A stretch of 42,136 nt of DNA, taken from the NCBI GenBank assembly GCA_024276075.1, contig JAJRXX010000010.1:1-42136 (forward strand), in the 5' to 3' direction. A program made the translations under genes and the position numbers. The DNA is from Planctomycetota bacterium. Its GTDB lineage: Bacteria; Planctomycetota; Phycisphaerae; Phycisphaerales; Phycisphaeraceae. Every line of letters begins with the position of its first letter. Within the stretch, counting starts at the first letter, position 1. Under the pieces are notes generated by a model. That model was not told the DNA's origin. It did not search any database and worked only from the letters and a program-made list of their open reading frames with translations. Of this stretch, positions 1-42,136 are shown one piece after another.

Positions 1-626
1 CAAATGGGGTCGATACTCGCGTGTTCCACCCCGGCGATCGGGTCACAACCCGTCACAAATTGGGCTTGCCGATTGACTCTCAAGTTTTGCTTTTCGTTGG
101 TCATGAGGCACACGTCAACCCGTGGAAGGACCTGCCAACCATCCTCGCCGCAATGGCAGTCCTGTGCGCACGACGCGACACGATGGGTCCGCCGATGATC
201 TTGGTCGTTCTGGGTGACAACAAACCGGCCAAACCGGTACCCGGCATGCAAACGCGTAGTGTGCCCCAAACCGACGATGCCAAACGAGTCGCGGAATACT
301 ACCGAGCGGCTGACGTCTATGTACACGCTGCCCGGGCGGACACGTCTCCGTTATCCGTGCTGGAAGCGATGGCCTGCGGAACACCCGTGGTGGCGACGTC
401 GGTCGGTGGTATCCCGGAACAGATAAACGATCGAAAAACGGGTTTACTGGTTCCGATGGGCGATAGCCGGGGACTGGCTGAGGCTGTCGAACGGCTGCTG
501 GATGACCCGTCGATGCGTGATCGGCTAGGCAAGGCCGGTGCTGAACATGCCCGGAAACACCACGACCTGAGCGGTGTGATCGACAGTTATTTTGACTGGT
601 ACGAGACGCTGTTGGGTCGTGCTTGA
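1..626 (+). CDS. Glycosyltransferase family 4 (GT-B fold), C-terminal part, 5' partial
   Basis: The frame is open from the left edge, and the visible protein begins NGVDTRVFHPGDR, the family 4 motif that sits between the two Rossmann halves, so the N-terminal acceptor domain lies outside the window. A start at the GTG at 21 would cut this motif and is rejected. The remaining ~207 residues form the nucleotide-sugar-binding half: VLLFVGHEA opens it, and SPLSVLEAMACGTPVVATSV is the conserved C-terminal loop with its donor-binding Glu. VGGIPEQI and GLLVPMGD follow. The first Glu of the usual E-x7-E motif appears as Asp/Thr (ARADTSPLSVLE). It probably transfers a hexose in capsule, exopolysaccharide or O-antigen synthesis at the cytoplasmic face of the membrane. 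It is convergent with the GT2 gene at 852-1796. The family call is secure; the substrate is unknown. Confidence 0.93.
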   Translation, partial: NGVDTRVFHPGDRVTTRHKLGLPIDSQVLLFVGHEAHVNPWKDLPTILAAMAVLCARRDTMGPPMILVVLGDNKPAKPVPGMQTRSVPQTDDAKRVAEYYRAADVYVHAARADTSPLSVLEAMACGTPVVATSVGGIPEQINDRKTGLLVPMGDSRGLAEAVERLLDDPSMRDRLGKAGAEHARKHHDLSGVIDSYFDWYETLLGRA

Positions 627-631
627 GGCGA

Positions 632-662
632 ATGCCACGGGTGTGATTACCTGTGGCTAAGT
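632..662. repeat. Hairpin repeat with GTGGCTAAGT tail, copy 1
   Basis: The 31-bp block is 28/31 identical to 3669-3699. GCCACGGGTG (634-643) pairs with TACCTGTGGC (648-657) around a TGAT loop, using two G-T wobbles where copy 2 has Watson-Crick pairs. The conserved tail GTGGCTAAGT follows. It starts 5 bp after the GT4 stop codon, so it may act as a 3'-end structure, but there is no T tract. Confidence 0.7.
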
Positions 663-711
663 AGGGCGGTCGTACCCACGCCCAAGTACACGACTTTTGG
701 TTGCAGTTGAC

Positions 712-757
712 TCAACCCTCACCCCGGCCCTTTCCCTGAAAGGGAGAGGAGGAGAGA
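712..757. repeat. CCCTCACCCC...GGGAGAGG-type intergenic hairpin
   Basis: CCTTTCCCT (729-737) and AGGGAGAGG (741-749) form a 9-bp stem (one wobble) around GAA, preceded by CCCTCACCCCGGC. Similar CCCTCACCCC/AGGGAGAGG hairpins are scattered between genes in many bacterial genomes. It lies between two convergent genes and could stop transcription from either side. Copy number in this genome cannot be judged here. Confidence 0.5.
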
Positions 758-761
758 GTCG

Positions 762-791
762 CACTGGCGGACAAGCCGTCCGTGGCTAAGT
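762..791. repeat. Hairpin repeat with GTGGCTAAGT tail, variant copy
   Basis: This element carries a different stem (CACTGGCGG, 762-770, against CCGTCCGTG, 776-784, imperfect) around ACAAG, but ends in exactly the same GTGGCTAAGT tail as the copies at 632 and 3669. It therefore looks like a second member of the same family of small intergenic hairpins. Confidence 0.45.
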
Positions 792-851
792 GGGGGCCGA
801 GCGGACTGTTGATTTCAAACTAGGACACGACCCACTGTTGGCCAATAAGCG

Positions 852-1796
852 TCAGTAGCGTAGCAAGCCTGACCGGTATCCCCAGTAGTAGCCGATCGAA
901 CGGGCCAGGTGCGTGTAATTTTGTAGCCGATAGCCTAGACGCCGTAACCCACGGCCCGCGTATTGACTGCGTATCTGCTCAAATTCGTGGCGGCCAATAC
1001 TCTCTTTGGTCGCGATGCTCTTCTGCGACGGGTGGGTTGTGAAGACGCCTATGAACCGTGGAATCCTGTAAAACCGCGCACCCGCTTGCTCGAACCGTGC
1101 TACCAAGTCCCAATCCATCGAGAATTGCAGCTTGTCGTTCACGCGCCCACCCACCCGGTCCCAGAGACTTCGTCGCCAAAACATGGTCTCCTGCGGGACG
1201 TAGTCGGCCCAGATCATCGCACCCCTACGGTGCTGAGGCGTGACCCATCGGCCAACCTCGTAGCCCTGCGCGTCTACGATGACCCGGTGCCCGTAAACCA
1301 CGTCGATCTCGGATCGCTTTTCAAAGCACCGCGCCACGGCTTCGAGGGACCCGGGCAGCAATCGGTCGTCGGAATTTAACCATGCCATGACCTGACCCGA
1401 TGTCTTGGCGAACCCACGGTTAATCGCGTCGGCCTGGCCATTGTCGGGCTCGCTAACCCATCCGGTAAGTCGATCTTCGTATTTTCGCAGGACGTCCAGT
1501 GAGGTATCGGTAGAGCAGGCGTCCTGGATGTAATACTGCAGTTTCGGGTAGTGCTGATCGAGCACACTGCGGATGGTCTGGCCCAGGAAGTAGCCTTGAT
1601 TAAATGACGGTGTCACGATCGAAATGGTCGGGCCGTCATGCGAGGGGCTGGTGGTGGGCGGTGCTTGATCGCACCGCAACGGTCGTGGCGCGTGCTGTGT
1701 GAAGGTTCCTAGTCTCAAACCCAACGGCAAACCCACGCGCTTGATCCACCGCACATACGCTGGTGGCGTTGATCGGTGTGGTGCAGCGGTGTTCAC
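852..1796 (-). CDS. Glycosyltransferase family 2 (GT-A fold)
   Basis: This 314-residue protein has the GT2 nucleotide-binding entry ISIVTPSFNQG (residues 58-68), the SEPDNGQADAINRGF segment (115-129) typical of WcaA-like family members, and the metal-binding WLNSDD motif (139-144) in place of a plain DxD. Residues 205-225 (VPQETMFWRRSLWDRVGG) match the acceptor-side motif of the same group. The family's QEIIVIDGGSTDGT motif is altered to YIQDACSTDTS. The enzyme should add a sugar to a lipid-linked or surface glycan at the cytoplasmic membrane. The GTG start at 1796 overlaps the stop of the upstream GT-C gene (GTGA, 1793-1796), so the two are translationally coupled. The 55-residue N-terminal extension is poorly conserved in appearance. 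Confidence 0.92.
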   Translation of the reverse strand: MNTAAPHRSTPPAYVRWIKRVGLPLGLRLGTFTQHAPRPLRCDQAPPTTSPSHDGPTISIVTPSFNQGYFLGQTIRSVLDQHYPKLQYYIQDACSTDTSLDVLRKYEDRLTGWVSEPDNGQADAINRGFAKTSGQVMAWLNSDDRLLPGSLEAVARCFEKRSEIDVVYGHRVIVDAQGYEVGRWVTPQHRRGAMIWADYVPQETMFWRRSLWDRVGGRVNDKLQFSMDWDLVARFEQAGARFYRIPRFIGVFTTHPSQKSIATKESIGRHEFEQIRSQYAGRGLRRLGYRLQNYTHLARSIGYYWGYRSGLLRY

Positions 1797-3394
1797 AATT
1801 CTGCACCTTGTGACGGTGCGACGCTCACCCCTTCATGCTCTAAGGGCGCACCATGAATTGAACCCGATGCTGCGTCGTGCAGCGGTGCCAATAGCAGGTC
1901 GGGCAACCCCGTCGGATCGATCGGTATCGCCTGCTCGTGCTCGACCCGCCACCCGTGCTGATCGAGCAAGCTCTGTCCTTCGCTACCCAGAGGCAAGACG
2001 ACGAAAACAGGACGCTCCCCGCCCACAAACGCGGGGGCAGCTTTACCAACGACCAACCGATCTGACAGGTACATCAGGGGTGATATCCATTTTCTCCGAG
2101 CGAGGATCACGCTATCGGCGGGTGTGTGCGTACGCACCGCGTCACGGGTCTGCTCCAAGCCCAGGTATCGCTGATGACGGTAATGGGTCAGAAACGGACG
2201 GGACTGCTGCTCCAACAAGTAGTCGAGGCTCTTAGCTGAGTTCGCCGCTACCCAAATCCAAAACAAACCTCCCACCAATCGACCGGCCCATCGGCGCGGC
2301 GCGGCGCCCTGAACAGCACGGCGGTCGATCTCACATAGCAGACCCCACCACGCATACACCAATAACGGCAACGCGGGCAACAGGTGCCGTGTGCTGCTAA
2401 ATAACACCACCACCTGCGCCACAAACCCCAAGATTACCAGGGACCAAATCACGTTAACACGAGCAAGGTTGACCACCGCACCCAGCAGCAACGCCGATAA
2501 AATGAGGTTTGGCCAAGGCCCCAAATCCGCACCAAAAAACGCTCTGGGTAATACGTAGCTCAAACACTCCCACCACCCGTCCACGGCTACATGGCGCAGC
2601 GTCTGCGGTAATTGACTGGTCAGGGACTGGATCAACATCAGCGTATCTCCACGCATCCATCCCAAGCTCAACCAGGACATGAGCAAGACAACACCGATAC
2701 CCGCTATCATCGCGGTCGATGCCCAGGCCCGTTGCGGAAACGGCCGCCGTGCCCAATGGATGGGCAAACCGATTATCGTCCCCAACAGGAAAACAAAGAA
2801 TACCGTTCGCAAGCAAGCCGACATTGCCAACCCCAACAGCGTAAGCGGCCCCCATACCCGCCAGCGACCTGGATACTTATCCAGATACCCCACCCCCACG
2901 AGATATAGGAACCCCCCCGTGACAAATGGCCAATCGGCAAGCATTGTAAATACCGAGCTGAAAAAGCCATGCGTCACCGCGGTGAGAAACGTCACCGTCA
3001 CGGCGGTGTCCGCATCCGCATACAGCCTCACCAACCAGTAGACCAGCGCCAAATTAATCGGCACCAACGCCAACATAGCCAAGTCAAACGCCCAGAACCC
3101 TTCGGGGCCAACGAATCGGATCAGGTATCCCATCAGAACAGGGAAACCTGGCGCCACGTGATCCGCTGCATCAAAGGGGTGCGCCAACTGCCCGGTCTGA
3201 GCAAAACTCTTGGCGATAATCAAGTAGTCCGCGCCGTCGGGTGTGATCCGCCACCGGCCGTTATAGGACAATAAATAGAATACGCACAGCCCCAGCCACA
3301 ACCAGCGCCGATGACGGCCCAGGGCTTGGGCAATCCGCCTTGTGCGTAGCGACGGCGTTTGTCCCTCGTCATATGCATCGACAGATGATGACAT
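1793..3394 (-). CDS. Polytopic membrane glycosyltransferase-like protein (GT-C / PMT_2-like)
   Basis: A ~533-residue protein with about ten hydrophobic spans. After the first span comes RITPDGADYLIIAKSF with acidic residues in the first periplasmic loop, which is the arrangement of GT-C enzymes (dolichyl- or undecaprenyl-phosphate-sugar-dependent, ArnT/PMT-like). The last ~130 residues are soluble (TRDAVRTHTPADSVILARR and following) as in that family. It probably moves a lipid-linked sugar onto a glycan or protein on the outer side of the membrane. An in-frame GTG at 3406 would add four residues; I prefer the ATG at 3394, which has a weak GAAAG five bases upstream. It is coupled to the downstream GT2 gene. 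The exact family (PMT_2 or unclassified GT-C) cannot be settled by eye. Confidence 0.8.
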   Translation of the reverse strand: MSSSVDAYDEGQTPSLRTRRIAQALGRHRRWLWLGLCVFYLLSYNGRWRITPDGADYLIIAKSFAQTGQLAHPFDAADHVAPGFPVLMGYLIRFVGPEGFWAFDLAMLALVPINLALVYWLVRLYADADTAVTVTFLTAVTHGFFSSVFTMLADWPFVTGGFLYLVGVGYLDKYPGRWRVWGPLTLLGLAMSACLRTVFFVFLLGTIIGLPIHWARRPFPQRAWASTAMIAGIGVVLLMSWLSLGWMRGDTLMLIQSLTSQLPQTLRHVAVDGWWECLSYVLPRAFFGADLGPWPNLILSALLLGAVVNLARVNVIWSLVILGFVAQVVVLFSSTRHLLPALPLLVYAWWGLLCEIDRRAVQGAAPRRWAGRLVGGLFWIWVAANSAKSLDYLLEQQSRPFLTHYRHQRYLGLEQTRDAVRTHTPADSVILARRKWISPLMYLSDRLVVGKAAPAFVGGERPVFVVLPLGSEGQSLLDQHGWRVEHEQAIPIDPTGLPDLLLAPLHDAASGSIHGAPLEHEGVSVAPSQGAEL

Positions 3395-3489
3395 CGTGAC
3401 TTTCACTTCAAGGCTAACTGATCTGTATCCCGATCGACGGGCATATCATATGACACAGGCTGTTATCACTCGACACACGCACCGCGCTA

Positions 3490-3590
3490 ATACGGATCGC
3501 AAAAGCTTTTGGCCTATTCTCGTTTTTGAACTGTTTTCCAGTAAATCACAACGCCCCATGATGTAGGTCAAATCTTTTTGCGATCCGTAT
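3490..3590. repeat. 101-bp element with perfect 15-bp terminal inverted repeats
   Basis: ATACGGATCGCAAAA (3490-3504) is the exact reverse complement of TTTTGCGATCCGTAT (3576-3590). The 71 bp between are AT-richer than the neighbouring genes and encode nothing evident. The size and perfect ends fit a small non-autonomous transposable element (MITE-like), or a long leader stem, since it lies 96 bp upstream of the GT-C start. No clear target-site duplication is visible. Confidence 0.6.
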
Positions 3591-3668
3591 AAGGCAATTT
3601 AAAAAAAACGTTCGCCAACCGGAACGGTCCGCACAGCGAACCCTACAAGCGGTGATGCCGATAGCAAG

Positions 3669-3699
3669 ATGCCACGGGTGTAATCACCCGTGGCTAAGT
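3669..3699. repeat. Hairpin repeat with GTGGCTAAGT tail, copy 2
   Basis: GCCACGGGTG (3671-3680) and CACCCGTGGC (3685-3694) form a perfect 10-bp stem around TAAT, followed by the GTGGCTAAGT tail. Against copy 1 (632-662) there are three substitutions, and none breaks pairing, since wobble pairs replace Watson-Crick pairs. It lies 56 bp past the tagF stop codon. Confidence 0.7.
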
Positions 3700-3754
3700 G
3701 GCGGGGTGGCCCCTCGCATTGCAGTACGTGGGCTTCGGTTGATGATAGTGCTGC

Positions 3755-4915
3755 TCACCACCCAACCCACGCGGCGGGGTTAAGCTTTTCATCGACTAAG
3801 CCGGCTTGCCCCAGTGCGACTAAGCCGGCCAGCAGAACGACGAGAATCACCGCAAAGGCAAGCGCCGCTCGTAACCCGGCTGATTTGGCTGTGCCAGTGA
3901 CGGGGTTTTGTGCCGCGGGGCCACCATTCACCGGGTTGGCATGATTCGGTGTCGGCTGCCCCGGTGACGACTGGCCCCGGCGTGACGCGTCGATCCGCTG
4001 TCTGACCTTCTCAACGAATGGTTCGTCGAGGTTGTAGGGTATCTCACTGGTCAAAGGTGTCTTGCTGGGCAAAATCCGTATGCAAGAAACCTGTGACCCA
4101 ACCTGTTTACCAAGGATCAGGTCAACCCAGGATTCACCCAGGGGGAAAAAGGCCAACATAGGGACCGGCACCGGGCCAAACTGGTCGATCAATAGTTGGG
4201 TCCATTGCAGCAATGCCTGATGCGGCGAATCAGTACAAGCCGGTACTCGGATGTGCTTGGCACGGCTGGTCGTGCCCGCCTGCGACCCACGATGACCAAC
4301 CACCTCGCGATCGATCTGATAAAGGATGCGCATGAGCCCCCGTGCATTCTCCCCCATCTCGGGGTGCTCCGCCAGACGTGCTAACAGGTTCGGCGGACAG
4401 GGTGGATCGGCTGCCATCGAGTCGACTTTTTCCGCAAGAGCCTGAACCTCCCGCTGAGCTTGCTCAACGGTAGACACGACTGTCTGGGCAGACTCGGATG
4501 CGGCACAGGTCTTTTCGATGTGCTCAAAACGAGGCAGGAACTCACTGAGGCACCACGCCAAGGGTAGGTTACGACAGTGTGCACACACGACCATCGGGTA
4601 GCGTGTACGGCCCTTGCCGTCTCTCGACGACCAGACCCTGCCCAGAACCAAACCGTCTGTGGTGCGCCAGAGAAACAGGTGCCTGAAGCCGTCCAAGAGT
4701 TGGTCGGGCTCGAGCCGATCCCAAGCGCCCGAATCGATGCTGCCACCGATCCCTTCGACGTAAAGGACCCGCTTGACCTCAATGAGGCGCTCGGTCATCT
4801 GGCCGATGTCGGGGATATGGTCGTCCCACCCGGGGTGCTTGCCAAACGCAACGAGGGACACCTCCGGCTGACTGGCTTTGCGGGCTGTACCGGAGCGATT
4901 GAAGATGTTTAGCAT
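3755..4915 (-). CDS. tagF: T6SS-associated protein TagF (ImpM-like) with C-terminal membrane anchor
   Basis: A 386-residue protein. The N-terminal domain has LVAFGKHPGWDDHIPD (residues ~26-41), corresponding to the FGKLPSxGDF entry of TagF/ImpM, then FLWRTTDGLVLGRVWSSRDGKGRTRYPMVV, the GRxxRxxPL-type strand pair of the family. TagF is known as a negative post-translational regulator of T6SS assembly and is sometimes fused to the phosphatase PppA; no phosphatase is fused here. Unlike the usual short soluble TagF, this one continues through a Pro-rich linker into a transmembrane helix (~350-371) and ends inside a 15-residue tail. It is the last gene of the tagH-like/tssK/tssL/tssM/tagF unit, 48 bp after tssM. 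The shine-dalgarno is weak. Confidence 0.82.
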   Translation of the reverse strand: MLNIFNRSGTARKASQPEVSLVAFGKHPGWDDHIPDIGQMTERLIEVKRVLYVEGIGGSIDSGAWDRLEPDQLLDGFRHLFLWRTTDGLVLGRVWSSRDGKGRTRYPMVVCAHCRNLPLAWCLSEFLPRFEHIEKTCAASESAQTVVSTVEQAQREVQALAEKVDSMAADPPCPPNLLARLAEHPEMGENARGLMRILYQIDREVVGHRGSQAGTTSRAKHIRVPACTDSPHQALLQWTQLLIDQFGPVPVPMLAFFPLGESWVDLILGKQVGSQVSCIRILPSKTPLTSEIPYNLDEPFVEKVRQRIDASRRGQSSPGQPTPNHANPVNGGPAAQNPVTGTAKSAGLRAALAFAVILVVLLAGLVALGQAGLVDEKLNPAAWVGW

Positions 4916-4963
4916 CAGCGTAATGAGAAAATCTCTTTAAAAAGAACCCAATTCGACCCGGTG

Positions 4964-7900
4964 CTATTGCTTTACCTGGGGCCAATCGCTCTCGGTAGGC
5001 CAGGCGTCAAGTTTCGGGACTGGACGGCTGAATTTCAACCCGATCCAGTAGTAATACCGAACACCGGCCATGTCCTTGAGGATCAGACACACCTTCCAAA
5101 TCTGCTTGTCCTTGTCATCGGAGACGGCGTCGAAAGCGTGCAGTGCTTTGATCAAGGTCCACGGTGCATCAGCCTCGGCGATGGCGTCGGCGTGCTTTGA
5201 CTGCTCGTGATGGAAAAATTGTATCGACACGTTTTTTCCGGGTATCGTCACCTTGGGCAGATCGCCGCTGGGCGGGTTGTCGGTCTGCATGCGCCCACCG
5301 ACTCGGCGGTCTCCGGCGTGCACCTCGAAATAGCGGTGCGGCGTGAGCGGCGCATCACGCAGATCGACGCCGGGGATGTTGGGTCTGTTTTTCTGTTCTG
5401 TAAAGGGTAGTACAAAAACCTCACAGGTCAGCGGCGGAGAATTGGCCAGCGCGTCGCCGACCGCGGCGATACGCTTGTACCATGCCCCGTGCCCACCCAC
5501 CGCCAACGTCCTACCGGTTGATAGTAATCTGAGCATCTGGTCCCGGACCTCTTTGTAGAACCCACCTCCGACGCCCTGCTTAATCAGTGCACCCAAACCC
5601 AGGGCCACTTCGTCGTCGGAGCCTTTGAGTTGGCCCAGTAGTTCTAGCGCACGCTGCGCCTTGTCGGCGGCTAATTCCTGACGCAGGTCTTTGGTTCGAC
5701 AGAACGGAAACGCTTTATACGCTTCGGCAAGCTCCCCAACAGCATCGACGCCCCCCCGATAGACCTCGTCGGCACGCCGGTGCATGTCGAAGTAAATCTC
5801 GTATAGCATCGCGTCACCCCGAGGCGCTTTGGCCATCAACAGCCGGGCGAGCTTGGGCAACTCGTCCTCGAGCCCAGTGATTAACTTCTGCGTGTTTCTC
5901 TTGAGCGTTTCTCGGCCGCCTGCGAGCTTGCTGCGTATCTTGCCTATGCGTGTCCGAACGTTATCGTCAAGGTCTTTTCGCCCCTCGTCAGAGAGCACCT
6001 CGAGCAAACGATCGTAAGCAGGCAGCGCGCCATCGATGAGCACCTGATTGCGTGCCTGCTCGCAAAGTTTGTCGATCTGCTGTTTTTCGACCGCTTGTTC
6101 GATCTGATCACCGAGCGCGAGCCTCGCGGCGTCCACCTGCTTTTTGGCTGTGAAGATCGTATCGATCCATCGGCGCCAATCATCGGCGAAAACAGACACC
6201 CCCAGTGGATTTACACCGGCCTGAAGATCATCGCCGAGCCGACTAATCTGAGTCTGGCCTTTGTGGAACGAATCGAGCCCCGTCTGTAAAAGGACGAGCT
6301 GGGACAACAGATTGTCCGCACCCGATTCAACCTCATTACCCCATTGTCCTACAAACGCATCGACGCCGTTCTCAATGGCATTCAAAACTTTTTCGGGGTT
6401 AACCGCCAGCATCTGCGGCGGCCAGGCCTGACGCCCACCTTTGCTCGAATAAAGCCACCGGAGCGTGGTTTGCAGCGATTCGCTGTCGGCTTTGTAGCTG
6501 TTGTACTGGTCTTCGTCATTGTCTCTGACCAATGCGTAACGAAAAAGTTTATCGAGACTCGTATTGTCGGGGTGATCCTCCGCACCGACACCCGAGGGCT
6601 CACTGGCGGAAATAACTTGCAGGTAAGCCATTTCCGTTAATGCGTCGGTCGCGGCGGGCGACCACTGGTCGCCGGTCGCGGCTGAGAGCTTTGCCGTCAC
6701 GGCGTCGAACAACGGCTCTAGAAAACTGCTTTCAAAAAGCACCCGCATGGCTCGGCGGCGGCTGTCGTCAAAGCCCACCGTCGTGATGCTCCTGAACAGC
6801 TTTAACGGCTGAAAAATCAGGGGCGTTGAGATTTTTTTCTCCGCCACGACCTGCAAGAAAAACGGCATCTGGCCGAACGTCGTCGTGTCATCGCCCAGCG
6901 TTAATTTGATGTTGCCGTTGTACTCGTAGGGGCTACCCGGGAACGCCTGATCCACCACGCGCATCGGGTTTCCCGCGGGTGTAACGAACCGCTTGCTCAG
7001 GTCGTTCCATATCGCCTGCTGATCGCCGATGCTCCGCTTGAACGAGCTGGCACCGTAAACGGTCAGCAGCAAGAGCAGCACGAGGCTGCCGAGCCCGCCG
7101 CCCAGGATCACCCCTTTGCGCTGGCGTTGGAGTTGTCTCGTGTTCGAGGCACGGGTGACCAGTCCTTTTTCAACGAAGACCTTTTTTAAGAACAGCTCGC
7201 GCAGAAAATAGGCGCGGTCCTTTTCCCAGACACGCCCCTCGGGCAATGAATCAACTTCCACGCCCAGAACGTTAGCCAAATCGGCATCGAGTGCTGATCC
7301 CTCGCGCATCGCGGAGGTGAAGTAGATGCCCCGCAAAAACAGCGGCTTGGCAGACCACTCACCGGCGACAAAAATCATCTCGAGGTAGCGACGCAGCCGG
7401 GGCGCCAGGCTCAACAAAGCATCGGGGAACGCAAACAGCGCGTCGATCTGATCGGTACGGCGAGCGTTGGAATCTTCGGAGTGAACCGGATCGAGTAGCA
7501 GCCGCATACGCCGGCGGACCAGGCGCTGCCCGACTTCTTCGAGGTGCTGATCGACCTCGGAGGGGTCAAAAGTTTCGTCAAGAGAATTGGGATTTGACCA
7601 TCCAAGGACTTGGCCTTGAAGGGCGGGGTCGGTCAGGTCCTCGAAAAACTCACGGAACCCATTGATCAGATCGCATTTCGTGATCATGATAAAGACGGGA
7701 AACCGAACGCCCAAGGCTCGCTGAATGTTGTCGAGTTGCTGCGCGATCTTGCCGCCCTTGCGCTCCAGATCGTCTGCGGTGTCCTTGATCAGGCTCTCGG
7801 CGGATATGGTTAGAAGCATGCCGTTGATCGGGCAGTTTGGCCTGCTGCTACGCAGCAATTTAAGGAACGCTTCCCACTCGCTGGTGCCGCCCGGGGGGAC

Positions 7901-8443
7901 TTCCTCGAACATCAGCCTGCCTGCGGTGTCGATGATCACGCCGTGGTTGGTGAACCACCAATTCATGTTCATCGTGCCGCCGGTGCCTTGGAGTTGGTCT
8001 TGTAGACCAGGCGGAAAGCCCACGCTGCTGTGGCGAATGGCTTCGGTCTTACCGGAGCCGGGCTCGCCGACCAATGCGTACCACGGCAGGCTGTAAAGGT
8101 TTTTCCCCGCGGCACGGAATTTTTCAATTCCCTCTTCAAACTTTCTACTCAAATCGTCGAGGCGGGCGACGCTGGCGGGCTCGCTGATGCCCTGAGGGGT
8201 GGCTGTGGCGTTGCTCTTGAGTCCTTGCTCCATGGGCGCGGCTTTGCGCTTGCGTTGCCACTGGAGGAAGTAGCCGTACGCCACCAATGCCATCGCCACG
8301 ATTACCAACCCGATCATGATGACCCAGAAATGTGCGGGGAAGATCAGGTAGATCACCCCCAGCAACGAACCGCCCCCTAATACCCCCGAGGCAATCTTCA
8401 GGGGCATGGGCAGATGGGCAAACGAGGACAGTGAGAAATTCAT
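4964..8443 (-). CDS. tssM: T6SS inner-membrane complex protein TssM (IcmF/ImpL)
   Basis: 1159 residues, the normal TssM length. Two membrane helices (~15-35 and 40-60) flank a short loop. The cytoplasmic NTPase-like domain follows with Walker A GEPGSGKT (126-133), Walker B-like GVIIDTAGR (168-176), and TKCD (255-258). The family signature RGIYFTS is at 371-377, and a third helix lies at ~445-465. The remaining ~690 residues form the periplasmic part that contacts the TssJ lipoprotein. TssM, with TssL, makes the trans-envelope channel on which the baseplate docks. Walker A looks intact, so nucleotide binding is plausible. The ATG start overlaps the tssL stop by four bases (ATGA, 8440-8443), indicating coupled translation. 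Confidence 0.97.
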   Translation of the reverse strand: MNFSLSSFAHLPMPLKIASGVLGGGSLLGVIYLIFPAHFWVIMIGLVIVAMALVAYGYFLQWQRKRKAAPMEQGLKSNATATPQGISEPASVARLDDLSRKFEEGIEKFRAAGKNLYSLPWYALVGEPGSGKTEAIRHSSVGFPPGLQDQLQGTGGTMNMNWWFTNHGVIIDTAGRLMFEEVPPGGTSEWEAFLKLLRSSRPNCPINGMLLTISAESLIKDTADDLERKGGKIAQQLDNIQRALGVRFPVFIMITKCDLINGFREFFEDLTDPALQGQVLGWSNPNSLDETFDPSEVDQHLEEVGQRLVRRRMRLLLDPVHSEDSNARRTDQIDALFAFPDALLSLAPRLRRYLEMIFVAGEWSAKPLFLRGIYFTSAMREGSALDADLANVLGVEVDSLPEGRVWEKDRAYFLRELFLKKVFVEKGLVTRASNTRQLQRQRKGVILGGGLGSLVLLLLLTVYGASSFKRSIGDQQAIWNDLSKRFVTPAGNPMRVVDQAFPGSPYEYNGNIKLTLGDDTTTFGQMPFFLQVVAEKKISTPLIFQPLKLFRSITTVGFDDSRRRAMRVLFESSFLEPLFDAVTAKLSAATGDQWSPAATDALTEMAYLQVISASEPSGVGAEDHPDNTSLDKLFRYALVRDNDEDQYNSYKADSESLQTTLRWLYSSKGGRQAWPPQMLAVNPEKVLNAIENGVDAFVGQWGNEVESGADNLLSQLVLLQTGLDSFHKGQTQISRLGDDLQAGVNPLGVSVFADDWRRWIDTIFTAKKQVDAARLALGDQIEQAVEKQQIDKLCEQARNQVLIDGALPAYDRLLEVLSDEGRKDLDDNVRTRIGKIRSKLAGGRETLKRNTQKLITGLEDELPKLARLLMAKAPRGDAMLYEIYFDMHRRADEVYRGGVDAVGELAEAYKAFPFCRTKDLRQELAADKAQRALELLGQLKGSDDEVALGLGALIKQGVGGGFYKEVRDQMLRLLSTGRTLAVGGHGAWYKRIAAVGDALANSPPLTCEVFVLPFTEQKNRPNIPGVDLRDAPLTPHRYFEVHAGDRRVGGRMQTDNPPSGDLPKVTIPGKNVSIQFFHHEQSKHADAIAEADAPWTLIKALHAFDAVSDDKDKQIWKVCLILKDMAGVRYYYWIGLKFSRPVPKLDAWPTESDWPQVKQ

Positions 8444-9198
8444 GTGTCAGAATCCTGGTTTGCGGTGTGTCTCGATCCGGTGGTCTGGCCGGGGACAGGA
8501 GCGGGTTGTGTTTCAAGGCTCGAAATATTGTCGAGCGCGCCGGTCAACTCCGCGGTGCCACGGTGGTAGAGGTATATGTTGCCCACCATCAATACCACGA
8601 TCAAAACCAGCGACGCGATCCCAATGGCTACCAGGCTCTTGCCGGGCGGCTCGATCAGGTCGTCGGTGTTAATACAAAGCTCCGCTTCGCTGATGATCGG
8701 GGTTTTTTCGTCCGCGTCGATCATGTTACGCAGGCGGGCTGAGCACTCCATCATTTTCTTGCGCAGGTATTCGGGTTGCCCGGCGTACCAGCCCGTAAAA
8801 CCCATCCCGATAAACGTGTAGTACAAGGCGATGCGCTCATCCGCCGCTTCGCCCCGCTCGGCTAACGTCTCGTCGAGCAGGTCCCAGAACTTTTCGTCGC
8901 CGGCGAGTTCGTTGTATTTGTCTGCGGCGATCTCGTTCCACTCGGCTGCGAAGGGCAGCTTGCTCTCCTTAATCATAAAATCGACGAAGAACGCCAGGAT
9001 CAGCTCCATCTTCCCCTTGTCTTTGTCCATCTGGCCGACCAGCGTCGGGTCTGCTGCCGCCTTTGATAGGGCCTCGGCAAACATGCCTTCGATATCGGCG
9101 CGGACACGGACGTGCTCGATGGTGGCACCCTTGCGGGCGGATCGATTCAACCGGCACACATACTGACACAGCGGTTCGCACAGTTCTAACAGCGTCAT
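8440..9198 (-). CDS. tssL: T6SS inner-membrane complex protein TssL (DotU/ImpK)
   Basis: 252 residues with the single-pass, C-tail-anchored topology of TssL. A helical cytoplasmic hook domain covers ~1-185, including ILAFFVDFMIKES (67-79) and YTFIGMGFTGWYAGQPEYL (127-145, the LGFxGxY region). One membrane helix lies at ~188-211, and a ~40-residue Ser/Thr/Pro-rich periplasmic tail follows. There is no OmpA-like peptidoglycan-binding domain on TssL, and no separate TagL-like gene in the window, so cell-wall anchoring must come from elsewhere. It overlaps tssK by ATGA (9195-9198) and tssM by ATGA, a tight K-L-M block. Confidence 0.95.
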   Translation of the reverse strand: MTLLELCEPLCQYVCRLNRSARKGATIEHVRVRADIEGMFAEALSKAAADPTLVGQMDKDKGKMELILAFFVDFMIKESKLPFAAEWNEIAADKYNELAGDEKFWDLLDETLAERGEAADERIALYYTFIGMGFTGWYAGQPEYLRKKMMECSARLRNMIDADEKTPIISEAELCINTDDLIEPPGKSLVAIGIASLVLIVVLMVGNIYLYHRGTAELTGALDNISSLETQPAPVPGQTTGSRHTANQDSDT

Positions 9199-10637
9199 TC
9201 TTGAGCGTCTCCACTAGGCACTGTCATAAACAATTTAACTTCATAATCTGCTTCCTCGTCGCCTTGCCAACGGATCGCCAATTCCTTTTCATGCGTGATT
9301 TTATCCCACATCCGCTTGCTGTCGGCGCGCATCAATCGGAAGTAGTGCAGCCCGACGGATGAAGGCAGCTCCAACGGCGGGTGGCGCTCCTCGACGAGCT
9401 TTACGCCGAAGATGCGTTGGTTGACCATTGTCTTAGCCATGAGCTTGAACCTGTCGCCGTCCTCGACGAGTTTGGCTAATTCGCGAGGGTCCTGCTTGGT
9501 GGTCACGCCCAGGAAGTACTCGTTGGGCTTGGTCAACTGCTCCTCGGACAACGCAGTGACCAGGATATCACCTTCCTTGGCAAACTCGGCTTTCATAAAG
9601 CTGGGCGCCACGGCACCACGCAGCAGCGAGCGAATCTTGGAAGATAGTTCGTTGAAAACAATCGCGGGGTTGTCGTGGTCATAAGGGCCAATCTCAAACT
9701 GATCACGGTCCGGGTGCAGCGCAGCTAACTCTCCCAGGAGCTCACGCAGCTCCAGGTATATGGTAAACGGCGACGTGCCCGCTGCCCTAATCAGAGACGG
9801 TAGGCGTGCGCTAAAACGGTTGAGCGTGCGTAGCCTCAGTATCTGCTCGACCTGCCGACCACGGATGGTGTCGATACTAAAGCCACCCCGGGTCAACTGC
9901 ACGACCAACTCTTTGCGGCTGGCTTCGACCTGAAACGCCAAATCGCGAGCCATGTCACGGAGCGTGGGCGACCCGCCCAGGACCAGACAAGGCGGGACGA
10001 AGGCAGGGTCCTGCTTGGGCATGCCCACGTCTTCACCTGTGGCGTGCATGATGCGCAGGAGCGGTATGACTTCGATATCGCCAAGGTCGTCGTCATCGAA
10101 CAGCAACCTAGCGTTGATCCGACGGACCTGGATTGGGCGGAGGTTTTCGCCGGTGTTCTCATCGGGCCTTTCGATCTCGGATACCCGGTATATCTGTTTG
10201 ACCTGCCAATCGTCTTCACCAGAGTGCTCGATGGTGTTACCCCGTGTGGCGTACCATAAGGGCACCGCTAGACACACGGTAAACGGCTGACTGCTGGCGG
10301 CGAACCGACGCTTGATGTCGAGTGCGGGCAGGTCGGCATTATCAGGGAATGACACGTCGACCCCGCTGGGCATGATCACCCGCAAACGGTCGAACCGCAC
10401 GAGCATGTTTTCCAAGGCGTCGGGCGACAGGCTCGCCTCAACCACGCCATAGGGGTAGGGCCATCCCAGGTGACGCTCGGAAGCACCCTGCGTGTTGATC
10501 TGGCGCTGGAGGTGTTGAAAATGGTGTGGCTGAAGGAACAGCCCCTCGTGCCAATGAATCTGCACCGACGGAGCAGCTGAGGTTCTCGTCGACTCCGAAG
10601 AACTGTCTTTGTCTGTCTGATCTGTCTTATCAGGCAC
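9195..10637 (-). CDS. tssK: T6SS baseplate protein TssK (ImpJ/VasE)
   Basis: 480 residues. The hallmark IHWHEGLFLQPHHFQ (residues 27-41) matches the family W-x-EGMFLxPQHFQ. The ~350-residue shoulder domains follow, and the C-terminal receptor-binding-like head ends GLHYFRLMRADSKRMWDKI. TssK links the TssEFG baseplate wedges to the TssL/TssM cytoplasmic domains. The GTG start at 10637 is supported by AGGGAG eight bases upstream. It is followed directly by tssL. The first ~25 residues are charged and Ser/Thr-rich, a small extension ahead of the normal family start. 192 bp of non-coding DNA separates it from the TagH-like gene. Confidence 0.96.
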   Translation of the reverse strand: MPDKTDQTDKDSSSESTRTSAAPSVQIHWHEGLFLQPHHFQHLQRQINTQGASERHLGWPYPYGVVEASLSPDALENMLVRFDRLRVIMPSGVDVSFPDNADLPALDIKRRFAASSQPFTVCLAVPLWYATRGNTIEHSGEDDWQVKQIYRVSEIERPDENTGENLRPIQVRRINARLLFDDDDLGDIEVIPLLRIMHATGEDVGMPKQDPAFVPPCLVLGGSPTLRDMARDLAFQVEASRKELVVQLTRGGFSIDTIRGRQVEQILRLRTLNRFSARLPSLIRAAGTSPFTIYLELRELLGELAALHPDRDQFEIGPYDHDNPAIVFNELSSKIRSLLRGAVAPSFMKAEFAKEGDILVTALSEEQLTKPNEYFLGVTTKQDPRELAKLVEDGDRFKLMAKTMVNQRIFGVKLVEERHPPLELPSSVGLHYFRLMRADSKRMWDKITHEKELAIRWQGDEEADYEVKLFMTVPSGDAQE

Positions 10638-10829
10638 CGAAACGCTCCCTAGTCAAAACCAACATTTTATCAGGCTTTGCTAGCCGATTCGATTCATTGA
10701 AGAGCAGCGCGGACCTTTCTCGCCTCTCGCCGGGACCGCTTCGTGCTCATACGCCCACGTATTTGGAGAAAGCCATCTATTTCTAACGACACAATCGGTC
10801 TGCCCCCAAACTCTTTCATTTATCCGCTA

Positions 10830-11765
10830 TCACTGTCGATCCAGTCCCCGCATCGAACCTACAAAGTTCGCAATGATCTTCTTAATCTCCTGGTCAACCA
10901 GTGCTGCGTCGTCGAAGGTCTTTGCGAGTTCGGTGTACTTACGCCAACACTTGATCTCCTTAGCAACCAAAAACCCTCCCGGCTCCAACGCCGCGGCGGC
11001 TTCGATCTCATTGGGTGCGAATCGAGAGAGGTACTGCTGCCCAAACTGCGAACCAATCCCGCTGATCGCCGAGAGCAGCCCGGCTACCAAGTATCGCATC
11101 TGTTCCAAGTCACGGGTCAGCGGCGCGTCCGAATCACCCCGTACAAAGCTCAGGAGTGTATCCTGCAAACTCGCGGCGCTGCGTACCGCGGATTTGGGTG
11201 ATATTTCTTTCCAGATTTGCCAAGACAGCTTATCGAGGCTGCTGACAAATCCGACCAAGTGTGCTGCCATCTCGACCACCCGCTCAGCGTTGATCGTGTC
11301 ACCTGAATCCAACTTCAGCTTAGCTCTAAGTTCATCCGTGGTTTTTTGAGAAGCACCCAAGTCGCCCGACGCGGATAGCCCCGCTTTGGAGAGACGCGAG
11401 ATCATCCCCTGCTTCTGATCGGCGGGCATGTCCTTTGCCAATTCGACCAATCGTTCAAGGACAAACGTCGGGTCGCTCCATTCCTGTTCGTCAGCGGGCG
11501 AAGGGGATGCGTGACCGTCATTACCCGATTGACCGATTGCTGCCATATTGGCGTCCCACGAAGGGAAGTTCTCTCCCAACGCTTCGAGGAAGGCGCTACG
11601 CTGGTCGGGCATGAGTGTGGATAAGGCACGCTGCACTTCGTCGGAGAGGTACTCCTGCCGCGTCTGGTCGTCTTGGTCTGCAAAATCAGCCTGTATCTGG
11701 CGTAGCCGATTGGCCGTAGCGGCGACCCGTTGAGCCAAATCTGTATGCGCTTCAGGCATGCCCAC
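10830..11765 (-). CDS. TagH C-terminal-domain-like protein without an FHA domain
   Basis: A 311-residue, mostly helical, acidic soluble protein. The last ~75 residues (FAPNEIEAAAALEPGGFLVAKE... with KCWRKYTELAKTF) resemble the C-terminal domain of T6SS FHA proteins (TagH/Fha), which has an ...F.P..IE.......G......K.A..W..Y.E... pattern. This is a motif-level match by eye. No N-terminal FHA domain is visible: the first 100 residues are helical and low-complexity. In other T6SS the FHA protein binds phosphothreonine downstream of PpkA, so this form should not read phosphorylation that way. It heads the tssK-tssL-tssM-tagF unit. The GTG at 11765 has AGGG six bases upstream; the ATG at 11759 is an alternative. 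It could be an unrelated helical T6SS accessory. Confidence 0.5.
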   Translation of the reverse strand: MGMPEAHTDLAQRVAATANRLRQIQADFADQDDQTRQEYLSDEVQRALSTLMPDQRSAFLEALGENFPSWDANMAAIGQSGNDGHASPSPADEQEWSDPTFVLERLVELAKDMPADQKQGMISRLSKAGLSASGDLGASQKTTDELRAKLKLDSGDTINAERVVEMAAHLVGFVSSLDKLSWQIWKEISPKSAVRSAASLQDTLLSFVRGDSDAPLTRDLEQMRYLVAGLLSAISGIGSQFGQQYLSRFAPNEIEAAAALEPGGFLVAKEIKCWRKYTELAKTFDDAALVDQEIKKIIANFVGSMRGLDRQ

Positions 11766-12100
11766 CTATATCCCTAACTAATGAATGACCCTCTACTCTT
11801 AGTCTTGGAATTATAGGCATATATCATTACGTCCGCAATCATCAGGCGAGATTTCTTCCGGGCTGCGGCACCCTTCTCCCGGCTGCGTAGAGCATTGATA
11901 ATCCACCAATGCCCCGGCACCGCTGCTGCTTATGGGTTGTGCTGATTGTGAGGGGTGTAATGCACCCTTTTAGACAATTCCCTGCCCAATCGGACTTCAT
12001 ACGCCCGATGCCCCTGCTGCATTTTCGATAGCTATAGATAGCGGTTTCCGTCATATTTTTGGGTACCGAGCGGCCCTGTGCGCTCAGGGGAGAACCTAGC
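11766..12100. other. Divergent intergenic region (TagH-like unit / small lipoprotein)
   Basis: 335 bp between two divergent genes, so it should hold both promoters. I see no credible open frame. ATACGC (11999-12004) occurs about 100 bp before the lipoprotein start and recalls the ACGCATT half-site seen near other T6SS starts, but it is incomplete. On the plus strand TATAGATAG and GGGGAG precede the lipoprotein gene. No convincing -35/-10 pair could be fixed. Confidence 0.45.
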
Positions 12101-12364
12101 ATGTCACGAATTAATCTGAACAAGTGTTTGGTGATGCCCCTGGTCGGCGTGGGGCTGTTGGCGGTGTTTTCGTTCGGCTGTTCTACCACCGGTCAGAAGC
12201 AGGCTGCTTGGTCCACGGCGTCAGAGAGGTCGGCATTGGCTGATGTTAGTTGGTCTCTTGCTGCTGCGGACGGACTGGGACGGGTCGTGTTCGGTGGTAC
12301 AACTGTCGCCGATCCGAAACTACCTGCGAACTGGATGCTCGCCGAAGCCACGCAGAAGCACTAA
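12101..12364 (+). CDS. Small predicted lipoprotein of unknown function
   Basis: 87 residues. The ATG at 12101 is chosen because GGGGAG (12087-12092) sits at ribosome-binding distance and because translation from it gives a classic lipoprotein leader: NLNK at the front, a hydrophobic core VMPLVGVGLLAVF, then SFGC with Cys27. The lipobox is loose (Phe at -2). Ser at +2 would send it to the outer membrane under the enterobacterial rule. The mature 60 residues (WSTASERSALADVSW and so on) match no family I know and have no further Cys. It is the only plus-strand gene within the T6SS locus. It is divergent from the TagH-like/tssK unit and ends 18 bp from the end of the SUMF1-protein gene. A role in the T6SS is only inferred from position. 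Confidence 0.65.
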   Translation: MSRINLNKCLVMPLVGVGLLAVFSFGCSTTGQKQAAWSTASERSALADVSWSLAAADGLGRVVFGGTTVADPKLPANWMLAEATQKH

Positions 12365-12382
12365 AAGCGCCGAAGACCAAAG

Positions 12383-15300
12383 CTATTGACTGCTCGAATT
12401 CGACGTGGCGAGGTACCCATGCGCATCGAGCAGACGCCTGACCTGTCCTACAAGAGACTGACGGGGTGCGGAGAACACCAGCCGCATCCCCACATCGGCG
12501 TAGGCTTTGATATCGGATTCGATCGACACGGCTGCAGGTTTCTCTAAATCTGATAGCACCCCGGGTGGTGACTGTGCTGAACCGCCGATCACGCCCATAT
12601 CGTTTGGCTGTATCACCGCGCGTATCTGGGCCAACACGTCACCCCCACCAAGCGCGGAAATGTCCAAGGCTTCAAGGGCATCGGTGCGCTCGAAGACGTA
12701 TTCTGCGACGTTTCCGATCATGTGATGAAATACATTGCCCGGGGCGACCTTTTCCGGGGTGATCTGGTCGAACCACAAGACGCCGTCGTCGTAAGGGTAC
12801 ACTTCATCGTGCGTATCCGATTCCCAGAAGCCACCCGAGTTTGGCAGTTCGATGCGCACGCCTTGAGATTGAAGGTCCTGGACGTGCTTGTTCTGTTGGA
12901 GCCACGTGCTATCGCGCAGATTGGGATGCTGCTGATCGACGTACTGTTTCAGGGGTGAGCCGTTGGTTTCGACCGCCAGCGCCGCACGCCACTCCGCAGA
13001 CGAAGGCAGCCGACACCCCATCGTCCTAGCGAAATAGATCGCTCCCTCGGGCGAAATAAACTGCATCGGGAACGGTTCGTCGGGGCCCGCAGGCGTGTAG
13101 GGCTGACCATCGTCTTGGGAAAAGTAGTCTTCGATCTGCCCGCCGCCTGACTTGAGGCGAGTATCGGCAGGCATCCAGATCGGTTTCTTGCGGTAGTCAT
13201 TGGTCCGCAGACGGCCTTTGCGCCACTTCCACACCTTCGGACCATGCCAACTCGGATCGCCCACGACAGACTTAAGCTCGTCCCATTTACCCACGAACGA
13301 GATCGCGTCCTTGATCAGCCCCAGTGAGGTCTCGGTCGTGCTGATGTAAAACGATTTGGATACTTCATAGTTTGCCTCCACGCGGACAAACTGAAGCTCG
13401 TGGCGATCACCGCTGCGGGTCGTCCAGGCGTAGGTAATGCGAGAGCGGTCTTCGGATACCTCCTTCTTCCAAGACGGCTCGTCCCAAACCGGTGATGCTT
13501 CGGGCCCCGTCTTCGACAGGTCGACGTCGGTGTCTTGATCGCTTTGTTCTTTGTTAAGCACTTGCGTGATCTGGCCGAGCAGGTCGGTCACATCCTGTTG
13601 GCTGGCCATGTCGCTGGGTAGGTTGCGCTGGAACTGATCGACGGCTGACCGGACTTGGTCTTTCGTGGTGTTGTGAGGCAGGCCCGCGAGGCGCTGCTTG
13701 AATTTTGCCAAGTCGATATTAAACCGGGCCCACGTGGGTAGCCTGGACGCATCGACGTCGAACTGCGCCGACAGACGAACAGCCCGCTCAATGTTTTCGG
13801 GTTCACGCAGCCCCGCGAAGCAGCGTGCCCACCGCTGGTGGCCCTCGGCACGCAGCCGATCGGTGAGGATCTGTTTCTGTGCGGGGTCCTCGATGCTGTC
13901 GCGGATCATGGCACCGAGCCATTGGCGCAATTCGTTTTCCTTCTGAAGCTGCTCGATGCCACTGGGCCAGTTCGACCCGGGCACTTTGTCGAGCTTACGC
14001 CAGGCGGCAAACGTAATCGCCGGCTCGAGATTGGCTTTGCTTTCCTCGACCCATCGCCGCAACGCAGCCGGGTCGTCCGATCGCTTAATCGCCGCCATCG
14101 TCTCGATCATACGGACGACGGGGCCCAATGATTCGCTGAATTGAACAAACAGTTTCCGTCCCCGCCATTGCTCGTGCAGGCGTCCCAACGACTCTTTGTA
14201 CCCTTGGGGGACATAGGCGAGGTCATAAGCGTTATCCAACGCCTGCTCGATCACCCTGAAATCGTCCATGATGGCTGCGACTTGATCGCGCCATGCCTGG
14301 TAATCCTGTTGCAGGTTTTTCCATCTGGACGCATCCGATGCCACGGACCAGTTTATTTGTCCGCGTAACCAAGGGCCAAACGCATCGAGCAGCGTCTGCT
14401 CTCGCTTGGCGGCCACGGCTTTCACCGCCAGGTCCATACTCCAACCACGAGGGTGCGACCGGCCCGGCACCGTGCCCGAAAGTGAGTCGGTCTGACGACG
14501 CAGCTCGGTGCGCAACGCGCTGACAGCATCTTGTAGCTCAATCAGCGCCAATGGGCTTGCGATCAATTCCTGACGCCGTTTGCGCCAAACTTCGTTAACC
14601 ACCGGCGACGAGACCCCCTCGACCCGTGGCGGTGACGAGACGGCTGTAGCGTAGATCGTGCGCAAAGACGATTGGAGTTGAGCCACCTGCTGCTCGATCC
14701 CGCTCTTGCTCTGCTGGTCCCAGGGCTGACGCAAAAGGTCGGCGACTTCCGCTTTGGCGGATTCCACCTGAGGTGCCAAGGCACGCGCAGTGGTTTTGTC
14801 GTTGCCCTCGAGCCACCGTATCTCACTGTCGATCTCACCTAGCGCCCAATCCCAACGGACCTGTAGCCGAGGGTCGAGCTTGGAGTAAACGGATTGATAG
14901 AGCAACTCGATGGATTGTCGTTTGGCGCGGATTTCGTTGAGTATCCGCTGATGGTTTTGCGGGTTCCAGGTCGGCTGTAAGCTGGCAGTCAATCCGGTTG
15001 CCAACGCTTGGATTTGTTGCCTAAAGCTGCCGACCTGCGTATCCCCACGAGCTTGCAATTCCGTGATCCCTGTCCGGATATCCGCGACTCGGCTTTGGGC
15101 AATCGGCTTCCAAACCGCGCGCGGGTCTAGCTGACTGTAAAATTGATCGAGCTTCTGGTCTAGATCACGCACAGACGCTCTGATGGTTGACCGCTCTTGC
15201 GGGTCATCAGGCCAGGGCTGGGCGAATAGTTGCTGCTTCTGTGCCTTGATCTGCTGGTATTGATTTTCAAACTTAGAGGCGCTCGCATCAGCCAATTCCC

Positions 15301-17041
15301 CTCGGAAAGCGAGAACCGCGTCGATCTGCCCAGCTAACCGAATCCATTTTTTCTCGAACAGATTACGCTGGTCACTGATCACCCGCCCAGCAATCTCGTC
15401 GAGTTGATCCTGTAGCGTGCGCTGCCGCTGCTCGATGTCTTCACGGGTGTCGGGCGACCAAACGAGTTGGGCATCGGTCAATTTATTTATTTCGTTACGC
15501 AGCGAGGCGAATCGGCTCTGCAACTTCCGCGCGTCGCTGGGGTCCATGGCCCCGTTTGAAGGCTGCGACAACTCTTGTTCAATCATGCCCGTGAGCGACT
15601 GCCATTGCCAATACAGCCGGGGGTCTAGCCGCTCAAAAACGCGCTGTTCAAGCTCGTCGAGTTGCCCCGCCACGGTGCTCGCCACACGCTGGGCTTGGTC
15701 GCTGTAAGCAGCAATCCAGGGATGGCGGCGGAAGCTTTCGGTGAGCGTATTGTTAACCGCGTCGAACTCACTCTTGTGCGCACTCGCAAGCGCCTCATCA
15801 AACCGCGATAGCTGATCGATCTGACTCATTAAGTCCCGCGCCCGGTCAGCGGATGCCTGCCTCGGGTCGGTCCCCGGCTGCGGACGTGTCAACTCACCGA
15901 TGCGTTGATCGATCTGCTGGTTGGTCTGGTCAAGTGCCAGGCTCAGATCGGAGACGTTACTTTCGATTTTTCTCTGGTTTAGCCTAACCCAATCAAGCTT
16001 GAGCAATTCGCCTATCTGCTTTGTGTAGGTGCGCAGGCTGTCCTCAATGGTGCTGGCTGTGTGATCGTCGTTATAGGTTCGTAATTCATTAACCTTGTCC
16101 CGTATGCGGCTGATCTGAGGTATGGCGTCGATGCGGCTGGACGAGTTCCAGGCCAATCTTGGATCGGACACCGTCGGCGGGGTCAACAAAAAGTCCTTGA
16201 CCTGGGTCATCAAGCCCGACAGTCTTTTTTGGACCGCCACAACACCACGTGTGACCTGTTCGATTTGGACACCCTCGCCGGTGAGGCTCAAGGGCGTCCG
16301 CAGGCTGCTTCGTGATCGGCTCAATTGCTGGGCAAAGACCTCGACGGCCTCGTCACTGCCGAACTGCTCGTGTATCTGATCCAATTCGTTCTGAATCGAA
16401 ACGATCACGCCGCTACATTGACTGACGTATTGCTCAAGGTCAAGCAGTTCCCGGATCCTGCCTCGGAGACTGACAAAGTCATCGCCTTCATCAAGGTCGG
16501 CTCTGTTGCCAAGGTAACCAGCCACAAAACCTAGGAACTGACCACGGAACTCGTCGTCCTGTCGGGGCTCGGGCTCGTCTAGACGAAACAAGCTCGATAG
16601 CTCCGCATAGCTGTGAAGAATTCTGTCAAACCCGGTGACGAAGTCTTTTTTTTGACCGCTGCCTAGCCAGCCTAGTTTTGTCTGCTCCACCAGCCCCGTG
16701 AGGTACTGCGAGGGGCCGTCCCAACCCAGGTCGTCGTATTGTTCGATTCGTTGCTTAATGGCGACCAGCGCGGGCCAACCCGTCAGTGCCCCCTCGACCG
16801 CGTCGACGATCTGGTACGCAGCGGCGGTCTTGCGGATGATATCGGGCGAACTCGCTTCCTCGGGAACCGGGTCTATCAGTGTCTTGCGTGCACCACCGCG
16901 TCCCACCATTTTTCCGGGATCAATTAATCCCGGCTCGGTCACTTTTTTCAGGTACTCCAGAACTATCTCTAAACCGCTGCCCTTCTCGCCCCATGCGTCG
17001 AGCCGACCCTCCAGGTACGCCAAGTAGTACAGCCGCCCCAT
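12383..17041 (-). CDS. Giant helical-repeat protein with C-terminal FGE-sulfatase (SUMF1) domain, TagR-like
   Basis: 1552 residues in two parts. Residues 1-~1200 are Gln/Arg/Asp-rich helix with tandem modules of 83-84 residues. The sequence LDPRxxW recurs at ~472, 638 and 722, with a diverged unit near 555, and each module carries a [P]W site followed by a helix ending in Y. Residues ~1228-1530 form an FGE-sulfatase/SUMF1 domain: SFYISTTETSLG (family F-I-x-x-x-EVT), RLPSSAEWRAAL (~1344-1355), GNVAEYVFE (~1443-1451) and the closing VGMRLVF. Catalytic cysteines are not evident, so it is more likely a binding domain than a formylglycine former. In Pseudomonas, TagR is a periplasmic SUMF1 protein that stimulates PpkA. 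This protein has no signal peptide and no shine-dalgarno, and its frame runs unbroken back to the TAA of the kinase-like gene (see findings). It lies just after that gene. Confidence 0.85.
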   Translation of the reverse strand: MGRLYYLAYLEGRLDAWGEKGSGLEIVLEYLKKVTEPGLIDPGKMVGRGGARKTLIDPVPEEASSPDIIRKTAAAYQIVDAVEGALTGWPALVAIKQRIEQYDDLGWDGPSQYLTGLVEQTKLGWLGSGQKKDFVTGFDRILHSYAELSSLFRLDEPEPRQDDEFRGQFLGFVAGYLGNRADLDEGDDFVSLRGRIRELLDLEQYVSQCSGVIVSIQNELDQIHEQFGSDEAVEVFAQQLSRSRSSLRTPLSLTGEGVQIEQVTRGVVAVQKRLSGLMTQVKDFLLTPPTVSDPRLAWNSSSRIDAIPQISRIRDKVNELRTYNDDHTASTIEDSLRTYTKQIGELLKLDWVRLNQRKIESNVSDLSLALDQTNQQIDQRIGELTRPQPGTDPRQASADRARDLMSQIDQLSRFDEALASAHKSEFDAVNNTLTESFRRHPWIAAYSDQAQRVASTVAGQLDELEQRVFERLDPRLYWQWQSLTGMIEQELSQPSNGAMDPSDARKLQSRFASLRNEINKLTDAQLVWSPDTREDIEQRQRTLQDQLDEIAGRVISDQRNLFEKKWIRLAGQIDAVLAFRGELADASASKFENQYQQIKAQKQQLFAQPWPDDPQERSTIRASVRDLDQKLDQFYSQLDPRAVWKPIAQSRVADIRTGITELQARGDTQVGSFRQQIQALATGLTASLQPTWNPQNHQRILNEIRAKRQSIELLYQSVYSKLDPRLQVRWDWALGEIDSEIRWLEGNDKTTARALAPQVESAKAEVADLLRQPWDQQSKSGIEQQVAQLQSSLRTIYATAVSSPPRVEGVSSPVVNEVWRKRRQELIASPLALIELQDAVSALRTELRRQTDSLSGTVPGRSHPRGWSMDLAVKAVAAKREQTLLDAFGPWLRGQINWSVASDASRWKNLQQDYQAWRDQVAAIMDDFRVIEQALDNAYDLAYVPQGYKESLGRLHEQWRGRKLFVQFSESLGPVVRMIETMAAIKRSDDPAALRRWVEESKANLEPAITFAAWRKLDKVPGSNWPSGIEQLQKENELRQWLGAMIRDSIEDPAQKQILTDRLRAEGHQRWARCFAGLREPENIERAVRLSAQFDVDASRLPTWARFNIDLAKFKQRLAGLPHNTTKDQVRSAVDQFQRNLPSDMASQQDVTDLLGQITQVLNKEQSDQDTDVDLSKTGPEASPVWDEPSWKKEVSEDRSRITYAWTTRSGDRHELQFVRVEANYEVSKSFYISTTETSLGLIKDAISFVGKWDELKSVVGDPSWHGPKVWKWRKGRLRTNDYRKKPIWMPADTRLKSGGGQIEDYFSQDDGQPYTPAGPDEPFPMQFISPEGAIYFARTMGCRLPSSAEWRAALAVETNGSPLKQYVDQQHPNLRDSTWLQQNKHVQDLQSQGVRIELPNSGGFWESDTHDEVYPYDDGVLWFDQITPEKVAPGNVFHHMIGNVAEYVFERTDALEALDISALGGGDVLAQIRAVIQPNDMGVIGGSAQSPPGVLSDLEKPAAVSIESDIKAYADVGMRLVFSAPRQSLVGQVRRLLDAHGYLATSNSSSQ

Positions 17042-17083
17042 CCACTGGTCGAAAGCTTCGCATATTTTCGCCCACTTCTGCTG

Positions 17084-18004
17084 TTAGAAGACCAACACCT
17101 CACCGCCCTGGTCCGTCACGCCACTGCGCCACGGATACAGAATGCGCGATATTGCAGCCCCCTGCGGCAATGCGATTGCCCCTAGGCCATAGGCTGCGAT
17201 GATCACTCCCGCCGCAACCGCGGCTGTGGGTAACGCCCGGCGAGGCGGAGCCACAAGACGGGGCAATTCCTCTTGCGCCAATTGCTGCAGTGTCGGGCAT
17301 TGCTCGGCCAAATCCGGATCAAGCAGGCGGTTGCACAGGTCGCGCCACGCGTCTGCTTTTCGTCCTAAAAACGACCATCGCGGCGAGTCGGGCACCGGCC
17401 AGCCACCCATCACCTGAACCGGCTTGAGCAAGACCAAGTGATGGATCAACTCCCCCACCAGTTTTTGATCGATGTAGTCAACGGACTCGGCGTCGATCCG
17501 GGTCTCGGGCAGCGGGTCGCTCAACACCACCTTTGTCAGGACGCCGGGCTGAGGTTCGACTAATAGGACGTTGCCGACTTTGAGGTTTGCGTGAGGGCGG
17601 TCGCAGACACCGCGCATCTCGATCAGCGCGTTGACCACGCTGGTGATGATCGTGTGTAGCCTGTGTCCATCGAGCTTGACCTCGCTGAATATCAGTCGCT
17701 GCGCGGACCGGGGATAGAGGTCCGTGACGTAGTACGCCCCGCCATCAATGGGTTTGAATTCGTGTATCGGTGCCCAGTGTTCGGCACCACTTTCCGCGAC
17801 GACCTGCTGGGCGCGTGCCGCGTCGAGGAAACACATCACCCCCTGGCGGCGTGCTTTTGGGCTTAGATTTTCGGGCGGGGGCTCAAAGGACTTGACGACA
17901 TACTTCAACTCCGCATCGCCGTCGATGCGTCGAGCGACGGATACCGTGACAAAACCTCCCCGGTACAGTTCGCGTACGGCCTCGTAGCTACCGTAGGTCG
18001 CCAT
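17084..18004 (-). CDS. Membrane-anchored protein kinase homologue, probable pseudokinase (PpkA position)
   Basis: 306 residues with a recognisable Ser/Thr kinase plan. There is a weak Gly-loop (LYRGGFVTVSVARR, 13-26), a VAIK-like YVVKSF with Lys38, and a catalytic loop HANLKVGNVLL (138-148) in which the HRD Asp is Asn140 while Lys142 and Asn145 are kept. The metal-binding DFG region reads SDPLP (Asp163). One transmembrane helix (~259-279) is followed by a ~27-residue tail, so the kinase domain is cytoplasmic and the end periplasmic. This matches the kinase-TM layout of the T6SS regulator PpkA. Loss of the catalytic base suggests weak or no phosphotransfer. It lies between the TssJ-like lipoprotein and the SUMF1 protein. 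The following ORF is in the same frame, 14 codons after its TAA. No shine-dalgarno is clear at the ATG. Confidence 0.75.
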   Translation of the reverse strand: MATYGSYEAVRELYRGGFVTVSVARRIDGDAELKYVVKSFEPPPENLSPKARRQGVMCFLDAARAQQVVAESGAEHWAPIHEFKPIDGGAYYVTDLYPRSAQRLIFSEVKLDGHRLHTIITSVVNALIEMRGVCDRPHANLKVGNVLLVEPQPGVLTKVVLSDPLPETRIDAESVDYIDQKLVGELIHHLVLLKPVQVMGGWPVPDSPRWSFLGRKADAWRDLCNRLLDPDLAEQCPTLQQLAQEELPRLVAPPRRALPTAAVAAGVIIAAYGLGAIALPQGAAISRILYPWRSGVTDQGGEVLVF

Positions 18005-18050
18005 CGCGTCGGTCCGAGGGGAGTGGGTTCACCGGTGTGTGTGTCCGCTG

Positions 18051-18644
18051 CTACTTTTGCGACTTGAGGGGTGTGGTGCAGATCGCCATGCTGCTCTTGA
18101 TGACGATCTCGATCCCACCGGTCCCCATAGGCCACGCTGAGCCTTTTAGAGGCAGTATCACGCGTCTGGGGTCTTGTGCGCTGGCCATGGCTGAGCCGCC
18201 GACGCCGGGGATATTTGCAATCACAAATAGCCATTTAGCGCCTTTGCCCGGTTCGCTGCTGCCAAATTTTTTGCCCACCCATTTACCCCAGACAGGGTTG
18301 TTGCTCTTGACGATCTTGTCCCTGCGATCGTTATTGGTAAACGTGACCGTGGTGCGGTCGGCGTCGCGTCGCAGCGGATCGTTTGGGCTGAAGTATTTGC
18401 TTACGGGATAGTTTTCCCACGTAGGTCTCTCGCTCTCGTTGATGCCGACCAGGTCTACTTCCAGCGAAGGCAACACGTCGCCGTACGCCTGACGCCAACT
18501 GACGTGATCGAGTACGACTTTGACCTGATAGGCTTTTGGGGACCCGGGCAGGAGCCCGCCGTATGGTGTACCAGAACAGCCGGTCACGCCCATTAACAAA
18601 GCAGCCACAATGACCCAAACGGGCATGCACATTTTTCGCGACAT
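18051..18644 (-). CDS. Outer-membrane lipoprotein, candidate TssJ
   Basis: 197 residues. The ATG at 18644 is picked over an upstream in-frame start (18671) because AAAGGAG lies at the right distance and the product begins with a lipoprotein signal: RK, a hydrophobic core, then VTGC with Cys23 and Ser at +2 (outer-membrane sorting in enterobacteria). The mature part reads as a beta-rich domain: AYQVKVVLDHVSW, then LPSLEVDLVGIN, then a loop region with KYFSPNDPLRRDADR. That order resembles TssJ, a transthyretin-like sandwich that binds the TssM periplasmic end, but the match is by layout only. It is larger than typical TssJ (about 150-170). No other gene in the locus fits TssJ better. It sits 46 bp upstream of the kinase-like gene. 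Confidence 0.5.
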   Translation of the reverse strand: MSRKMCMPVWVIVAALLMGVTGCSGTPYGGLLPGSPKAYQVKVVLDHVSWRQAYGDVLPSLEVDLVGINESERPTWENYPVSKYFSPNDPLRRDADRTTVTFTNNDRRDKIVKSNNPVWGKWVGKKFGSSEPGKGAKWLFVIANIPGVGGSAMASAQDPRRVILPLKGSAWPMGTGGIEIVIKSSMAICTTPLKSQK

Positions 18645-18716
18645 CAGACACTCCTTTTCACATTGACACACGACACGGGCGGATCGACGCTGCGCTACAT
18701 CTCGCCGAGTTGCCGT

Positions 18717-20696
18717 TCAACTTATTTCCTGCCCGACCATGTGCCTCCGCAAGACCGCGTGGACCTCACGGTTGAACTTCCAGTCTATAACAATCAGACT
18801 CCTCGTGCGCAACAATAACGACTCCAGGTCGCCGATCATCGGCTCAAACACCTGATGCAGCCCACCCTGACCCGCGTCGCTGAAGTCCCGACACGGGCAC
18901 CGGGGCACCACCCCGGGAAACGCACGCACGATCATCGCCAACACGCCCCACCACAACTGGGGGGGCACCACGTCAAAGGCCTCGCCCGGTTCGATCGAAT
19001 CAAAACCCAAACGATGAGGGCCAAGCGATCCGATCCAGCGGTCGTCCTGGGCAAACGCAGTACTGATCTGCGCCGTCAGGTCTCCCTCACCCCCGCAGCG
19101 CTGCCCCAGGCTCAAGACTTCGTCCAACGCCACGGAAAGCTTCGTATCGTCATCGACCAGCAGCGTGCGCACAGCGGTTACCCCTAACGCATACAGGTCG
19201 CAAGGCGAGCTGAGCATCGGCACCGTCTCGAACGGCACGTCTGCCATCAACACACCCTCCGCAGATGTTAATGCTTGGCGTGCCTGTTCGGGCAGGCTCT
19301 GCCCCACGGTGTGCAGTCGCCATTCCCCCGCCGCCATCGCCGACTCTCGGTCCAGGTGCGCGTACAGGTTTACCCTGCCATCCGCCAGATTCAGCCGCAG
19401 CCAAATGAGGTCGCTCCGGGCTGGCTCGAGCTGGTCCTGTGTGGTCAGTGTGCCCTCGAGTTTAAAAAGCCCTCCCTGCGTTTCGATGATCTTCCTGATA
19501 CGAACCGACCCCTTGCCCTGTACACGCCTACTAGCGGAGTTCGGGTGATAGACCGATGTGGCTTGGTCGGCGGGTAGGTGGTACTGATATTCGCTGGTTT
19601 GGATCGGCAAAGTGATGGCAGAACCGGGCTCGACCAGAGACGCCTTGGCGGTCCATAAAAAGGGCAGCGCACAGCCGGGGTCCTGGCCAAGACCTACGCC
19701 AAAGCTATCGGGTGTCAGGCTGAAAAACGGACGCTGGGTCTGTTGGGCGAAATCCCTCACAGCGCTGATGGCATCGGCGAGCAAACGCAGCTTCAGGTGC
19801 AGCGTCTCGATCAGGCGTCCCCGGCGCCCCATTCCGCCCAAGAATAGCCACCCGTCGGTGATACGGTGCTCGCCATCGTCACGCGATGCGTTTGAAGCCA
19901 AGCCGTCGATGCCGACCTCGAGTGTCGTGCGCCCGTGCTGCACGCCCTGCCACTGCCGCCCGCCCAGCAAATCCGCAAATGCCTCGAAGCCAATCGGAGA
20001 AAACGACCGGACCATCATCAATCCCCCCGCCCGGTTCAACGCGATCACCTTGGCATCGGCTGTGTCCGTGATGTCCGCCATCGGCTTGCATGCTTCGCTG
20101 GTGGGCGCCTCGGCGGTGACGGGTATAAACGGCGATGCCTCTCCCAATGCTGCGAGGTACAAATACCGGTGCAGCGAGGTGCTGTAGCGAGGCAGTTGCT
20201 TGGATTCCAATAATGCTTCGTCCGTACACAGTTCCCACGGGTGGTCCGACTGGGCGTCGTGCGGATGGATCGGCTGCATCGCGTCAAGGTCGATCAGCGT
20301 CGGCTTGGGGTGGCTGGTCTCCCACCCCGTGACGATCACGGAGCTGGGGTCCAACTGCTGGAATGATTCGAATTGTTCACGCCACCGCCGATCGAGCAGA
20401 TCATTGGTCAACGGCTGTGTAAACGCGGGAATGGCCAGGGGCAGCCCATCAAGGCACTGTATCCATATCTCCACCCACCGGTGCACGCGGCCTGAGATGT
20501 CTGTGACCGCGCCGAGCAACGCCTGAGCGTCTATCGTGTCGCGCAGCACGACCAGGTGCCCCGCGACGGCGTCGGGTTCGCGGCGTACCAGCACGCCGAT
20601 GCGCAAAGACGATGCCGCCTGGTCGCCGCTGATGGGTACCACGGAATAACCCTGCGGGACCTGCGGTCCTGCGTCGTGTTTGGCCCGCAATGTCAT
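18717..20696 (-). CDS. Unknown 659-residue T6SS-locus protein with kinase C-lobe-like motifs
   Basis: I do not recognise this as a named family. No signal peptide or membrane helix is seen, so it is probably cytoplasmic. Two segments recall the C-lobe of protein kinases: RPFFSLTPDSFGVGL (~322-336), placed like a catalytic loop but without the HRD and Asn residues, and SPCDLYALGVTAVRTLL (~497-513), close to the SDVYSLG helix F motif. Between them lies a ~150-residue beta-rich insertion (VRIRKIIETQGGLFKLEGT and following). If this reading is right it is a second, fully degenerate pseudokinase beside the gene at 17084-18004. It is the first gene of the unit leading to the TssJ-like, kinase-like and SUMF1 genes. 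It has AGTAGG just before the ATG, and a long inverted repeat fills its leader. Confidence 0.6.
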   Translation of the reverse strand: MTLRAKHDAGPQVPQGYSVVPISGDQAASSLRIGVLVRREPDAVAGHLVVLRDTIDAQALLGAVTDISGRVHRWVEIWIQCLDGLPLAIPAFTQPLTNDLLDRRWREQFESFQQLDPSSVIVTGWETSHPKPTLIDLDAMQPIHPHDAQSDHPWELCTDEALLESKQLPRYSTSLHRYLYLAALGEASPFIPVTAEAPTSEACKPMADITDTADAKVIALNRAGGLMMVRSFSPIGFEAFADLLGGRQWQGVQHGRTTLEVGIDGLASNASRDDGEHRITDGWLFLGGMGRRGRLIETLHLKLRLLADAISAVRDFAQQTQRPFFSLTPDSFGVGLGQDPGCALPFLWTAKASLVEPGSAITLPIQTSEYQYHLPADQATSVYHPNSASRRVQGKGSVRIRKIIETQGGLFKLEGTLTTQDQLEPARSDLIWLRLNLADGRVNLYAHLDRESAMAAGEWRLHTVGQSLPEQARQALTSAEGVLMADVPFETVPMLSSPCDLYALGVTAVRTLLVDDDTKLSVALDEVLSLGQRCGGEGDLTAQISTAFAQDDRWIGSLGPHRLGFDSIEPGEAFDVVPPQLWWGVLAMIVRAFPGVVPRCPCRDFSDAGQGGLHQVFEPMIGDLESLLLRTRSLIVIDWKFNREVHAVLRRHMVGQEIS

Positions 20697-20708
20697 GAAC
20701 CTACTCTC

Positions 20709-20812
20709 ATACGCATTCTGATTAATTCCCGTGCTTCAATCACAGTAAAGAAGCCCGCTGCCTTACAGTCGCGGCTCGTTGCGTACGCACAAGGATTAAT
20801 TTGAATGCGTAT
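20709..20812 (-). repeat. Long inverted repeat in the leader of the 659-residue protein gene
   Basis: ATACGCATTCTGATTAAT (20709-20726) and ATTAATTTGAATGCGTAT (20795-20812) are inverted copies, 16 of 18 positions matching, 68 bp apart. On the minus strand the 3' arm ends 12 bases before the ATG at 20696 and abuts the AGTAGG ribosome-binding region. The repeat could fold the leader RNA, bind a regulator as two distant half-sites, or be a small mobile element. Confidence 0.55.
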
Positions 20813-20830
20813 CAAACCACCACAACTCTT

Positions 20831-20860
20831 AAAATACGCCCCCTCCACGCCGACACTCAA
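20831..20860 (-). promoter_or_regulatory. Possible sigma-70-type promoter for the 659-residue protein unit
   Basis: On the minus strand TTGAGT (20860-20855) and TATTTT (20836-20831) are separated by 18 bp; each matches four of six consensus bases. Transcription would start near 20824, about a dozen bases before the inverted repeat. The match is moderate and the call rests partly on position. Confidence 0.35.
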
Positions 20861-20900
20861 CACCGCAATCGACGTATCGTGCTACCGGCCACGTGTGCGG

Positions 20901-21191
20901 CTACCCGCCGATCATGACCGTTGGTAAACCGAGGACAATACTCCCCCCGTGAGCGGTGGTGTCGCCCATCCGAGCGGCGGGCTTTTTGCCGATCATAACC
21001 GTCGCTGAGCCCTTGACGATCGAATCCGGGGGGCCCACACACGTACACATGCTGCCCATTGCTGCCGCGGGTAATTTCCCGATCAGCACGGTCGGAGCGC
21101 CGGGCGGGAGAATGGGACCACCCACGTGCGGGACGACACCTGTGACCATCGGGCAAACATGCATATCGGTTATACGTGAGGCTGGTGGCAT
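20901..21191 (-). CDS. PAAR-domain spike-tip protein
   Basis: 96 residues covering a single PAAR domain with no extension. MPPASRITDMHVCPM is the conserved entry with the zinc-ligand region (D-x-H-x-C). It is followed by GGPILPPGAPTVLIGKLPAAAMG, CVGPPDSIVKGSATVMIGKKPAARMGDTTAHGG and a last GLPTVMIGG strand. PAAR proteins form the sharp tip on VgrG and can carry effectors. This one has no toxin domain, so any cargo would be a separate protein. It is third after vgrG, with the two paralogous ~200-residue genes between. AAGGA lies about ten bases before the ATG. The 204 bp after it contain the promoter and leader of the next unit. Confidence 0.93.
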   Translation of the reverse strand: MPPASRITDMHVCPMVTGVVPHVGGPILPPGAPTVLIGKLPAAAMGSMCTCVGPPDSIVKGSATVMIGKKPAARMGDTTAHGGSIVLGLPTVMIGG

Positions 21192-21231
21192 CGACTGAAT
21201 CCTTGTTTGGTCGCCTGTAAATTATAGCGTG

Positions 21232-21861
21232 CTAAACAGGCTTGCTATGTCCGCTGGCCAACTCGATCCCGATTTTGAGAAATTGACAATACACCTGATC
21301 CGCTTGCTGGGACTGGCCGGCGGCGATGGCGATTGCTCCGGCTGCCCCTCGCGCGGCAAGCTGCGGATTCACGTCTGGGGCGGGTATGTCGGGTGCGTCC
21401 TCAGATGCCTGCCCCCATCCCGCGGCGGCGGCGGCCCAGGCGGCGGGGGTGTCAAACGCGGTCTTCTTGGCGGCGGCGGCGGCGGCTAACCGGTTTTCAT
21501 CGGTCGGTTGGCGCACCCACTGCTGAGCTAAACCCACCAGCGAGGTGACAGACGGATCATCAGAGGTTTGCTGCATCGTTTGCAGGCAAATACAGGTCCA
21601 GCGTAGCGCTTCGCGGTTCGGCAGGCCGTATGCCAAGAACTGCACTGCGGGGAGCCAGTGCTCGTGCTCGATCAATAGTTTGAGAAATTCAACAGGGGTA
21701 AGCAGCGGGCTGAGCAGCGCAGCGGCTTCGTCGGTCAGGTCCATGTGCTGACATATCTCCTGCGCTGTGTGTGCAGGGATCAGTGCCAACGTGTCGGCGA
21801 CGAGTTTGCTCGACAGTTCGGCGCTGGGTTTAGCAGCCCCAAAAGGCCATATTGCCATCAC
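21232..21861 (-). CDS. Conserved ~200-residue T6SS-cluster protein, paralogue B
   Basis: 209 residues, soluble, helical and Ala-rich. It is clearly homologous to the preceding gene (21911-22504): the segment LAQQWVRQPTDENRLAAAAAAKK here aligns with DTAQRWVMRTNEQHRRAAMEAAEK there. Both then have [FY][DE]TPAAW[AS]AAAAGW followed by a Pro-rich PDIPAPDVNP linker and a helical end. The N-terminus (MAIWPFGAAKPS) differs. It may belong to the family catalogued as DUF6931, but I state that from memory only. Its place between vgrG and PAAR suggests an adaptor, chaperone or cargo-loading role, which is inference. The GTG at 21861 directly precedes an ATG; either could be used. The Ala codons give a GCC/GGC-rich run at 21420-21490. 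Confidence 0.8.
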   Translation of the reverse strand: MMAIWPFGAAKPSAELSSKLVADTLALIPAHTAQEICQHMDLTDEAAALLSPLLTPVEFLKLLIEHEHWLPAVQFLAYGLPNREALRWTCICLQTMQQTSDDPSVTSLVGLAQQWVRQPTDENRLAAAAAAKKTAFDTPAAWAAAAAGWGQASEDAPDIPAPDVNPQLAARGAAGAIAIAAGQSQQADQVYCQFLKIGIELASGHSKPV

Positions 21862-21910
21862 GAGAAATTCCCAACTTCCTCTGGCATCGGTATCACGTCT
21901 CTTGCGATCA

Positions 21911-22504
21911 TCACGTGGTGAGTCGATCAGGCCATTTGTCTTCGCCGTTGGCGATTTTTAGGCCTAGATCGATTAACGCACTACGTTTTTCTTCTATCTG
22001 TTGCATGGTCTGGCCCTGTACTGAAAACAGGATAGCGGCTGTAGCTGCCAGAGCAGTGAGGTGCTCACCGGGCGGGACCGGTGGCACGTCGGGCGGTGCC
22101 AGGCTCCCCCCACTCCAACCGGCGGCAGCGGCGGACCATGCGGCGGGTGTTTCGTAGCCTGCTTTTTCGGCGGCTTCCATGGCGGCGCGGCGGTGCTGCT
22201 CGTTGGTGCGCATCACCCAACGCTGGGCAGTATCGACCAATTGCTTCAGGGCGGGGTCCGAGTCCGTTGCGTCGACGCTGCGGGCACACTTGCAGGCCCA
22301 CCAGACGACCTCACGCTTGGGCATCCCGTGCGCGAGAAGCTTAACGGCATCTGTGTAGAGCTTGGTTTCAATCAGGAGGCTAAAAAACTCGTCGGGGCGG
22401 TGTTCGTCTTGAAGAAGGGGCTTAGCCTCGTCGGAGAGGTCGAAGTGCAGCGTGATCTGGGCTGCTTTGCGTGCTGCGAAAATACGTTGGGCCACTTCGG
22501 CCAT
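21911..22504 (-). CDS. Conserved ~200-residue T6SS-cluster protein, paralogue A
   Basis: 197 residues, no signal peptide or membrane segment. The layout is an N-terminal helical part (AARKAAQITLHFDLSDEAKPLL), a middle part with VVWWACKCARSV, the conserved block YETPAAWSAAAAGWSGGS (~115-132), a Pro-rich linker (APPDVPPVPPGE) and a final helix region. Paralogue B has every one of these in the same order, so the pair arose by tandem duplication and has diverged considerably. AGAGGTG lies about five bases before the ATG. It follows vgrG by 63 bp. The WxxCxC pairing in the middle (ACKC here, CICL in B) and the conserved tryptophans are the best markers for a family search. Function unknown. Confidence 0.82.
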   Translation of the reverse strand: MAEVAQRIFAARKAAQITLHFDLSDEAKPLLQDEHRPDEFFSLLIETKLYTDAVKLLAHGMPKREVVWWACKCARSVDATDSDPALKQLVDTAQRWVMRTNEQHRRAAMEAAEKAGYETPAAWSAAAAGWSGGSLAPPDVPPVPPGEHLTALAATAAILFSVQGQTMQQIEEKRSALIDLGLKIANGEDKWPDRLTT

Positions 22505-22567
22505 GGTTCACCTCTCTGCTTGCCTCACCTCGTTCGTTATTACCTCGTCGGGTTTGATCGCCCCGGT

Positions 22568-24637
22568 TTAGTTAATCATCACGATCCCGCCCTTGACAGT
22601 CGTCATCCCACTGCCTTCGACGGTAGACATCGCCCCCTTCAGATCAGCTGCGATGCCACCCTGGGCTTTGAAGTTCATGCCGGCTTTGATCTCGGCATTC
22701 ATTTTACCCTCAGCTTTGAGGTTCATGCCGGCCTTGATCTCGGTGTCCATCTTGCTCTTCACGATGATTTTCGAAGCCTTAATCGTGATGTCCTGCGGGG
22801 TCATGACGATCTCGCTGGAGCCCACCTTGAGCGTGAGCTTCTTAGCGGCTTCGATCGTGCTCTCTCCCGCGTCGACCTTTAGCGTGTGGTTGCCTTTGGC
22901 GATGGTAATGTCCTGATTACCTTTTTCGATCTTGACGGTCTCGTTGCCCTCCTTGACGGTCAGGTTCCGGTCCTTCCAAACCTCGATCGTCTGGCTGCCA
23001 TCGGCGGCGTCACTACAACCAACTTTGAGTATCTGGTTATTTAATATCTCGATCGTCTGGTCGCCCTCGTTCTTTTTATCGAAGCCAACCTTGAGCGTGT
23101 CGTTGTTCTCCACGACACGGTTGAAGTTGTTCTCGGCGTGGAAGTAGACTTCCTCCTCGCCTTTTTTCTCCTCGAAACGCAGTTCGTTAAAGGTCTCGGA
23201 GTCACCCTTTTTGGTGCTTTGGGACTTGAAGCCCCATTTAGTCATATTGTCCGGGAGCTTGTAGGGAGGCTTCTGCTCGTCGTTGTAGACGCTGCCGGTG
23301 ATCAGCGGTCTGTCGGGATCGCCTTCGAGGAAGTCGACGACGACCTCTTGACAGATGCGGGGCAGGCAGATGGCGCCCCAAGTCTTCCCGGCCCACATCT
23401 GCGCGACACGGATGAAGCAGGAACTCTTTTCGTCTTTCTTGCCTTGCCGATCCCAGTGAAACTGGACCTTTACCCGGCCGTACTTGTCGGTGTGGATCTC
23501 TTCGCCACTGGGCCCTGTAACGATCGCGGTCTGGGGACCCTGCACGACTGGTTTCGGAGTGACACGGGGTGGGCGGAACTGCTGTCTGGCTTCAATCGCG
23601 GTGAAACTAATTGAAAATTCACTCTCCTGGTTGTCGGATGGGTCGATCGAACCGTTTGAGATATGGTACTGGGCGGCGGTGACGAGATATTTCTTGTTCT
23701 GGTCTTTTCTGGGGTGATCGGAGAGGGTAAATGTTTCGCCACACGTCATCGCCAGCGCGTCGGATGTGCCGGCAGCGACGTGTACCTGCGCGTCGAGTTC
23801 GGCCATCCTGGCTTTGACGTAGTTTTCACCGTCACCGCTTACTATATATTCGCCGGGGTAATCGTAGACCTCGTAATCGGCTGCGTTTTTAAGCTTGGAT
23901 TTTAGCGTTGAAGCCGCTTTGTTCTCAAGCTGTGTGGCGGGCTTCTGGAAATCGAAATCCCGCAGCTCGCACTTGCCGGGTTGGTAACGGCTTTCAACTT
24001 CCCAACGACTGACGTGCTCGAAGTCGACCGCCTCTGCCTGTCCGGGCGGGCGGAACGGTATTTTTTGATTGCCGAAGTGGGAACTGGGGTTGTCACAGAG
24101 GACCAGGTCGTGCTTGGAATCACTGTGCTCGAAATAGTAATAGATCCCCTCCTGCTCCATCAGGCGGCTGACAAAATTAAACGCGGTCTCACGGTATTGG
24201 ACACAGTATTCCCAGTTGGGATACGTGCCGTTAAGCTCCATTTTATAATCGCTAAAACCGAAAGTATTTTTAAAGACATTCTCAAGGATGTCGGGGACCT
24301 TCTTCTCCTGAAAGATCCTGCAGTCTGTGCTTCTGGTTAGTAACCAGAGCCAAGGGACCACGGTGGCTTGGTACTTTCCAAGTCCGGTCCAGACAAACCG
24401 GCTCACATAGCCATTGAAATACCGTGTCTTGCTCCTGCCCAGATCAATCGTCACGGTCAGCGGGGTGCCCAATATTTTCGTCGCATCGAGCTCATCATCT
24501 TCGCTCAATAGCTCCAATTCATAGCGGAACGGGCCGCTGAGCTGTTCCGAACCGGTCATGCTCTGGAGGATGAGCTTGTCTTTCCCCAGTACCGTCTTGA
24601 GCGTAAACGATAGATTCTCTTGAGTTAACTCCGGCAT
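22568..24637 (-). CDS. tssI: T6SS spike protein VgrG (TssI), no effector extension
   Basis: 689 residues, the length of a basic VgrG. Residues 1-~370 are the gp27-like hub (SFTLKTVLGKDKLILQSMTGSEQLSGP at the front; YRETAFNFVSRLMEQEGIYYYFEH at ~150-172). The gp5 OB fold follows with EIHTDKYGRVKVQFHWDR, MWAGKTWGAICLPRICQEVVVDFLEGDPDRPLITGSVYN. The C-terminal third is the beta-helix needle built of short V/I-x-x repeats, with a doubled AEIKAGMNxKA motif near the end, and it stops at GGIVMIN. With PAAR it forms the puncturing tip. There is no toxin domain, so effectors must bind non-covalently. AGGAG precedes the ATG. It has its own promoter-like site (24769-24777) and a leader closed by an inverted repeat. 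Confidence 0.97.
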   Translation of the reverse strand: MPELTQENLSFTLKTVLGKDKLILQSMTGSEQLSGPFRYELELLSEDDELDATKILGTPLTVTIDLGRSKTRYFNGYVSRFVWTGLGKYQATVVPWLWLLTRSTDCRIFQEKKVPDILENVFKNTFGFSDYKMELNGTYPNWEYCVQYRETAFNFVSRLMEQEGIYYYFEHSDSKHDLVLCDNPSSHFGNQKIPFRPPGQAEAVDFEHVSRWEVESRYQPGKCELRDFDFQKPATQLENKAASTLKSKLKNAADYEVYDYPGEYIVSGDGENYVKARMAELDAQVHVAAGTSDALAMTCGETFTLSDHPRKDQNKKYLVTAAQYHISNGSIDPSDNQESEFSISFTAIEARQQFRPPRVTPKPVVQGPQTAIVTGPSGEEIHTDKYGRVKVQFHWDRQGKKDEKSSCFIRVAQMWAGKTWGAICLPRICQEVVVDFLEGDPDRPLITGSVYNDEQKPPYKLPDNMTKWGFKSQSTKKGDSETFNELRFEEKKGEEEVYFHAENNFNRVVENNDTLKVGFDKKNEGDQTIEILNNQILKVGCSDAADGSQTIEVWKDRNLTVKEGNETVKIEKGNQDITIAKGNHTLKVDAGESTIEAAKKLTLKVGSSEIVMTPQDITIKASKIIVKSKMDTEIKAGMNLKAEGKMNAEIKAGMNFKAQGGIAADLKGAMSTVEGSGMTTVKGGIVMIN

Positions 24638-24666
24638 AGCGGGCAGCTCCTCTCAACCAATCTTTT

Positions 24667-24763
24667 GAGACCTCTGAAAACTCTTGGTTTGCGTAGAACA
24701 ACCGCGTTTTCGATAGCGCCAAGGCCGATTTTTCTGAGCGATCCGAGGTTTTTCAGAAGTCTC
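24667..24763 (-). repeat. Inverted repeat spanning the predicted vgrG 5' leader
   Basis: GAGACCTCTGAAAACTC (24667-24683) pairs with GAGGTTTTTCAGAAGTCTC (24745-24763), one mismatch and two extra bases. Just inside, CTTGG and CCAAG can extend the fold. In the minus-strand RNA the 5' arm begins at about the predicted transcription start and the 3' arm ends 13 bases before the GAGAGGAG ribosome-binding site. It may be a regulatory leader stem or a small mobile element. Confidence 0.5.
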
Positions 24764-24768
24764 TTTTT

Positions 24769-24777
24769 ATTATACCA
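24769..24777 (-). promoter_or_regulatory. Extended -10 promoter element for vgrG
   Basis: On the minus strand the sequence is TGGTATAAT: a perfect TATAAT hexamer (24774-24769) with the TGN extension just upstream. No good -35 is present at 16-18 bp, as expected for an extended -10 promoter. A start near 24762 gives a leader of about 125 nt. It lies 22 bp past the clpV stop codon. Confidence 0.5.
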
Positions 24778-24798
24778 CACCGCGTTAGAACCTACTGT

Positions 24799-27552
24799 TT
24801 AAAACGCATAAGAAAAGTCGCCGTCGGATACGGTTACGTGCACACGCTCGACGGGGTTACCCTCCATCATCCGAGTGAGCATCTCCCGGCTGATCGACGG
24901 GAGCACCGTGTTTGTCAGGATCGCGTCGATCATGCGCCCGCCGCTCTCGAGCTCGGTGCAACGCTCCGAAATGAGCTCCAACACGCTCTGGTCGTAGCTG
25001 AACGGTATCTTGTGGTTCTGGAGGATGCGTTTCTCGATCCGTCCGAGCTGGAGCTTGGCGATCGCGGCGATCATCTCGTCGGTCAACGGGTAATACGGGA
25101 TCACGACCAATCGTCCCAGCAGCGCTGCGGGGAAAACTTTCAGCAATGGCTCACGAAGCGATTTGGCGATCCCTTCGGGGTCGGGCATCAGCTCAGGGTC
25201 TTTGCACAGGTTCATGATCAGGTCGGTGCCCGCGTTTGTCGTGAGCAGGATAAGCGTATTTTTGAAGTCGATCAGCCGTCCCTCGCCGTCCTCCATGACG
25301 CCCTTGTCGAAGACCTGGAAAAAGATTTCGTGGACGTCGGGGTGCGCTTTTTCCACCTCGTCGAGCAGCACGACGCTGTAGGGCTTACGGCGGACAGCCT
25401 CGGTGAGGATGCCGCCCTCGCCGTAACCAACGTAGCCTGGAGGGGCCCCCTTGAGCGTGGAGACGGTGTGAGCCTCCTGAAATTCACTCATGTTGATCGT
25501 GATGATGTTCTGCTCACCGCCGTAGAGCGCTTCGGCCAGCGCCAGCGCGGTTTCGGTCTTGCCAACACCCGAAGTCCCGGCGAGCATGAACACGCCGATG
25601 GGCTTGTTGGGATTATCGAGGCTGGCTCGCGAGGTCTGGATACGCTTGGCGATCATATCCAGCGCGTGACGCTGCCCGATGATGCGTTTTTCGAGATTAT
25701 CTGCTAGGTGTAAGACGGTGCCGATCTCGTCCTTGACCATTCGGCCCACGGGGATACCGGTCCAATCCGCGACGACGGACGCCACCGCCTGCCCATCCAC
25801 ACTCGGCAGGATTAACGGGGTTTCGCCCTGGAGTTCAGTGAGCTTGGCCTGCAGGCCCTTGAGCTCGGTTAATAATTCTTCTCGCTGCTGGGGCGTCAGG
25901 TCTTCGGAGGCCTCGGCTTCACCCCCATCGACACTGGCCACTTGGGCGGCTTCGTCGGCGGCTTGCTCGAGCTTGCTGTCCGTGCCTTCGACTTTGCCGG
26001 TGCTGCCACGGAGCTTTTCACGGATTTCGAGGACCTTGTCGACCAGTTCCTTCTCCGATTGCCATCGGGCTTCGAGCTGCTCGCGGCGAGCCTGCTGCTC
26101 TTTGAGCTTTTCACTGGCTTGAGTCTCGCGATCGGCGACCTCAATACCCACGGATTTTTCACGATCAATAATCTCTAATTCCGTCTCCAATGCCTCGATG
26201 CTACGACGGCAGTCGTCGAGCTCGGCGGGGACCGCGTGCTGGCTAATCGCTACACGGGCGCAGGTCGTGTCGAGCAGACTCACCGATTTATCGGGTAGCT
26301 GACGGGCGGGGATGTAACGGTGCGAGAGCTTCACCGCTGCTTCTAGTGACTCGTCGAGTACCTGGACGCGGTGGTGTTTTTCCATCGTGGACGCAACGCC
26401 ACGCATCATGAGAATCGCCTTATCCTCGGTGGGTTCGAGTACCTGGACGACCTGGAAGCGTCGGGTCAGTGCGGGGTCTTTTTCGATGTGCTTTTTATAT
26501 TCAGCCCATGTTGTGGCGGCGATGGTGCGCAGCGTCCCGCGTGCCAGCGCAGGCTTGAGCAGGTTGGCGGCGTCTCCCGTTCCCGCTGCCCCGCCCGCGC
26601 CGACGAGCGTGTGCGCCTCGTCGATAAACAAGATGATCGGCTTGGGCGAGGACTGTACCTCTTCGATCACCTGCTTCAGGCGGTTCTCGAATTCACCCTT
26701 CATGCTCGCCCCGGCTTGCAGCAGGCCCACGTCAAGGGTGCGCAGTGAAACGTCTTTGAGCGAAGGGGGAACGTCACCAGCAGCGAGCCGAGCGGCGAAG
26801 CCCTCCACCACGGCGGTCTTGCCCACACCCGCTTCACCGGTGAGAATCGGGTTGTTTTGCCGGCGGCGCATGAGGATATCGACGATCTGCCTGATCTCCT
26901 CGTCGCGTCCGACAATGGGGTCGATCTCGCCATTGCGTGCGCGCTCGGTGAGGTCAACGGAGTATTGTGCCAGTGCTTCTTGCTTGCCCATCTGAGCGGG
27001 CCCCATAGCCCCGCTCGCCTCTCCGGGGGCAGCACCACCCCCGACCGCCGATCCGTCCGACGCGGCTAGCGACTCTTCAGACGATCCGCTTACGATGCTG
27101 ACGAATTCGTCGCTGAGTGCCTCGGCTTTGACTTTTCCGAACTCATCGGAAATCCCCAGCAGTTGGCTTCGCAATGATTTTGTCTTCGTGATCCCGACCA
27201 TGACGTGACCGGTGCGCACACTCGATTGGTTGTACATCAGGGTGCCGAACAGCCAACCCTCTTTGACCGCTTCTTCGAGGTGCGGTGAAAAATCGGAGAT
27301 CGACGTAGCACCACGAGGCAGCTTGTCCAATGCCGCGGTTAGGTCGGCGACCAGGCGGGCGGGGTTGATCTCGAAATGCTCAATGATTTTGTGCAGGTCT
27401 GAATCCTGTAGCTGAAGCACCTGATGGAGCCAGTGGAGCAGTTCCACATATGGGTTGCCACGCATCTTGCAGAAGACGGTGGCACTTTCCATAGACTTGT
27501 ACCCAACGCTATTGAGCTTCCCAAAAAGAGCGGCACGGTTTATTTCTGCCAT
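24799..27552 (-). CDS. clpV: T6SS sheath-disassembly ATPase ClpV (TssH)
   Basis: 917 residues. The N-terminal ClpN-like domain (~1-155) binds the contracted sheath. AAA domain 1 has Walker A GEAGVGKT (239-246) and Walker B ILFIDEAH (307-314). The coiled-coil middle region (~440-580) carries a ClpV-type extension with an Ala/Glu-rich insert near 515-560. AAA domain 2 has Walker A GTSGVGKT (659-666) and VVLLDEVEKAH. Both ATPase sites look intact. ClpV extracts and recycles TssB/TssC after contraction. GGAG lies six bases before the ATG. It follows tssG by 31 bp and ends the tagJ-tssEFGH run. The linker at ~155-190 is Gly/Ser/Ala-rich. Confidence 0.98.
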   Translation of the reverse strand: MAEINRAALFGKLNSVGYKSMESATVFCKMRGNPYVELLHWLHQVLQLQDSDLHKIIEHFEINPARLVADLTAALDKLPRGATSISDFSPHLEEAVKEGWLFGTLMYNQSSVRTGHVMVGITKTKSLRSQLLGISDEFGKVKAEALSDEFVSIVSGSSEESLAASDGSAVGGGAAPGEASGAMGPAQMGKQEALAQYSVDLTERARNGEIDPIVGRDEEIRQIVDILMRRRQNNPILTGEAGVGKTAVVEGFAARLAAGDVPPSLKDVSLRTLDVGLLQAGASMKGEFENRLKQVIEEVQSSPKPIILFIDEAHTLVGAGGAAGTGDAANLLKPALARGTLRTIAATTWAEYKKHIEKDPALTRRFQVVQVLEPTEDKAILMMRGVASTMEKHHRVQVLDESLEAAVKLSHRYIPARQLPDKSVSLLDTTCARVAISQHAVPAELDDCRRSIEALETELEIIDREKSVGIEVADRETQASEKLKEQQARREQLEARWQSEKELVDKVLEIREKLRGSTGKVEGTDSKLEQAADEAAQVASVDGGEAEASEDLTPQQREELLTELKGLQAKLTELQGETPLILPSVDGQAVASVVADWTGIPVGRMVKDEIGTVLHLADNLEKRIIGQRHALDMIAKRIQTSRASLDNPNKPIGVFMLAGTSGVGKTETALALAEALYGGEQNIITINMSEFQEAHTVSTLKGAPPGYVGYGEGGILTEAVRRKPYSVVLLDEVEKAHPDVHEIFFQVFDKGVMEDGEGRLIDFKNTLILLTTNAGTDLIMNLCKDPELMPDPEGIAKSLREPLLKVFPAALLGRLVVIPYYPLTDEMIAAIAKLQLGRIEKRILQNHKIPFSYDQSVLELISERCTELESGGRMIDAILTNTVLPSISREMLTRMMEGNPVERVHVTVSDGDFSYAF

Positions 27553-27583
27553 TTCATACTCCGCGGGCTGGATGTGCCCATGT

Positions 27584-28606
27584 TTATAAAGATGCTAATG
27601 GTCTCGATACGATACTCACAACGTCATGATCAAACGATTGGCTACTGATCCAGGTCGACCACCCCAGCCTGCCGAATTGGCCTAGCTGAGTCCGCGGGAC
27701 CTCCTCTGCTTTGAGCGTCAGGTGCAAGTCCCATGACAATTCGTCGCCCACGTAGTTGCGTACCCACGCCACCAGACGCCTAAAGCTATCGGTACCGGGC
27801 AACAACCGCTCGTAGTCAACGTATTTTAACGGCCCCAATCGGACCCTGAATTTCTGCTGACAATCCCAGATACGTGAGCCAAGCACTGCGGTAGTTCCAA
27901 GCGATCCGCTTAGCGGCGACTGGCCCAATCGCCACTTACAGTCGTCGGGCAGGTTTAGCCAGTGACCGACAAACTCATCCACCTCGGCGTCCACTTCAAA
28001 GTACTGGCTAATAATCGCGCGTAGGCCTTCGGCGTTGCGCGTCGGGCACGCCAACCGACCCGCAAAGTGCAGCTTGGCCATATCCGGCACGGCGTCGCGA
28101 TCACGGAATGATTCCATGCCCATGCCAAACATGCTGCCCACGTAAACCGAGAAACGGTCGTCGTCGGGTCGATCGAGGCTTACCGTCGGCTTACCGGCTG
28201 CCCACGCTCGATACAGCAGGCTGATCATCCGATGGTGGAAGATGTCGAGGAACTGTTCGAGCGTCTCGTCGTCGTGGTTGCGGGTACGGTCGCGCACGTA
28301 CTCCGTAATGTGCAGCGGCATAGGCCCATGGGGGCCCAGCAGACCGAAAAAATTAACCCTCAGCTTCGGGGCGTGACCGTCTGTCCCCCGCTTGAATCCC
28401 GCCAACGACGAAGGCGAGAACGCCAACGACGGCTCCTGCCCAAAGCGCACGGGGTCTTCTGCCGCGCGTTGCGAGCAGCCGATACGCGGCTTGTCACGGT
28501 GGCTGCATTCGAGCCGCCGCGCCGCTTGGTAGAACCCGTATTTGTATGGCGCCGCTTCTAGCCCATCGGCTAGAGCAGCCGCCTCGTTCCGATCCTCGCT
28601 GGCCAT
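27584..28606 (-). CDS. tssG: T6SS baseplate protein TssG (ImpH/VasB)
   Basis: 340 residues. The entry YKYGFYQAARRLE (22-34) is the conserved TssG F-x-F-x-Q-x-x-R-x-L motif. RFGQEPSLAFSPSSLAGF (~54-71) and NFFGLLGPHGPMPLHITEYVRDR (~85-107) match the family's FGLxGPxGPLPLHYTE block. GRLACPTRNAEGLRAIISQYF and FRVRLGPLKYVDYERLLPG are further family landmarks. With TssF (one TssG per two TssF) it forms the baseplate wedge around TssE and TssK. The start overlaps the tssF reading frame by 37 bp, so it probably depends on tssF translation. Confidence 0.96.
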   Translation of the reverse strand: MASEDRNEAAALADGLEAAPYKYGFYQAARRLECSHRDKPRIGCSQRAAEDPVRFGQEPSLAFSPSSLAGFKRGTDGHAPKLRVNFFGLLGPHGPMPLHITEYVRDRTRNHDDETLEQFLDIFHHRMISLLYRAWAAGKPTVSLDRPDDDRFSVYVGSMFGMGMESFRDRDAVPDMAKLHFAGRLACPTRNAEGLRAIISQYFEVDAEVDEFVGHWLNLPDDCKWRLGQSPLSGSLGTTAVLGSRIWDCQQKFRVRLGPLKYVDYERLLPGTDSFRRLVAWVRNYVGDELSWDLHLTLKAEEVPRTQLGQFGRLGWSTWISSQSFDHDVVSIVSRPLASL

Positions 28607-30441
28607 CGCATGATCTCGCCACGATCGACTGTCTTGATGACAGTCTCGGTAAATGAATTCATTGACACGTATTTCGCAGTAAATTGTTCGAGCACCGCTC
28701 CCAAAAGGAATACCCCCGTCCCCTCGAATGCGGCTTCGTCAAAAGTCAGCGCAATTTCCAGCCCGCGGGCAAATGTAATCGGCCCCGAGGTGGCTACCCG
28801 ACGCATCAGAGATTTGCTCGAGACCGATTTCACCCCTTCGATTTGCTTTGCAATATGAGCCTCGGACGTATCGCCGTACAGTTTCAGCAGGTCGCGCAGT
28901 GACGTGGGTCCATGCACCGGGTCGTTGTCGACCAGAGACATGTAATTGAGGGATAGATGGCTGATCAGCCGCCACGCCACCTCTCCCTCCACAAATGACG
29001 GCCGGGGTGCCGTCGGGCCGCTGACACAACGCACGCTCTTAATTGGCCCGCCCGCCTCGTTATTAAAGTCAGTATTCCCCTGGCCAACGGGCATACTCAG
29101 AGGCAAATCACGGTTGGTACACATCGTCTCAATAGCCAACTGACGCAAGTCGCTGTGATACGGCGCCGACCTCGAATCGACTAGCGATATATAAACTTCG
29201 CTGCCTATGTAGCTCGACCGCCGACCCGACCGCCGCTCTCGATCTGACTTCATCCGAGGCGTACGCGACACCGAATAGTAGGCACCGCCCTGCTCGTCCG
29301 CTATGGCGTCGGTCGAACTATAAAATGAATTAAACGGCTGCTCGTCCTCCGTACCCGAGCCGAACCCCGTGACGCTTTTGACGCTGTAAACCTCAAGGTC
29401 CAACGGGCGCGTCCGATCGGGCACCACGTGAAACTCCCAAGAACGATCCGAGATGTGGATGCGATCGGCCCGCTTCGGGAATAGATTTATCGCGGGCGTG
29501 CAATGCAACGCAAAGTTCGCCGGCTCCATCGCCGACTCGAGATACAGGTCCGCCCGGTCGAGCAAAACAATGATGTCCAGTTCGTTTCCCTCGCACCGAC
29601 GAAATGCTTTTCCCAAACCCTCTAACTCGACAAACATAAATCGCTGCGGGAATGTGAAGTATTCCTGCAATATCCGGTAACCCTGAAACGAAGCCGGGCC
29701 ATACGGCAGCAGTGCCTGGTTCTGATCGAAGCCGACACGCCTGATATTCGTCTTTGGGATGACCTCGTGCCAGGGCACGGGTTTTTCAGTGGGCCGAACC
29801 ACGACCGACAAGGCGTTCGCAAAAAGCTGCTCGTAAATGTGCATGGGCGTTTCATCCGCGCCACGCAGGTAGAGCAGCAACTCATTCATTTTGGTTTTGT
29901 TAAACGTCAAACCAGGCGCGGTGCGTAGCCTAAGGCGCAATGCGGCCTTGGCACCTTGAGGATTCGGCACGCCCAGCGAGCCCATCTCCCGCGTGTAGTA
30001 CTTCGCCTCGACGATCTCCACGGGCCACAGCGTCAGATCGTGGGCGGTGCGGTACTCACAGGATGTCAAGTCGTCTTTACCCAAAACGCTGCGCAAGACG
30101 GTGTCTCGAGACAGGCGGTACCCATCGGCCAACGAACTCTCCGCCAAATCGGGCTGAAATTGGACCACCGTCATGGACGGGATCGGAGCCAAGTAATGCG
30201 GAAAAAGTGTCTCAAATAGGTGCTGTGTGAATTGCGGGAACTCCGCGGCGATTTTTAGCTGCACGCGTGCAGCCATGAACGCGAACCCCTCAAGGAGCCG
30301 TTCCACGTACGGGTCAGCACACTCAAAGCTATCAAGCCCCAGTCGCCCGGCGATCTTAGGAAATTGTGCTGCAAACTCACCGCCCACCTCGCGGATGTGC
30401 TGAAGCTCACGGTTATAAAATCGCAACAGCCGAGGGTCCAT
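28570..30441 (-). CDS. tssF: T6SS baseplate protein TssF (ImpG/VasA)
   Basis: 623 residues. The N-terminal signature LLRFYNRELQHIREVGGEFA (5-24) with FPKIAGRLGL (27-36) and DPYVERLLEGFAFMAARVQ (43-61) is diagnostic. LFETLFPHYLAPIPSMTVVQF follows, as in other TssF proteins. The middle includes FVELEGLGKAF, and the C-terminal part ends TFDEAAFEGTGVFLLGAVLEQFTAKYVSMNSFTETV, the phage gp6-like closing region. It is a wedge component. It starts three bases after the tssE stop and overlaps tssG, so E-F-G are one translational block. A Ser/Arg-rich stretch (~405-420) is the only odd insert. Confidence 0.97.
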   Translation of the reverse strand: MDPRLLRFYNRELQHIREVGGEFAAQFPKIAGRLGLDSFECADPYVERLLEGFAFMAARVQLKIAAEFPQFTQHLFETLFPHYLAPIPSMTVVQFQPDLAESSLADGYRLSRDTVLRSVLGKDDLTSCEYRTAHDLTLWPVEIVEAKYYTREMGSLGVPNPQGAKAALRLRLRTAPGLTFNKTKMNELLLYLRGADETPMHIYEQLFANALSVVVRPTEKPVPWHEVIPKTNIRRVGFDQNQALLPYGPASFQGYRILQEYFTFPQRFMFVELEGLGKAFRRCEGNELDIIVLLDRADLYLESAMEPANFALHCTPAINLFPKRADRIHISDRSWEFHVVPDRTRPLDLEVYSVKSVTGFGSGTEDEQPFNSFYSSTDAIADEQGGAYYSVSRTPRMKSDRERRSGRRSSYIGSEVYISLVDSRSAPYHSDLRQLAIETMCTNRDLPLSMPVGQGNTDFNNEAGGPIKSVRCVSGPTAPRPSFVEGEVAWRLISHLSLNYMSLVDNDPVHGPTSLRDLLKLYGDTSEAHIAKQIEGVKSVSSKSLMRRVATSGPITFARGLEIALTFDEAAFEGTGVFLLGAVLEQFTAKYVSMNSFTETVIKTVDRGEIMRWPARIGTRRLL

Positions 30442-30444
30442 GGT

Positions 30445-30954
30445 CTATCCCTGTCCGGTGAAATCCTCAATCGTAAAGCTGCCAGTCTCCAGATCAACCT
30501 CTGTCTTCATAAACATACGCAGAGGGATCGGCTGCGCCCACAGGTCTCCTTCGATCTCGAAGACAAAGGCGTTCCGGCTCATCTCGTCCTTGGTAACCAC
30601 CGCGTTAACTTTGAGTGTATTGGCGATGATACGGGGTTCAAAATCCAGGATGGCCTGCCGAACGGCAAGCTCGATCTCCGTTACATTCGCATTCGAGAGC
30701 GTGTAGCCGGTCAGCTCCGGCACGCCGTAATTCAAGACAGAGCTTGTAACGCCTGGGTAGTCCTCCAGGTCTTCAACCGATTCCAGATTGCCAGAGTTCA
30801 GCAACCATGCTAAGTCTCGCAATACGCTTTCACGGATCTGCTGTATACCCAACACACGCTGGCTGCGCGACTCCTTCCGCGACCGCGGATCATCATCGGT
30901 GAGTCGATCTAAAAGCGAGGGCTGGAGCCGTTCTTTCTGTGTCAGCTCAGCCAT
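30445..30954 (-). CDS. tssE: T6SS baseplate protein TssE (gp25-like)
   Basis: 169 residues, as usual for TssE. LQPSLLDRLTDDDP (11-24) is the typical start, then SVLRDLAWLLNSGN (43-56), DYPGVTSSVLNYGVPELTG (~65-83) matching the PxVxxSVLNYGLPDLSG block, and a gp25/lysozyme-like fold with IELAVRQAILDFEPRI and a closing strand FEIEGDLWAQPIPLRMFMKTEVDLETG. TssE joins the baseplate to the first sheath ring. The ATG shares one base with the tagJ stop (TGATG, 30952-30956), so translation is coupled to tagJ. Confidence 0.96.
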   Translation of the reverse strand: MAELTQKERLQPSLLDRLTDDDPRSRKESRSQRVLGIQQIRESVLRDLAWLLNSGNLESVEDLEDYPGVTSSVLNYGVPELTGYTLSNANVTEIELAVRQAILDFEPRIIANTLKVNAVVTKDEMSRNAFVFEIEGDLWAQPIPLRMFMKTEVDLETGSFTIEDFTGQG

Positions 30955-31793
30955 CAGGCTGTCCCGTCGCCTGGGACTCCAGCGTCCGCTGAGTCTTCCG
31001 CCTGCGGGCCTAGACAGATTTTCCGGCTATCCATAAGTGAAAATTCGCCGGCGTCGGTGGCCAACATCCGCTGTCCCTCTCCGACGCACAAGCCATCCGG
31101 TCGCTCGTGCCACACTGTCTTACGGGCCATCTTGATCTGGGGGTCTTCGCTGGTCTCTGAGCCGGGATAGCGCGTTGGAATCATTCCTACAATCTGCCCT
31201 CCGTTGGTCCACTCAAAATGGACCGGCGTCCATACCACGTCCCGCAGATCGACCGGTTCCTCAAGGTGTATCCGTCGGATCCGATGAAATGGGACCCAAT
31301 AATACTTACCGTTAACCAGTGCCTCCAGGACCGGCCCCAGACGTGGGTCGGCATCGGCGATCCATTCAAATGGTTGGCCGTCGATCGATCCATCAGTAGC
31401 CGGCGCCGCATCAAATGCCTGATCGCGCAACTGCTGAGCTTGTTCAAATTGCCCATCCGCGTCAAGCCGAAGCGCCTCGATCAATAACGCCACCCATTGC
31501 TCGGGCTCGCCAAAGACCAGCGGCGACTTTTTACCTGCGAAAATATCCCTGCGCAACGCTTCGCAACACAACGCTTCTCGGTACGCCTGTACCATCGCCA
31601 AATTGTTTGCATCGAGCTCGCCGGCGACGTTTAACTGCGTCAGGGCACGATCCCATTGCCCCACCACCATCAAAAGCTGGAAAAGAAAAACCCGGGACTT
31701 CGCATCCGAAGGGTCGCTGCGCACCTGCTGCTGGAGCTGCTCTAAAGCCTGCTCCAGATGACCCTCCCGCAAGCTATCCTGAGCAGCAATCAT
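30954..31793 (-). CDS. tagJ: T6SS accessory protein TagJ (ImpE/SciE)
   Basis: 279 residues. The N-terminal half is a TPR-like helical array (SLREGHLEQALEQLQQQVRSDPSDAKSRVFLFQLLMVVGQWDRALTQL pattern; only the layout matters), and the C-terminal half is the ImpE domain: FEWIADADPRLGPVLEALVNGKYYWVPFHRI (~143-173), DLRDVVWTPVHFEWTNGG and GMIPTRYPGSE. In other bacteria TagJ binds the TssB N-terminus and modulates ClpV recruitment. Two ATGs lie side by side; I choose the second (31793) because AAGGGG is six bases upstream of it but only three from the first (31796). It opens the tagJ-tssE-tssF-tssG-clpV unit, downstream of a 400-bp control region. Confidence 0.93.
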   Translation of the reverse strand: MIAAQDSLREGHLEQALEQLQQQVRSDPSDAKSRVFLFQLLMVVGQWDRALTQLNVAGELDANNLAMVQAYREALCCEALRRDIFAGKKSPLVFGEPEQWVALLIEALRLDADGQFEQAQQLRDQAFDAAPATDGSIDGQPFEWIADADPRLGPVLEALVNGKYYWVPFHRIRRIHLEEPVDLRDVVWTPVHFEWTNGGQIVGMIPTRYPGSETSEDPQIKMARKTVWHERPDGLCVGEGQRMLATDAGEFSLMDSRKICLGPQAEDSADAGVPGDGTA

Positions 31794-31796
31794 CAT

Positions 31797-32191
31797 TTAC
31801 CCCTTATACCCATCAAGATTAATACTTGCGCGGCATCTGCGAACGCGAAAGCAAAACAGACAATAACCTACATCCTTTACAACGCGCTAAAACTATACGC
31901 AATGCGTATTACACGCATCCGCGCATGTTTTGACCGCGTCGTGCATACATACGTATTTGTAATATCTAATCCCGCATACAAGGACCGTCGGACAATACTT
32001 ATGATTGGTACTACGCTCGATGCAATACATTCAAAAACGACAACCCGACCGCGACTAATCCATGCCGAGCCCGGCCGTATTTCATGTAAATAAAATCAGC
32101 TAGACCGCTGTGCCTCGCCAGCCAAACGTCTCCTCCCACTCCTCACCCCACCGCGTACAATCCAATCATCTTCGCCGACCCCGCCGGCGAA
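31797..32191. other. Intergenic control region upstream of tagJ
   Basis: Nearly 400 bp without a convincing gene, more AT-rich than the surroundings. On the minus strand it should hold the promoter of the tagJ-tssEFGH unit. ATACGCAATGCGTAT (31895-31909) is a 7-bp palindrome with one central base, and it overlaps TATAGT (31897-31892), a possible -10. ATACGTAT (31949-31956) is another short palindrome 40 bp upstream. The part next to the hcp terminator (32100-32190) shows nothing distinct. Confidence 0.5.
31892..31909 (-). promoter_or_regulatory. Candidate operator overlapping a -10 for tagJ
   Basis: The palindrome ATACGCAATGCGTAT shares its outer TAT with TATAGT, a 5/6 match to the -10 hexamer, on the minus strand about 100 bases upstream of tagJ. 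No good -35 is seen at 17 bp. The ACGCATT half-site recurs before tssA and before the 659-residue protein gene. A regulator binding here would occlude the -10. Confidence 0.35.
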
Positions 32192-32234
32192 ATGTAAACA
32201 AAAAAAGATTGGAGGGGCAGGCATGCCCCCCCAA
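32192..32234 (-). terminator. Intrinsic terminator of hcp
   Basis: On the minus strand TTGGGGGGGCA (32234-32224) pairs with TGCCCCTCCAA (32219-32209) through one G-T wobble around a TGCC loop, an 11-bp GC-rich stem, followed by TCTTTTTTTGTTT. It begins ten bases after the hcp stop codon. Confidence 0.9.
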
Positions 32235-32244
32235 CCGTGTTTGG

Positions 32245-32733
32245 TCAGGCCTTCTTGTTCTTGGGGATATCCCAGCCGAAGTTAATCTTACCGCCCTGAG
32301 CAGCGCCCTTGTCATCCTGCTCCTGATAATCGATGCTGATTTTGGCAAAATTCAGTGTCACGTTCTCCGTAAGTTTTTCTTCACCGCCACTGCCGCCAGC
32401 CGAAACACTGGTAACTATTAACGTGGTCAGTTTATAGGTGAGGTATTCAATGGGTTTTTTTCCTCCGGCCTTGCGTACAAAAAGCGTCGCATCTTTTATA
32501 TGCTCACCGCTAGCACACTTAAGCATCAACTCCGGCGATGCCTTGTCGCACCACTTGGTGAAAGACAAATCCTGAAAATTAGCCTTGCCGCCGCCGCCGC
32601 CGCCACCCATGTGCAACGTGCCGCTCTGGGACATGCCCCAACTCCACGCCAAGACGTCGATTTCACCTTTGTGCTTGTCGTCCTGCGCCTCACCTTTGAT
32701 GCCATCAATCTTGATGTACATGTCAACTGCCAT
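32245..32733 (-). CDS. hcp: T6SS tube protein Hcp (TssD)
   Basis: 162 residues. The ATG at 32733 is preferred over a GTG nine bases upstream because AAAGGG is eight bases from it. AVDMYIKIDGIKGEAQDDKHKGEIDVLAWSWGMSQSG is the family front, GKANFQDLSFTKWCDKASPELM the middle (~48-70), and KLTENVTLNFAKISIDYQEQD plus GGKINFGWDIPKNKKA the end. Hexameric rings of Hcp stack into the tube that is ejected. A run of seven glycines (HMGGGGGGGKANF, ~42-50) replaces the usual shorter loop. A strong terminator follows, so hcp can be expressed at high level; a hairpin (32776-32794) lies in its leader between tssC and hcp. Confidence 0.97.
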   Translation of the reverse strand: MAVDMYIKIDGIKGEAQDDKHKGEIDVLAWSWGMSQSGTLHMGGGGGGGKANFQDLSFTKWCDKASPELMLKCASGEHIKDATLFVRKAGGKKPIEYLTYKLTTLIVTSVSAGGSGGEEKLTENVTLNFAKISIDYQEQDDKGAAQGGKINFGWDIPKNKKA

Positions 32734-32775
32734 CGTACACACCCTTTCTAAGTAATCGGTTTCGACTCCTTATTA

Positions 32776-32794
32776 GGCACAGCCATACTGTGCC
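32776..32794 (-). other. Hairpin in the tssC-hcp intergenic leader
   Basis: GGCACAG (32776-32782) and CTGTGCC (32788-32794) form a perfect 7-bp stem with a five-base loop, 43 bp before the hcp ATG. No T run follows, so it is not a normal terminator. It may mark an RNA processing or stabilising structure that lets hcp mRNA accumulate apart from tssBC. Confidence 0.5.
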
Positions 32795-32862
32795 CACCTT
32801 CCTCACTGTAATGATAACGCCATTACATTAATTCTCCCGTTAAATCTACCCACAAGGGTGGG

Positions 32863-34362
32863 TCAACCCCCACCTTTGCCCGACGGCAGCTTCGACACGA
32901 GCCGCAGCGAAACCGTCAAGCCTTCGAGCTGATAATGTGGTCGCAGATAAAACTTTGAGGTGTAGTAGCCAGGGTTGCCCTCAACTTCTTCGACCACAAC
33001 CTCTGCAGCCGCCAACGGCTTACGGGCCTTCGTCTCTTCGCTGGAACTCTCCGGGTTTCCGTCTACGTATTGCAGGATCCATTCCTGGAGCCACTGCTGC
33101 ATGTCCGCCCGTTCCTTAAAAGAACCGACCTTGTCACGGACGATGCACTTGAGGTAATGCGCAAACCGACAACTGGCGAACAAATACGGCAACCGAGCGG
33201 CGAGGTTCGCGTTCGCCGTGGCATCTGGGTCATCGTATTCAGCCGGATTTTGCAGCGATTGAGCACCAATAAACGCAGCGAAATCTGAGTTTTTCTTGTG
33301 GACCAAGGGCATAAACCCATTCGCGGCCAACTCGGCCTCGCGGCGGTCGCTGATCGCGATCTCTGTGGGACATTTCATATCCACACCGCCGTCATCGGTC
33401 GGGAATGTATGACACGGCAGCGACTCCACCGCACCACCCGACTCCACACCCCGGATGCGAGAGCACCACCCGAACGTCTTGAACGAGCGAGTGATGTTCG
33501 TCGCCATGGCGTACGCCGAATTGGCCCAGCAGTACTTGCTGTGATCCGCGTCCCCCGTTTCCTCTTCAAAATCAAATTCCTCGACGGGCTGGGTCTTCGA
33601 GCCGTATGGCAACCTCGCCAGGAACCGCGGCATCGCCAAACCGATGTAACGCGAATCTTCTGATTCACGCAGAGACCGCCACGGCGCGTACTCGGCCGTC
33701 TGGAATATCTTCGTCAGATCGCGCGGGTTGCTCAGTTCCTGCCACGATTCCATTTGCATCAAAGAGGGTGAGCCACCCGCGATGAATGGCGCGTGAGCGG
33801 CCGCAGCCACTTGGCCAAGTTCCGAGAGCATCTCCACGTCCGGCGGGCTGTGATCGAAATGGTAGTCGCCCACCAAGCAGCCATACGGCTCACCGCCGAA
33901 TTGGCCGTATTCTTCTTCATAGACCCGCTTGAACAACGGGCTCTGATCCCACGCGGTGCCCTTGAATTTTTTGAGCGTCTTGCCGAGCTCTTTCTTCGAG
34001 ATGTTGAAAACCTTGATCTTCAGGTTCTCGTCGGTCTCGGTATTATTGACCATGTAGTGGAGTCCACGCCACGCACCTTCGAGCTTCTGGAAGTCCTCGT
34101 TGTGCAGAATCTTGTTTAACTGCTCCGTCAGCTTTGAGTCAATCTCCGCGACCATCGCCTCAATCGTCTTGATGGCATCGTCGGAAACCAAGTTAGTAGA
34201 AGACAACGCCTGTTCGGCCAGCGTCTGGACCGCAGCCGCAACTGCCTCCTTGGCCTTGCTGGATTTGGGCTTGAATTCCTTCTTGAGTAGCGATTCAAAC
34301 TCTGATGCCTCCATCGTTGTGGAAGCTGCTTGTTCTTGTGCTTCTTGATTAGCTTCAGCCAT
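32863..34362 (-). CDS. tssC: T6SS sheath large subunit TssC (VipB)
   Basis: 499 residues. The ATG at 34362 is chosen over one at 34392 because GAGGGTG lies at proper distance before it; it overlaps the tssB end by eight bases. The protein has the standard elements: KLEGAWRGLHYMVNNTETDENLKIKVFNISK (~93-123), FGGEPYGCLVGDYHFDHSPPDVEML, APFIAGGSPSLMQM, WRSLRESEDSRYIGLAMPRFLARLPYG, and the C-terminal PHYQLEGLTVSLRLVSKLP. TssB/TssC heterodimers build the contractile sheath around the Hcp tube. It ends in a GKGGG tail. A 120-bp gap with a hairpin separates it from hcp. Confidence 0.98.
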   Translation of the reverse strand: MAEANQEAQEQAASTTMEASEFESLLKKEFKPKSSKAKEAVAAAVQTLAEQALSSTNLVSDDAIKTIEAMVAEIDSKLTEQLNKILHNEDFQKLEGAWRGLHYMVNNTETDENLKIKVFNISKKELGKTLKKFKGTAWDQSPLFKRVYEEEYGQFGGEPYGCLVGDYHFDHSPPDVEMLSELGQVAAAAHAPFIAGGSPSLMQMESWQELSNPRDLTKIFQTAEYAPWRSLRESEDSRYIGLAMPRFLARLPYGSKTQPVEEFDFEEETGDADHSKYCWANSAYAMATNITRSFKTFGWCSRIRGVESGGAVESLPCHTFPTDDGGVDMKCPTEIAISDRREAELAANGFMPLVHKKNSDFAAFIGAQSLQNPAEYDDPDATANANLAARLPYLFASCRFAHYLKCIVRDKVGSFKERADMQQWLQEWILQYVDGNPESSSEETKARKPLAAAEVVVEEVEGNPGYYTSKFYLRPHYQLEGLTVSLRLVSKLPSGKGGG

Positions 34363-34885
34363 TGTTGTCACCCTCGCTCTCAGATGTGTCATCGGGATTC
34401 GGTGCGGATGCCAGGGATTGAAGAAGTGCCGGATCGTTTAAAGCCTTGGCGATCAGGTCCTCCGCGCCGGTCTTGCCATCCATGTATGTTAATAGATTCG
34501 AAAGCTCGGTCCGTGCGGTCAGCAGCTTGTTGAGAGCGTCGACCTTTCGTGCCACAGCGGCAGGTGAGAAATCGTCCATGCTCTCAAACGTGAGATCGAC
34601 GCTCAGATTCCCCTCACCTGTAAGGGTGTTGGGCACCTGGAACGCGGCTCGTGGCTTCATCGATTTGAGCCGGTCGTCGAAGTTATCAACGTCTACCTCG
34701 AGAAATTTGCGGTCCGCCACGGGCGCCAACGGTTCGCTGGGCTTACCAGACAAGTCCGCCATGACCCCCATTATAAAGGGCAACTGGACTTTCTTTTCCG
34801 CGCCATAGACTTCTACGTCGTACTCGATCTGTACACGCGGGGCGCGGTTTCGCGCAATAAATTTTTGACTACTTTTTTTTGCCAT
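34355..34885 (-). CDS. tssB: T6SS sheath small subunit TssB (VipA)
   Basis: 176 residues. SSQKFIARNRAPRVQIEYDVEVYGAEKKVQLPFIMGVMADLSG (~4-47; only the pattern RVxIxYDVExxGAxxxxELPFVMGVLADLSG matters) is the family signature. FLEVDVDNFDDRLKSMKPR and LTFESMDDFSPAAVARKVDALNKLLTARTELSNLLTYMDGK follow. The C-terminus is an acidic Ser/Asp/Glu tail (TSESEGDNNG). It pairs with TssC in the sheath; the N-terminal region is where TagJ binds in other species. AAAGGGG is ten bases before the ATG. It follows tssA by 109 bp, a gap with a short CCGTCT/AGACGG hairpin (34927-34944) but no clear terminator. Confidence 0.98.
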   Translation of the reverse strand: MAKKSSQKFIARNRAPRVQIEYDVEVYGAEKKVQLPFIMGVMADLSGKPSEPLAPVADRKFLEVDVDNFDDRLKSMKPRAAFQVPNTLTGEGNLSVDLTFESMDDFSPAAVARKVDALNKLLTARTELSNLLTYMDGKTGAEDLIAKALNDPALLQSLASAPNPDDTSESEGDNNG

Positions 34886-34994
34886 GGGATGAAACCCCTT
34901 TCTCTTTTTTTACAATACTATAACCGCCGTCTAGACAAAGACGGACGCCACCTGCTCAGCTCACTTATTACATCAATTAAAAGCACCCTTTAAA

Positions 34995-36062
34995 TTACTC
35001 CTCTTCGTCCTGATTGTCAATACCACTGATGAGCTCAATCTGGGCCATCGCTTCGGGCGAAAGGTCTCGGATAATGTCTAAAAAGTTTTTCGCCGCCAAC
35101 CGTTTCGCACGTGTTAGCAACAAGGGGATTGGACTCGATGGCTCGTTACGCTGGTAGTAATCACAGGCTTTATCGAGAACTCTAATCACATCTTCCCGTG
35201 AACGGATTTCCCCTGATATCCCCTGCACCGCGGCCTGCGCCCCCCCCTCACCGACAGCTTCCAGCCCCCCTTCGGTATCCGTAGGCTCGCCCACCCCGCG
35301 CCGAGCGAGGTACTCCGTCAAAACCGTGTCCGCCTCCTGGAGAACCACTACAAAGCTGCTGAGGTTCGGCGCATTGCCCGCACCGACACGCTCGGTGATC
35401 CCATCTTCGATTGACTTGACTAAGTCAATCGCTTCAGAGACCGCTTGGGCATTGGCTTGCAGTTCTTCGATGTCGGTATCCATAAACGCCGCATCAATAG
35501 ACGCCCGGTCGGTGGCCGTCTCATCACCCGTAGGCGCTATATCACCATTTGCCACAGCGATATCACGCAGGCTAAACCGGCCGACCTGTTTCGAATTGCA
35601 CAATTCACATTCGTGCAACCGCTGCTGAAACTTCATCGGGTCGCCGTCGGTCCGGGGCGGCTTCGACAGCGAATCGATAATATTAACACGCTCGGTAGGG
35701 TCGTTGTCGTCCTCCGGGTCTAGCTGCGGGTATACCCCCTCCCAATAACGGTCAAGAACGCCTCCCAATACCGCAAACGCATCACGCATACCCGTGAGGC
35801 CTTCCATTTTGAGCATCGCCACCGATAAGTACATCACGACACGCAAGTCCTTGGTGCGATCAAGTAACTCCAGACACCGGTCACGGACGTCTCGCCAATT
35901 CGGTTCTTCGCCGGGGATCACCTCATCGCCCATCACCCGCTCGGGCGTGCCCTGAGCCATCGTCCCCAACTCGATATATGCCGGGTCATACTCTAGGTTT
36001 TCACCACACGGAGACTCTTCCGAGACCTCGGCAAGTAATTTTTCAACGTCGATAGTACTCAT
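34995..36062 (-). CDS. tssA: T6SS assembly protein TssA
   Basis: 355 residues. The ImpA N-terminal domain is plain: SEESPCGENLEYDPAYIELG (~14-33), VIPGEEPNWRDVRDRCLELLDRTKDLRVVMYLSVAMLKMEGL, and YWEGVYPQLDPEDDNDPTERVNII (~108-131). The C-terminal part ends with the short motif YYQRNEPSSPIPLLLTRAKRL (~306-326), a feature of the short TssA class that caps the baseplate. There is a Gly/Glu-rich linker (~255-285). TssA primes the polymerisation of tube and sheath. It is the first gene of tssA-tssB-tssC-hcp. The shine-dalgarno is weak. A CGCATTG/CAATGCG palindrome lies 17 bp before the ATG. Confidence 0.95.
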   Translation of the reverse strand: MSTIDVEKLLAEVSEESPCGENLEYDPAYIELGTMAQGTPERVMGDEVIPGEEPNWRDVRDRCLELLDRTKDLRVVMYLSVAMLKMEGLTGMRDAFAVLGGVLDRYWEGVYPQLDPEDDNDPTERVNIIDSLSKPPRTDGDPMKFQQRLHECELCNSKQVGRFSLRDIAVANGDIAPTGDETATDRASIDAAFMDTDIEELQANAQAVSEAIDLVKSIEDGITERVGAGNAPNLSSFVVVLQEADTVLTEYLARRGVGEPTDTEGGLEAVGEGGAQAAVQGISGEIRSREDVIRVLDKACDYYQRNEPSSPIPLLLTRAKRLAAKNFLDIIRDLSPEAMAQIELISGIDNQDEEE

Positions 36063-36078
36063 ATTTTTCGTTCACCAT

Positions 36079-36094
36079 CGCATTGTCCAATGCG
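36079..36094. promoter_or_regulatory. Palindrome upstream of tssA
   Basis: CGCATTG (36079-36085) and CAATGCG (36088-36094) are a perfect 7-bp inverted repeat with a two-base centre, too tight for an RNA hairpin but well suited to a dimeric DNA-binding protein. It lies between the adhesin stop and the tssA start and shares ACGCATT-type half-sites with 31895-31909 and 20709-20812. Confidence 0.4.
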
Positions 36095-36111
36095 TCGTGT
36101 CTTAATCCATT

Positions 36112-39100
36112 TCAATAATCGAGATTCATTCCAATCAGGCTCGAGAGTGTTTTACCCGCTTCTTCAGGCTCAACATCCTGCTCCAAACGGATCGGGACAA
36201 CAGCCTCCGCGCGTTGTGGGCTTTCCAGGAAGAGGTCCTCAAACTCGCCGCGGGTCATACCCCTGGGGATGATGCCTTCTCGTTCCAAGAGTACAAACTT
36301 CGTATAGGACAGCTCCCGCTGGGTAAGCCCCATGGTCTCAAGCTGAGTAAACAACCGCCGCAACATTGTTACGTACAGGCGTGCCTCGTCAAGGCCCGGG
36401 GACGATACCAAGAACTGCTCAAGCGTCATCGGCCCCAGCTCATCACCTACCGTGCGGTAATCGATCCATGCCTGAGTCAATACCTCACGGATCTGCGCCG
36501 ATCGGCTGGTCGTGACGGTCCCGCCTTCTTCGTTAATCTGCGTCACCGTGTAGAGCGTCCGGTACGTATTGAGAGCCGCAGGCACGACCCGCCGCAGCAT
36601 CCGCAGCACCGTCACCTCGTGTTCGCCCAGTTCCGTATCCGGGCCCAGGACGTCGTTGATCATCCACGTCCCACCAATTGCATAGGCCAGCAGTTCCTCT
36701 TTCGTCGGGTCCACAGCCGGCACGCCAATAATCCGCAAGAGGTCCTTGTCGCTCTGCTCGAGATCGGCATCACTCGAAACATTTAGCAGATCGGATTCAA
36801 ACGCGGCAAAAGTAAACTGGATGTCCGTTCCAATATCCGTCAGCGCACCGACCGCGTTAAAATCAAGCACCGTCGCACCGCTGAATAGCGTCGTGAATGC
36901 CTGCTCGCTCTCAGAAAAACTCCCCCCCCAGAGAGCTGTATTGATATTAGGAATCGTAACGTTGGTGGTCCCAATCTTCGACGCCAACACGGGCCTGTCC
37001 CCGCTTGCCCCAAACCCCACAGTCGGCCCAGCGGTATTCGCAACCAGTGTGAGTGCGCCGCCCGCAACCAAATCGACACCGATATCGTCGATCAATCCAC
37101 CAAGACTCGGCGCAAACACTCGCGAGCCCGGCCGTACGTTAAAGAAAATCGTCCCCGCACCAGCGTTGATGGTCAGATCGTCGACTGCACCCAGATCACT
37201 CACCGTGGCGTTGCCGTTGCTGGTTGTAATCGTGAGCCCACCGTTCACAGTAAACTTTTCATTCACGCCCATGGCGAAATTGCCGCCGCCGGTGTTGATC
37301 GTCACGTCGCCATTTCCAATAATACTCGCCACGGACGGAATGGCGGTGCTCCCGGCTGTACGGCCGTTGCTAGTCCCAAGATTGATGTTGCCACGGTTGG
37401 TACTGAGCGTGCTGTTAATAAATATCTGCCCTAGAGGCTCTGACCCTTGTGGAGTACTCACCAGCGATGAATTGGCCTGAAGATCAATCGAATTAGAATT
37501 GACCAACGGATCGCCCAGCGCGGTGATTGTGATGTCATTGACCGTAACATCGCCACTGTTTGCCGTGGCAGTCACAGACCCGCCAGAAACAACCGCGCCG
37601 TTTATTGCGACGGAAGCCCCCGCCGTGGCGGCAAGACCGCCGCTACCCGCCGTCACACCCCGAAGCGAAACGCTGCCGTTGGTTGATTGAACCGTGGCTG
37701 TGCCGGCGGTCAACGTGCCGCTTAGAGATAGCGAACTGCCGCTGGTAGCGTTGAACAGCCCCGCTGCTGTAACCGCACCCATGGTCGTAGAACCGCTCAC
37801 GCCCGAGGTGATATCACCGGTGGTCGAAGAAAGGCCCTGCAACGCGATCCGGCTGCTTGTGGTTGTTTTGAGCGAGTCGACATCAATCACCACCGAAGCG
37901 GCAGCGATGCTCTTCGTCGATGTGAATTCAGCGAAATCAGTTACCGTAACGGTTCTGATTACAGGGAAGGGGAACGTAAATGTGTTACCGAAAAACGAAA
38001 TTGTTCTCAACTCTGTGATCGTAACGGTCGTAGTGGGCAAGAGCCCGCTGGACGTCGCCGTCACAGCTAATGCGCCACCGATATTAACTGACCCGCCGCC
38101 AGTGAAGCTCACCCCTACAGCCCTGTTGGTAAACGATGAAGGAACAGATCTACTCGAAGTGGGAACCGGCGGAGCAAATAGGTTCAAAGGATTGGTCGAA
38201 CTCACAGCGATCGTGAGATCATTGCTACCGCTATCGGTAATCGAACCTGAAAATACGGCTGACCCATCGGTCGTTGTCACCGTCGTGTTGCCTGACAAAT
38301 TGATGTCGGTTAAGAAGTCAATCCCTCCCACACTCGTGTAGTTGCCACTGACATCGGTTGTGCCACCGGCTGTATACGACTGCCTGCCGGTCGTGACAGC
38401 GCCAATGAGCGTGGTGTTATTGCCCGCGTTAACGGAAAGGCTACCAACCGGGCTGCCTGTGGTGCCAACGACTTGATTCAGGATCGCGTTATTACCGGCT
38501 GTGATTGTAACGGAGCCCGGTGTGACGAGTGCCTGCAGGCCGATATCGTTCCCGGCCGAATATGACTGAGTACCCGTCGTGGTCACATCCATGAATGTCG
38601 CGTTGTTACCCGCACTGGCTGTGACCGACCCGGCATTGATCGCGCCGTTTATGGTGACGTCATTACTCGTGTTGTACGTCTGCGTACCGGTCGTGGTCAC
38701 GTTTGTGGCGACGATGTCCCCACCACCCGTAACGGTCAATGATGCTAGCGGAGCCGCCAAGCCGACATCGTCTTGGAGATCGACGTTGCTGGTGACGCCG
38801 TTCCCGGCGTTGATTGTTAGTGCACCGGTAACACCGCTACCGGTCCCGTCGTCGTCGATCGAGCCGGTTATCGTAACCGCAGCCCCTGCCGGAGTTGCGC
38901 CGCCGTTCGTCGTGTCGAGCGTTATCGATGCACCCGACTCGATCAGCACATGGTCACGGACCTCAATGCTCTGCCCATCTGTGACGATCCCGGAGCCGCT
39001 GCGGAACGTCGTGGTACACACAGGCAGCGCCAAGAGCCCCGGCCCGATCAGCGTCACCGACGCGTTACCCGTTCCGGTAATCTGTGCCAAAACGTCGATC

Positions 39101-42100
39101 GTCCCGCCCATGGGTGTCTGGATCGTCACCGGATCGGCAAACGTGACGGCCTGAATATTGATCGCGTGCTGCCCATCAGAACGCCCGATGGTGATGGAAT
39201 TAAACCCGTCAACGATATTAGCCAACTCGGCGGCATCAAGATTGAACGTGCCACCAGCACCGCCCAAACCGATGTTGGACGTCGGGTCGAGCGGCTGGAA
39301 TGTCAGATCCCCGGCGCCGGCCAGCAGGCCATTGAGTATGACACTACCAGCGGTTATCGAAACATCGCCAGCTCGGCTGTCAACGGTATTGCCTCTTACT
39401 AATGTAAATCCAACGCCGGGAACAAAAGCAAAAACCATTGTGTCACGAATATCAACATTATTCGGCCCGGCATCGATAACCACCCCGTCGGCACTCACCG
39501 GCGATTCGATAATCACGTCACCAGTACCGATGGCACCGGCTGTTTCCAGAGTAAGCGCCCCGGAAATGTTTAAACCCGTTAATGCATTAACCGATATCGA
39601 CCCGCCTGTAGTCACTGTAAAATCGCTAGAGGTGTTGTTGGTAATCGATGCCGTAACAGTTACGTCACCTGCGCTCGTGCTGCCGACCGTCAGGCCGCCG
39701 CCTGCGGTGATGCCGCTCAACTCCGCATTGGTCAGCCCCAGCGAGCCAGCGCTGTTCGTGCCCAAGTCGATCGTCCTTCCGCCTGTGCTGGGCGCAAGGG
39801 TCACAGCACCCGTTGTTGTGATCGCACCCCCGATTGCCATATCGTCGGCCGTCACCATCATGCTCTGGAGCGGTGTAGTCGAACCGACAGCCCCAGCCAG
39901 CGTGGTCGTCGATGTGCCTGAATCAACTGTAAATGCCACAGCCCCGTCAATCATGCTATTAACGGTGATCGGAGCGCCCCCCGAGTCGATCGTCACCGGA
40001 CCGCTCGAAAGCGTCATCGTATTCGTTGCGCTGCTGCCAAAGGTAAGGCCCGCAGTGGAACTAAACGTTAATCCGTCAAATACCACGTTGCCCAGCAGCG
40101 AAACCGGTATCACACTGCCCGCAAGCGTCACATTCTCCCGGAAGGTCACTGTACCAGCGACCGCCACCTGCCCAATCGACATCGCCGATACCGTATCCTG
40201 GAACTCGACCGTTGTGGGCGTACCAGCCGTCTCATTGATCTGGATACCCCCAATAGCGACCACCGGATTCGCAAACGTCACCGTGCCGTCCGTATCGAGT
40301 GTCAGATTACCGATAGCGCTGGTGGCACCGACGTCCCCGGAAAACATCACATCGCCGCCCATATTGACTATTAGGCCACCCGGCCCATCTACCGTGTTAT
40401 TAAATGTCAAACCGGTGGTGCTTGAATCGGTCAGAGTCGTAATACCACTGCCCAACACGATCGCCCCGCTGTAGGTTTGACCGGCTGAGGTGGTAACCGA
40501 CGTACCGTTGAAGGTCGTCGTAAGCGCGGTTACGTCCAGAGAATTGAGTGTCAATGTCCCGGCTGACAAGGTAGCAGTCGTAGCGGCGTTCACAGTCAGG
40601 TCAAAGCCGTTGACCTTGGCGGCGTCATCAACCGCGACCGATCCGCCGGTCGAAATCAGTGTAAATGCTACACCCGTCGCCGCCCCGAGACCGAACTGTG
40701 TTGCATTCGGGACATCCGTGCCAGCCAGGTTCGCGTCCTGTTGAATGGTAAATGAACCGGGGTTGCCCGTGCCCGCCGCATCGGCAAACGTGGGGCTGTT
40801 GTTCAGCGCGTTCACCGAGGCGCTCGTCCCCACACCGCTACCCGCTCGCAGGCTGATCGAAGGCGAATTAATCGCGACGCCTAGCGACGAAAAGCTCAGC
40901 GCACCCGTGCCGTCCATACCCGCGTGCAAATCCACCGAGGTTGTCGCGGTGATGTCGTTGTTGACGTTAATGAAATCGTTAGATGTAACCGCAACGGTCG
41001 TCGGGTCAATCGCGGCATTGATGTTGATATCCCCCGCACCCGAGGTCGTATCTAAAACGATCGCGCCGGTCGCGGTGAGCTTGCCGTTGACATCGATACC
41101 CAGAGCGGTCGCCGTGAAGCCGCCACCGATGTCAGACGCGGCAAGCGATAATGCAGCGTTATTAACAATCGACGCGTTGCCGGCAGAGCCTACCGTGTTC
41201 AGAGAAACCGCGCCGCTGATGCTATTGGCAGGATTGTCTAATGTAATGCTGGCGTTCGCGGTCAGCGCCGTGATCGTCACCAAACCGCTAGCGTTCACCG
41301 CGTTGGCCGCGATGATGTCGCCGCCTGTACCCGTGAAGGTAAAGGCGTGATCTAGCGTGAGACTGGTAATCGCGAGATCGTTACCGATAGCCACAACGTC
41401 AACACCGACGTAATCAATATCGATCGTCCCGAAACCAAGGCCATCCACATTGATTGTTGTATTGACAAGATCACTCACTCCGCCGAATTCATTCACGCGG
41501 ATACGACCCGTACCTGTCCCCGCTGTGTCACCCGTATCGGTGATGGTCAATGACGTCGCGCCGTCAATATCTAACGGCTGGACGTCGCCAATCTCGTTGG
41601 CACTTAACGTCACCGCTCCGGTGGCAACGATCTCCGTACCCGCCGCGTTCGGCGCCGCGATGGTTGCGGCCGATAGGTCCACCGTGCCCGCCGTCACCGT
41701 GCCGCTGACCGTCATACCCGTGGTCGCTGTGGCGTCGAGCGTGCCGCCGACGTTGGAGGTACCCAGGTCCAGTGCGCCGGCGCTCGTTAGCGTGGCGTTG
41801 CCCGTCGTGCCAGTGGTGTTCGCAGAGACCGCTCCGGTCACCGCTAGCTGATCGAGCGTGATGTCCGCGTCGGCTGCGGCGGTCGTGAACGTGGCTGTGC
41901 CACCCACCGTTACCGTGCCGGCGTCGGTGATGTCGCCCGTGGTCGCTGTGGCGTCGAGCGTGCCGCCGACATTTGAGGCACCCAGGTCCAGTGCGCCGGC
42001 ACTCGTTAGCGTGGCGTTGCCCGTCGTGCCAGTGGTGTTCGCAGAGACCGCTCCGGTCACCGCTAGCTGATCGAGCGTGATGTCCGCGTCGGCTGCGGCG

Positions 42101-42136
42101 GTCGTGAACGTGGCTGTGCCACCCACCGTTACCGTG
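36112..42136 (-). CDS. Giant filamentous-haemagglutinin-like repetitive adhesin, C-terminal part, 5' partial
   Basis: At least 2,000 residues; the frame is open to the right edge, where the codons before GTG 42126 also read in frame, so the true start lies outside. Most of the protein is a Gly/Thr/Val/Ala/Asp-rich beta-helix made of short strands such as GNATLTSAGALDL, GNNATFMDVTTTGTQSYSAGNDI and VNAGNNTTLIGAV, the layout of haemagglutinin-repeat adhesins. The last ~230 residues are different: an acidic, helical, Leu/Arg/Glu-rich domain ending LSSLIGMNLDY. The N-terminal secretion part (TPS or autotransporter signals) is not visible. A surface or secreted role is inferred from composition. 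It ends 49 bp upstream of tssA on the same strand. Long open frames on the opposite strand are by-products of its codon bias. Confidence 0.8.
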   Translation of the reverse strand, partial: TVTVGGTATFTTAAADADITLDQLAVTGAVSANTTGTTGNATLTSAGALDLGASNVGGTLDATATTGDITDAGTVTVGGTATFTTAAADADITLDQLAVTGAVSANTTGTTGNATLTSAGALDLGTSNVGGTLDATATTGMTVSGTVTAGTVDLSAATIAAPNAAGTEIVATGAVTLSANEIGDVQPLDIDGATSLTITDTGDTAGTGTGRIRVNEFGGVSDLVNTTINVDGLGFGTIDIDYVGVDVVAIGNDLAITSLTLDHAFTFTGTGGDIIAANAVNASGLVTITALTANASITLDNPANSISGAVSLNTVGSAGNASIVNNAALSLAASDIGGGFTATALGIDVNGKLTATGAIVLDTTSGAGDININAAIDPTTVAVTSNDFINVNNDITATTSVDLHAGMDGTGALSFSSLGVAINSPSISLRAGSGVGTSASVNALNNSPTFADAAGTGNPGSFTIQQDANLAGTDVPNATQFGLGAATGVAFTLISTGGSVAVDDAAKVNGFDLTVNAATTATLSAGTLTLNSLDVTALTTTFNGTSVTTSAGQTYSGAIVLGSGITTLTDSSTTGLTFNNTVDGPGGLIVNMGGDVMFSGDVGATSAIGNLTLDTDGTVTFANPVVAIGGIQINETAGTPTTVEFQDTVSAMSIGQVAVAGTVTFRENVTLAGSVIPVSLLGNVVFDGLTFSSTAGLTFGSSATNTMTLSSGPVTIDSGGAPITVNSMIDGAVAFTVDSGTSTTTLAGAVGSTTPLQSMMVTADDMAIGGAITTTGAVTLAPSTGGRTIDLGTNSAGSLGLTNAELSGITAGGGLTVGSTSAGDVTVTASITNNTSSDFTVTTGGSISVNALTGLNISGALTLETAGAIGTGDVIIESPVSADGVVIDAGPNNVDIRDTMVFAFVPGVGFTLVRGNTVDSRAGDVSITAGSVILNGLLAGAGDLTFQPLDPTSNIGLGGAGGTFNLDAAELANIVDGFNSITIGRSDGQHAINIQAVTFADPVTIQTPMGGTIDVLAQITGTGNASVTLIGPGLLALPVCTTTFRSGSGIVTDGQSIEVRDHVLIESGASITLDTTNGGATPAGAAVTITGSIDDDGTGSGVTGALTINAGNGVTSNVDLQDDVGLAAPLASLTVTGGGDIVATNVTTTGTQTYNTSNDVTINGAINAGSVTASAGNNATFMDVTTTGTQSYSAGNDIGLQALVTPGSVTITAGNNAILNQVVGTTGSPVGSLSVNAGNNTTLIGAVTTGRQSYTAGGTTDVSGNYTSVGGIDFLTDINLSGNTTVTTTDGSAVFSGSITDSGSNDLTIAVSSTNPLNLFAPPVPTSSRSVPSSFTNRAVGVSFTGGGSVNIGGALAVTATSSGLLPTTTVTITELRTISFFGNTFTFPFPVIRTVTVTDFAEFTSTKSIAAASVVIDVDSLKTTTSSRIALQGLSSTTGDITSGVSGSTTMGAVTAAGLFNATSGSSLSLSGTLTAGTATVQSTNGSVSLRGVTAGSGGLAATAGASVAINGAVVSGGSVTATANSGDVTVNDITITALGDPLVNSNSIDLQANSSLVSTPQGSEPLGQIFINSTLSTNRGNINLGTSNGRTAGSTAIPSVASIIGNGDVTINTGGGNFAMGVNEKFTVNGGLTITTSNGNATVSDLGAVDDLTINAGAGTIFFNVRPGSRVFAPSLGGLIDDIGVDLVAGGALTLVANTAGPTVGFGASGDRPVLASKIGTTNVTIPNINTALWGGSFSESEQAFTTLFSGATVLDFNAVGALTDIGTDIQFTFAAFESDLLNVSSDADLEQSDKDLLRIIGVPAVDPTKEELLAYAIGGTWMINDVLGPDTELGEHEVTVLRMLRRVVPAALNTYRTLYTVTQINEEGGTVTTSRSAQIREVLTQAWIDYRTVGDELGPMTLEQFLVSSPGLDEARLYVTMLRRLFTQLETMGLTQRELSYTKFVLLEREGIIPRGMTRGEFEDLFLESPQRAEAVVPIRLEQDVEPEEAGKTLSSLIGMNLDY
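41717..42136. repeat. 219-bp tandem repeat in the adhesin gene
   Basis: A 219-bp unit (73 codons, GGTATFTTAAADADITL to the next GGTATF) is repeated head to tail. The copy at ~41717-41935 and the copy at ~41936-42136 (cut by the window edge) differ at only a few bases in the stretch both cover. The array probably continues to the right. Each unit adds turns to the predicted beta-helix. Confidence 0.85.

What the first reader, a model, noticed from the sequence alone, without database searches (positions are those of the whole stretch)
16990..17130. Kinase-like and SUMF1 giant ORFs are one reading frame divided by a single TAA
The TAA at 17086-17084 that ends the 306-residue kinase-TM protein is followed, in the same frame, by 14 sense codons (QQKWAKICEAFDQW) and then the ATG at 17041 of the 1552-residue protein. 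Those 14 codons look coding and read smoothly into MGRLYYLAYLEGRLDAW. The ATG has no shine-dalgarno, and the second protein has no signal peptide, although its SUMF1 relative TagR is periplasmic. A single kinase-TM-coil-SUMF1 product of ~1,870 residues would solve both problems, because the transmembrane helix at 259-279 would place the coil and SUMF1 domain in the periplasm. The TAA could be a recent nonsense mutation, an assembly error, a read-through site or a real boundary.
Basis: partly seen in the sequence, partly recalled or inferred. Interest (0 to 1): 0.7.

Follow-up and report, generated by a model that had tools for sequence, protein, structure and literature searches.

The report
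T6SS membrane protein split by stop
Two neighbouring genes in a planctomycete type VI secretion cluster are the two halves of what is a single long membrane protein in its relatives, here cut in two by one stop codon, most likely a recent mutation.

Summary
That layout alone is ordinary: 36 ORF pairs divided by one in-frame stop, this one included, were found in 687 kb of the genome. Relatives decide. The syntenic locus of Phycisphaeraceae MAG OFTM12 holds one 1862-residue ORF spanning both. In 40 fetched regions, 32 frames carry both ends; none shows the window's split. Of 86 other genomes with the kinase-like domain, 78 have it in frames of 1196 residues or more, 7 are cut by contig ends, 1 is disrupted elsewhere. 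The 14 codons encode a conserved W..LC.A...W motif; ATG 17041 falls just after it at a variable position. Two arguments change: the missing Shine-Dalgarno is uninformative, and the kinase domain lacks the catalytic Asp in 33 of 33 sequences, so it is probably a pseudokinase. A recent nonsense mutation is most likely; base error, functional split and read-through follow in that order. No reads were available.

The parts
17084..17086 (-). in-frame TAA that divides the gene
   Evidence: its alignment column is Asp in 14 of 15 relatives, 1 gap
17084..18004 (-). ORF 1: 306 aa, pseudokinase-like domain and one transmembrane helix, ending 27 residues after the helix
   Evidence: profile of the domain matches kinase StkP, E 5.2e-9
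17168..17224 (-). predicted transmembrane helix (residues 261-279)
   Evidence: Kyte-Doolittle scan
17042..17083 (-). 14 sense codons between TAA and ATG, holding the conserved motif W..[LI]C.A...W
12383..17041 (-). ORF 2: 1552 aa, long helical/coil region (inferred) and C-terminal SUMF1-like domain, no signal or TM segment
12452..13855 (-). conserved C-terminal SUMF1-like part (Pfam FGE-sulfatase match at ORF residues 1324-1404, E 4.5e-6)
12383..18004 (-). whole ancestral reading frame: pseudokinase-TM-coil-SUMF1, 1873 codons counting the TAA, plus the final stop
   Evidence: single 1862-aa ORF at the syntenic place in OFTM12
18051..18671 (-). upstream neighbour, 206 aa, one-to-one with 216 aa in OFTM12
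18717..20696 (-). upstream neighbour, 659 aa, one-to-one with 663 aa in OFTM12
10830..11765 (-). downstream neighbour, 311 aa, one-to-one with 329 aa in OFTM12
4964..10637 (-). TssK, TssL (DotU), TssM of the same T6SS cluster
3755..4915 (-). FGKHPGW-domain protein with C-terminal TM (386 aa); in other genomes this head is fused to a coil-SUMF1 tail

Best explanation
The two ORFs are one ancestral gene of a conserved T6SS-linked family found mostly in this order of Planctomycetes: a cytosolic pseudokinase head, one transmembrane helix, a long periplasmic arm and a SUMF1-like tip. In this genome a single TAA, most likely a recent nonsense mutation in the sampled lineage, ends translation just after the membrane helix. 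What is made is a membrane-anchored pseudokinase head without its periplasmic arm; the arm and tip, if translated at all from ATG 17041, would stay in the cytosol. Shown: the one-gene ancestry. Inferred: topology, the sensor role (by analogy with PpkA and TagR), and that the TAA is a real and recent mutation rather than a base error.
For: Single 1862-aa ORF in OFTM12, 43% identical along its length, with seven flanking genes one-to-one. 32 relative frames carry both end profiles without interruption. 78 of 86 other genomes have the head in frames of 1196 aa or more; of the other 8, 7 are contig-cut and 1 is disrupted inside the kinase domain. Within the family, the 4 other carriers among 51 genomes have it in 1473-1872-aa frames. 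The 14 codons are coding-like and carry the conserved motif. ATG 17041 sits at a variable internal column. No further stop in the 1566 codons after the TAA, and no excess of changes in the SUMF1 part compared with OFTM12 (12 window-only against 15 OFTM12-only departures from the 50% consensus), so any loss is recent. No TTA-anticodon tRNA among the 45 found. TAA ends 134 of 405 ORFs of 200 aa or more.
Against: No reads, no second strain and no protein data. Only one genome of its genus appears among the 51 held of the family, so polymorphism cannot be tested. The long open downstream frame with near-normal constraint also fits a base-call error or a still-functional split. In the coil, window-only departures are somewhat more than OFTM12-only ones (20 against 9, sign test p 0.06). 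One weak head-profile match without the SUMF1 end (L044, G009, 552-aa frame, E 4e-9) was not examined; G009 did not pass 1e-10.
Confidence: 0.68

Rival explanations
1. The TAA is a consensus or assembly base error; the organism has the intact gene.
For: The genome is a fragmented assembly (77 contigs). Downstream constraint looks near normal and no second lesion is present. Relatives contiguous over the junction are intact.
Against: No sign of general errors: seven flanking orthologues have near-equal lengths, T6SS genes match nearly full Pfam profiles, and in 20 of the 32 other stop-divided pairs outside the window no best-scoring Pfam stretch crosses the stop (4 of the 20 had no match at all).
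Confidence: 0.17
2. The split is real and functional: the head-TM half works alone, and the arm half is made separately or dispensed with.
For: The FGKHPGW protein of the same window ends soon after its TM helix without a SUMF1 tail, while in ten frames of other genomes the same head is fused to coil-SUMF1: a head-TM form without the arm exists in this lineage for the sister architecture.
Against: No stand-alone head-TM form of the pseudokinase was seen in 86 other genomes, though 7 of these are cut by contig ends. ATG 17041 cuts a conserved motif and yields a 1552-aa protein with no export segment, unlike the 47 relatives in view.
Confidence: 0.11
3. Leaky or programmed read-through of TAA gives some full-length protein.
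For: One stop only, coding-like sequence directly after it, both sides open.
Against: The stop is absent from the 15 aligned relatives and from the 32 two-ended frames; TAA is a normal stop here (134 of 405); no TTA anticodon among 45 tRNAs (the genome is about 96% complete).
Confidence: 0.03
4. Two genuinely separate ancestral genes that happen to share a frame.
For: Such layouts are common in this genome: 36 pairs in 687 kb.
Against: One ORF in the relatives contiguous over the junction; a conserved motif lies in the gap.
Confidence: 0.01

Closest known systems
PpkA-TagR branch of the T6SS threonine phosphorylation pathway (Pseudomonas aeruginosa)
   Same: A T6SS-linked kinase-fold domain, one membrane helix, and a periplasmic SUMF1/FGE-type protein thought to act on the kinase's periplasmic side (PMC6082577 and PMC10482370, passages seen; a passage of PMC13411936, lists TagR1 as FGE-sulfatase domain protein).
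   Different: Here kinase-like head and SUMF1 tip are one chain joined by a roughly 1000-residue arm; the head lacks the HRD Asp in 33 of 33 sequences, so phosphorylation is unlikely; no FHA or PppA domain was seen in the window ORFs scanned (not every ORF was scanned).
PpkA-RtkS of Serratia marcescens
   Same: A periplasmic partner binds the periplasmic part of a membrane kinase and controls it (PMC6082577, passages seen).
   Different: Two proteins there, one chain here; no sequence comparison was made.
Formylglycine-generating enzyme (SUMF1)
   Same: C-terminal domain matches PF03781 (E 4.5e-6).
   Different: No Cys in the conserved GGSA.S-like block of any of 16 rows (read; the active-site Cys pair of FGE is recalled), so not expected to be an active FGE.
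TagF, and the Agrobacterium TagF-PppA fusion
   Same: T6SS regulators that occur as fusions, tagF often lying after tssM (PMC10482370, passage seen); the window's FGKHPGW protein lies right after tssM. The likeness of its FGK motif to TagF is recalled.
   Different: PF09867 (TagF_N) does not match the FGKHPGW domain, so it is not filed as TagF.

Membership tests
single gene broken by a nonsense codon | orthologues intact across the position | tested here: met
single gene broken by a nonsense codon | stop present in the living population | not testable with these tools
   no reads and no second strain; only one genome of the genus appears
single gene broken by a nonsense codon | further decay after loss | tested here: inconclusive
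   no other stop in 1566 codons; SUMF1 part 12 against 15 lineage-only departures, coil 20 against 9, p 0.06; if lost, then recently
programmed read-through or reassigned stop | stop conserved in relatives | tested here: not met
   0 of 15 aligned relatives
programmed read-through or reassigned stop | decoding tRNA with anticodon TTA | tested here: not met
   0 of 45 tRNAs found
PpkA-type T6SS kinase | Hanks-type kinase domain | tested here: met
   family profile matches StkP and other kinases by sequence; Pfam and NCBIfam gave no match for the window protein itself; the AlphaFold model was too poor to use
PpkA-type T6SS kinase | catalytic HRD Asp | tested here: not met
   0 of 33 sequences
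PpkA-type T6SS kinase | one TM helix after the kinase domain | tested here: met
   (hydropathy only)
PpkA-type T6SS kinase | phosphorylates Fha or TssL | not testable with these tools
   needs biochemistry
TagR-type SUMF1 protein | SUMF1/FGE domain in a T6SS locus | tested here: met
TagR-type SUMF1 protein | separate periplasmic protein with its own signal | tested here: not met
   fused in relatives; no signal or TM segment in the window ORF
TagF | PF09867 TagF_N match in the FGKHPGW protein 3755-4915 | tested here: not met

The most novel reading that the evidence does not exclude
The T6SSs of this planctomycete order use one-chain transmembrane sensors in which a pseudokinase head or an FGKHPGW head is wired through the inner membrane to a long coil-SUMF1 arm, and the arm can be shed: in this species a stop codon turned the pseudokinase version into a stand-alone head-TM protein that still works, as the FGKHPGW head already does in this lineage.
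Probability: 0.12. Interest if true: 0.6.

Novelty: new variant of a known kind. Interest (0 to 1): 0.38.

Why it matters
It replaces two odd hypothetical genes by one defined, conserved membrane protein of planctomycete type VI secretion, with an architecture that joins in one chain what PpkA and TagR do as two proteins. Annotating the two halves apart would mislead: the SUMF1 half would look cytosolic and the head would look like a small lone kinase. The stop codon itself is of local interest only, unless the shed arm proves to be functional.

Tried and rejected
Missing SD as evidence: rejected, since SD is weak in this genome. In-frame adjacency as evidence: rejected, since it is common. 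Suppressor tRNA: searched, none among 45. Stand-alone heads elsewhere: the short frames in G378, G352, G390, G275, G315, G292 and G376 run off contigs; G360 loses homology at profile position 208 and looks chimeric or rearranged, not split at the junction. AlphaFold models of the head with junction and of the SUMF1 part had mean pLDDT 33.7 and 35.3 from two-row alignments; no fold search was run on them. TagF identity of the FGKHPGW protein: not supported by profile. First genome-contig scan found no relative. Literature: searches for T6SS with Planctomycetes/SUMF1, Planctomycetota, Phycisphaer, pseudokinase, FGE-sulfatase/protein kinase, and for Pkn1 listed no paper whose title or shown abstract start describes such a protein; most listings were capped and only passages of seven papers were seen (six papers; one further id is not held), so this is weak evidence of absence from print.
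Full report
Observation. The minus strand reads ...GEVLVF, TAA (17086-17084), QQKWAKICEAFDQW, ATG (17041), with no other stop down to 12383. The first ORF is 306 aa, the second 1552 aa. Pfam finds only the SUMF1 (FGE-sulfatase) domain in the second (E 4.5e-6) and nothing in the first.

Chance. In 686,561 bases of the same genome (window included) I called 546 greedy ORFs of 100 aa or more and found 36 pairs divided by a single in-frame stop, this pair included; for scale there were 327 same-strand adjacent pairs, 174 of them within 100 nt. The layout alone is therefore unremarkable. The 14 codons do look coding: log-odds 2.41, against a mean of 2.60 for in-frame and -2.27 for off-frame 14-codon stretches, 3rd of 22 comparable gaps. 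Absence of a Shine-Dalgarno sequence says little: 24% of 241 ATG-start ORFs have one, and the first ATG (18004) has none either.

Relatives. The downstream protein matches 40 of 201 genomes searched, the window's own included. The best other match is G012; its contig C39 and the record JAJDCS010000044.1 (MAG Phycisphaeraceae bacterium OFTM12) have the same length of 127,494 bases and the record matches the G012 protein at 100%, so I take them as one. It has one ATG-started ORF of 1862 aa that covers both window ORFs, 43% identical. Around it, seven genes pair one-to-one in order with window ORFs of 386, 1159, 252, 480, 311, 206 and 659 aa (397, 1159, 238, 474, 329, 216 and 663 aa in OFTM12). 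I fetched 40 regions from relatives, which cover most but not all of the matches, and searched them with profiles of the two ends built without the window: 32 frames carry both ends (15 of them had also gone into the profiles), 18 carry the SUMF1 end only (the window's second ORF is one of them), 2 carry the head end only: the window's first ORF, and one weak match (L044, E 4e-9, 552-aa frame) that I did not examine. Searching the head profile in 51 genomes of the family gave 5 carriers: four with frames of 1473-1872 aa, and the window with 314. In 400 genomes of the order, 87 carry it, the window included; of the other 86, 78 have it in frames of 1196 aa or more. Of the remaining 8, seven run off contig ends and one (G360) loses homology inside the kinase domain. 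In those 78 the SUMF1 end was checked directly only where the region was among the 40 fetched; elsewhere the frame length is the evidence. A phylum sample of 392 genomes gave 6 carriers, two of them outside the order, with frames of 2107 and 1387 aa.

The junction. In the 16-row alignment the TAA column is Asp in 14 of 15 relatives (1 gap), though placement beside gaps is uncertain. The 14 codons hold positions that in the 15 relatives are W (11), L (10; window I), C (7), A (7) and W (13); the ATG column is F, L, Y or V in 13 and a gap in 2. ATG 17041 is thus an internal codon just after the conserved second W. Of the 49 relative frames with the SUMF1 end I left out two cut by a region or contig edge (L034_18773, L037_3). 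The other 47 have a hydrophobic segment in their first 620 residues (45 at Kyte-Doolittle 1.6 or more over 19 residues; the other two 1.57 and 1.49); the window's second ORF peaks at 1.15 there. A separately made second half would be the only one of these without a membrane or export segment.

Head and tip. The head is related to Hanks kinases (StkP E 5.2e-9) but the HRD Asp is absent in 33 of 33 sequences (N 16, R 8, A 4, E 3, V 1, M 1), and the DFG place reads D-P-x in most (D 29, P 28 of 33), so it is probably a pseudokinase. The tip has no cysteine in the GGSA.S-like block in any of 16 rows (read), so it is unlikely to be an active formylglycine-generating enzyme (active site recalled). 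The setting is a nearly full T6SS cluster: ImpA_N, TssB, TssC, Hcp, ImpE, gp25, TssF, TssG, ClpV-like ATPase, VgrG, TssK, TssL, TssM; TssJ and PAAR were not identified among the ORFs scanned.

What the stop is. Against a reassigned or programmed stop: none of the 15 aligned relatives has it, TAA ends 134 of 405 ORFs of 200 aa or more, and none of the 45 tRNAs found reads TAA. Against old decay: no second stop, and the SUMF1 part has no more lineage-only departures from consensus than OFTM12 (12 against 15), though the coil has somewhat more (20 against 9, p 0.06). Against a generally faulty assembly: intact neighbours, and 20 of the 32 stop-divided pairs outside the window tested in Pfam, with no best-scoring stretch crossing the stop (16 of the 20 had any match, one of these mainly TPR repeats on both sides; lesser stretches are not printed). 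A recent nonsense mutation fits best; a base error cannot be excluded without reads.

Mechanism. By analogy with PpkA and TagR, where a periplasmic SUMF1-type protein is thought to act on the periplasmic part of a membrane kinase (PMC6082577 and PMC10482370, passages seen), the intact protein would sense envelope events with its arm and tip and pass them through one helix to a pseudokinase head at the T6SS base. This is inference. In the window organism the head would be cut off from its sensor.

A second architecture. Ten SUMF1-end frames carry an FGKHPGW head instead of the pseudokinase head, each with a TM helix. The window and OFTM12 have that head as a separate protein that ends soon after a hydrophobic segment. 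So arm-less head-TM proteins occur in this lineage, which keeps the functional-split reading alive at low probability.

Noticed in passing
3755-4915 (-); L033, L034, L039, L040, L042, L048, L050, L053, L062, L069: An FGKHPGW-domain protein with a TM helix, stand-alone in the window and OFTM12 but fused to coil-SUMF1 in ten frames of other genomes. Position after tssM and the FGK motif (recalled) suggest TagF, but PF09867 does not match.
   Followed up: partly
L085:18528-19445 (G000 contig C15): Two short ORFs (148 and 138 aa) divided by a TAG with the most coding-like gap of 22 examined; no Pfam match, possibly another stop-split gene.
   Followed up: partly
L162:658-1572 (G360): A pseudokinase head whose frame turns into a membrane-protein-like sequence without family homology, near a contig start: chimera or rearrangement.
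   Followed up: partly
L036:4859-7117: A 753-aa coil-SUMF1 frame with no head but a signal-peptide-like N-terminus (KD19 1.49), perhaps a free periplasmic, TagR-like form.
   Followed up: no
36112-42126 (-): 2004-aa ORF reaching close to the contig end, with DUF5649 repeats, upstream of the T6SS genes.
   Followed up: no
21232-21861 and 21911-22504 (-): Two adjacent DUF6931 proteins inside the T6SS cluster.
   Followed up: no
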